Part shown: positions 1 through 35,303 of the stretch, one piece after another | Layout: each line of letters starts with the position of its first letter | Position numbering within the stretch: position 1 is the stretch's first letter | Origin: Flavobacteriales bacterium | Lineage (GTDB): Bacteria > Bacteroidota > Bacteroidia > Flavobacteriales_D > Sanyastnellaceae | Assembly: GCA_020437755.1 (NCBI GenBank) | Contig: JAGQVX010000026.1 | Coordinates: 1 to 35,303 of the forward strand | Length of the DNA stretch: 35,303 nt | Reading direction: 5' to 3' | Position numbers and translations under genes: made by a program | The notes under the pieces: generated by a model | The model's input: only the letters and a program-made list of their open reading frames with translations | Told to the model about the DNA's origin: nothing | Database searches by the model: none

Positions 1-47
1 TACTTGCCTAAAACCAGGCAGCCACCCAACCTTTGGGTAACACTCAT
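1..47 (-). CDS. possible 5' fragment of a divergent gene, cut by the window edge
   Basis: On the minus strand an ATG at 47-45 opens a frame of 15 codons (MSVTQRLGGCLVLGK) that reaches the window edge without a stop. It is preceded a few bases upstream by AGGAGG, an unusually good Shine-Dalgarno match for this kind of genome. It would be divergent from the efflux operon. Fifteen codons are far too few to identify a product, and a short inverted repeat (TGCCT at 5-9, AGGCA at 16-20) in the same bases offers a non-coding reading. Weak call. Confidence 0.15.
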   Translation of the reverse strand, partial: MSVTQRLGGCLVLGK

Positions 48-72
48 GCCCCTCCTACCGAACCAAATTTCC

Positions 73-109
73 CAATGGAAACGTTTTAACACTTCTTTTG
101 TTTCCAATG
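73..109. promoter_or_regulatory. candidate operator: inverted repeat in the tetR promoter
   Basis: CAATGGAAAC at 73-82 and GTTTCCAATG at 100-109 are inverted copies with one internal mismatch, separated by 17 bases. The right arm lies in the spacer between the proposed -33 (96-100) and -7 (122-129) elements, so a bound dimer could block RNA polymerase. TetR-family repressors commonly bind dyads next to their own gene. That the first gene's product binds here is inference. Confidence 0.4.
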
Positions 110-129
110 TGTTTTTTGTATTACTTTTG
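96..129 (+). promoter_or_regulatory. Bacteroidota-type promoter of the efflux operon (-33 TTTTG, -7 TACTTTTG)
   Basis: TACTTTTG at 122-129 matches the Bacteroidota -7 consensus TAnnTTTG exactly. TTTTG at 96-100 lies 21 bases upstream, near the usual spacing for the -33 element. The -7 box ends only five bases before the ATG at 135, so transcription should start at or within a few bases of the start codon, giving a leaderless or nearly leaderless mRNA. Confidence 0.55.
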
Positions 130-134
130 CGGCC

Positions 135-749
135 ATGAATGAAAAAGAGCTCAAAATCATTTCCGGTGCTGCCGAACAGTTTTTGCGATTTGGCATAAAG
201 AGCATGAACATGGACGATATCGCCCGTGCGTTGGGAATTTCAAAGAAAACGCTCTACCAATTTGTCACCGATAAAAACGACCTGGTGCGCAAATCCATGC
301 TGATGCATTGCGACCTAGAAGACCATGCGGTCAACACTATATGCGGCAAGAATCTCAATGCCATTGATGAAATTTTTGAAATCTCGGAGTTCATCACCCG
401 TCTGCTGTCCAAGGTGCACCCTTCCATTCACTACGACATGGAAAAATACCACCCGGAGGTGCTGAAGGAGATGATGGAAAGCCGCAACCGGGCCGTGTTT
501 GAATGCATTTTGCGCAATATTGAGAAAGGCAAAGCTGAGGGATTGTATCGTGCCGATCTCAACGAAGATGTCATTGCCAAAATCTATATCGCCAAGCTCG
601 ATCTGGTATTTAACGGCGAGCTTTTTCCTCCTTCCGAAATCTCGTTTGCCGAGGTGTACCTCGAGTTTCTGCGCTACCACATTCGCGGAATCGCCAGCGA
701 AAAAGGCATTGCTTATCTCGTTCAAAAAGTCAAGTCACACAACGAATGA
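135..749 (+). CDS. TetR/AcrR-family transcriptional regulator of the efflux operon
   Basis: A 204-residue protein, the usual size for a TetR-family one-component regulator. An N-terminal helix-turn-helix spans roughly residues 8-55, including the stretch MDDIARALGISKKTLYQFV typical of the family's recognition helix. The remaining 150 residues are helical and would form the ligand-binding and dimerisation domain, which is too variable to name an inducer. It is the first gene of a four-gene operon and its stop overlaps the ATG of the TolC-like gene in an ATGA, so the two are translationally coupled. Family knowledge and position suggest it represses its own efflux operon and is released by a transported compound. 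That role is inferred; the DNA-binding fold is clear. Confidence 0.9.
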   Translation: MNEKELKIISGAAEQFLRFGIKSMNMDDIARALGISKKTLYQFVTDKNDLVRKSMLMHCDLEDHAVNTICGKNLNAIDEIFEISEFITRLLSKVHPSIHYDMEKYHPEVLKEMMESRNRAVFECILRNIEKGKAEGLYRADLNEDVIAKIYIAKLDLVFNGELFPPSEISFAEVYLEFLRYHIRGIASEKGIAYLVQKVKSHNE

Positions 750-2179
750 ATACACTTTCTAATCAAAACAACATGTATCTAAAGCACATCTTACTGGGAT
801 GGCTGCTCATTCCCCTGGCCGTTGTTGGTCAGGAGAGTTACTCCATGAGCCTACAGCAAGCCCAGGACTACGCAGCCCAACACAGCTACGTGGTGCGCAC
901 CGCTTCCTACGATGCCGAAGCCGCATCAAGGGGAGTGAAGGAAACCATTACCATTGGACTGCCGCAAGTGAACGGATCGATCGATTACAACAACTACATC
1001 GACATCCCCACACAGGTGGCTCCGGCCGATGCATTTGGCTTTCCCGACTACCTGGTTGAGTTCCTGGGTGGCGTTTCGGCCGAAACCGGTGTTCCTCTCG
1101 ACGCCCCCCAAACCGATCCGAACGCGATTTCTGAGTTCCAGTTTGGCGCCAAGCAAACCATGACGGCAGGCGTTTCTGTTTCGCAGCTAATCTTCGACGG
1201 TTCCTACTTCGTAGGGCTCAAAGCAGCCAAGACCTATGCAGAGGTCATGCAAGGAAATGTTGCCCGCACCCAGCGCGATGTAAAAGCTGCTGTGGCCGAG
1301 GCTTACCACATGGTGCTTATTGCACGTGAAAATGTGTCCATACTGGAGGAGAGCAGGGGAGTGCTCGAAACCACGCGCAAAGAAACGGCAGCCATGGTGC
1401 AGCAAGGTTTTCTGGAACAACAGGACCTGGACCAGATCGACCTTTCATTGTCGGACCTCGCCAACCGCATCAACCACGCGCAACAACAGCAAACCATTGC
1501 CATGGACTTGCTCAAGTTCCAAATGGGTATGCCGATGAATAACAGTCTGGAAGTCACCGACACCGTTGATGGTCTCATGGCCGAAGGCGCCGAGGCGCTC
1601 TTGCAGACTGCCTACAGCTTCCAGTCGTCTATCGACTACCGCGTGCTGGATACGCAAATCCGACTGATGGACCTGAACGTGAAGAACGAGAAGGCCAAGT
1701 CACTGCCTTCGATTGGTGGTTTTTACAACTACCAGCGCAATGCGCAGCGCGACGAATTCAACTTCTTCGATTCGGATGGCAAGTGGTACCCGATACAACT
1801 TTGGGGTGTGCAGCTCAAGATGCCGATTTTCACGAGTTTGCGCGGTGTTCATCGCGTGGCAAAGGCCAAAGTGGAGGCTGAGCGCGCCCGCATGAATATG
1901 GAACAGGCACAGCAAGGGGCCAATTTGGAATACCTCAACGCCAAAAACGACTACTCGCTCGCCCTGGCAACGCTCGACAACCGACAGCAAAGTCTGTCGC
2001 TGGCCGACCGTATTTACAAAACCACTCAGACCAAATACGCGCAGGGCGTTTCGTCGAGCTTTGAACTGGCACAGGCGCATTCGCAACTCATCAGTGCGCA
2101 AGGCAATTACATCTCGTCGATGCTCGAGGTGCTGAACGCCAAAACCCGTCTGGGAAAATCTCTTAACCAATACGAATAA
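746..2179 (+). CDS. TolC-family outer membrane efflux channel
   Basis: A protein of up to 477 residues with the layout of TolC/OEP proteins: signal peptide, two related halves rich in long amphipathic helices (for example near residues 165-260 and 375-475), and short beta-strand segments for the outer membrane barrel. It would form the trimeric channel through which the downstream adaptor and RND pump export substrate. The ATG used here overlaps the tetR stop. A second in-frame ATG at 773 (residue 10) starts right before the hydrophobic signal segment and could be the real start; I kept the coupled one. The adaptor gene follows after 22 bases. The family is secure but the substrate is not visible. 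Confidence 0.9.
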   Translation: MNTLSNQNNMYLKHILLGWLLIPLAVVGQESYSMSLQQAQDYAAQHSYVVRTASYDAEAASRGVKETITIGLPQVNGSIDYNNYIDIPTQVAPADAFGFPDYLVEFLGGVSAETGVPLDAPQTDPNAISEFQFGAKQTMTAGVSVSQLIFDGSYFVGLKAAKTYAEVMQGNVARTQRDVKAAVAEAYHMVLIARENVSILEESRGVLETTRKETAAMVQQGFLEQQDLDQIDLSLSDLANRINHAQQQQTIAMDLLKFQMGMPMNNSLEVTDTVDGLMAEGAEALLQTAYSFQSSIDYRVLDTQIRLMDLNVKNEKAKSLPSIGGFYNYQRNAQRDEFNFFDSDGKWYPIQLWGVQLKMPIFTSLRGVHRVAKAKVEAERARMNMEQAQQGANLEYLNAKNDYSLALATLDNRQQSLSLADRIYKTTQTKYAQGVSSSFELAQAHSQLISAQGNYISSMLEVLNAKTRLGKSLNQYE

Positions 2180-2201
2180 CAAGACCCACAATACACTTCT
2201 C

Positions 2202-3326
2202 ATGAAAACATTAGTTCCAACGATTCTTGCCGCACTCCTTATCATTGGATGTGCGCCTGCAACCGAGGATAGTTCCCTGGCTCAACTACAAGCCAAAAAA
2301 GAAGACCTCAAAGCACGCTACACCGTGCTGGCCGATTCCATTGCATGGGTGGATGAGCAAATTGCCCTGCTCGATACCACCAACAAATCTCCGTTTGTAA
2401 CGCTGTACGAAGTAGGACGGGCGGATTTCGACAATTATTTCTGGCTGCAAGGAAATGTGCAGACCGATTTCAACGCATTGGTGTACCCTGAAATCAACGG
2501 TGCGGTGCGCAACATTCGCGTACGGGAGGGAGACCGTGTTTCGGCCGGACAAGTGCTTATCGACCTCGATGTGGATGTGATTCGCAAGAACCTGGCGGAG
2601 GTTGAAACCAACTACGAACTCGCCGTCGAGGTGTATGACCGTCAGAAGAATCTGTGGGATCAGAACATTGGCTCGGAGGTTCAATTTCTGGAGGCCAAAA
2701 CCCGCAAGGAGTCTATGGAGCGCACCATGGAAACCCTCAAGTCGCAAATCGACATGGGTTATGTGAAGGCTCCATTTTCGGGTGTGGTGGATGACATCGT
2801 TCCCAAGATTGGTGAAATGGCCAATCCGATGATGCCGGTAGCACGCGTGGTGAAACTCGACGACATGTACATCCTGGCTGATGTCCCTGAAAACTACTTT
2901 GGTAAGGTGCGCTCGGGGGATCGCGTGGAAGTAGATTTGGCGAATGCCGATACCCTCAAAGCTTCAATATCACGCGTAGGTTCCTACATCAAGCCCGAAA
3001 ACCGGACGTTTGAAGTGCGCATTGATATCAAAGGTGAAACCGCCGGATTGGCTCCCAACCAAATGGCGAGCATGCGTGTGAACGATTTCCATGCCGATTC
3101 AGCCGTGATCCTCCCCGCTTCGATGATTATGCAAGATGCTCGCGATCAGTACTTTGTGTACGTAGCTACGCCTGCCGGAAGCGAGTATGAAGTGATCAAA
3201 ACCATCGTTGAGCCCGGCCTCACCTACAACGGCATGACCATGGTCATCTCAGGCTTGAAGGGCGGTGAAATGATCGTGGACAAAGGTGCGCGTCGAGTCG
3301 TGAACGGAGGAATGGTGCGCGCCTAG
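2202..3326 (+). CDS. RND efflux periplasmic adaptor (HlyD/membrane fusion family), lipoprotein
   Basis: A 374-residue periplasmic adaptor linking the RND pump to the TolC-like channel. It begins with a lipoprotein signal ending LLIIGC, so Cys17 is probably lipidated and anchors it in a membrane. Residues about 24-60 form a charged heptad-like helix ahead of the core, a common extra in Bacteroidota adaptors. A barrel-sandwich (lipoyl-like) half begins near residue 95 (VYPEINGAVRNIRVREGD), followed by a helical hairpin about 125-180, the second lipoyl half with KAPFSGVVDDIVPKIGE, then a beta-barrel and membrane-proximal domain. It is third in the operon, with 50 bases and a small hairpin before the pump gene. 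Family assignment is firm; specificity is unknown. Confidence 0.92.
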   Translation: MKTLVPTILAALLIIGCAPATEDSSLAQLQAKKEDLKARYTVLADSIAWVDEQIALLDTTNKSPFVTLYEVGRADFDNYFWLQGNVQTDFNALVYPEINGAVRNIRVREGDRVSAGQVLIDLDVDVIRKNLAEVETNYELAVEVYDRQKNLWDQNIGSEVQFLEAKTRKESMERTMETLKSQIDMGYVKAPFSGVVDDIVPKIGEMANPMMPVARVVKLDDMYILADVPENYFGKVRSGDRVEVDLANADTLKASISRVGSYIKPENRTFEVRIDIKGETAGLAPNQMASMRVNDFHADSAVILPASMIMQDARDQYFVYVATPAGSEYEVIKTIVEPGLTYNGMTMVISGLKGGEMIVDKGARRVVNGGMVRA

Positions 3327-3338
3327 TGGTGTGTTTTT

Positions 3339-3359
3339 ATGCCATTCGGCAAATGGTAT
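3339..3359 (+). other. intercistronic hairpin between adaptor and pump genes
   Basis: ATGCCATT (3339-3346) and AATGGTAT (3352-3359) pair over 8 bp in the RNA, with one G-U pair, around a 5-base loop CGGCA. The stem is followed by TTTTAA, too short a U-run for an efficient terminator. It may act as a weak attenuator or an mRNA-end stabiliser that sets the pump dose relative to the adaptor. It could also be chance; stem strength is modest. Confidence 0.3.
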
Positions 3360-3376
3360 TTTAACCCGATAACAAC

Positions 3377-6300
3377 ATGGAAGAGCAAAACCCTCAATCC
3401 AACGAAAATATTGACAAAGCCCACAACAAAGAGTTTGGCTTGTCGTCGTGGTCGATAACCAACCGCACAACGGTTTGGGTCATCACAACCATTATTCTGC
3501 TTGGTGGTCTGATATCCTACATTCAGGTTCCCAAGGAAAGTTTCCCGGAGATTATTATTCCGGAGATTTTCATCACTACTGCCTATCCGGGTAACTCTCC
3601 CGAAGACATTGAAAAACTGATTACGCGTCCGCTGGAGAAGGAGCTCAATGCCATTACGGGAATTGATGAAATGACTTCTACGTCGCAGCAAGGGTTTTCA
3701 ACGATCGACATCAAATTTGACTTCGATGTCACCCCCACTGAAGCCTTGCGCAAGGTGAAAGACAAGGTAGACATTGCCTTGAGTGATCCCGACTTCCCCG
3801 ACGATCTGCCAGCCGATCCAAACGTAATCGAGCTGAACTTCTCGGAACTCATCCCCATTATGAACATCAACCTCTCGGGAGATTATTCGTTGGATGACCT
3901 GGAAGACTACGCCGAAATTCTGGAGGAACGCATCGAAGACCTCCCACAGATCTCGAAGGTGGATATTAAAGGGGTGATGGACAAAGAGGTGGTCATTGAA
4001 CTGGACTACCTCGCCATGGAAGCCCGCGAATTGAGCTTCGGCGATGTTGCAGGGGCCGTAGCCGGTGAAAACCTCACCATCTCGGGCGGTGACCTCAAGG
4101 TAGATGATTTCCGCCGAAGCGTGCGCGTGGTAGGTGAATTTGGCAATATGGACGATATCCGAAACATTATCGTTAAATCGGAAGGCGGACACATTGTCTA
4201 TTTGCGCGACGTCGCCAATGTGAGCTTTATTGAAAAAGAAAAAGAGAGCTACGCACGGGAATACCTGAATCCGGTTGTGAGTTTAGATGTCATCAAACGT
4301 GCCGGAGAAAACCTCATTGAAGCTTCGGAATCCATCAATGCCATTATTGATGAGGCCAAAGCCAATGACCTCCCTCCTAACCTGCAAATTACCCTCACCA
4401 ACGATCAAAGCGATATGACCGTGACCCAGGTGAGCGAGCTGGAAAACAGCATCATCTTCGGTATTTTGTTGGTTGTAGGTGTACTCTTGTTTTTCCTCGG
4501 ACTGCGTAACGCTCTTTTCGTGGGTGTGGCTATTCCACTGTCGATGTTCATGTCGTTCATGATCCTGTCGGCTGCGGGAATTACCCTCAATGTGATGGTG
4601 TTGTTTTCTTTGGTTCTTGCCCTGGGGATGCTGGTGGACAACGGAATTGTGGTCGTGGAGAACATCTACCGTCTCATGGACGAAGGCCTTTCGCCCGTGC
4701 GGGCGGCCAAGAACGGAGTGGGTGAAGTAGCCTGGCCAATTATCGCCTCTACAGCCACAACGCTGGCGGCATTCGTGCCCCTGATGATATGGCCGGGGAT
4801 GATGGGAGAATTCATGAAATACCTCCCTTTGACACTGATCATTGTTTTGAGCTCATCGTTGTTTGTGGCGCTGGTCATCAACCCCATGCTGACTTCGGTT
4901 TTCATGAAGGTGCACGAAAGCGACATCGTTCAAAACCGCAAGCAGTTGATTCTTTCAGCAGTGTTGTTGCTGGTAGCGTTGATGCTCACCGCTCCGGGTA
5001 GTCCGGCAGCGGCAATAGGCTACCTGCCCTTTTTGGTAGCGCTGGTGCTTCTGTTGAGCAAGTACATGTTCGTGACCCATACGTCAACGTTAAAAGATGT
5101 ACTTCCTGGAGTTTCGGTACTAATTGCTTTTGGTATTCTCAACTACCTGATTGGCAACAACGGAATCGGAAATATCCTGACTGTATCAGGACTGTTTGGT
5201 GTGTTGAATCTGTACGTACTGTATCCACTTAGCGAGACCTTCAAGGACAAGTTCCTCCCCTGGCTGGAAGATAAGTACCGTGACTTTGTTTCCTACGCCA
5301 TGCGAGGTATCAACCCTATTCTCACCATTGTTGGGATGATTGTGTTGTTCTTTGTTTCATTTTTCCTGCTGGGAATTTTCACACCCAAAGTGGAGTTTTT
5401 CCCAAGCAACCAGCCACAATACCTCAACGTTTTCATTGAAAAACCCATTGGAACTGACATTGAATCGACCAATGAAATCAGTCAGGAAATCGAAGCCCGT
5501 GTATTGGAGGTGCTCGGAGAAGATCAGTGGAAGCGCGAAACTGAAGATGGAAAGCTGGAGGATTTTCTGGTGACCTCTGTCATCGGACAGGTTGGAAATG
5601 GAACCAGCGACCCGGCACAGGGTCCGGTGTTTGGAAATACGCCCAACAAGGCACGTATTACCGTATCATTTGTAAAAGCTGCTGATCGAACCGATAAGAG
5701 TACGGTAGACGTTTTGAACCGTTTGCGTGAGGCTCTCTCCGACTATCCCGATGCAGAAATTGTAGTGAGCAAGAACGAAGATGGACCTCCCCAGGGTGCG
5801 CCTATCAATATTGAAATTGCGGGCGACAACTACGACACGCTTATGTTTGCTGCCGAGGAGATGCGTGAGTTCATCAACAGCCGGCGCATTGCGGGAATCG
5901 AAGAGTTGAAAATCGACGTGAACAAGCAGATGCCTGAGATGCCGATTAAAATTGACCGTGACAAGGCGCGTCGTTTTGGATTAAGCACAGGGCAAATAGG
6001 CGATGCGATCCGCACCGCTCTCTTTGGGCGCGAAATTTCAACGTACAAAGAAGGCGAAGATGATTACCCCATCAATATGCGCTTCAAGCAAGAATACCGC
6101 GATGATCCGGGAGCATTGCTCAATCAGAAGATCACCTTCCGCGACCCGTCTAATGGACGCATTAAGCAGGTTCCGATTTCGGCGGTAGCCAGCGCCTCAT
6201 ACGAGCGTTCGTTCAGCGCGGTAAAGCGTAAGGACATGGAGCGGGTGATTACCATTACTTCCAATGTACTGGAAGGATACAATGCCAATGAAGTAGTGGC

Positions 6301-7006
6301 CAGCATCAAGCGTGAACTGGTAGATTTCAATGCACCCTCCGGAGCCACGTATGATTTTACCGGACAGCAAGAAGAACAGGCCAAGGAAATGTCGTTTTTG
6401 GGAACAGCCTTCTTGATTGCCGTTTTCTTGATTCTGCTGATCATTGTAGCTCAGTTCAACTCATTCTCCACTCCGGTGATCATCATCGCCTCGGTGATGT
6501 TCAGTCTGATTGGGGTATTGTTGGGACTGGTGATTTTCCAAATGAACTTCGTCATCATCATGACCATGATTGGTATTATCTCCCTGGCGGGGGTTGTGGT
6601 GAACAACGCAATTGTACTTATCGACTACACCAATTTGTTGCGCGAGCGACGAAGAAACGAATTGGGCATTGTTGATGGACACCTGCCGTTTCACGAAGTG
6701 ATAGAGGCCATTGTACGAGGCGGCCAGACCCGTCTTCGTCCGGTATTGCTTACTGCTATTACTACGGTATTGGGTCTGTTGCCACTGGCAATGGGAATCA
6801 ACATCGACTTCATTGGCTTGTTCACTGAATTTGACCCTCACTTCTATGTTGGAGGTGACAACGTTATTTTCTGGGGACCGATGTCGTGGGCCATTATTTT
6901 CGGTCTCACCTTCGCTACCTTCCTTACCCTGGTGGTTGTACCGGTGATGTACCTGCTCCTTGCCCGACTGAAATACAAGTGGGTATTTAAAGAGCCTGTG
7001 AAATAA
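3377..7006 (+). CDS. RND-superfamily efflux pump, inner membrane permease
   Basis: A 1209-residue proton-driven transporter, longer than the roughly 1050 of AcrB. The first transmembrane helix is near residues 32-50, followed by VPKESFPE and a large porter domain. TM4 carries LALGMLVDNGIVVVENIYR, which keeps the first of the two AcrB TM4 aspartates and has Asn at the second. The TM10-equivalent reads VVVNNAIVLIDY, with Asn where AcrB has its relay lysine. Between the two halves, residues about 515-630 hold an extra hydrophobic block with at least three possible membrane helices that AcrB lacks. A second porter domain follows, then the final helices with a short periplasmic insert (TEFDPHFYVGGD). 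It is last in the operon. Export of drugs, lipids or other amphiphiles is a family-level expectation; the substrate is unknown. Confidence 0.93.
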   Translation: MEEQNPQSNENIDKAHNKEFGLSSWSITNRTTVWVITTIILLGGLISYIQVPKESFPEIIIPEIFITTAYPGNSPEDIEKLITRPLEKELNAITGIDEMTSTSQQGFSTIDIKFDFDVTPTEALRKVKDKVDIALSDPDFPDDLPADPNVIELNFSELIPIMNINLSGDYSLDDLEDYAEILEERIEDLPQISKVDIKGVMDKEVVIELDYLAMEARELSFGDVAGAVAGENLTISGGDLKVDDFRRSVRVVGEFGNMDDIRNIIVKSEGGHIVYLRDVANVSFIEKEKESYAREYLNPVVSLDVIKRAGENLIEASESINAIIDEAKANDLPPNLQITLTNDQSDMTVTQVSELENSIIFGILLVVGVLLFFLGLRNALFVGVAIPLSMFMSFMILSAAGITLNVMVLFSLVLALGMLVDNGIVVVENIYRLMDEGLSPVRAAKNGVGEVAWPIIASTATTLAAFVPLMIWPGMMGEFMKYLPLTLIIVLSSSLFVALVINPMLTSVFMKVHESDIVQNRKQLILSAVLLLVALMLTAPGSPAAAIGYLPFLVALVLLLSKYMFVTHTSTLKDVLPGVSVLIAFGILNYLIGNNGIGNILTVSGLFGVLNLYVLYPLSETFKDKFLPWLEDKYRDFVSYAMRGINPILTIVGMIVLFFVSFFLLGIFTPKVEFFPSNQPQYLNVFIEKPIGTDIESTNEISQEIEARVLEVLGEDQWKRETEDGKLEDFLVTSVIGQVGNGTSDPAQGPVFGNTPNKARITVSFVKAADRTDKSTVDVLNRLREALSDYPDAEIVVSKNEDGPPQGAPINIEIAGDNYDTLMFAAEEMREFINSRRIAGIEELKIDVNKQMPEMPIKIDRDKARRFGLSTGQIGDAIRTALFGREISTYKEGEDDYPINMRFKQEYRDDPGALLNQKITFRDPSNGRIKQVPISAVASASYERSFSAVKRKDMERVITITSNVLEGYNANEVVASIKRELVDFNAPSGATYDFTGQQEEQAKEMSFLGTAFLIAVFLILLIIVAQFNSFSTPVIIIASVMFSLIGVLLGLVIFQMNFVIIMTMIGIISLAGVVVNNAIVLIDYTNLLRERRRNELGIVDGHLPFHEVIEAIVRGGQTRLRPVLLTAITTVLGLLPLAMGINIDFIGLFTEFDPHFYVGGDNVIFWGPMSWAIIFGLTFATFLTLVVVPVMYLLLARLKYKWVFKEPVK

Positions 7007-7022
7007 GACAGCATGTAAAAAC

Positions 7023-7057
7023 AGAAAAGGGGTTACCGGAAACGGAACCCCTTTTCT
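7023..7057. terminator. bidirectional intrinsic terminator between convergent genes
   Basis: AGAAAAGGGGTT at 7023-7034 pairs perfectly with AACCCCTTTTCT at 7046-7057 (12 bp) around an 11-base loop. The A-rich left flank and T-rich right arm give a U-run in both directions. It sits 16 bases after the pump stop and 7 bases after the convergent CoA-transferase stop, so it can end both transcripts. Confidence 0.85.
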
Positions 7058-7064
7058 ATGTCCT

Positions 7065-8357
7065 CTACCGTTGTTTCAAATGGTATTGTTGCCACACCGC
7101 TTTTTCAAGAGATTCACGGTCTTGCGGATGGGCAATTTCGATCATGGCTTTGGCGCGTTCCTGCAGGTTTTTACCATAGAGGTAGGCTACGCCAAATTCC
7201 GTAACAATATAATGCACATGTGCACGTGTTGTGGTGACGTCGGCACCTGTTTTCAGCATGGGTACGATCCGCGAAATACCTTTCCGCGTGCGCGATGGCA
7301 GGGCGATGATGGGCTTACCCCCATCACTGAGTGACGCACCGCGCACAAAGTCCATTTGTCCGCCTACGCCCGAATACTGCTTGGTGCCAATAGAATCGGC
7401 GCAAACCTGTCCGAATACATCCACCTCCAGGGCACTGTTGATCGCCGTAACCTTAGGATTTTGTCTGATGACGCGCACATCATTCACATAGTCGGCATCA
7501 CGGAACTCCACGATGGGATTTTCATCCACAAAGTCGTACACCTTGCGTGTACCAAACACGAAACTGGTTACAATCTTACCCGTGTCGGTCACCTTGTTCA
7601 TTCCGGTCACTACGCCTCGTTCCACAAGCTCTACCAGTCCGTCGGAGAACATCTCCGTGTGCACGCCCAGGTTTTTATGTCCGGTAAGATTGGCAATTGC
7701 CGCATTGGGAATGCCTCCGATACCCATTTGCAATGTTGCCCCATCTTCTACCAATTCGGAGATGTATTGTCCAATGCGTTGTTCCACATCCGTAGGAGGC
7801 TTCGGATCGAGAGTGTACAGCGGAGCATCGTGCTTCACCATGGCATGGATCTTATCGATATGGATAATTCCATTGCCGTGAACTCGCGGCATTTGCGGAT
7901 TGACTACCGCAATGACATAGTGTGCATTGTCGATAGCCGCATTCGACACGTCCACATTGCAACCCAGGGAGCAGTACCCCTTTTTATTGGGCGGCGAGAC
8001 CGTGACCAAAGCCACGTCCAGTCGTTTAAGCCCCGTCTTGAACAATCGCGGAATCTCACTGAGAAACACGGGGATATAGGAAGCCCTTCCGCTATTGACA
8101 TATTCCCTGATATTGGGCCCCACAAAGAACGTATTGATCTTGAACGAATCGGCATATTGATCTTCGGCATACGGCGAAGGTCCTTCGGTATGAATGGAGA
8201 GCAGTTCCACATCGCGCAGCTCTGCGGCTCGATCGGTAAGCGCTTGCAACAGCACCGTAGGTGTTGCCGCCGCCGAGTGAATAAACACCCGATCCCCCGA
8301 TTTCACAATTTGCACCGCTTCCGCCGGACTCACATACCTCTTTTCCATCTTTTTCAT
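7065..8357 (-). CDS. acetyl-CoA hydrolase/transferase family CoA-transferase (4-hydroxybutyrate/acetate CoA-transferase type)
   Basis: A 430-residue class I-type CoA-transferase of the acetyl-CoA hydrolase/transferase family, which moves CoA between acetyl-CoA and short carboxylates or releases it. The GVHTEMFSDG motif holds the likely catalytic Glu235, which forms the glutamyl-CoA thioester in this family. The oxyanion and CoA-binding loop is MGIGGIPNA near 211-219, and a C-terminal CoA-binding segment with KQYSGVGGQMDFVRGA follows. Length and motifs match 4-hydroxybutyrate CoA-transferases and acetate-forming CoA-transferases, which sequence alone does not separate. The start is the ATG 14 bases from a TACCTTTG -7 box; ATG at codon 4 is also possible. 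It is monocistronic by context, convergent with the efflux operon, and probably cytoplasmic. Confidence 0.88.
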   Translation of the reverse strand: MKKMEKRYVSPAEAVQIVKSGDRVFIHSAAATPTVLLQALTDRAAELRDVELLSIHTEGPSPYAEDQYADSFKINTFFVGPNIREYVNSGRASYIPVFLSEIPRLFKTGLKRLDVALVTVSPPNKKGYCSLGCNVDVSNAAIDNAHYVIAVVNPQMPRVHGNGIIHIDKIHAMVKHDAPLYTLDPKPPTDVEQRIGQYISELVEDGATLQMGIGGIPNAAIANLTGHKNLGVHTEMFSDGLVELVERGVVTGMNKVTDTGKIVTSFVFGTRKVYDFVDENPIVEFRDADYVNDVRVIRQNPKVTAINSALEVDVFGQVCADSIGTKQYSGVGGQMDFVRGASLSDGGKPIIALPSRTRKGISRIVPMLKTGADVTTTRAHVHYIVTEFGVAYLYGKNLQERAKAMIEIAHPQDRESLEKAVWQQYHLKQR

Positions 8358-8371
8358 GGGGAAATTTTTTC

Positions 8372-8379
8372 CAAAGGTA
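8372..8379 (-). promoter_or_regulatory. -7 box (TACCTTTG) of the CoA-transferase gene
   Basis: Read on the minus strand this is TACCTTTG, an exact TAnnTTTG match, 14 bases upstream of the start codon. It implies a leader of only a few bases. No convincing TTTG -33 element lies at the expected distance, so the promoter may need an activator or be weak. Confidence 0.45.
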
Positions 8380-8451
8380 GGCTGGCGCAGTTGGGTTTTA
8401 GGTGATAAATGTCAAGGGGGGAGGTGATGGAATATGATTTTGAGACTCCTC

Positions 8452-9717
8452 CTACCTCGTCCCTATCAGCGCTCCGGGAGTGCCCGTTATTGAATTGGCT
8501 GTCCACACCGTTGTACCGCTGGAATTGGTGCCAAATCCGTAGGCCGTGCTTGAAGTGAAGACCACAATGCTATGACCGGCGCGGTCCCAACCGATGGGGG
8601 TACTGCCGGTGGCCTGAGCTACCCACGTATTGGAACCGGTGCTGAGCTTACCAAAGCCGTACAGCAAATCAGATGTTACCAACACAATCATACCGCTTGT
8701 AACTACGGCGTCGATCACGGGAGACGACAAGGTCTGAACAAACCAGGTGCTCGACGGAAAGGAATTGTTGCCAAAGGCATAGGCGTGGGTATCGGTATAC
8801 ACCACAATGGAACTATCATTGGCTACGGCACCTTGCACCGTGCCGGAAAGCTGCTGGGTGGACCAGGTATAAGAGGGAAACGAGTTTTGGCCATATCCAT
8901 AGGCGTACTCAGGAGTGTACAGGACAATCTTGCCGTTGTTGGTGGCCAGGTGTTCACAGTCTCCATCTACCAGTCCGGTTAAACCCTGTGGGCCTTGAGG
9001 TCCCTCCGGACCTGGGGGACCCGCCATACCGGTTTCTCCCTGCTCTCCCTGCTCACCTTGAGGCCCCGGGGCACCTTCAGCTCCGTTCAACCCGGGTTCG
9101 CCCTGAGGACCCGCCGGACCGAGCAGACTTCCTTGCAGCTCCCAGGAACTATTTATTTTATAATAATACATTCCGGTGCTGCTGTCGATATATACATCAC
9201 CATCGGCTCCATCCTCATCGTTGGGCGCAGTGTCTCCGGAAAGAATTGTCGCACCATCCATACCCGGTTCGCCCGGGATTCCTTGCGGGCCTTCCGCACC
9301 GGGTGGGGCGTTGAGCGCCAGGGTGGCCGTTTCGGCATGAAGGGCATATGGTACCGACATCAATTGCTGTTCTCCCAACAGCACAAATCCCTGTCCCAGG
9401 TCGAGCTCAATACGTGCAAAAAAGGTATGATCGCCCCAGGATATGGCGTCAAATGTCCCAATGGATTCAGCTCCTTCGCCGATGACAAAATTGACCAGCC
9501 CCAATTCATTGGACACCACATTGTGCTCTTCCTGATAGGCTGTTGGTCCGTTCATGCTGTCCTCCAATATCGACACACGAAACGTTCCCGCCTGGTTCAT
9601 GAGTAAAACGCCCTCATCATCGCGCAAAGCCGCCTGATAATTCACTCCCTGGGGAGTCTGACCTATTCCGGTTACTGCCACCAATAGGGCCAGCATGGTT
9701 TGTAGTATTCGCATCAT
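8452..9717 (-). CDS. collagen-like secreted surface protein with C-terminal four-fold repeat
   Basis: A 421-residue exported protein. A signal peptide ending in VTGIGQ is followed by a beta-rich N-terminal domain (about 20-130: TPQGVNYQAALRD through LMSVPYALHAETA) recurrent in Bacteroidota tail-fibre-like and collagen-like proteins. Gly-X-Y triplets occupy about residues 140-155 and again about 199-250, split by a YID/YYYK module. The C-terminal 165 residues hold four repeats of about 40-45 residues, each with a hydrophobic strand then AYGYG, AYAFG, LYGFG or AYGFG and a conserved Trp. This resembles a small beta-propeller or beta-solenoid. No T9SS tail is visible here, but the gene overlaps the stop of a T9SS type A gene by 4 bases. 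Probably a trimeric cell-surface fibre; the function is unknown. Confidence 0.75.
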   Translation of the reverse strand: MMRILQTMLALLVAVTGIGQTPQGVNYQAALRDDEGVLLMNQAGTFRVSILEDSMNGPTAYQEEHNVVSNELGLVNFVIGEGAESIGTFDAISWGDHTFFARIELDLGQGFVLLGEQQLMSVPYALHAETATLALNAPPGAEGPQGIPGEPGMDGATILSGDTAPNDEDGADGDVYIDSSTGMYYYKINSSWELQGSLLGPAGPQGEPGLNGAEGAPGPQGEQGEQGETGMAGPPGPEGPQGPQGLTGLVDGDCEHLATNNGKIVLYTPEYAYGYGQNSFPSYTWSTQQLSGTVQGAVANDSSIVVYTDTHAYAFGNNSFPSSTWFVQTLSSPVIDAVVTSGMIVLVTSDLLYGFGKLSTGSNTWVAQATGSTPIGWDRAGHSIVVFTSSTAYGFGTNSSGTTVWTANSITGTPGALIGTR

Positions 9718-10166
9718 AATTTGATAAACTGACTGGTAATTACCGTGGGATCACCCGTGTGATAAATCCGCAAAAAATAGCTCCCCCTCGATAGTCCGAT
9801 AATGCCGATTTCTTCTTCGTCCCGGCCGCTTCCCTGAAGCACAATACGCCCCAGGTTGTCGAGCAATTCCCATTGAAAGGCGCCCCTTGAAGTGCGGATA
9901 TTGAGGTATTCATGGGCAGGGTTGGGCCATACGGCAAATGTCCACTCACCCGCCTCCGTCACTGCACTCGTATTCATTTCAGGCTGGTGAAATCCCTGAG
10001 ATACCCTAGGCATTTCACCCAAAGAAAGGGTAAACGTCTCTCCAATGGTAAACGCATTTTCCGAAAGCCCCGAAGAGGCCAACACCTGCCGACTCAAGGT
10101 TTGAGCGTGGCTTACTGTTGTGAAAAGGCTGAAGTATAGAATGGAAAATAGGAGGTGGTGTTTCAT
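9714..10166 (-). CDS. small T9SS type A sorting-domain protein
   Basis: A 150-residue protein with a signal peptide ending VSHAQ, then a short domain (LSRQVLASSGLSENAF through SLGEMPRVSQGFHQPE). This resembles the N-terminal module seen in many short Bacteroidota T9SS proteins, which reads roughly VGE..SLTQGFQQP. A C-terminal T9SS type A tail covers about residues 75-150: FAVWPNPAHEYLNI opens it and GLSRGSYFLRIY with the terminal TSQFIKL closes it. Export across the outer membrane by the Por system follows from that tail. Its stop overlaps the start of the collagen-like gene (ATGA), so the two are coupled and may form one surface complex, which is inference. It starts 17 bases after the AT-rich cassette and could be read through from it. 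Confidence 0.78.
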   Translation of the reverse strand: MKHHLLFSILYFSLFTTVSHAQTLSRQVLASSGLSENAFTIGETFTLSLGEMPRVSQGFHQPEMNTSAVTEAGEWTFAVWPNPAHEYLNIRTSRGAFQWELLDNLGRIVLQGSGRDEEEIGIIGLSRGSYFLRIYHTGDPTVITSQFIKL

Positions 10167-10183
10167 GTTTCTACATGGTTGAT

Positions 10184-10729
10184 CTAATCAACAATAAGTT
10201 TATCAATATCATCACGAATGGACTGCCTAATTCGCGAAACATATTTAGCTCGCCTTCCTAAATTCGTCCCATAATTTGCTACTTCTTTAGGTAATGCAAT
10301 CATTTCCTGACCTTGATATATAAACACGAATGTGCTATGAGAGAAATTACATTCTTCGGGTTCGTGCCTAAGTTGCATTACCGCAACTACTGATTCAACA
10401 TTACCTTGATTATCAAATTCCTCTTCATAATTGACTCCGCTACCATTTGTCAATGGAGAATCCTCCAAAGTCATAGTAGTAATTGGACCATTATCGAATC
10501 TATACTCGCCATCCTGAATGTAGTGACGTACATCATCCGGCTGGCTGAGCAACCATTCCTGTCTTCCACTTCGATTGACAGATATATGAGCTAGTGAAAT
10601 TCCCGAATACGCCAATTCCTTTCCAAAATCTCCTCTTCTATACAAGTATTCTTCCGATAAGAATTCGGGAATAATATTCCTTCCTTCTCTATGCAAGCGC
10701 GGTGGTATTTCCTCATATTCACATGCCAT
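10184..10729 (-). CDS. hypothetical protein, third gene of AT-rich cassette
   Basis: A 181-residue protein I do not recognise. It has no signal peptide or membrane segment, so it is probably cytoplasmic. It is rich in acidic residues (EYEEIPP, YEEEFDNQ, HEPEECN), looks mostly beta in the first 150 residues, and ends in a basic helix (LGRRAKYVSRIRQSIRDDIDKL). A hydrophobic strand STFVFIYQGQEMIALP precedes that helix. The start is the only sensible ATG, 15 bases after the stop of the preceding gene. Base composition is clearly more AT-rich than in the flanking genes, as for its two partners. The stop codon sits inside a small palindrome (GTTGAT-cta-ATCAAC, 10178-10192). It is real as a gene by spacing and co-orientation; the function cannot be stated. 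Confidence 0.6.
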   Translation of the reverse strand: MACEYEEIPPRLHREGRNIIPEFLSEEYLYRRGDFGKELAYSGISLAHISVNRSGRQEWLLSQPDDVRHYIQDGEYRFDNGPITTMTLEDSPLTNGSGVNYEEEFDNQGNVESVVAVMQLRHEPEECNFSHSTFVFIYQGQEMIALPKEVANYGTNLGRRAKYVSRIRQSIRDDIDKLIVD

Positions 10730-10744
10730 CGGAATAATGAAGAA

Positions 10745-11230
10745 TTAGGCCAAGAAACTCCTTAAGAGGTCATGAATATTGATAGCTCCAAAATCCAGAA
10801 ATTCCCGATGATTCTCATCACGGTTGGCGGACTTTATAGAAAACATCACATCACCAAATTCATTTATTGCTATCAACTTTCTCTTATTTTCTTTTCTTCT
10901 ACCAATGACTACCTCCGAATCAATGGAATCCTCCATAATGATCTTTCCTTCCACAACATATTCCAACAAGGCCGAAGTAATCAGTTCAAACGTTTCCAAT
11001 TGTTCGGCGGTCATATTCATTTTAGCTACCAGCTTCTGAAATTGATTCCGGATATGAATATCATATGTTCGCGTGAATGATGAAGTACCGGAACACACGT
11101 TTTTCTCAATATTGAATTGTGCCAATACATTCGAATACGAATTTCGGTTATACCCGGCTGAATTCCTGCTTTTAAATCCTCGTGCAATGGAAATATTGCT
11201 GACGGGAGGTGCATCAACTGTAAAGCTCAT
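10745..11230 (-). CDS. hypothetical protein, second gene of AT-rich cassette
   Basis: A 161-residue cytoplasmic-looking protein of unknown family. The N-terminal 55 residues are polar and Ser/Asn-rich with little predicted structure (IARGFKSRNSAGYNRNSYSN). A helical stretch about residues 63-93 (FQKLVAKMNMTAEQLETFELITSALLEYV) comes next, followed by a beta-rich segment with a lysine-rich turn (IGRRKENKRKLIAINEFGDVMFSI). It lies three bases after the TIGR04255-like gene and 15 bases before the third gene, so the three are almost certainly one transcript. It has the same AT-rich composition. No catalytic motif, zinc ligand set or transmembrane helix is visible. It could be a small partner or regulator of the first gene, but that is only position-based. 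Confidence 0.6.
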   Translation of the reverse strand: MSFTVDAPPVSNISIARGFKSRNSAGYNRNSYSNVLAQFNIEKNVCSGTSSFTRTYDIHIRNQFQKLVAKMNMTAEQLETFELITSALLEYVVEGKIIMEDSIDSEVVIGRRKENKRKLIAINEFGDVMFSIKSANRDENHREFLDFGAINIHDLLRSFLA

Positions 11231-11233
11231 ATT

Positions 11234-11983
11234 CTATAAATAATTTTTTAAAGCAAGTTCTGATAGTGTGCCAAAGAATATATCATTCTTAATCGTCCGC
11301 ATGGTATTTAATGTAGAATCTAAGGAATCTGAAATTAGTAAATTATCTATGGTAAACACGTCAACATCAAATATCATGCTCACTTGGTTATCCTTAATCT
11401 CATTTAATGTAAGGGTTATACCGGCTTTGATATTATTCTCAAATGGAACTGTGATTTGAACGAAGAAATTATCCAACACTTGGGGAATTGTATTTGGTAG
11501 TGTTGGCACCATTCGGATATAATCACCAATTGGCTTCCCGGGAACAAACTCGAATTCAATGTTGTTGATATATCTAACTCCAACTCGAGATATCCTAGTA
11601 TTGTCCAAATACTTGCTAAATTCAGCCCATTCATATCTCATCATGCCGAGTAACTCATCCCATTTGGTATACGGTGGCAAAACGTGACAAGAAAAGGACT
11701 CAGAAGCCGCTTGTACCAACCTGCTGCCATTTTCACTTTTCAGAAGGCAGCCCACAATTCTCCTCTCCCTTTTGACCTCATCTTGATTTTCAGTATTTGG
11801 AATTTCAACTTTTAATTCCACTGAATCTTTTTTATCCGGGTAACGTGAGGTTGCTCCTTCGGCGTATTTCTGAATCTTCGACAATAGATTGCCATCTTTC
11901 GAACTAAAACGAAAGTCCAAAATCGCCTCTTGAATTGGAGGATTACTGAGAAATGTTGTTGTTTTAAGCATGTGCACGTTCAT
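11234..11983 (-). CDS. TIGR04255-like protein, first gene of AT-rich cassette
   Basis: A 249-residue protein when started at the ATG used here. The longest frame begins 17 codons earlier at TTG and reads as non-coding upstream sequence. Another ATG lies four codons further in. The N-terminal motif FLSNPPIQEAILDFRFS matches the opening PPI-E-hydrophobic-R-F signature of the family named TIGR04255, defined by sporadic distribution across bacteria and archaea and without known biochemistry. A second recognisable block is RISRVGVRYINNIEF near residue 120. There is no signal peptide or membrane helix. It leads a tight three-gene unit of low G+C (18 of 60 bases at 11281-11340 by hand count). The family call is from memory of the motif and is moderately secure. 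The role is unknown; sporadic occurrence suggests an accessory or defence function. Confidence 0.65.
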   Translation of the reverse strand: MNVHMLKTTTFLSNPPIQEAILDFRFSSKDGNLLSKIQKYAEGATSRYPDKKDSVELKVEIPNTENQDEVKRERRIVGCLLKSENGSRLVQAASESFSCHVLPPYTKWDELLGMMRYEWAEFSKYLDNTRISRVGVRYINNIEFEFVPGKPIGDYIRMVPTLPNTIPQVLDNFFVQITVPFENNIKAGITLTLNEIKDNQVSMIFDVDVFTIDNLLISDSLDSTLNTMRTIKNDIFFGTLSELALKNYL

Positions 11984-12165
11984 GATGTCACTGACAGGAC
12001 CACCAAGATGTCTAAAATAATGAACTCTGCACAATTAACAAGGAGTAATTTCCGAACACTGAATGTTTAATTGTTACAAGGTTTCGTACAATATTCAAAG
12101 CATTTCAGATGACCCAAACATCCTTTAGAGCATTCCTATACTGACTATTGAATCTATACCTTTTG

Positions 12166-13101
12166 TTATTCCCATCCCAAAACATCATCCCTCAACCCAT
12201 TGGGATACGGCTTACTTCGATAATCAGCCATTATCGATGTGGTTAGGTTCAGACAGGCACTGTCACTTAAAAAGAACATCTCATTGCCCGATGTAAAACC
12301 ATAAGTTGGGGTGCCGGTAAGCCGCATATTCGGGTATGTAAGCAAGGATATGGCAAGCGCCTCTCCGGCACTCCCGGTGGACTCGCTCACTAAGCATTCG
12401 AGCGGCAACTTGTTTTCAAATTCGTAGATCGAATCTGAAAGTGTGATATACTCCCACTTTCCCTCAGTATCGCGCTGTTTATAGTACCAGGGTTCCTTTA
12501 TTTTTCCCATATCAAATCCCAACGGCCCTTCCCCAAAAAAGGGTCCCAGTCCGGCAATCATGGCATACATGTTTCCGCCCGTGTTTTCTCGCAAATCAAG
12601 CACCCAACTGATGGGATCGCTTCGATAAAGCTGTACTACAATTTTTTGCAGACTGTCTGTGTAAAGATTAGCGTTTGTGGAGTCGATAGCTGCGCATGGC
12701 CCTACATACACGTACGCCCGGCCATCTGCGAGCTTCATACCCCATATTTCCGGCGTAGCCGGATCCTCAATAATCCGGGTGAATTGAGCAGGGCCAATCA
12801 AGGAGCTGTGTGGATGTATTCGTTGTAAAGCGGCATGAAGCCAAATATGAATCGAGTCGCGGGTTGTGGTCGTATCAATACGGCTTGTAAGATCTGCCTT
12901 TAAAGAATCCAAATTTAGATGTGTAGGGTTCAGCACCTCAGTCTGAATAATACCAAAGGCCTCTTCAATATAATTGCACTCCTCGCATACCTCCTCACTC
13001 ACCCCGCTCGAACAGCGGGTGAACAGAACGATAAAGAGCATTAGCCATACCAGCGTGAAAGATCCACGTTCTTTGCTCCCGTATAAAACACTATGTACCA
13101 T
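12166..13101 (-). CDS. S41-family (C-terminal processing type) peptidase, exported
   Basis: A 311-residue serine peptidase-like protein. An N-terminal hydrophobic segment (about 16-28) ends in FTRCSS, so it is exported and possibly a lipoprotein at Cys30, although Arg just before the Cys is not canonical. The S41 core shows WVLDLRENTGGNMYAM (about 166-181). The nucleophile motif is SESTGSAGEALAISLL, with the likely catalytic Ser244, and the typical C-terminal GTPTYGFTSGN and LTTSIMADYRSKPYPNG blocks follow. No PDZ domain is evident, and the N-terminal domain is short, so substrate recognition differs from CtpA-type proteases. It lies 59 bases downstream of a histidine kinase gene on the same strand and may share its transcript. 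The substrate is unknown. Confidence 0.75.
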   Translation of the reverse strand: MVHSVLYGSKERGSFTLVWLMLFIVLFTRCSSGVSEEVCEECNYIEEAFGIIQTEVLNPTHLNLDSLKADLTSRIDTTTTRDSIHIWLHAALQRIHPHSSLIGPAQFTRIIEDPATPEIWGMKLADGRAYVYVGPCAAIDSTNANLYTDSLQKIVVQLYRSDPISWVLDLRENTGGNMYAMIAGLGPFFGEGPLGFDMGKIKEPWYYKQRDTEGKWEYITLSDSIYEFENKLPLECLVSESTGSAGEALAISLLTYPNMRLTGTPTYGFTSGNEMFFLSDSACLNLTTSIMADYRSKPYPNGLRDDVLGWE

Positions 13102-13160
13102 ATTTCCGCTTGAGTGGGGCGCATCGTCTATTCCGAATCAACTATGCCTGTCCCCTTTAT

Positions 13161-14675
13161 TCAATCCACCACCTCCGGTGCCGCGTCCAACAAGATACGG
13201 AAGGTTGTGCCATGACCTTGTTCGGAGTGCTTTACGAAAATCTTGCCGCCGTGGTAGGTTTCTATAATGCGCTTGGTGAGTGATAGGCCCAGTCCCCAAC
13301 CGCGTTTTTTGGTGGTAAATCCGGGTTGGAAAACAGTGCGCTGCTGACTCTTGGGAATGCCTTTTCCGGTGTCGGAAATGTCGATAGCCACATAATTGCC
13401 TTCCCGCTCCACAGAAGCGGTTAAAGTACCTTCACCCTCCATGGCATCAACGGCATTTTTCACCAGGTTCTCCAGCACCCAGCCGAAAAGCGGTCTGCTC
13501 ATGTAGGCGTAAATATTCTCGTCGACTGCGGTAATCTCAAACTTTACCCTGCGCGACATGCGATGTTGCAGATAACCAAAGGCCGATTTTACCACCTCAG
13601 CTACATTCTCCATTTCCAAATCGGGCTTGGAGCCTATTTTTGAGAAACGGTTCGTGATCATCTCCAGCCGTTCAACGTCTTTGTTGATTTCTACCAGACT
13701 CCCCTTGTCTACTCCCTGCGACTCAAGTATGGACATCCATGCCATGAGGCTCGAAAGAGGGGTGCCCAGTTGATGGGCAGTTTCTTTGGCCATACCAACC
13801 CAAACCTGATTCTGCTCGGCTTTACGGAAGGTGCTGAAGATGAGGTATGCGATGAATAAAAACACCCCCACCAAAATCAACTGAACCGCCGGGAAGTATT
13901 TCAGTTGGGTGAGAATAAGGGAGTTCTCGTAGAAAATATACTGCTTGCCTTTCTCGGGCAATTCGATTTCAATGGGTGGATTGGCCTCCGCCATGTCCGA
14001 AAGCTTGCCACTCAGCAACTCGGGCGTGTTGATCAGGTTGGTGTCGAGGTTGTGTGCCCGGTAAACAATGGTGTGCGTGGAATCGGTCATAATGAGGGGC
14101 ACGGAAGCCGAATTGATGACAGTCTCCGAAATGAATGACTTAATGAGGTCCTCCATGGTTTGTTGCAATTCCTGAAAAAGGTAACTGTCATCGTAATACA
14201 CCTTGTGGCCGATATCTTCAAAAACAATAGGCTTGTTCTTGGCCTTCATGGCCTGCTTGAGCGAATCAACGTACTGGGTATCGTTTTCCTTCCCCGGTGG
14301 CAGGTTTCGGGATCCTGTCAGCTTATCCGAATTATTAAAAATCAGCAGAGGTATGGTGGTATTGGAAAAGAGGTAGTCGGTTACGAATGTCAGATTGGTA
14401 TTGTCGTTGGGATCAGCAATGATCTCATAGCCTTTCACGATCAGATCGGCCTGTTTCCGCTCCTGTGAGCGGAGTTGGTCAAACAGGCGCTCCGTGAAAA
14501 CAACCAACTGGGCCCGCTTCTTTACCGCATCCGACCACAATTGAATTTGCTGTCGCTCTTCTTCTTCAATTTTCGAGGCAATGTAGTTGGAGTACCACAA
14601 AGTGATTCCCACAATAACTGTTGCGATAAAGAGCAGCAGTATTTTCCAGCGCTGTTTATTGGAGTATAAATTCAA
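13161..14675 (-). CDS. membrane sensor histidine kinase, TTG start
   Basis: A 504-residue sensor kinase. The first helix is about residues 12-30 and a second is near 262-284, framing a periplasmic sensor of about 230 residues. The cytoplasmic half has the phospho-acceptor box KETAHQLGTPLSSLMAW (His near residue 300), N box LVKNAVDAME, G1 box DTGKGIP and G2 box GWGLGLSLTKRI. There is no ATG ahead of the first helix. I chose TTG at 14675 because it yields an N-terminus of the form (M)NLYSNKQRWK, similar to homologues as I remember them, and because a near-consensus -7 box ends 11 bases upstream. The longest frame starts at another TTG (14726), upstream of that box. No receiver gene is adjacent, so the partner is unknown. 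Confidence 0.85.
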   Translation of the reverse strand: MNLYSNKQRWKILLLFIATVIVGITLWYSNYIASKIEEEERQQIQLWSDAVKKRAQLVVFTERLFDQLRSQERKQADLIVKGYEIIADPNDNTNLTFVTDYLFSNTTIPLLIFNNSDKLTGSRNLPPGKENDTQYVDSLKQAMKAKNKPIVFEDIGHKVYYDDSYLFQELQQTMEDLIKSFISETVINSASVPLIMTDSTHTIVYRAHNLDTNLINTPELLSGKLSDMAEANPPIEIELPEKGKQYIFYENSLILTQLKYFPAVQLILVGVFLFIAYLIFSTFRKAEQNQVWVGMAKETAHQLGTPLSSLMAWMSILESQGVDKGSLVEINKDVERLEMITNRFSKIGSKPDLEMENVAEVVKSAFGYLQHRMSRRVKFEITAVDENIYAYMSRPLFGWVLENLVKNAVDAMEGEGTLTASVEREGNYVAIDISDTGKGIPKSQQRTVFQPGFTTKKRGWGLGLSLTKRIIETYHGGKIFVKHSEQGHGTTFRILLDAAPEVVD

Positions 14676-14686
14676 AGTTGCTTGGC

Positions 14687-14694
14687 CAAAAGTT
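14687..14694 (-). promoter_or_regulatory. near-consensus -7 box (AACTTTTG) before the TTG-start kinase
   Basis: Minus-strand AACTTTTG differs from TAnnTTTG at one position and lies 11 bases before the proposed TTG start. This is the same close spacing seen at the efflux and CoA-transferase promoters. If real, it excludes the longer reading frame. Confidence 0.3.
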
Positions 14695-14753
14695 TCCTGA
14701 GCTTGTAAACGCCCGAAATTAAGCAATATTCCATCCTCAGGGCAAAATCTACC

Positions 14754-15257
14754 TTACTTCATGCGTCGGATGGCATAGTGGAGTTCGTCAAGTACGACCT
14801 CATGCTTGATCAATGTTCCCTCGAAGCGGGCTTCGAGAGTGAATCCTGCTTTTTCGAGTATGCGTTGTGAAGCCGGATTATTGCCAAAGGGACGCGCAAA
14901 GATGCGGTGAATGGGAAAGGTGCTGAATGCGTAGTTTACCATTTGCCGAATGGCTGATGTGCCTAATCCACGACCCCAGTATTCCTCACCAATCCAATAC
15001 CCCAACTCAGCATTGCGCCTTTCAATGCCCGATTTTGGGTGGACGCCAATAGCCCCCACCACTTCACCATGGAGCGTAATCGCCATAACGTTGACGGGGT
15101 TGGCAGATGTGACCATGTCCAGGAATTTCCGGCCGTGTTGCTCTTCATATGGATACGGAAATTCATCGGTGAGAAAGGACGCAATCTTTGGATTGTTGGC
15201 CAAAGCTACCAATCGGGAAAGGTCGGAAAGTGTCCAGGGGCGCAGTTGGATATTCAT
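14754..15257 (-). CDS. GNAT-family N-acetyltransferase (RimJ/RimL-like)
   Basis: A 167-residue acetyltransferase using acetyl-CoA. It opens with the typical MNIQLRPWTLSDLSRLVALAN and contains the fold's central block NAELGYWIGEEYWGRGLGT. The GRGLGT segment is the acetyl-CoA pyrophosphate loop (motif A). The closing NNPASQRILEKAGF is characteristic of RimJ/RimL-type enzymes that acetylate protein N-termini or amines. I took the ATG at 15257; the longer frame starts 15 codons earlier at GTG with a hydrophobic stretch that makes no sense for a cytosolic GNAT. It is 78 bases upstream of the histidine kinase on the same strand. The substrate is unknown. Confidence 0.85.
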   Translation of the reverse strand: MNIQLRPWTLSDLSRLVALANNPKIASFLTDEFPYPYEEQHGRKFLDMVTSANPVNVMAITLHGEVVGAIGVHPKSGIERRNAELGYWIGEEYWGRGLGTSAIRQMVNYAFSTFPIHRIFARPFGNNPASQRILEKAGFTLEARFEGTLIKHEVVLDELHYAIRRMK

Positions 15258-15295
15258 GAAAAAAGCAGGAAATAATGATGGGCTAAATATAAAGA

Positions 15296-15321
15296 AAGCC
15301 ACCCCGAAAATGGGATGGCTT
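15296..15321 (-). terminator. intrinsic terminator of the triple-repeat T9SS gene
   Basis: On the minus strand the arms AAGCCATCCC and GGGGTGGCTT form a 10-bp stem with a 6-base loop, then CTTTATATTT. One position is a U-G pair when transcribed from the minus strand but an A-C mismatch from the plus strand, which supports minus-strand use. It lies 30 bases after the stop of the T9SS gene and before the GNAT gene. Confidence 0.7.
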
Positions 15322-15350
15322 CGCTTTTAGTTCTGGTTTTAAGGCCAGTA

Positions 15351-18300
15351 TCAGTGTACCACAAGGTTTTGAGTTCTAACTTCGTGTTGGTTGCTGAAAA
15401 CAAGGATATATGTACCTGCATTCCAGCTGCTTAAGTCCAAAATGTTCTGCCCTTGAGCAATGCGTAGCTGATCTACCATTTGGCCTTGTGCCGTAAATAT
15501 ACGTACCAGGCCGGCCCGGGTTGCAAAGATTGTGCACGATTCCGCAGCCGGATTGGGATAAACCGCCAATTCAAGGGAATGAATGTCGCTTACATGGGTA
15601 TCAAGGTTCCAGCCTTCCACATTGTTGACAAACGTGCTGTTGTAGGCCGTGAACACTGCGCCACCCGTAGCGTGATTGTCCTCCAGCTCCAGGAACCAGC
15701 CGTTTACCTCTCCCGAAGTCTTCGAGAAGAAGGCCTCCGATCCCTGCTGACTTGAACGCACGATGATGTGCTCCGTATCAGTACCGGTGAGGTCGAGGTT
15801 GTCTACAAGGATGGTTTCTCCTGCCTCAAGCTGAATGGTTGATCCGGCCGCAACGCTGAGCTCGCCCATGGAGCAACTGCCCCAAATCGCACAAATTCCA
15901 TCCAGGTTGACCGTGGTATAGTCCAAACCTTCCGAGTAGAAAATTCCATCGCAATTGAAAGTGGTTCCTGCCACATCGAGGTTGGCTGCAGCCACCCCCG
16001 GATTCCAGGTGCCAACGGAAACAGTAGTGTTGTCCAGCAGGATGTCTCCCACCTGATCAGGATCAATGGAAAGCTCCTCATCCACATCTATCGCATAGCC
16101 CGCAGCGTCAAAAGGTCCTTGTTCGAAGATCAACTCCACACAAGCGATATTGCCTCCTGCCTCATGCGATCCTTCACCTGCAAATGTGACCGTACTGTTG
16201 GGTCCAAAGGACACGTTGGCTGTGTTGATCGTAGCTGCATCGGGGGTTGTGAAGCGTACGTTGTAGAGGTTGAGGTATACCTGAGCATCGGCTGTGAAAT
16301 CTTCATGAATGGTGATGGTGGAGTTTGAAGCCTGTATAAGAGCGGTTCCCATAGGGAGGTTCTCCATGCTCAAGCTACCACAGACGGCATTCAACGGGTC
16401 AATGTTTACGCTAAAGTCGGTGCCACTAAATGAGTTGGCATCAAAAATCACGTGATCAATAGACGATGGAAGCGCTACAGGATTCACCGCACCGCCTGAA
16501 GTAGTAGCCCAGTGAGAAAGATCCGACCAGTTTCCGGCATCGCCCACCCAGTAAAAATTCATGGGTTCCGGCTCCAAAATGTTCCAGCCTTCCACATTGT
16601 CGAGCTCAATACTCATACTTGCATTGAAGGTAGCCCCACCTGTGGCGTGATTGTCTTGCAAGGTCACGTACCACGCGTCAACCGTACCCGTCGATTGTGA
16701 GAAGAATGCCTCGGTACCCTCAGTATCCGAAAGAATTGAAATGGGCTGGTCGGGGGTTCCAACAATGGAGAGGTTATCGGTAGTAATGGTTGTGCCGGCA
16801 TCGATAAACAGTTCGGTACCGGGAGTTACCGTAAAGTACTCTGCATAGAAATCGGTCACTGTTGAAGCTTGATCAGCATCCATAATAACGTTGTAGTAAT
16901 CCATCCAGGTAGCGGTGAAGTTTCCTGTACAATGGATTGTTGTGTTGTCTACGGTGAAGAAATTGGCACCATTTCCCGGAGACCACAAGCGAACGGTAAC
17001 GTACGAATCAGAAAAATCTGCAACGTCGCCATAAGTGCCCGGAGCGGCAATTTGGAATGTTGCCGTAACATCATTTCCATCGGTATTGAAGAATCCGTCG
17101 TTAAACATCAACGTGCGCAGGTTCAATCCGGAAATCAGGTTATAGGTTCCACCACCATCAAACGTGAACTCCGCATTGTTTCCCAACGAGTTGTTCTTAC
17201 CGTCAATGGTTTCGGTTCCGAGTGAAAGGAAGTATACATCCACCATGTGGTATACACAATCGTCATCGGCCTCAAATGAGCCGTAGATGTTGAGCGACGA
17301 GTTGTACAGTTGATTTATGATCACTTCCGAAGGAATGCCCGACATCATGAGATCGTGAACGTTCATCAGTTCAGAATCCATCTCCAGGGTTCCTGTACCT
17401 CCCGGGAAGGAGTTACCATCAATAAACACATCGTCGATGGCCGTTGGAGGAGTAGTGTGGTAGGTGGTTCCCCCTGAGGTTGTAGCCCAGTGGTTCAACT
17501 CCGACCAGCTTCCGCTACCTCCTACCCAATAGTAGTCTTCGGGAACTGAAATCTGAATGTTCCATCCGGTGTTGTTTCCGAGGTCAATGCTATCGTCCGC
17601 ATTAAAAGTAGCCCCGCCCGAGGCGTTGCTATCTGATATCGTCATGTACGTGCCATTCACGCTACCCGAGGTTTGCACCAGGTAGGCTTGCTCTCCGGCG
17701 GTGAGCGATGCCAATACTACCGGGAGTTCGGCATTTCCCTGGAATTCAAACTGCTGGGCGGTTTGGGTAGTTCCGGCTGTCAGGTTGATCGACGAGCCGG
17801 GTGCTGCGATAAATTCATCAAATGAGTTGTATCCTGAAATGTTACAAGATCCGTAAAAAACCACTTTGTGATAATCGGCTCCCGCGCCGTTAAAGGTGTG
17901 GAAAATATTGGTTGATGATCCGTAAAAGATAGTCGCCTCATCCACGTCAATCACAGTGTTGTTGGAAGTGGTCACATCCCACAACTGGGTGTAAAAGTTG
18001 GATGTCCCAAGATGGAGCTCTTGGCCGGCAGGGGACTGACAATACAAGCGTTGCGAAGTATAAATCGGGTTGTCGTTGGAGTAGAAACGTCCGCCATATA
18101 CGTAGAGGTTGGCGGTAGACAATGAGTCGGTAAGGTTGTAGTCACCGTCTCCTGCCATTTGGAAGAAGCAGCTACCTCCGAGGTGCTTTTCTCCTGTGAC
18201 GATGGTAACCGTTCCGGAACCATGCATCTCAACGCCTTTGAAGTCGCGCTCCATCTCTGAAGGCACAATGAAATCGCCATATACCAGGAGGTCGTCGTAG

Positions 18301-18593
18301 AAACCATTGCCCTTCAATTTAGGGTTGTTGGTTACTCCGGTACAGTTCAATGTGTGGCATTCACTCACTTCCTGATCCATGGTCACAATTTGGTTGGTCA
18401 TGGTAAATGAGTTTGCATCGAAATACACGTCATTGTCGGGTCCGGGAACCTGCGAGTGAAATGTAGATCCTCCTGAAGTGGTGGCCCAGTGCGTGAGGTC
18501 CGACCAATTGCCTCCATCACCAACCCAGAAATAGTCCTGTGCTGAGATGGCTGTCGCAAATAATAAAAGAATAGCAGATAAAAGTGTTTTCAT
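15351..18593 (-). CDS. large T9SS type A secreted protein with three long repeats
   Basis: A 1080-residue exported protein. The signal peptide is MKTLLSAILLLFATAISAQ. Three repeats of about 330 residues each open with a Trp-rich block (DYFWVGDGGNWSDLTHWATT, DYYWVGGSGSWSELNHWATT, NFYWVGDAGNWSDLSHWATT), followed by DDVFIDGNSF-type text and beta-strand-rich sequence likely forming a beta-helix. The last 75 residues are a T9SS type A tail (LAVYPNPAAESCTIF to RTQNLVVH). I start at the ATG at 18593. The longer frame begins at GTG 18 codons earlier and would run into the dyad at 18643-18660. It lies just downstream of the response regulator gene, with an operator-like dyad between, so it is a plausible target of that regulator. 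Likely a surface or matrix protein; no enzyme motif was seen. Confidence 0.82.
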   Translation of the reverse strand: MKTLLSAILLLFATAISAQDYFWVGDGGNWSDLTHWATTSGGSTFHSQVPGPDNDVYFDANSFTMTNQIVTMDQEVSECHTLNCTGVTNNPKLKGNGFYDDLLVYGDFIVPSEMERDFKGVEMHGSGTVTIVTGEKHLGGSCFFQMAGDGDYNLTDSLSTANLYVYGGRFYSNDNPIYTSQRLYCQSPAGQELHLGTSNFYTQLWDVTTSNNTVIDVDEATIFYGSSTNIFHTFNGAGADYHKVVFYGSCNISGYNSFDEFIAAPGSSINLTAGTTQTAQQFEFQGNAELPVVLASLTAGEQAYLVQTSGSVNGTYMTISDSNASGGATFNADDSIDLGNNTGWNIQISVPEDYYWVGGSGSWSELNHWATTSGGTTYHTTPPTAIDDVFIDGNSFPGGTGTLEMDSELMNVHDLMMSGIPSEVIINQLYNSSLNIYGSFEADDDCVYHMVDVYFLSLGTETIDGKNNSLGNNAEFTFDGGGTYNLISGLNLRTLMFNDGFFNTDGNDVTATFQIAAPGTYGDVADFSDSYVTVRLWSPGNGANFFTVDNTTIHCTGNFTATWMDYYNVIMDADQASTVTDFYAEYFTVTPGTELFIDAGTTITTDNLSIVGTPDQPISILSDTEGTEAFFSQSTGTVDAWYVTLQDNHATGGATFNASMSIELDNVEGWNILEPEPMNFYWVGDAGNWSDLSHWATTSGGAVNPVALPSSIDHVIFDANSFSGTDFSVNIDPLNAVCGSLSMENLPMGTALIQASNSTITIHEDFTADAQVYLNLYNVRFTTPDAATINTANVSFGPNSTVTFAGEGSHEAGGNIACVELIFEQGPFDAAGYAIDVDEELSIDPDQVGDILLDNTTVSVGTWNPGVAAANLDVAGTTFNCDGIFYSEGLDYTTVNLDGICAIWGSCSMGELSVAAGSTIQLEAGETILVDNLDLTGTDTEHIIVRSSQQGSEAFFSKTSGEVNGWFLELEDNHATGGAVFTAYNSTFVNNVEGWNLDTHVSDIHSLELAVYPNPAAESCTIFATRAGLVRIFTAQGQMVDQLRIAQGQNILDLSSWNAGTYILVFSNQHEVRTQNLVVH
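15600..18540 (-). repeat. three protein-level repeats of about 985-990 bp inside the T9SS gene
   Basis: Repeat openings lie near 18540, 17545 and 16560 on the minus strand (approximate positions), each with the W-x-x-L-x-HWATTSGG signature, and each repeat ends with a TGGATFNA- or TGGAVFTA-type stretch plus a W-N motif. Spacing is about 990 then 985 bases. Nucleotide similarity is only local, so the duplications are old. Confidence 0.7.
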
Positions 18594-18642
18594 GGTACGC
18601 GTCAATTTGTAGTCAAATCTCCGACAGTACCTTCGCTCTGTC

Positions 18643-18660
18643 TTCACCCGATTGGGTGAA
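18643..18660. promoter_or_regulatory. 18-bp dyad TTCACCC-N4-GGGTGAA upstream of the triple-repeat T9SS gene
   Basis: TTCACCCGATTGGGTGAA has perfect 7-bp arms around GATT. It lies 49 bases upstream of the T9SS gene's ATG and 21 bases from a -7-like GAGATTTG (18614-18621, minus strand), so it covers the -33 region where an activator would sit. No U-run follows in the minus direction, so it is not a terminator for the response regulator gene. It matches the dyad at 21251-21268 in 16 of 18 positions. Confidence 0.6.
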
Positions 18661-18681
18661 TTTTGAGGTTTTTAGAAAAAT

Positions 18682-19302
18682 TCAGCTGAGTAGTTGATTG
18701 AGTTTGAACATCACTTCGGTCCGGTTTCGGACGTCCAGTTTGTCGTAAATACGCAGCAAATGGGTTTTCACGGTGTTCACAGAAAGAAATAGCTCTTCGC
18801 TAATTTGCTTGTTGGTGCTTCCTTTCTTGACGAGGTTGAGGATTTCAAATTCACGCTCCGAAAGCGGATTGGGAATATGCTCGTTGACATATCCAATGGT
18901 GAGCTCCCGTTGTCGGGGCGCATTGTTCATGTGGTTGAACAGGGCGATTTCCAGTGAGGTCAATAAATCGGCTTCATCGAAGGGTTTGAGCAGGTACCCT
19001 GCCGGACGTGTTTCCTTCACACGTTCAATGGTTCCGCGGTCGGAGTGGGAAGTGAGGAAAACAAAGGGAATTCCATACAATTTATTGATGGCATGCGCCA
19101 CATCAACGCCGTCGGGGGCTTCACCAAGATTGATGTCGAGGAGGACAGCATCGGGGGTGTTTTCGTGCAATAAACGAAGCGCCTGCGCGCCGCTGTAGGC
19201 AATGCCACTCACCACGAAGTTCACCGATTCAAGGTGTCCGGCGATATCCTCTGCCACGAGGGGTTCATCTTCTACAATCAATATTCGAATTGCGCTGCTC
19301 AT
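18682..19302 (-). CDS. LuxR/NarL-type response regulator
   Basis: A 206-residue two-domain regulator. The receiver domain (about 5-125) has the acidic pair at ILIVEDEP, the phospho-acceptor Asp56 in AVLLDINLGE, the Thr/Ser switch FLTSHSD and the Lys in YLLKPF. The C-terminal LuxR-type helix-turn-helix (about 144-200) is PLSEREFEILNLVKKGSTNK followed by QISEELFLSVNTVKTHL. Its ATG overlaps the kinase stop by 4 bases, so the two are translated together and form a cognate pair by context. Phosphorylation would drive dimer binding to DNA. The 18-bp dyads at 18643 and 21251 are the obvious candidate sites, which is inference. Confidence 0.9.
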   Translation of the reverse strand: MSSAIRILIVEDEPLVAEDIAGHLESVNFVVSGIAYSGAQALRLLHENTPDAVLLDINLGEAPDGVDVAHAINKLYGIPFVFLTSHSDRGTIERVKETRPAGYLLKPFDEADLLTSLEIALFNHMNNAPRQRELTIGYVNEHIPNPLSEREFEILNLVKKGSTNKQISEELFLSVNTVKTHLLRIYDKLDVRNRTEVMFKLNQLLS

Positions 19303-21218
19303 GCCGCTTTGAACTTCTTAACGGTTAGTCGGGAGGTTGTTCCATGATCGGAAATCACTTCAAAACTAGCTCCCAGTTTTTCGGAAAATGCGCGGATCAT
19401 CTTCATCCCAAAACCGTCCCCTTCCAATTGTTGGGGATCGAGTCCGATGCCATCATCCGACACTTCCAGTCTCAAAATACCGTTTTCCTGCTTTAAAGTT
19501 ACGTTCAGGGTTCCCTCATTTTGCTCAAAGGCGTACTTCAGGGAATTGCTGATCAATTCATTCAGAATCAACCCCAGGGGGATCAGGGTGTCCACATCCA
19601 GCGAGATAGCGTCAATTTCCTTCACCAGCTTAACCCGCTCCTGATCAACCCGGTAAGATGAGAACAGACTTTCCACCAACTTGCCGATATACGTGCGCAC
19701 ATCAACATGGGTCAGATCATCCTCCCGGTATAAATCCTGGTGGATCAGCGCCATGGATTTCACCCGATTACGGCTCTCGTTCACAGCCTCCAATGCCTTG
19801 GCGTCTTCAATACCTCTGCTTTGAATACTCAACAGTGAAGACACCACTTGCAGATTGTTTTTCACACGGTGGTGAATTTCACGCATAAGGATTTCCTTCT
19901 CCTCCAGCGATTTCTGAATAATCCCCTTCTGGTGGGCCAATTTTCGATTGCTACGCACGGTATTCCAAACAGCAAAGGTCAGCACCAACAGGACTACCAC
20001 GGCCAATACCATCCCCCACATCAAATAGGTCTTTTGACGCTCTTCTACGGCCAGTTTCAGTTGCGATATTTCCAGTTCCTTTTCGCGTTCGGCGGCATTA
20101 AAGGATTCCCGCATTTTCTCCATTTCCTCTACGCGCTTCTGGTCCATGAGGTCATAGCTGCCTTCAATATACCCGTGGTACCAGTCGGCTGCGGACTGGT
20201 AATCTCCCATCGCATAAAAGGACTCGGCTCCAAACAAGCGCACGTCATTTAACGCCTCGGTTCGGTCGGTGTTCTCCAGCAATTCCCATGCTTCCCTGAA
20301 GTATACTAATGCTTCTTCGTACTTACTTAAACCGTTCTTGATCCGGCCCATCGATATGAGCAATTCGGGCAATTCTATGGTTTGTGGCAGTAAGTTTCGG
20401 TCAGTTAAGGCATTCGCCAAATGGGATTCAGCTTCGGTAAGGTGATTGAGCTTGAAGTGCGCAATTCCCATCGACGCCCGCACCGAAACCACCTCCCCCG
20501 CCATTTCATTTCGCGCATACAGCTCCAGTGCCCGATTCAAATAATCCAGCGCCTGCACTTCATCTCCAAGGTAAGAATACGCCAAACCAATATTGTTGTA
20601 GGTGTTCGCCAGTCCCTTTTCATCGCCCTGTGCTTCTTTGATCGAAACCGATTTCTGGTAAATTTTAATGGCGTCTTCGTAGTTCCGCTGCATGCGGTAA
20701 ACCACCCCAATATTGTTGATGGTTTGCGCAGCTTCGTCCTCCAGCCCATTGTTTTCCCAATACTCAAGGACATCGAGGTACCATTTCAGGGCATTGACCA
20801 AATCCCCGGCATAGAAATATGAAACACCTATAGAATTCATGGTGTTTCCAATCCATTGCACGTTGCCCTCCTCCTCAAATAATTTTCGGGCTTCCAATTG
20901 ATGCTTCAGACACGAATCTGTTGCACCCGCGAGATCATGAGCAATACCCAATCCGTAGTGGGCCCTTCCCTGCCAATGAATATTTCCATTCGACTTCGCA
21001 AGATTCAACGCGTCCCGACCGACCTCAAAGGCTTGTTCACTGCCCTCCAGGTTATAGTCCGACATCAAATTGTACATGCCCCAAAAACGCGCAGAATCTC
21101 CCCGAGCAGATTCAATCACGTTGAGCAGGCTATCCTGATATTCGGTTTGTCCCAATGACGGAATCAGTATGCACCACACCAACAACATCATCAGAAGCGA
21201 CTTCAATGGAGAAATCAT
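19299..21218 (-). CDS. TPR-containing sensor histidine kinase (HisKA_2 type)
   Basis: A 639-residue kinase. A signal peptide ends IPSLGQ, and residues about 40-340 are tetratricopeptide repeats (for example NNIGVVYRMQRNYEDAIKIY and NNIGLAYSYLGDEVQALDYL) that would sit in the periplasm. A short coiled coil (RVEEMEKMRESFNAAEREKE) leads to one membrane helix near 396-418. The cytoplasmic part has the HisKA_2 box MREIHHRVKNNLQVVSSLLS with its phospho-acceptor His near 447. A HATPase domain follows with LGLILNELISNSLKYAF and DDGIGLDP. TPR sensor kinases paired with LuxR-type regulators are common in Bacteroidota. The signal is unknown. It is first in a two-gene operon and has a dyad 32 bases upstream of its ATG. 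Confidence 0.92.
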   Translation of the reverse strand: MISPLKSLLMMLLVWCILIPSLGQTEYQDSLLNVIESARGDSARFWGMYNLMSDYNLEGSEQAFEVGRDALNLAKSNGNIHWQGRAHYGLGIAHDLAGATDSCLKHQLEARKLFEEEGNVQWIGNTMNSIGVSYFYAGDLVNALKWYLDVLEYWENNGLEDEAAQTINNIGVVYRMQRNYEDAIKIYQKSVSIKEAQGDEKGLANTYNNIGLAYSYLGDEVQALDYLNRALELYARNEMAGEVVSVRASMGIAHFKLNHLTEAESHLANALTDRNLLPQTIELPELLISMGRIKNGLSKYEEALVYFREAWELLENTDRTEALNDVRLFGAESFYAMGDYQSAADWYHGYIEGSYDLMDQKRVEEMEKMRESFNAAEREKELEISQLKLAVEERQKTYLMWGMVLAVVVLLVLTFAVWNTVRSNRKLAHQKGIIQKSLEEKEILMREIHHRVKNNLQVVSSLLSIQSRGIEDAKALEAVNESRNRVKSMALIHQDLYREDDLTHVDVRTYIGKLVESLFSSYRVDQERVKLVKEIDAISLDVDTLIPLGLILNELISNSLKYAFEQNEGTLNVTLKQENGILRLEVSDDGIGLDPQQLEGDGFGMKMIRAFSEKLGASFEVISDHGTTSRLTVKKFKAA

Positions 21219-21250
21219 ATTGTAAAAATGCCAAATTCCCGCCGCTTGGC

Positions 21251-21268
21251 TTCACCCGAAAGGGTGAA
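21251..21268. promoter_or_regulatory. 18-bp dyad TTCACCC-N4-GGGTGAA upstream of the kinase/regulator operon
   Basis: TTCACCCGAAAGGGTGAA has perfect 7-bp arms around GAAA, flanked by a second pair of inverted arms CTTGG (21245-21249) and CCAAG (21274-21278). It sits 32 bases upstream of the kinase ATG and within the 278-base region shared with the divergent giant T9SS gene. It is not downstream of any gene, so a terminator role is excluded. Autoregulation by the response regulator is the simplest reading. Confidence 0.6.
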
Positions 21269-21373
21269 AGTTTCCAAGTGAATTCCTTCATTTCGGTTTC
21301 CAAGACCTACAGGGTAATTCAGTTGGCTTCCTACGCAGGCACAACGGGGAAAGAGTCTCCTTTGTATTATCGT

Positions 21374-21406
21374 ATGCTAACTGTTGAAAAAACAATGAGT
21401 TAGCAT
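21374..21406. other. long hairpin or dyad upstream of the giant adhesin gene
   Basis: ATGCTAACT (21374-21382) and AGTTAGCAT (21398-21406) are perfect 9-bp inverted arms. A further TTG/CAA pairing lies inside and AAAAAA forms the loop. The structure lies 90 bases upstream of the proposed ATG and 105 bases from the 18-bp dyad. Neither side has a U-run suited to termination. It could be a 5' leader structure or a protein-binding site. The rest of the 278-base divergent region (21219-21496) shows no exact TAnnTTTG box. Confidence 0.5.
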
Positions 21407-21496
21407 CAAATTAAAAAGAAATTGTAACCAATTTGATTGGAAACGTATACACGAGCAACTTATAACTATTCACTGCACGTGAATAAACTCTTTCGT

Positions 21497-24400
21497 ATGG
21501 TATCTGCCCTATATCACCACTACCGAAAGGCGCTGTCAATGGCGTTGTTCGGTTTGCTATGTACAGCAACATTCGCGCAGTTCGACACTGAATTCTGGAT
21601 GCCTCCTATCTGGAACTCTGGTGTTTCCTCGCAAAACAACCCTTCGGAGTTGTTCATTACAACACCGTATCCCACTCCGGTAAATGTCCACATCGAAACC
21701 CCCGATGGGGTCACTTTCGTGTTGGATACAACTGTAGTTTCGGGTGAACCACTTTCGGTGCCACTCACTCCTAGTTTGGGTCAAACGCAACAGTACAACA
21801 CGGTGATAACCAACAATGGCTTCCTTGTTACTTCCAATGCACCTATACAGTGTGTGCACAAGGTCGCGGGTCAGTTCAACCAAACCCTTGTGACTTTGAA
21901 AGGACCCAACGGACTGGGACAAGAATTTTACTGCGGAAGCCAGGTGCGAAACATGAACGCAATGTATGGTACCCAGGAGCACCACTTCATTTCGGTAATG
22001 GCCCTGGAAAACAATACCACCATCACATTCGACACCCCTTACAACATGTATGACGGTGGCGGCACATTGGCCAATCCCTTTGTGTTGACCCTTGACCAAT
22101 ACGAGTGTTATCTCATTCGCGGAAATGGTCCTACGCAGCACGTTGCAGGTGCTCATGTGACCTCCGACAAAGACATTGCGGTAATTTCAGGATCAACCCA
22201 TACCCGAATCCTCGGTGGAGGTGCGGCAGATGGTGGGGTTGACCAATTGGTTCCTATTGAGCTCATGGGCAAGGAATTCGTTTTCATCAAGGGAGATAAC
22301 AACGTTCCTTTTGACTACGCCATTGTAATTGCCACTGAAGACAATACAGCCATCTATCTCGATGGTTCGGCAACTCCTCTCACGACAATCGACCAGGGTG
22401 AATACTACGATATTACAACTACGGGTTCATTTGGAGATGCGCATTACATTAAAACCGACAAAGTAGCCTATTGCTATCACGTTACAGGCGCGTCATTGGA
22501 CGATGAAGTAGGAATGTCGGCATTACCTCAAATTGATTGTACAGGAAGCCGATATATCGAATTCTCAAAATTCGCATCAAATGCCAGCAATCAAATCATG
22601 AACGTGATTTGTCCGCCGGATGCTGAGCCAACATTGGAATTCAACAACATTTACTACCAATCCGTTCCCGGAGCCATTTATGGAAGCGTTCCCGGAAAAC
22701 CGGGGTGGATCAGTGTTTCTTTTCCCAACTCAGCCCTGCAAGATGACAACCTCTTGACTTCAGAAGGTTTTTTCCATGCCGGTTTCCTTACCGGTAATGC
22801 CGGCTCATCGGGTACTTATGGATTTCTCTCCGGATTCAACGATGCTTTCGAGTTTCTTGATCCAAATTCAGGTTTGCCAACAACCATTTACATGGTCGAT
22901 ACACTTTGTGGCGGACAAACCATTGATCACTGTCTTGAAGTATTCTCGTGTGGAATCGATCACAACATCATCGATTTTGAAGGAAACGACGGTACCGTGG
23001 TAATTACACCTGCCAGCACTCCTTTTGACACGTGTTTTTCATACACAGCTCCATTTAACTACAGCGGGCTGGATACCATAACGTTTACCGTTGACAACTC
23101 TTTCGGATTTACAGGTTCAGTTGACGTGGTGTTTATGGTGGTTAACCCCAATACACCCATTGATGCCGGACCCATTCAAGAATTGTGTTCGGAGACCACC
23201 GGTACGTTGAGTGCTATCAACCCTGACCCATGGGTGGATGGATACTGGACGGTTCTGGCCGGCGGTGCAACATTGGTAGATCCCAATTCACCTACCACTC
23301 AAGTCACCAACCTCTCCCTGGGAACCAATACGTTCCTGTGGACACAGGATTACGGGTGCCAAACAAAATTTGATATTACCCAAATCATCGTCTATGATGG
23401 AACCGCACCTGTCGCCGACGCCGGTGACGATGTAGATCTTTGTTCCGATGACAATACGTTTAACATGCAAGCTAATGACCCGCAGTTCACTGCTACGGGA
23501 ACCTGGGAAATCATACTTGGATCAGCAACTATTTGGAATATCAACGACCCGAATGCTCTGGTAACCAACCTCGGCATTGGTGAGAACATCTTTGAATGGA
23601 ATATCGACAATGGTCCCTGCCCGGGTGGTAGTACTGTCGATGCCATGTCCATTTTTGTATTCGATCAAAACCACCCTCAACCCGATGTGGGTCCGGATCA
23701 GGATTTCTGTTCCGATGCCTTCACATCTGCATCCGTCTCCGTGACCGAACCTATTTTCCCCGCAGTGGGACAATGGGAACTCGTAAGTGGGTCGGGTGAT
23801 ATCACGGATCCGCTTGACTTTGAAACAACGATCACCAACTGCGGGATAGGGGAAAACGTATTTGCCTGGGTCATCGACAACGGCCCTTGCGGTGAGTTGA
23901 GCGATACCCTTACCATTACCATCTATGACAGCGGTGTGGCCGCTGCCGACGCCGGAACGGGAACTCAATACTGTACCCCAACAACCAGCCACATCATGGA
24001 TGCCGCAGAACCTGCCGGACCCGGACAGGGAACATGGACCTTGATTTCTGGGGCGGGTGTTATAGTAAGTCCCAACGATCCCACAAGTGTGATCAACAAC
24101 CTCGCCGTTGGAGATAATATCTTCCAATGGACAATCGATAATGGTCCGTGTGCGAATACCGGTGACTTTGATCAGGTAACCATTACCATTTTCGACGAGA
24201 GTCAGGATTTGGCGGATGCCGGAACTGACCAGGAATTTTGCGCTGCCGGATTTGTAAACGCGCAACTTGATGCCAGTGAAATCATTTATCCGGGAGAAGG
24301 ATTGTGGACCGTTGTAAGTGGAACAGGAACCTTTGCCGATCCCACCGACCCCAACACCACCGTATCCGGACTGTCGGTTGGATCCAACGTGTTCCAATGG

Positions 24401-27400
24401 ACCGTAGGAAACGGCCCATGTAACTTCCCAACGCTGGACACTGTTGAAATTGTCATCTTCGACGACAACCAAAACCCTGCCGATGCGGGTCCTGATGTGT
24501 CGTTCTGTACCCCTACTTCAACGTACGTCATGCAAGCAGTGGCTCCAACCTCACCCTCGGTGGGTGAGTGGACACTGATCTCCGGTACAGGAACCATCAA
24601 CAACGTAAACAACCCCAACTCGAATATTTCCGGATTGGGAATTGGAGAAAACATTTTCCGCTGGACGATCCTGAACGGACCTTGTCCCGGAAGTTCAAAT
24701 TTCGATGAGGTTTCGATTTTCATATTTGACGAAAACGCCCCTGCAGCCGATGCAGGTGACGACCAGGAATGGTGCTCTGATGCAGCTATTCCCGTAAATA
24801 TCAACCTGGCAGCTAATGCACCCATTTTCCCCGGCACGGGAATGTGGACCTTGATTCAGGGTTCCGGTACGATTGTAGATCCTACCGATCCCAACACGGC
24901 TGTAATGGTACTGGGTGAGGGTGAAAACATCTTTGAATGGCAAATCGACAACGGACCCTGTCCGCCCAACGTGTCAACCGATCAGGTTTCCATTTTTGTA
25001 TATCCATGGAACCAGGCCGCCGCTAATGCCGGTCCGGATCAGGATATTTGTTCCGACAACCCAACCACAGTGCTTGCTGCCAACAGCACTACCTTCCCGG
25101 CATCGGGAATGTGGAGTGTGGTATCAGGGAGTGGAACCTTCGCTGATGCCAGCGACCCTAACACTACAGTTTCCGGATTGAGTGTGGGTATTAACGTTTT
25201 GGAATGGACCATCGACAACGGTCCCTGTGATCCCTCAACAACGAGCGATCAGGTTACCATTTTGGTATTCGATGCCAGCCTAGCATTTGCAGATGCCGGT
25301 TCAGACCAAACCATCTGCTCAAGCGCGGGAAGCATCATCATGTCTGCCAACGATCCGGTAAACCCTGCTACGGGAGTGTGGACTGTTATTTCAGGTTCGG
25401 GAGACTTCTCGGATGCCAACGATCCGGAAGCTACCGTCACCAACCTCAGCGTGGGTACGAATGTATTCCAATGGACTGTGGATAACGGACCATGTTCGGG
25501 ATCAACTTTCGATCAAATGACTGTTGTGGTATATGATGCTACATCCCCTGCTGCCAATGCAGGTCCAAATCAGTCGCTCTGTACACCTACGACTTCGACC
25601 AACCTTGCCGCCAACACTCCGGTTTCCCCTGCGGTGGGAACATGGACCCTGGTATCCGGCACGGGAACCATATCCAATGCCAATGATCCGGGAACGCTGG
25701 TTACAGGACTGGCAGTGGGAGCGAACGTATTCCAATGGTCGATTAACAACTCACCTTGTGCTCCGGCCACGACGGTAGATCAGGTAACGATTTTCGTATA
25801 TAACGGCACGGCCACAACAGCTCTGGCTGGAAGTGATCAGGAATTCTGTACACCGGTTTCCTCGACTCTGCTCAATGGAAATGCTCCGGTTTATCCAGCC
25901 ACCGGTGTGTGGACGCTGGTATCGGGAAGTGGAACCATTGTTTCACCTTCCAACCCCAATACGCAGGTTACCGGTCTGGCTGTTGGAGAAAATATTTTCG
26001 AATGGACCATCACCTCCGGACCTTGCGCGGTTTCGACCAGTTCGGACCAGATGTCGGTATTTATTTATGACAACAACCAGGCTCCGGCCAATGCCGGTGC
26101 CGATCAGGAATACTGTTCCGATGTTACTACAGCCACGATGGCTGCCAACGCAGTGACCTTCCCGGCCACCGGCTCGTGGACCCTCGTGAGCGGAACAGGA
26201 GTCTTTGACGATCCTTCCGACCCAAATACGGGTGTAAGTGGCTTGACCATAGGAACCAACGTGTTCCAGTGGACTATCGATAATGGTCCGTGTGGTGCAC
26301 CCACCAGCGACACCATGACCATCCTGATCTACAATGTTTCCGCACCCAACTCGGATGCGGGTCCCGACCAGGATTTGTGTACGCCCACTACCTCTACTAC
26401 CATGAGTGCCAACGTAGCTGAAGCTCCGGCTGTAGGTACGTGGTCATTGGTGAGCGGCTCCGGATCGATTGCCAATGTAAACGACCCGAATACAGCTATA
26501 ACCGGACTCGGTATTGGCGAAAACGTATTTCAATGGACGCTCAACAACGGCACCTGTTCGGGCGGTGAAACTTCCGACCAGGTGATCATTACCGTGTTCA
26601 ACAGCGCCCAGGCGAATGCCGCTGCAGGAATTGACCAAAACTTGTGTACTCCACAAACCTCAACATTCCTCAACGGAAACAACTACAGCTTCCCTGCACA
26701 AGGAACCTGGTCGCTCGTATCCGGTTCAGGAACCATTGCGGATCCCAACGATCCTCAGACCGAGGTAACTGCTCTTGCTATTGGTGAAAACATATTCCAA
26801 TGGACCATTACCAACGGGCCCTGTGCCAACTCGTTGACCACCGATCAGGTGTCCATCTTTGTATTTGATGGTGGTGCGCCGCAAGCAAATGCAGGCATTG
26901 ATCAGGAGTTGTGCTCGCCAACCACCACAACCGTGATGACTGCTGACGCAGCCGTTTCACCGGGAACAGGTGTTTGGTCGCTCATTGGTGGAACAGGAAC
27001 CATTACCACTCCGTCTGATCCGAATACAGGAATTACCAACCTCTCGATTGGTGTAAACACCTTCGTGTGGACCCTCGACTATGCTACATGTGGTACCCAG
27101 TCCGACACGGTACAGGTGATTGTTTACGACAGCACGGTACCGGCTGCAGAAGCCGGCCCCGATCAGGAGCTGTGTACCCCTACTAGTTCTACAGCTCTCA
27201 ATGCCGATGCTGTCAATGCACCGGGTTACGGAACCTGGTCGCTCGTTTCCGGAAGCGGAACGTTTGCCGATGCCAACGATCCGGGAACCACCGTGGACAA
27301 CCTGAGTGTGGGAGAAAATATTTTTGTGTGGACGGTTTACAACGGACCTTGTCTGCTTGCACCTGAAACCACCGACACCATCAGCGTCTTTGTATTTGAC

Positions 27401-30400
27401 GTGAATCAGGCATCCGCCAATGCGGGGGCTGATCAAGAATGGTGTACGCCAACCTCATCGACATTCCTCGATGGAAACAGCATAACTTTCCCGGCCATAG
27501 GAACCTGGACCTTGATATCCGGTAGCGGAACGATTGCCGATCCAAACGACCCGGAAACCGAAGTCACCGGCCTTGCCGTGGGAGAGAACGTATTTCAATG
27601 GAGTGTAGATAACGGTTCATGTGCCGGCGCATTGACTACCGATCAGGTTAGCATCTTTGTGTACGACCAAAACCAGCCTGCGGCCAATGCCGGCCCCGAT
27701 CAGGAGTGGTGTACGCCAGTCGCTAATATTTCACTGGCGGGAAGTTCGGTCACGTATCCGGGATCGGGTGTATGGACACTCGTTTCGGGAACAGCCACCA
27801 TTTTGGACCCCGCAAATCCCAACGCTACGGTAACCGGACTTGCTGTGGGAGAAAACATTTTCCAATGGACGGTCGACAACGGACCGTGCAGTCAGCCAAC
27901 ATCAGACGTGGTATCCATATTCATTTTCAGTCAGTTTAATGACGATGCCAACGCAGGTGCTGATCAGGAACTTTGTACTCCGGACGAGTCTACCAATCTG
28001 GCAGGAAATACTCCTATTTACCCGGCATCAGGAATGTGGACCCTGGTGAGTGGAAGTGGAACCATTGCCGAGCCTGCAAACCCCAATACGTTGGTTACAG
28101 GTCTGACCATTGGAGAGAACATTTTCATGTGGACCGTGGATAACGGACCTTGCGCCAACGGCGTCACGACCGATGTCGTATCCATTTTCGTATTCGATGC
28201 CAACGCACCTTTGGCGAATGCCGGAGCCGACCAGGAATTCTGTACTCCTGTAAGCTCAACATTCATGGACGCTACCGATCCGGTGTTCCCTACTTCGGGT
28301 ACGTGGACCCTCGTATCGGGAAGTGCAACCATTGTGGATGCCAACGATCCTCAAACTGAAATTACCAACCTTGCCTTTGGAGAGAACATCTTCCAATGGA
28401 CGGTTTACAACGGACCCTGTTCAACAACCAACAGCACCGACCTGGTGAGTATATTCATCTTCGATGAAAACCAGGCCGATGCCAATGCCGGTGCTGACCA
28501 GTTGATGTGTATGCCTCAAAATACCACATTGCTCAATGGTAACCCTGCAATTTACCCTGCAACAGGAACCTGGACACTGGTCTCGGGAAGTGGAACCATA
28601 GTAAACCCATCCAATCCGAACACGCAGGTCACCAACCTGGGTATTGGCAACAATGTGTTTGCCTGGACCATTCTCAACGGGCCATGTGCTAATGCCACCA
28701 CTATCGATGAGGTGACTATAAGTGTATTCGACAATGAAATGATGGCCGCAGATGCGGGCCCTGATCAGGAATTCTGCATGCCAACCGATTTTGCGGTGCT
28801 CAATGGCAATACCCCGGTTGTTCCGGCTACCGGTGTGTGGACTCAGGTTCAGGGAACCGGTAATATTCTGGATCCTACCAGCCCACTGACTTCAGTGGTC
28901 AATCTGGGAATTGGTGAAAACATCTTTGCCTGGACAGTAAGCAATGGTCCATGTGGAACGACTGAAGATCTGGTATCAATCTTTATCTATGACCCGGCAG
29001 CGCCAGTGGCCGATGCAGGAGCCGATCAGGAGTTTTGTACTCCGGTGAGTACCACCGTTATGACTGCCAATACACCGGCTGATCCCGGTGTGGGAACCTG
29101 GGAACTCATCGGCGGAAACGGAACCATCCAAAACGTCAACAACCCATCGACCAACATCTCCGGTTTGACCATTGGGGAGAACATCTTCACGTGGACCATC
29201 TATAATGGCCCATGTGCGGAACCTACGGTAGATACGGTTTCGATCTTCATTTTCGACGAAAATGCACCCGATGCCGACGCCGGCAACGATGTGGAAATCT
29301 GTCTGCCCCTTAATGAGGTTCAAATGGATGCCAATGCGGCCATTTTCCCTGCACTGGGAACATGGACCCTCGTAAGTGGATCAGGAACTATTGTAGATCC
29401 GAATGACGAAAACACCATGATCACCGGATTGGGATTGGGTACCAACACGTTTATGTGGACCCTTGACAATACTCCGTGTAACGAAGGAATTACCAGCGAC
29501 ACCGTGGATATTCTCGTATTCGAGGAAGAAATCGATCCGATCTATGCCGGACCAGACCAATTCCTGTGTACACCGGTTACGACTGTACTCATGGCGGCTG
29601 ATGCTATTTCCGATCCCAATACGGGATTTTGGACGGTTGCCGATGGAACAGGCGTCTTTGGTGATGCCACCGACCCCAATACGATTATAAGCGGACTTAC
29701 CGTGGGAATCAACCAGTTTGTGTGGCACGTTGATAACGGTCCGTGTACCATGAATATGTATACCGACACGGTGGACGTGTACATCTACGATGAAGCGCAC
29801 CCTGCAGCCGATGCCGGTCTGGATCAGGAGCTTTGTCTGCCTGTAAACACCACCGACCTCGATGGAAACCTTCCCATTGTTCCGGCTATTGGAACCTGGA
29901 CATTAATCGAGGGTAGTGCAACCATCGTAGATCCGAATGATCCGAACACGGATATTACTGACCTTGCCGTGGGTGTGAACACCTTTGTGTGGACTATAGA
30001 CAATGGCCCATGTGATAATACGATGACCGCCGATACAGTATCCGTACTCGTATTTGAGGAGGATGCCCTTTTGGCGAATGCCGGAGAAAATATTGAATTA
30101 TGTACCCCACAATCATGTGTAACGCTCAACGCTGAAACCCCTTCTTCACCTACAACAGGAACTTGGACGTGGGTAGAAGGCGGAGGAACCATCAGCGATG
30201 TGAATGACCCCAACGCGGAGGTATGTGCCCTTACCGTTGGCCACCATGTGTTGCAGTGGGAAATTTACAACGGACCTTGTACCAATAACTACAGCTTCGA
30301 CTTTGTAGAAATCGACGTGTACGATGCCAATGCCAACCCGTCCAACGCGGGTGAAGATCAGGAATTGTGCTGGCCAACTAACGCCACGGTGCTTGAGGCC

Positions 30401-31690
30401 GACATTCCGATGTTCCCGGCAGTGGGTACCTGGGATTTGATTGATGGTAGCGGATCCATTTCCGACCTCAACGATCCCAATGCCGATTTCACCGAACTCA
30501 GCATTGGCATCAGCATCCTTACCTGGACGGTTTATAACGGACCGTGCAACGAAATGACGATCGATACGGTTCAAATCAGCGTGTTTGACCCTATGTCGCC
30601 CAATGCAGATGCCGGGGAAGATCAGTGGTTCTGTACTCCATTTGGTGGAACCAACCTGGAAGGAAACATGCCTGCACCTCCGGCAACGGGGACGTGGACA
30701 CTCATTTCGGGATCGGCCGATATCGACAATGCTTCGGTCAATAATACTGCCGTGAATAACCTCGGCCTGGGCGAAAACATCTTCGTATGGACTGTGTACA
30801 ATGGCGCCTGTGCCAATTCATCAACATCCGATACCGTAAGTGTTTTTGTCAACGATCTCACTGTGGCGCAAGCTAACGCGGGAGCCGATTTATTCTTCTG
30901 TGGAGCCGTTGACTCACTCATGATGGATGGTAGTGAAACCATCGGAAATACCGCGTTTGGTGAATGGACGATCCTGCAAGGCGGGGGAACGTTTGCCAAT
31001 ACCGCCAATGAACACTCCATGCTGTACGATATACCTGTAGGTGTGAACGAATATGTATGGACCGTGGACAATGGAGCGTGCGGCATCTCGACCGATACCA
31101 TGCAAATTGTCATTTACGATCCTCTGCTCGATCAGGCCTTTGCCGGATTCGACGAGGAAATTTGTCAGGACGAATTTGTAGAATTCAACCTCGAGGCCAA
31201 TGCCGTAGAATGGCCGGCTACCGGATGGTGGGAAATTCTCGAAGGAGATATCGAAATCAGCGACCTGAACGATCCATCGGCTACAGTGCTCGATTTGGGA
31301 ACCATCCTTGAACCCCTCACTACCATTACCAACGTGCTCGTATGGACGGTGGACAATGGAGTGTGTGGCACTACTTCAGATACCTTGGTGTACGTCCTGG
31401 AAGACTGTTTAACGCTCGATATCCCCGATGCCTTCTCGCCCAATGGTGACGGTATCAATGATGTGTTTGAAATCCCCAATTTGTATAAGTATCCCAACAA
31501 TTCCCTGAAGATTTTCAACCGCTGGGGAATGCTCGTGTACGAGTCGGCGCCCTACTTTGAAAACTGGGATGGTACCTCTTCTCACCCGGCCACTATTGGT
31601 CAGGAGCTTCCGGTTTCGACCTATTACTACATCCTCGATCTCGGCAATGGTGCTGAGGCATTCACAGGATATATCTACCTCAAACGATAG
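21497..31690 (+). CDS. giant T9SS type B adhesin: IgGFc-binding-like domain, 31 tandem modules, gliding-motility C-terminal domain
   Basis: A 3397-residue protein from the ATG chosen here. The longer frame begins 20 codons earlier at TTG; the ATG gives a signal peptide ending LLCTATFAQ. Residues about 30-460 resemble the IgGFc-binding N-terminal domain of Bacteroidota surface proteins (DTEFWMPPIWNSG, a central ISVMALENNTTITF block, HVTSDKDIAVISGS). One Ig-like or cadherin-like domain with four cysteines follows, then 31 modules, then the CHU_C/TIGR04131 tail (IPDAFSPNGDGINDVFEI, IFNRWGMLVYES, FTGYIYLKR) that marks type B cargo. Such cargo needs PorP/SprF-like partners, and one is encoded 12 bases downstream. 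Role inferred: a very long, disulfide-stiffened surface filament for adhesion or gliding. The reading frame is intact throughout. Confidence 0.93.
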   Translation: MVSALYHHYRKALSMALFGLLCTATFAQFDTEFWMPPIWNSGVSSQNNPSELFITTPYPTPVNVHIETPDGVTFVLDTTVVSGEPLSVPLTPSLGQTQQYNTVITNNGFLVTSNAPIQCVHKVAGQFNQTLVTLKGPNGLGQEFYCGSQVRNMNAMYGTQEHHFISVMALENNTTITFDTPYNMYDGGGTLANPFVLTLDQYECYLIRGNGPTQHVAGAHVTSDKDIAVISGSTHTRILGGGAADGGVDQLVPIELMGKEFVFIKGDNNVPFDYAIVIATEDNTAIYLDGSATPLTTIDQGEYYDITTTGSFGDAHYIKTDKVAYCYHVTGASLDDEVGMSALPQIDCTGSRYIEFSKFASNASNQIMNVICPPDAEPTLEFNNIYYQSVPGAIYGSVPGKPGWISVSFPNSALQDDNLLTSEGFFHAGFLTGNAGSSGTYGFLSGFNDAFEFLDPNSGLPTTIYMVDTLCGGQTIDHCLEVFSCGIDHNIIDFEGNDGTVVITPASTPFDTCFSYTAPFNYSGLDTITFTVDNSFGFTGSVDVVFMVVNPNTPIDAGPIQELCSETTGTLSAINPDPWVDGYWTVLAGGATLVDPNSPTTQVTNLSLGTNTFLWTQDYGCQTKFDITQIIVYDGTAPVADAGDDVDLCSDDNTFNMQANDPQFTATGTWEIILGSATIWNINDPNALVTNLGIGENIFEWNIDNGPCPGGSTVDAMSIFVFDQNHPQPDVGPDQDFCSDAFTSASVSVTEPIFPAVGQWELVSGSGDITDPLDFETTITNCGIGENVFAWVIDNGPCGELSDTLTITIYDSGVAAADAGTGTQYCTPTTSHIMDAAEPAGPGQGTWTLISGAGVIVSPNDPTSVINNLAVGDNIFQWTIDNGPCANTGDFDQVTITIFDESQDLADAGTDQEFCAAGFVNAQLDASEIIYPGEGLWTVVSGTGTFADPTDPNTTVSGLSVGSNVFQWTVGNGPCNFPTLDTVEIVIFDDNQNPADAGPDVSFCTPTSTYVMQAVAPTSPSVGEWTLISGTGTINNVNNPNSNISGLGIGENIFRWTILNGPCPGSSNFDEVSIFIFDENAPAADAGDDQEWCSDAAIPVNINLAANAPIFPGTGMWTLIQGSGTIVDPTDPNTAVMVLGEGENIFEWQIDNGPCPPNVSTDQVSIFVYPWNQAAANAGPDQDICSDNPTTVLAANSTTFPASGMWSVVSGSGTFADASDPNTTVSGLSVGINVLEWTIDNGPCDPSTTSDQVTILVFDASLAFADAGSDQTICSSAGSIIMSANDPVNPATGVWTVISGSGDFSDANDPEATVTNLSVGTNVFQWTVDNGPCSGSTFDQMTVVVYDATSPAANAGPNQSLCTPTTSTNLAANTPVSPAVGTWTLVSGTGTISNANDPGTLVTGLAVGANVFQWSINNSPCAPATTVDQVTIFVYNGTATTALAGSDQEFCTPVSSTLLNGNAPVYPATGVWTLVSGSGTIVSPSNPNTQVTGLAVGENIFEWTITSGPCAVSTSSDQMSVFIYDNNQAPANAGADQEYCSDVTTATMAANAVTFPATGSWTLVSGTGVFDDPSDPNTGVSGLTIGTNVFQWTIDNGPCGAPTSDTMTILIYNVSAPNSDAGPDQDLCTPTTSTTMSANVAEAPAVGTWSLVSGSGSIANVNDPNTAITGLGIGENVFQWTLNNGTCSGGETSDQVIITVFNSAQANAAAGIDQNLCTPQTSTFLNGNNYSFPAQGTWSLVSGSGTIADPNDPQTEVTALAIGENIFQWTITNGPCANSLTTDQVSIFVFDGGAPQANAGIDQELCSPTTTTVMTADAAVSPGTGVWSLIGGTGTITTPSDPNTGITNLSIGVNTFVWTLDYATCGTQSDTVQVIVYDSTVPAAEAGPDQELCTPTSSTALNADAVNAPGYGTWSLVSGSGTFADANDPGTTVDNLSVGENIFVWTVYNGPCLLAPETTDTISVFVFDVNQASANAGADQEWCTPTSSTFLDGNSITFPAIGTWTLISGSGTIADPNDPETEVTGLAVGENVFQWSVDNGSCAGALTTDQVSIFVYDQNQPAANAGPDQEWCTPVANISLAGSSVTYPGSGVWTLVSGTATILDPANPNATVTGLAVGENIFQWTVDNGPCSQPTSDVVSIFIFSQFNDDANAGADQELCTPDESTNLAGNTPIYPASGMWTLVSGSGTIAEPANPNTLVTGLTIGENIFMWTVDNGPCANGVTTDVVSIFVFDANAPLANAGADQEFCTPVSSTFMDATDPVFPTSGTWTLVSGSATIVDANDPQTEITNLAFGENIFQWTVYNGPCSTTNSTDLVSIFIFDENQADANAGADQLMCMPQNTTLLNGNPAIYPATGTWTLVSGSGTIVNPSNPNTQVTNLGIGNNVFAWTILNGPCANATTIDEVTISVFDNEMMAADAGPDQEFCMPTDFAVLNGNTPVVPATGVWTQVQGTGNILDPTSPLTSVVNLGIGENIFAWTVSNGPCGTTEDLVSIFIYDPAAPVADAGADQEFCTPVSTTVMTANTPADPGVGTWELIGGNGTIQNVNNPSTNISGLTIGENIFTWTIYNGPCAEPTVDTVSIFIFDENAPDADAGNDVEICLPLNEVQMDANAAIFPALGTWTLVSGSGTIVDPNDENTMITGLGLGTNTFMWTLDNTPCNEGITSDTVDILVFEEEIDPIYAGPDQFLCTPVTTVLMAADAISDPNTGFWTVADGTGVFGDATDPNTIISGLTVGINQFVWHVDNGPCTMNMYTDTVDVYIYDEAHPAADAGLDQELCLPVNTTDLDGNLPIVPAIGTWTLIEGSATIVDPNDPNTDITDLAVGVNTFVWTIDNGPCDNTMTADTVSVLVFEEDALLANAGENIELCTPQSCVTLNAETPSSPTTGTWTWVEGGGTISDVNDPNAEVCALTVGHHVLQWEIYNGPCTNNYSFDFVEIDVYDANANPSNAGEDQELCWPTNATVLEADIPMFPAVGTWDLIDGSGSISDLNDPNADFTELSIGISILTWTVYNGPCNEMTIDTVQISVFDPMSPNADAGEDQWFCTPFGGTNLEGNMPAPPATGTWTLISGSADIDNASVNNTAVNNLGLGENIFVWTVYNGACANSSTSDTVSVFVNDLTVAQANAGADLFFCGAVDSLMMDGSETIGNTAFGEWTILQGGGTFANTANEHSMLYDIPVGVNEYVWTVDNGACGISTDTMQIVIYDPLLDQAFAGFDEEICQDEFVEFNLEANAVEWPATGWWEILEGDIEISDLNDPSATVLDLGTILEPLTTITNVLVWTVDNGVCGTTSDTLVYVLEDCLTLDIPDAFSPNGDGINDVFEIPNLYKYPNNSLKIFNRWGMLVYESAPYFENWDGTSSHPATIGQELPVSTYYYILDLGNGAEAFTGYIYLKR
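23159..31417 (+). repeat. array of 31 tandem modules of about 266 bp (85-94 residues)
   Basis: Thirty-one consecutive modules, first at 23159, second at 23414, the 27th at 30074 and the last at 31136. The consensus is roughly A-x-A-G-x-D-Q-E-x-C-T-P, then P-x-x-G-x-W-T-L-V-S-G-S-G-T-I, D-P-N-D-P-N-T, G-E-N-I-F-Q-W-T-I-D-N-G-P-C, and V-S-I-F-V-F-D. One Cys near module position 10 and one near 70 are present in every module. At the DNA level modules differ widely in codon choice, so the array is old and kept by selection on protein sequence. Likely Ig-like beta-sandwiches, each closed by one disulfide. Confidence 0.92.
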
Positions 31691-31702
31691 TAGAATAAAA
31701 AG

Positions 31703-32638
31703 ATGCAGATGATGAAAAAAGCATATATACTCGGTTTGTTGGGCATTTTTATGGCATTCGCCAAATGTTCAATCGCCCAACAAGATCCCATGTTCTCGCA
31801 GTACATGTTCAATACCCTGAGCATTAACCCTGCCTATGCGGGAAGCGCAGACATGCTGGAAGTCAATGCCATTTACAGGCATCAATGGGTGAAATTCGAC
31901 GGTGCGCCAGTAACCCAAACGCTCGTTGCTCACACCCCACTGAAAAAGGAAAGCCTCAGCTTCGGCGGGTCGATCATTAACGATCGGCACGGACCGGTGC
32001 GACAGACGGGCATCTACGGAGATATCTCTTACCGCATTTTTATGGATAAGAGTAAGCTGTCGTTCGGGTTAAAGGCAGGGGTCAACCTGTTCTCTGCGAA
32101 TTTGCAGGATCTGAACACCGTGGTGGACGCCGATCCAACCTTTCAGGCCAATGTTTCCAACCGTACGTTGCCCAACTTCGGTGCAGGGGTGTTTTGGCAC
32201 AGTGAGCGCTACTACATCGGATTCTCAGTGCCGAAGTTGCTGACCAACAAACTCATCAACTCCGACCTGCCCGATTTCAAGGATAACAAAGAGCGACGAC
32301 ATGCCTTCCTCACCGCGGGAATTGTCCTCGACATCAACAACTATCTTAAGTTCAAGCCCACCTTGCTTGTGAAGGCAGTGGATGGGGCGCCTATATCCTT
32401 TGATGTTACCGCCAACTTCTTGCTGTATGAGAAGTTTTGGATTGGAGCCATGTATCGTTTTGAAGACGCCATGGGTGTTCTGCTTCAATACGAGGTAAAC
32501 GGCAAAATCCGCGTGGGATATGCTTACGATTATACGTTCTCCGATATCGGTCAATACAGCAACGGTTCACATGAGATCATGCTGGGAGTTGTGTTTGGAA
32601 AAAGAAGTGGAGGAGATATTTCACCCCGTTATTTTTAA
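31703..32638 (+). CDS. PorP/SprF-family type IX secretion outer membrane protein
   Basis: A 311-residue outer membrane beta-barrel protein. The signal peptide ends AKCSIAQ, and the family signature QQDPMFSQYMFNTLSINPAYAG follows at once, then the recurrent RHQWVKFDGAPVTQTLVAHTPL. Alternating beta-strands run to the C-terminal YDYTFSDIGQYSNGSHEIMLG. The start at 31703 is followed by two more in-frame ATGs, of which the third (31712) begins directly with MKKAYILG; any of them could be used. It lies 12 bases after the giant type B gene. SprF in Flavobacterium johnsoniae is required to export the giant adhesin SprB, so this protein is probably the dedicated export or anchoring partner of the adhesin. 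The partnership here is inferred from position. Confidence 0.92.
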   Translation: MQMMKKAYILGLLGIFMAFAKCSIAQQDPMFSQYMFNTLSINPAYAGSADMLEVNAIYRHQWVKFDGAPVTQTLVAHTPLKKESLSFGGSIINDRHGPVRQTGIYGDISYRIFMDKSKLSFGLKAGVNLFSANLQDLNTVVDADPTFQANVSNRTLPNFGAGVFWHSERYYIGFSVPKLLTNKLINSDLPDFKDNKERRHAFLTAGIVLDINNYLKFKPTLLVKAVDGAPISFDVTANFLLYEKFWIGAMYRFEDAMGVLLQYEVNGKIRVGYAYDYTFSDIGQYSNGSHEIMLGVVFGKRSGGDISPRYF

Positions 32639-32656
32639 TCTGCCAAATTTGCTGAT

Positions 32657-34831
32657 ATGAATCAACCCATCCTATCCCGAACGGTTATCGTGCTCGTTGT
32701 ATTCGCTTTAGCATTTGGCGGATGCCAAAATCCTAAAGGTAAAATTAAACTTGCCGATAAATATTTCTCAGAATTCGAATTCCTGAAATCTGCCGAAATC
32801 TTTGAAGACGTCCTCAAAAAGGATCCTCAAAACGTGTATGCGCTGCGCCAGGCTTCCGAAGCCCGCACTTTGCTGGGCGATTACGACATGGCGGCTGAAC
32901 ACCTCAAGGTGCTATCGCAACAGAGCGAAGCGAAACCCGAAGATTTGATCAAGTATGCGGAGGTTCTTAAGATGAATCAGCGCTACGAAGAGGCGATCAA
33001 CGTGTATGCCGAATACGTGGTAAACAACCCCACCGATGAAGTGGTAAAAAACTACGTGAGTGACAGCCAATGGCTGGAAAAAATCATGCGCGACTCGTCG
33101 AGTTATAGTCTGGTGAACAGTCCCATCAATACCTCAGGATCCGACTTCGGTCTGACGTTCGTGGACGATGGCTTCTTGTTCTCATCATCGCGCGCAGAAG
33201 GAAAAGGTAAACGAAAAATCTACGCCTGGAATGACCAGTCATACCTCAATCTGTACCACGCCGAAGTAGGTGTGGATAGCGCCCTTGCCAATCCGCGCGT
33301 GCTGAAAAACAAAGCAAATACTCGTTTTCACGAAGGAACGGCCACTTATGATTCAACCAATCACCGGCTGTATTTCACCCGAAACTACTTCAGTAAAGGG
33401 AAGCAGAAAAAGAGTAGTGAAGGTAATCTGAATCTCGCCATCTTCGAAGCCGATTTTGCCGGAGGTGAGGTAGGAACTCAACGTGAATTTTCATTCAACA
33501 ATCCCGAGTACTCCGTGGGCCACCCCACGTTGAGTTCAGACGGGAATACTATGTACTTCGTATCCGACAATCCCCGCGGCGTGGGAGGTTCCGACCTGTA
33601 TGTGGTGCATCGTGAATCCACCGGTTGGTCCAAGCCTGAGTTGCTCTCATCGCAAATCAATACCACCGGCAATGAGATGTTCCCCTTCCTCATGAACGAT
33701 TCTATATTGTACTTCTCCAGCGACCGTCTTCCGGGATTGGGAGGATTGGATGTTTTTGAAGCCAACCTGGCTGCAAATCCGGTAGAGGTGCGCAATTTGG
33801 GGTATCCCATCAACACGCCTTATGACGACTTCGGGTTGATTATGTACAACCATCAAATGAGTGGCTACTTCTCCAGCAATCGCCCCGGCGGACAAGGAGA
33901 CGACGACATTTACCGGTTCAGTATTTCCCGTCCGTCAACCGTGATCATCAGCGGTAGAGTCGTGGACGTAGAAAGTCTTGAACCACTGCCCAATGCTATT
34001 GTTTACGTCACCAACGAAGACGGTTCCATGCTGGAAGTGGCTCGCACCGATGAAAACGGTAACTACTCATTCGAAACCGACCATCAGCGTGTCGTACCTG
34101 TACGAGCCGAAAAAGAGGGCTATATGCCTACCCGACTCGGAATCGTTACCAATGAGTACTCGAAATACGTGGACAACGTAGAAGTGGCGCTTATGCAATA
34201 CGATCATATGGTAGAAGGTGTAGTACGCGATGCTGAAAATGGAAATCCCGTTGAAGATGCTACTCTCACCCTTATCGATGAAAGCGAGCGTATTCAGGAC
34301 AAGACCATTACCGGAGAAGACGGTAAATACCAGTTTGGATTGCAAGATGATCAAACCTATACCGTTGAGCTCACTAAATTCGGCTATCCCGATCAGGAGA
34401 TTGTTGTGGATACGCGCGAATTGGAGGACTCTACCATTACTTCCGATTTCCGACTCTTTGAGTTGAAGGAAGGAGCCGTTGTGCGTCTCGACAATATCTA
34501 CTACGACTACAACAAGAGTGATATTCGTGCCGATGCCGGGCGTGAATTGGATAAGCTCGTGAAAATCATGAAGGACAATCCAACCATGAAGATCGAGCTG
34601 AGCTCTCACACTGACTCCCGCGGAGATGGTTGGTACAACCAGAAACTCAGTCAGGCGCGTGCCAAGGCAGCCAAAGATTACCTCGTAGCGCATGGCATTG
34701 CCTCATCCCGCGTAGTGGGTAAAGGCTATGGCGAGAAAAAGATTATGAACAAGTGCAAGGAAGGCGTGGAATGTTCCGAAGAAGAACATCAGCTTAATCG
34801 TAGAACAGAGTTTAAGATTCTGGACGTTTAA
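32657..34831 (+). CDS. PorE-like OmpA-family lipoprotein (TPR, PD40 propeller, two carboxypeptidase-regulatory-like domains, OmpA)
   Basis: A 724-residue protein with the domain order of PorE-type T9SS accessory proteins. The lipoprotein signal is LALAFGG with lipidated Cys23 approximately (FGGCQNP). TPR helices span about 30-130, and a PD40/WD40-like propeller about 155-425 shows the recurrent GHPTLSSDGNTMYFVSDNP and YFSSDRLPGLGGLDVF. Two carboxypeptidase-regulatory-like beta domains start near 429 and 517. A C-terminal OmpA domain starts near 608 with YYDYNKSDIRADAGREL, SSHTDSRGDGWYNQKLSQAR and QLNRRTEFKIL, which bind peptidoglycan. It would tether the outer membrane secretion or adhesin complex to the cell wall. 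It is 18 bases after the PorP/SprF gene in a three-gene operon with the adhesin. No clear terminator follows. Confidence 0.9.
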   Translation: MNQPILSRTVIVLVVFALAFGGCQNPKGKIKLADKYFSEFEFLKSAEIFEDVLKKDPQNVYALRQASEARTLLGDYDMAAEHLKVLSQQSEAKPEDLIKYAEVLKMNQRYEEAINVYAEYVVNNPTDEVVKNYVSDSQWLEKIMRDSSSYSLVNSPINTSGSDFGLTFVDDGFLFSSSRAEGKGKRKIYAWNDQSYLNLYHAEVGVDSALANPRVLKNKANTRFHEGTATYDSTNHRLYFTRNYFSKGKQKKSSEGNLNLAIFEADFAGGEVGTQREFSFNNPEYSVGHPTLSSDGNTMYFVSDNPRGVGGSDLYVVHRESTGWSKPELLSSQINTTGNEMFPFLMNDSILYFSSDRLPGLGGLDVFEANLAANPVEVRNLGYPINTPYDDFGLIMYNHQMSGYFSSNRPGGQGDDDIYRFSISRPSTVIISGRVVDVESLEPLPNAIVYVTNEDGSMLEVARTDENGNYSFETDHQRVVPVRAEKEGYMPTRLGIVTNEYSKYVDNVEVALMQYDHMVEGVVRDAENGNPVEDATLTLIDESERIQDKTITGEDGKYQFGLQDDQTYTVELTKFGYPDQEIVVDTRELEDSTITSDFRLFELKEGAVVRLDNIYYDYNKSDIRADAGRELDKLVKIMKDNPTMKIELSSHTDSRGDGWYNQKLSQARAKAAKDYLVAHGIASSRVVGKGYGEKKIMNKCKEGVECSEEEHQLNRRTEFKILDV

Positions 34832-34952
34832 TACACGCCATTTCGACTTGTGCAGAATGAAAGCGAAACGGGGAGAAAATTCACAATGAAAAATTTAGAG
34901 TGATTCCGTGTTTGTTTCAATCATTGCCAATGACGAAACATGAAATAAAAGC
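34832..34952. other. gene-free stretch before the repeat cluster
   Basis: No reading frame with gene-like features and no clear terminator was found after the OmpA-family gene. A weak inverted repeat (TGTTTC at 34913-34918, GAAACA at 34935-34940) is present. Bases around 34844-34880 contain TTTCGACT and GCGAAACG, which may be a decayed copy of the repeat that follows. Together with the repeat cluster this makes a 472-base region without genes. Confidence 0.4.
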
Positions 34953-35303
34953 GGTCGTTGAGCGCAGTCGAAACGAGAAGGATTTGTGGTGGAGCCTTCC
35001 CTCTAAAATTCGGCTTCGACTCCGCTCAGCCACCGGCTAGATTTGGAGGGACCGGTTAGATCAGGAAGAACCGGTAAGTTGAGAACATGTTAAAGAGGGA
35101 TACACTGGTGAATAAAGAATAACCGGTCGTTGAGCGCAGTCGAAACGAGCATAATGCGTGGTGCAGCTTTCTACGATAATTTGGCTTCGACTCCGCTCAG
35201 CCAGCGGTTAGATTAGGAGGAACCGGTAAATTCAGAACCTGTAAAAGAGGGATAAACCGGTGAATAAAGAATAACCGGTCGTTGAGCGCAGTCGAAACGA
35301 GTA
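34953..35303. repeat. tandem composite intergenic repeat, two full units and the start of a third
   Basis: Unit 1 is 34953-35124 (172 bp), unit 2 is 35125-35276 (152 bp), and a third begins at 35277 and runs off the window. Each unit opens with GGTCGTTGAGCGCAGTCGAA and then ACGAG (34953-34977, 35125-35149, 35277-35301). A partly complementary segment beginning GGCTTCGACTCCGCTCAGCC lies 58-59 bases later (35012-35036, 35183-35207). Several ACCGGT hexamers follow and the unit ends in GAATAAAGAATAACC. The TTCGACTNCGCTCA core resembles intergenic repeats common in Bacteroidota and other bacteria. No open frame was found in it. Confidence 0.85.
35033..35070. repeat. two 19-bp subrepeats nested in unit 1 of the intergenic repeat
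   Basis: CCGGCTAGATTTGGAGGGA (35033-35051) and CCGGTTAGATCAGGAAGAA (35052-35070) are adjacent copies. Unit 2 has one copy (35204-35222). The extra 19-bp copy accounts for 19 of the 20 bases by which unit 1 is longer; the other base lies between the first and second conserved segments. Confidence 0.75.

Follow-up and report, generated by a model that had tools for sequence, protein, structure and literature searches.

Toxin-antitoxin-chaperone (TAC) modules, CmdTAC among them, consist of three co-directional genes in which a constant extra protein accompanies swappable toxin-antitoxin pairs, and a role against phage is possible. CmdTAC is the closest worked three-part example. Its chaperone senses a capsid protein, and the toxin is then set free (PMC11618068). 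A second point of reference is PDC-M32, a two-gene phage-defence candidate in PADLOC whose members are designated PDC-M32A and PDC-M32B. Finally, TIGR04255 (sporadTIGR04255) is an NCBIfam subfamily whose entry gives a protein name only, with no function and no partners. The literature searched contained no paper that mentions it.

The window, a stretch of 35,303 nucleotides from contig JAGQVX010000026.1 of a Flavobacteriales bacterium, contains a three-gene cassette headed by a TIGR04255 protein. Its features are as follows.

11984-12165, minus strand: intergenic stretch upstream of gene A, presumed operon promoter region
11234-11983, minus strand: gene A, TIGR04255 family protein, 249 aa, ATG start, the constant component
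11564-11575, minus strand: RYIN motif of A, one of the best conserved TIGR04255 stretches
10745-11230, minus strand: gene B, occupying the second slot, 161 aa, probably the cognate antitoxin or an adaptor
10184-10729, minus strand: gene C, 181 aa, third slot, probable effector or toxin of an unnamed family
10337-10366, minus strand: HEPEECNFSH, residues 122-131 of C, carrying the HxPx3[N/D]x2H signature, a candidate active site or metal site

The three-gene layout, the constant extra protein, the swappable pairs and the possible phage role are shared with TAC modules. The extra protein differs, being SecB-like in TAC modules, whereas A is modelled as a two-lobed, TBP-like protein. Several related cassettes encode second- and third-slot proteins that match PDC-M32A and PDC-M32B, although PDC-M32 as listed does not include TIGR04255.

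Layout and composition of the cassette

The open reading frames bear out the preliminary description of three tightly packed minus-strand genes. Three bases separate A from B and 15 bases separate B from C. An alternative upstream TTG start would extend A to 266 aa. An S41 peptidase gene lies upstream of A at a distance of 182 bases, and the start of a T9SS-tail gene lies 17 bases past C. A promoter and terminator scan found nothing above chance, and no consensus promoter stands out in 11984-12165.

The cassette had been singled out for its AT-richness, and it is the G+C minimum of the window. Its 1800 bases have 38.0% G+C, compared with a mean of 49.9% (sd 1.9, minimum 45.7%) in 1800-base windows outside it, which places it about 6 sd below the rest. 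The neighbours within the window are ordinary housekeeping, secretion and signalling genes, and there is no defence island. The window also encodes a secreted protein (8452-9717) in which a collagen-like stretch of GPxGxx repeats precedes repeated 'YGFG.NS...W' units. A very long ORF of 3417 aa occupies 21437-31690 on the plus strand.

Gene A and its predicted fold

The resemblance of the first gene to TIGR04255 was verified with the NCBIfam model, which scored 93.4 bits against a cut-off of 30. The match is full length, covering A residues 11-244 (234 residues) and profile positions 2-248 of 252. Among 30 members of the family the RYIN motif is conserved as R in 21/30, Y in 25/30, I in 26/30 and N or D in 29/30. 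A had no Pfam match at E<=1, TBP (PF00352) included, and PF00352 had no match anywhere in the genome from which the window comes.

An AlphaFold2 model of A, built from six sequences only, reached pLDDT 80.9 and pTM 0.78. It predicts two alpha/beta lobes, the first with the order beta-alpha-beta4-alpha and the second similar, fitting that topology approximately. Foldseek returned nothing below 0.018 when the model was compared with solved structures. Against viral models (BFVD) there were eight matches at E<=0.001. TBP and VETF matches ranged from 3e-4 to 3e-3, including the large subunit of VETF (early transcription factor) at 2.9e-4 and a Terrestrivirus TATA-binding protein at 6.3e-4. VIA-align placed guanidino kinases first (Z 8.3, rmsd 4.8, 181 residues). 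TBP scored Z ~6 over 150-173 residues at rmsd 5-6, and AdoMetDC also scored about 6. We felt that the guanidino kinase likeness should be set aside, which is a judgement, because beta-alpha-beta4-alpha is the topology of the first lobe and because a number of viral TBP-like models came up as independent matches.

We tentatively take a two-lobed, TBP-like arrangement as the best single reading of the model. The likeness is one of predicted fold. A differs from TBP in having no TBP sequence match, and no internal sequence repeat was detected when one was sought as proof of duplication. A is also acidic rather than basic. TIGR04255 proteins have a median pI of 5.41, and 23/30 members fall below 6, values that describe net charge and not the surface. 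This acidity favours protein partners over DNA. According to a published survey, TBP homologues in bacteria do not have the two-lobe form, and no two-lobed TBP-like sequences were reported from bacteria (PMC7221094).

Gene order and third-slot swapping

A total of 58 loci were read. They comprise 30 loci of the class (the window included) and 20 of the phylum; the remainder lie on plasmids of Crinalium, Thermus and Vibrio, in two Rokubacteria, in one Gemmatimonadota, in one unclassified bacterium and on one viral contig. Of the 58, 6 are in other phyla. Two small co-directional genes lie close behind A at 58/58 loci. At one of these (L045) the contig breaks off behind B, and the corresponding C opens at the end of another contig. 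At another, A is interrupted by a stop (L037).

Third-slot proteins were assigned to classes by us, members without a Pfam value of their own being placed by likeness. On this basis the unnamed superfamily of the window's C is the commonest occupant (35/58). PemK/MazF proteins occupy the slot in 5 loci (L135, Pfam 2.1e-14, with like proteins in L136 and L142-L144) and HEPN proteins in 4 (Pfam 4.2e-6 for L034, 1.1e-4 for L043 and 0.0043, below the curated cut-off, for L134). There is one PIN protein (L049, Pfam 1.5e-10) plus one PIN-like protein by eye, and one zeta toxin (L035, Pfam 3.1e-12). DUF7689 is found in 2 loci (L042, Pfam 8.7e-21; L067, Pfam 9e-45), a 'QGD...SNTCD' family in 5, and 4 loci have a family that was first encountered on the Crinalium plasmid. 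Known toxins thus fill only 11 or 12 of the 58 third slots. The A-B-C order is conserved in unrelated bacteria, and the third gene is swapped for known toxins.

Some of the other occupants have features of their own. The conserved pattern of the DUF7689 proteins looks cysteine peptidase-like. Third genes with 'QGD...SNTCD/SQACDI' motifs (L036, L054, L061, L138, L140) have no Pfam match and are a candidate new effector. In L033, L139, L141 and L146 a HEAT-like second gene is followed by a third gene of ~171 aa with 'ADAVTADLRTQ..LSFW' and no Pfam match. This gene pair is common to the cyanobacterial plasmid and to genomes of the window's phylum.

Genes B and C

B and C had been reported as unrecognised, and neither gave a convincing match in Pfam, NCBIfam or PADLOC. 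B has a C-terminal 'EIxI...IDEDGD'-like block, and in many B proteins the N-terminal end is long and variable. The window proteins have pI values of 6.8 (B) and 4.9 (C), without the usual split into acidic antitoxin and basic toxin. No catalytic domain is recognisable in C, and a model of C from two sequences was unusable (pLDDT 34).

Co-occurrence of the partners was one of the checks proposed at the outset, and relatives of B and C do recur with TIGR04255 elsewhere. Window-type B relatives occupy the second slot in six other genera, and window-type C lies behind A in seven other genera. Both are in matching slots at L038, L044, L047, L051, L055 and L045, and L145 has a further window-type C assigned by eye. 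A window-type C profile had strong matches (E<=1e-14) in 8/395 genomes, 7 of them linked to A; in the eighth a B-C pair lies behind a 115-aa gene (L106). By blastp the families of B and of C are largely the same. At E<=1e-3 the count is 26 pairs for B and 25 for C, of which 14 are common, against ~1.4 expected if independent. B and C are therefore coinherited.

The HxPx3[N/D]x2H signature of C has the same spacing in 13 third-slot proteins from subfamilies that are otherwise barely alignable. Profile comparison connected the C subfamilies, including that of PDC-M32, by a chain of weak matches. Window-type C matched the 'NxWH' type (E 1.5e-5), the chain continued to a short 'LSVD...AH' type (6.8e-4), and this type matched the PDC-M32B type (1.4e-5). 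Window-type C compared directly with PDC-M32B was not significant. Judging from these profiles and the common motif, the C subgroups likely form one superfamily. With the PADLOC models, neither window B against PDC-M32A nor window C against PDC-M32B gave a match at E<=1. PDC-M32A was matched by up to 7/28 second-slot relatives, and window-type B compared with the PDC-M32A-matching set gave a probability of only 5.6. TIGR04255 proteins did not match the PDC-M32 models.

B-C pairs without A, and defence genes nearby

Some B-C pairs lie behind other first genes. In L126, L128 and L129 the first gene encodes a protein of 620 aa whose C-terminus is DUF4209 (HEPN-type; Pfam 8.7e-7 for L129), and TIGR04255 is absent, which makes this a second architecture. 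Operons related to restriction have been noted to contain this HEPN family, DUF4209 (PMC3710099). In L106 and L127 the pair follows genes of ~115 aa, and in L131 it comes after a large methyltransferase. B has an extra N-terminal domain in L130 and L132. The L132 pair (~5100-6629, minus strand) combines a C with a PDC-M32-like B that is extended N-terminally by ~200 aa; it is located between a helicase and a methyltransferase, apparently inside a type III-like restriction operon. The variety of first genes indicates that first genes and B-C pairs are recombined independently of each other.

Whether the neighbours are defence genes was another of the checks proposed at the outset. Such genes were found at some related loci, but the neighbours of the window cassette itself are ordinary. 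Restriction or defence genes were near A-B-C at five loci (L049, L052, L053, L057, L060), a raw count and not an enrichment. L049 is near a helicase, an IIG/DrmMI-like methylase and an AriA/HEC-01A-like ATPase. IIG genes are near L052 and L060, a type I methylase is near L053, and a type III restriction enzyme is encoded 40 bases downstream of L057. A DpdE/DrmD-like helicase is among the neighbours of this set.

Distribution and mobility

TIGR04255 was found in 29/395 genomes (24/197 genera) of a class sample, in 24/395 genomes (16/171 genera) of a phylum sample and in none of 14 control genomes. A single-protein search of 39 relatives found window B in no other. A genome of the same genus, with a histidine kinase 82% identical, has no cassette, and both flanks are in another gene order; since the order differs on both sides, no clean empty site can be demonstrated. 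Another genome of the family carries a cassette elsewhere, its B and C only ~17% identical. The distribution is sporadic, as expected with horizontal movement.

Foreign composition had been offered as a sign of transfer. The abnormal G+C and the sporadic distribution agree with this, but composition does not identify a source. Cassettes are AT-richer than their flanks at 30/33 loci (mean -8 points, Wilcoxon p 1.3e-8), and cassette G+C tracks host G+C loosely while the surroundings range from 31 to 71%. AT-richness is characteristic of such cassettes in general, and so the low G+C points to no single donor.

No direct relatives of window A were found in IMG/VR or the phage collection, and neither window B nor window C was found in plasmids. 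A complete A-B-C is present on a phage-like IMG/VR contig with a terminase-like gene. This was the sole IMG/VR cassette and came from the search with the PDC-M32B-type C.

Proposed mechanism and alternative explanations

The locus was first proposed to be a candidate accessory or defence system. None of the outcomes named in advance as refuting this came about: TIGR04255 matches, the partners co-occur with it elsewhere, the cassette is not conserved at this locus, and its composition is abnormal. The reading can be narrowed, since a toxin-antitoxin-like module is what the evidence more specifically favours. A constant A, a matched B and a third slot often filled by a known toxin fit a toxin-antitoxin pair controlled by A. 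We give roughly even chances to the cassette being a mobile three-part module of this kind, in which C would be the toxin, B the antitoxin and A the controller that releases C on a trigger. We infer the steps by analogy with known tripartite toxin-antitoxin systems. A would keep the B-C pair inactive, B acting as the cognate antitoxin or neutralising adaptor of C. On a trigger, most likely phage infection, A would release C, and the freed C would halt growth of the infected cell. For the window, the toxicity of C, its neutralisation by B and the part of A as controller or sensor are predicted from these parallels. The role of the module is probably anti-phage. Counting against this reading are the want of a recognisable catalytic domain in window C, the missing charge split between B and C, the ordinary neighbours of the window cassette, the small share of third slots with known toxins and the negative search for A in the phage collection.

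A rather unlikely alternative is a three-protein anti-phage system without a separate antitoxin, in which A would sense phage nucleic acid or protein, B would be an adaptor, and C an enzyme activated by A-B. B-C pairs behind quite different first genes (L129, L106, L127, L130, L132) are what such a system would lead one to expect, PADLOC lists PDC-M32A and PDC-M32B as defence candidates, and the TBP-like lobes of RNase HIII bind RNA-DNA duplexes (PMC7221094). However, at ~11 loci the second and third slots hold a small upstream partner and a classic toxin, which is the toxin-antitoxin plan, and the acidity of A in 23/30 members is unlike most nucleic-acid sensors.

The layout, with its constant third party and swappable toxins, would also suit a strict TAC system in which A is a dedicated chaperone that folds a labile antitoxin B in a SecB-like manner. 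The long, variable N-terminal ends of many B proteins agree with this, and CmdTAC shows how such a chaperone senses a capsid protein (PMC11618068). We consider it improbable. No SecB-like protein was among the fold matches listed for A, which speaks against this explanation but does not prove that the folds differ. Quite improbable is an ordinary accessory operon, for example of small-molecule or stress enzymes, that is mobile by chance. The housekeeping, secretion and signalling genes around the window cassette are compatible with it, but replacement of the third gene by RNase toxins or a zeta kinase, the restriction neighbours and the sporadic distribution argue against it.

The toxin-antitoxin-like reading can be extended to the whole family, although we regard the extension as speculative and rather unlikely. 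TIGR04255 would then be a bacterial protein of two-lobed TBP fold, recruited as a universal controller, or as a sensor of infection, for some eight unrelated effector families of the third slot. Together these would make up a large and so far undescribed class of tripartite toxin-antitoxin defence systems, the commonest effector being a new HxPx3[N/D]x2H toxin superfamily.

Significance

The preliminary description called the cassette undescribed. As far as the literature was searched, this holds for A, the three-gene unit, the swappable effectors and the fold proposed for A, but relatives of B and C are already known as the PADLOC candidate PDC-M32. That candidate would be joined to a larger architecture. 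TIGR04255, an orphan family without a literature, would acquire a role as the constant component of a three-gene system that is both modular and mobile. In this system the occupant of the effector slot varies between RNase toxins, a kinase toxin, a DUF7689 protein and members of an unnamed superfamily. Many neighbours annotated as 'hypothetical' would become directly testable toxins and antitoxins, and A may represent a second kind of controller for toxin-antitoxin pairs, beside the SecB-like chaperones.

Follow-up and report, generated by a model that had tools for sequence, protein, structure and literature searches.

Inverted repeats as putative operators of a LuxR-type response regulator with predicted surface-protein targets in a Sanyastnellaceae genome

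The window analysed here, i.e. the whole stretch of 35,303 nucleotides, contains two perfect copies of the dyad TTCACCC-N4-GGGTGAA. Judged from sequence, these dyads are likely to be operators through which the LuxR/GerE-type response regulator whose gene stands between them controls a genome-wide regulon. In environmental Bacteroidota, to our knowledge, a regulator has been assigned to few operators. Here, the DNA follows a strict rule, and a protein candidate and a list of targets are at hand, so that the control of secreted surface proteins by TPR kinases becomes directly testable and the regulons predictable from sequence across the phylum. Among the matches listed for the literature on the motif or on LuxR/TPR regulation in Bacteroidota, the operator is not described, which is a weak negative result.

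Organization of the window

Dyad 1 (positions 18,643-18,660, TTCACCCGATTGGGTGAA) is located 3' of the stop codon of the regulator gene and is the putative operator of the T9SS gene, whose ATG (18,593) stands 49 bases past the end of the dyad. This gene (15,351-18,593, minus strand) codes for a 1080-residue secreted protein with a T9SS sorting domain (Por_Secre_tail, domain match) and is a predicted target. Dyad 2 (21,251-21,268, TTCACCCGAAAGGGTGAA) ends 32 bases before the ATG (21,218) of the kinase gene and is the putative operator of the kinase/regulator operon. The TPR histidine kinase (19,299-21,218, minus strand), assigned by its match to HisKA_2, is the predicted partner of the regulator and a predicted target as well. 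By eye, a signal peptide, a TPR part and then a membrane helix are recognized in it. The predicted binder is the response regulator (18,682-19,302, minus strand), a protein of 206 residues with a receiver (PF00072, 1.3e-20) followed by a GerE/LuxR HTH (PF00196, 1.9e-18), which is the domain order of the NarL/FixJ family, and with no other long domain in Pfam. Its recognition helix reads NTVKTH in the alignment.

A giant repeat protein of 3397 residues is encoded divergently from the kinase (21,497-31,690, plus strand); beyond it come a PorP/SprF gene and one of OmpA type. Dyad 2 had been described in the earlier note as part of a control region shared with this giant adhesin. Regulation of the adhesin by the dyad is not supported and was rejected, since the adhesin promoter has no phased dyad, no TTTG is found at 25 bases on that side and a different block occupies the promoter. 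The latter is conserved between the window's genome (G000) and the same-genus genome G001, and is not evident by eye in the intergenic stretch of G006.

Copy number and genomic distribution

Apart from the two dyads the window has no perfect copy, as the earlier note had it and as a pattern search confirmed. With up to three mismatches, the window holds four matches, an unremarkable count that was reached by 21 of 100 shuffles, so the weight of evidence lies on perfect copies. In G000 (3.78 Mb, 303 contigs, 98.99% complete), the genome-wide search that the earlier note had recommended retrieved four perfect dyads against about 0.014 expected from base composition, and none for the reversed control pattern. 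The core TCACCC-N4-GGGTGA is present in nine copies on eight contigs of G000 (0.21 expected), six copies in G001 and four in the same-family genome G002. As the nine copies are spread over eight contigs, the 'local' regulon of the earlier note gives way to a genome-wide set. At one mismatch, the core had 27, 14 and 13 matches against 2, 7 and 3 for the reversed control; the full dyad at two mismatches had 41 against 11. Individual sites with two mismatches or more were not relied on, since the reversed control yields matches at this level as well, and a site with one mismatch in G001 (C69) was treated as chance, being inside a coding frame. The perfect 18-mer is present in four of 60 genomes (G000, G001, G002 and G045).

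The window taken by itself, with its two perfect copies and its unremarkable count with mismatches, would be compatible with a dispersed repeat or with a match by chance. This explanation is refuted by the genome-wide excess with no control matches, the core count, the unrelated flanks of the copies, the phasing described below and the recurrence across Bacteroidota; its probability is negligible.

Promoter geometry

The position of the dyads relative to genes was assessed on the 19 core dyads of G000, G001 and G002, picked by the dyad alone, with all 38 strands scanned. A start codon is located 32-94 bases past the dyad end in 18 of them, the start of the G000 HTH-only gene having been set by eye for this count. 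The exception, in G000 (C33), has no obvious target gene. At an offset of exactly 25 bases past the dyad, TTTG begins in 11 of the 19 cases, while the remaining 55 offsets average 0.4 (binomial p = 1.6e-13, or 9e-12 when corrected for 56 offsets). The 18 gene-oriented promoters all have TT at offsets 25-26 and ten of them have the complete TTTG. The perfect dyad of G045 is not phased, TTTG being absent at 25 bases in both directions.

Class-II activators bind around position -41.5. The Bacteroidota -7 element is given as TAHHTTTG, from -12 to -5, and the T at -12 as nearly invariant in Flavobacterium johnsoniae promoters, in the accessible part of the source (PMC6847099). With TTTG after 25 bases and this numbering, the dyad spans approximately -51 to -34 and is centred at -42.5. 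The dyads thus have the fixed distance to TAnnTTTG and the centre near -41 that characterize a class-II activator site, as far as the numbering taken from this portion of PMC6847099 holds. T at -12 is found in only 3 of the 18 dyad promoters and A at -11 in 13, which fits the expectation for weak, activator-dependent promoters. Three promoters (G000 C270, the G001 kinase and the G001 HTH-only gene) have a TTGY ending, as does the SM5 box in F. psychrophilum in the text available from PMC9723704.

In the window, the -7-like element of the T9SS gene (GAGATTTG, 18,614-18,621, minus strand; consensus TAHHTTTG from the accessible part of PMC6847099) starts 21 bases after dyad 1, which places its TTTG after 25 bases. 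The element before the kinase (GGAATTTG, 21,232-21,239, minus strand) starts 11 bases after dyad 2, one helical turn closer. These two spacings and the shared element had been pointed out in the earlier note and are present as it described, although they are not of equal standing: the 21-base spacing is the rule over the 19 core dyads and the kinase promoter of the window is an exception, with TTTG after 15 bases and TTAC after 25. The position that would fit the rule (21,222-21,229) reads ATTTTTAC. Because the kinase promoter departs from the 25-base rule, the predicted autoregulation of the kinase operon could be negative.

Dyad 1 follows the regulator stop closely on the 3' side and might fold into a stem, which would suit an intrinsic terminator or an RNA hairpin in the gap between the regulator and the T9SS gene. 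Nevertheless, no T run follows it on the transcribed strand, and dyad copies are phased to the -7 element and also found upstream of divergent genes. The missing T run and the fixed phasing led to the rejection of this role, which is very improbable.

Conservation at orthologous loci

Both dyads of the window have a counterpart in G001, where a perfect dyad precedes the orthologous kinase (56% identical) and another the orthologous T9SS gene (54%), even with four other ORFs now between this gene and the regulator. Between the T9SS promoters of G000 and G001 the differences are in the four-base spacer and over most of the flanks, both arms being unchanged. An orphan TPR kinase is also preceded by a dyad in both genomes. 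In more distant genomes, a site with TTTG or TTCG after 25 bases is located just past the regulator stop in G002, G037 and G048 (regulator identity of 65%, 59% and 60%, respectively), the sites of G037 and G048 having three mismatches to the 18-mer. No dyad with three mismatches or fewer was found in the 9-16 kb around the regulator orthologues of G006, G053 and G020, genomes that have one to four phased sites each elsewhere. The comparison of orthologous loci suggested in the earlier note is favorable for the G001 kinase and T9SS loci and unfavorable around these three regulators.

Candidate regulator

The distribution of the regulator was compared with that of the sites in 59 relatives. Orthologues were defined as full-length matches with E <= 1e-40 and at least 42% identity, a cut chosen after the list was seen. 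Phased sites with at most one mismatch are present in all nine genomes with an orthologue and in 10 of the 50 without (Fisher 7e-6). Two or more phased sites are found in 7 of 9 and 2 of 50 genomes, respectively. With the search's own cut of 1e-28 the counts are 9 of 12 and 10 of 47 (Fisher 9e-4), the three added genomes having receiver-only matches and no sites. Outside the window's own family, sites are present in 5 of 5 genomes with an orthologue against 5 of 18 without (0.007). The genomes are related and not independent, so all these p-values overstate the significance.

Sites were also sought in 84,980 named genomes with the pattern of the dyad followed by TTTG after 25 bases. There were 36 matches, when approximately 7.5 would be expected by chance according to our arithmetic. 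By title, 24 of them belong to Bacteroidota (Saprospiraceae, Crocinitomix, Lewinella and others), from which three G001 matches were left out; the remaining 21 still include four that are inside ORFs (L129, L137, L146 and L148). Seven of these 21 sites are at most 460 bases from a GerE protein (p from 1e-9 to 2e-6, for an assumed random-point rate of 1-3%; G000 and G001 have 15 and 16 GerE matches, respectively, from which about 1% follows). The 12 matches outside Bacteroidota, seven of which are inside ORFs, were treated as chance, and a single one (L126) has a GerE neighbour, by a weak match. The seven adjoining proteins comprise three response regulators (L125, L143 and L149), two TPR-LuxR fusions assigned by their domains (L138 and L155) and two long frames with a C-terminal GerE (L147 and L150) that are putative fusions of this kind. 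The site of L143 is at the 5' end of the longest frame of its regulator and was counted as upstream. The recognition helix is NT(V/I)KTH in six of the seven proteins and NTIKSY in the seventh, L143. The other aligned GerE proteins of G000 and G001 have a different helix, the nearest being NTVKAH (L202) and NTVKSH (L165, the C22 paralogue); L165 has a degenerate site of its own just downstream.

The dyads could instead belong to an unrelated regulator, e.g. of the CRP/FNR, TetR or MarR type, with incidental LuxR neighbours. The binder was indeed assigned from sequence and some genomes have sites and no regulator. This explanation is improbable given the known half-site of MalT and the adjacency and co-occurrence with GerE proteins of one recognition helix, GerE being the family that was sought systematically beside the sites.

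HTH-only proteins

Short frames of 63-70 residues, with hardly anything beyond a GerE domain, begin directly downstream of a dyad in G000 (C249), G001 (C61), G002 (C39), G006 (C61) and G025 (C205), i.e. in all five genomes of family f1 in which such a short frame was found. The bases 25-28 past these dyads are TTTG in G006 and G025, and TTGA, TTGC and TTGG in the other three genomes. The HTH-only genes of this family look autoregulated. An 82-residue frame of G046 has no listed site on its contig.

These proteins raise the possibility that the dyads are operators whose main binder is an HTH-only or another LuxR-type protein, the window regulator being a minor binder or not binding at all. The HTH-only frames that follow the dyad in the five genomes have the same recognition helix, and G025 combines four sites and an HTH-only protein with no regulator match. 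However, G025 is 85% complete, and an incomplete assembly may account for the absence of its regulator. The kinase operon has the dyad in front of it, and the regulator tracks the sites in five order-level relatives (G037, G048, G050, G053 and G057) where no stand-alone HTH frame was found at E 1e-11, with the qualification that G037 nonetheless has a 66-residue HTH frame with a phased site after its stop. An HTH-only or other main binder is unlikely on this evidence.

Comparison with known systems

The response regulator encoded between the dyads, as the preferred binder, resembles in its architecture the NarL/FixJ regulators with solved structures (ChrA, VraR and NarL), which match it by phmmer over the full length of receiver and GerE domains (4yn8, 7ve6 and 1a04). 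It differs from them by its recognition helix and operator. Members of this family bind a dyad as a dimer, a mode that the geometry of the putative operator would suit. NarL recognizes heptamers of the form TACYYMT, unlike the TCACCC/GGGTGA half-site.

MalT-like LuxR proteins recognize half-sites of the GGRTGA type. In the portion of PMC7567727 available, the Actinoplanes MalT operator is TCATCC-N5-GGATGA, its 3' end lies 34.4 +/- 1.0 bases from the start and it overlaps the -35 region, and the E. coli MalT box is GGGGA(T/G)GAGG. The dyads resemble the Actinoplanes operator in the GGRTGA-type half-site and in the arrangement as an inverted repeat over the -35 region, the core ending approximately 35 bases from the predicted start, which is placed from the -7 element. 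GGATGA/GGAGGA cores are present in the malP-malT intergenic region. The HTH of E. coli MalT reads TTIKTHIRNLYQKL and that of the window regulator NTVKTHLLRIYDKL, with a T(I/V)KTH recognition helix in both (TTIKTH in E. coli MalT). Because of the common half-site and placing and the similar recognition helix, the operator probably works like that of MalT. Nevertheless, the spacer is of four bases instead of five, the promoter is of the Bacteroidota -7 type, the predicted targets are secreted surface proteins and the predicted binder is a two-component response regulator and not a STAND ATPase: the window regulator has no STAND nucleotide-binding domain and sensor before its HTH. The earlier note had proposed a LuxR/NarL-type operator with the adjoining TPR-kinase/regulator pair as partner. 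The pair is still the best candidate on conservation, co-occurrence and adjacency, whereas the half-site and its placing are nearer to MalT operators than to a generic NarL site.

Bacillus GerE is a protein of 74 residues. The HTH-only protein (62-70 residues) is likewise a GerE domain and little else (Pfam, G001), but unlike Bacillus GerE it is encoded behind the operator that is probably read by its relatives. The operator also suggests a MalT-like recognition code common to TPR-LuxR fusions, two-component regulators and a very small HTH-only protein. PorXY-SigP and alternative sigma factors place T9SS-related genes under the control of signalling (PMC7712824; PMC9723704). These systems act via a sigma factor on the T9SS components, whereas the dyads, as putative operators of a LuxR type, stand before genes for cargo and surface proteins.

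Proposed model and predicted targets

The TPR histidine kinase would sense a signal and, as its domains and the operon suggest, phosphorylate the regulator. A dimer of MalT-like HTH domains would then bind TCAYCC-N4-GGRTGA, which the observed geometry centres near -42.5. The bound dimer may replace the -33 element and recruit RNA polymerase to weak -7 elements, mostly without the consensus T at -12. The targets would be large secreted or T9SS-associated surface proteins and a second, orphan TPR kinase. The 62-70-residue HTH-only protein would be a target too, and probably feeds back on the same sites. The kinase/regulator operon is perhaps its own target, with uncertain sign. A broader proposal, to which we give an even chance, is that TCAYCC-N4-GGRTGA phased to the Bacteroidota -7 element would be an operator code common to Flavobacteriales and Saprospiraceae, where regulators of three interchangeable builds (TPR kinase with LuxR response regulator, fused TPR-LuxR, and autoregulated HTH-only protein) would read it, and that giant secreted surface proteins would thereby have a switch in common.

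The non-regulator genes preceded by a dyad code mostly for large proteins with a secreted-like N-terminus, as judged by eye. Por_Secre_tail is found in the window gene, and GBD_T9SS_assoc in the targets of G000 C270, G000 C22 (degenerate site), G001 C138, G001 C5 (weak) and G002 C39. In raw counts, a dyad is located upstream of two of two GBD_T9SS_assoc genes in G000 (one degenerate), two of five in G001 and one of three in G002. The targets of G000 C27 and G002 C59 are of the beta-helix/DUF1565 type, that of G002 C15 is an AraC-type regulator and that of G000 C243 is a protein of 638 residues with no Pfam match. In G000 C250, two small proteins without Pfam match are followed by a repeat protein of 1190 residues.

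Possible sister circuit, orthologues and further sites

The window's own genome carries a paralogue of the TPR-kinase/regulator pair (L165, contig G000:C22), whose regulator is 49% identical and has the helix NTVKSH. The degenerate site CTCACCCGAAAGTGTGAG (7491-7508 of this locus) precedes a 1187-aa GBD_T9SS_assoc protein, and the pair and the site possibly form a sister circuit. The regulator orthologue in the same-family genome G002 (L052, contig G002:C39, 5545-6156) contains an in-frame TAA inside the match that leaves an open frame of 169 aa and thus may be truncated or decaying; the site behind it is retained despite this stop. One dyad in the relative G050 (L162, contig G050:C21, 10256-10273) has a phased TTTG at about 25 bases on each side, as if it were a single predicted operator for two divergent promoters.

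In five genomes a dyad is directly followed by a free-standing GerE protein that consists of the HTH alone and measures about 62-70 residues: G000 (L040, G000:C249, 6163-6375), the same-genus G001 (L049, G001:C61, 6237-6449), G002 (L052, G002:C39, 8902-9114), G006 and G025.

Giant adhesin region

The block at 21425-21500 upstream of the giant adhesin, TGTAACCAATTTG ... CGTATACACGA-CAACTTATAACTATTCAC, is strongly conserved with G001 and differs from the dyad; it is predicted to be a control element of its own. The consecutive genes at 21497-34831 encode the giant repeat protein, a PorP/SprF protein and an OmpA-type protein, a row that resembles SprB/SprF adhesin modules. Elsewhere in the window (8452-9717) lies a 421-residue protein with collagen triple-helix repeats.
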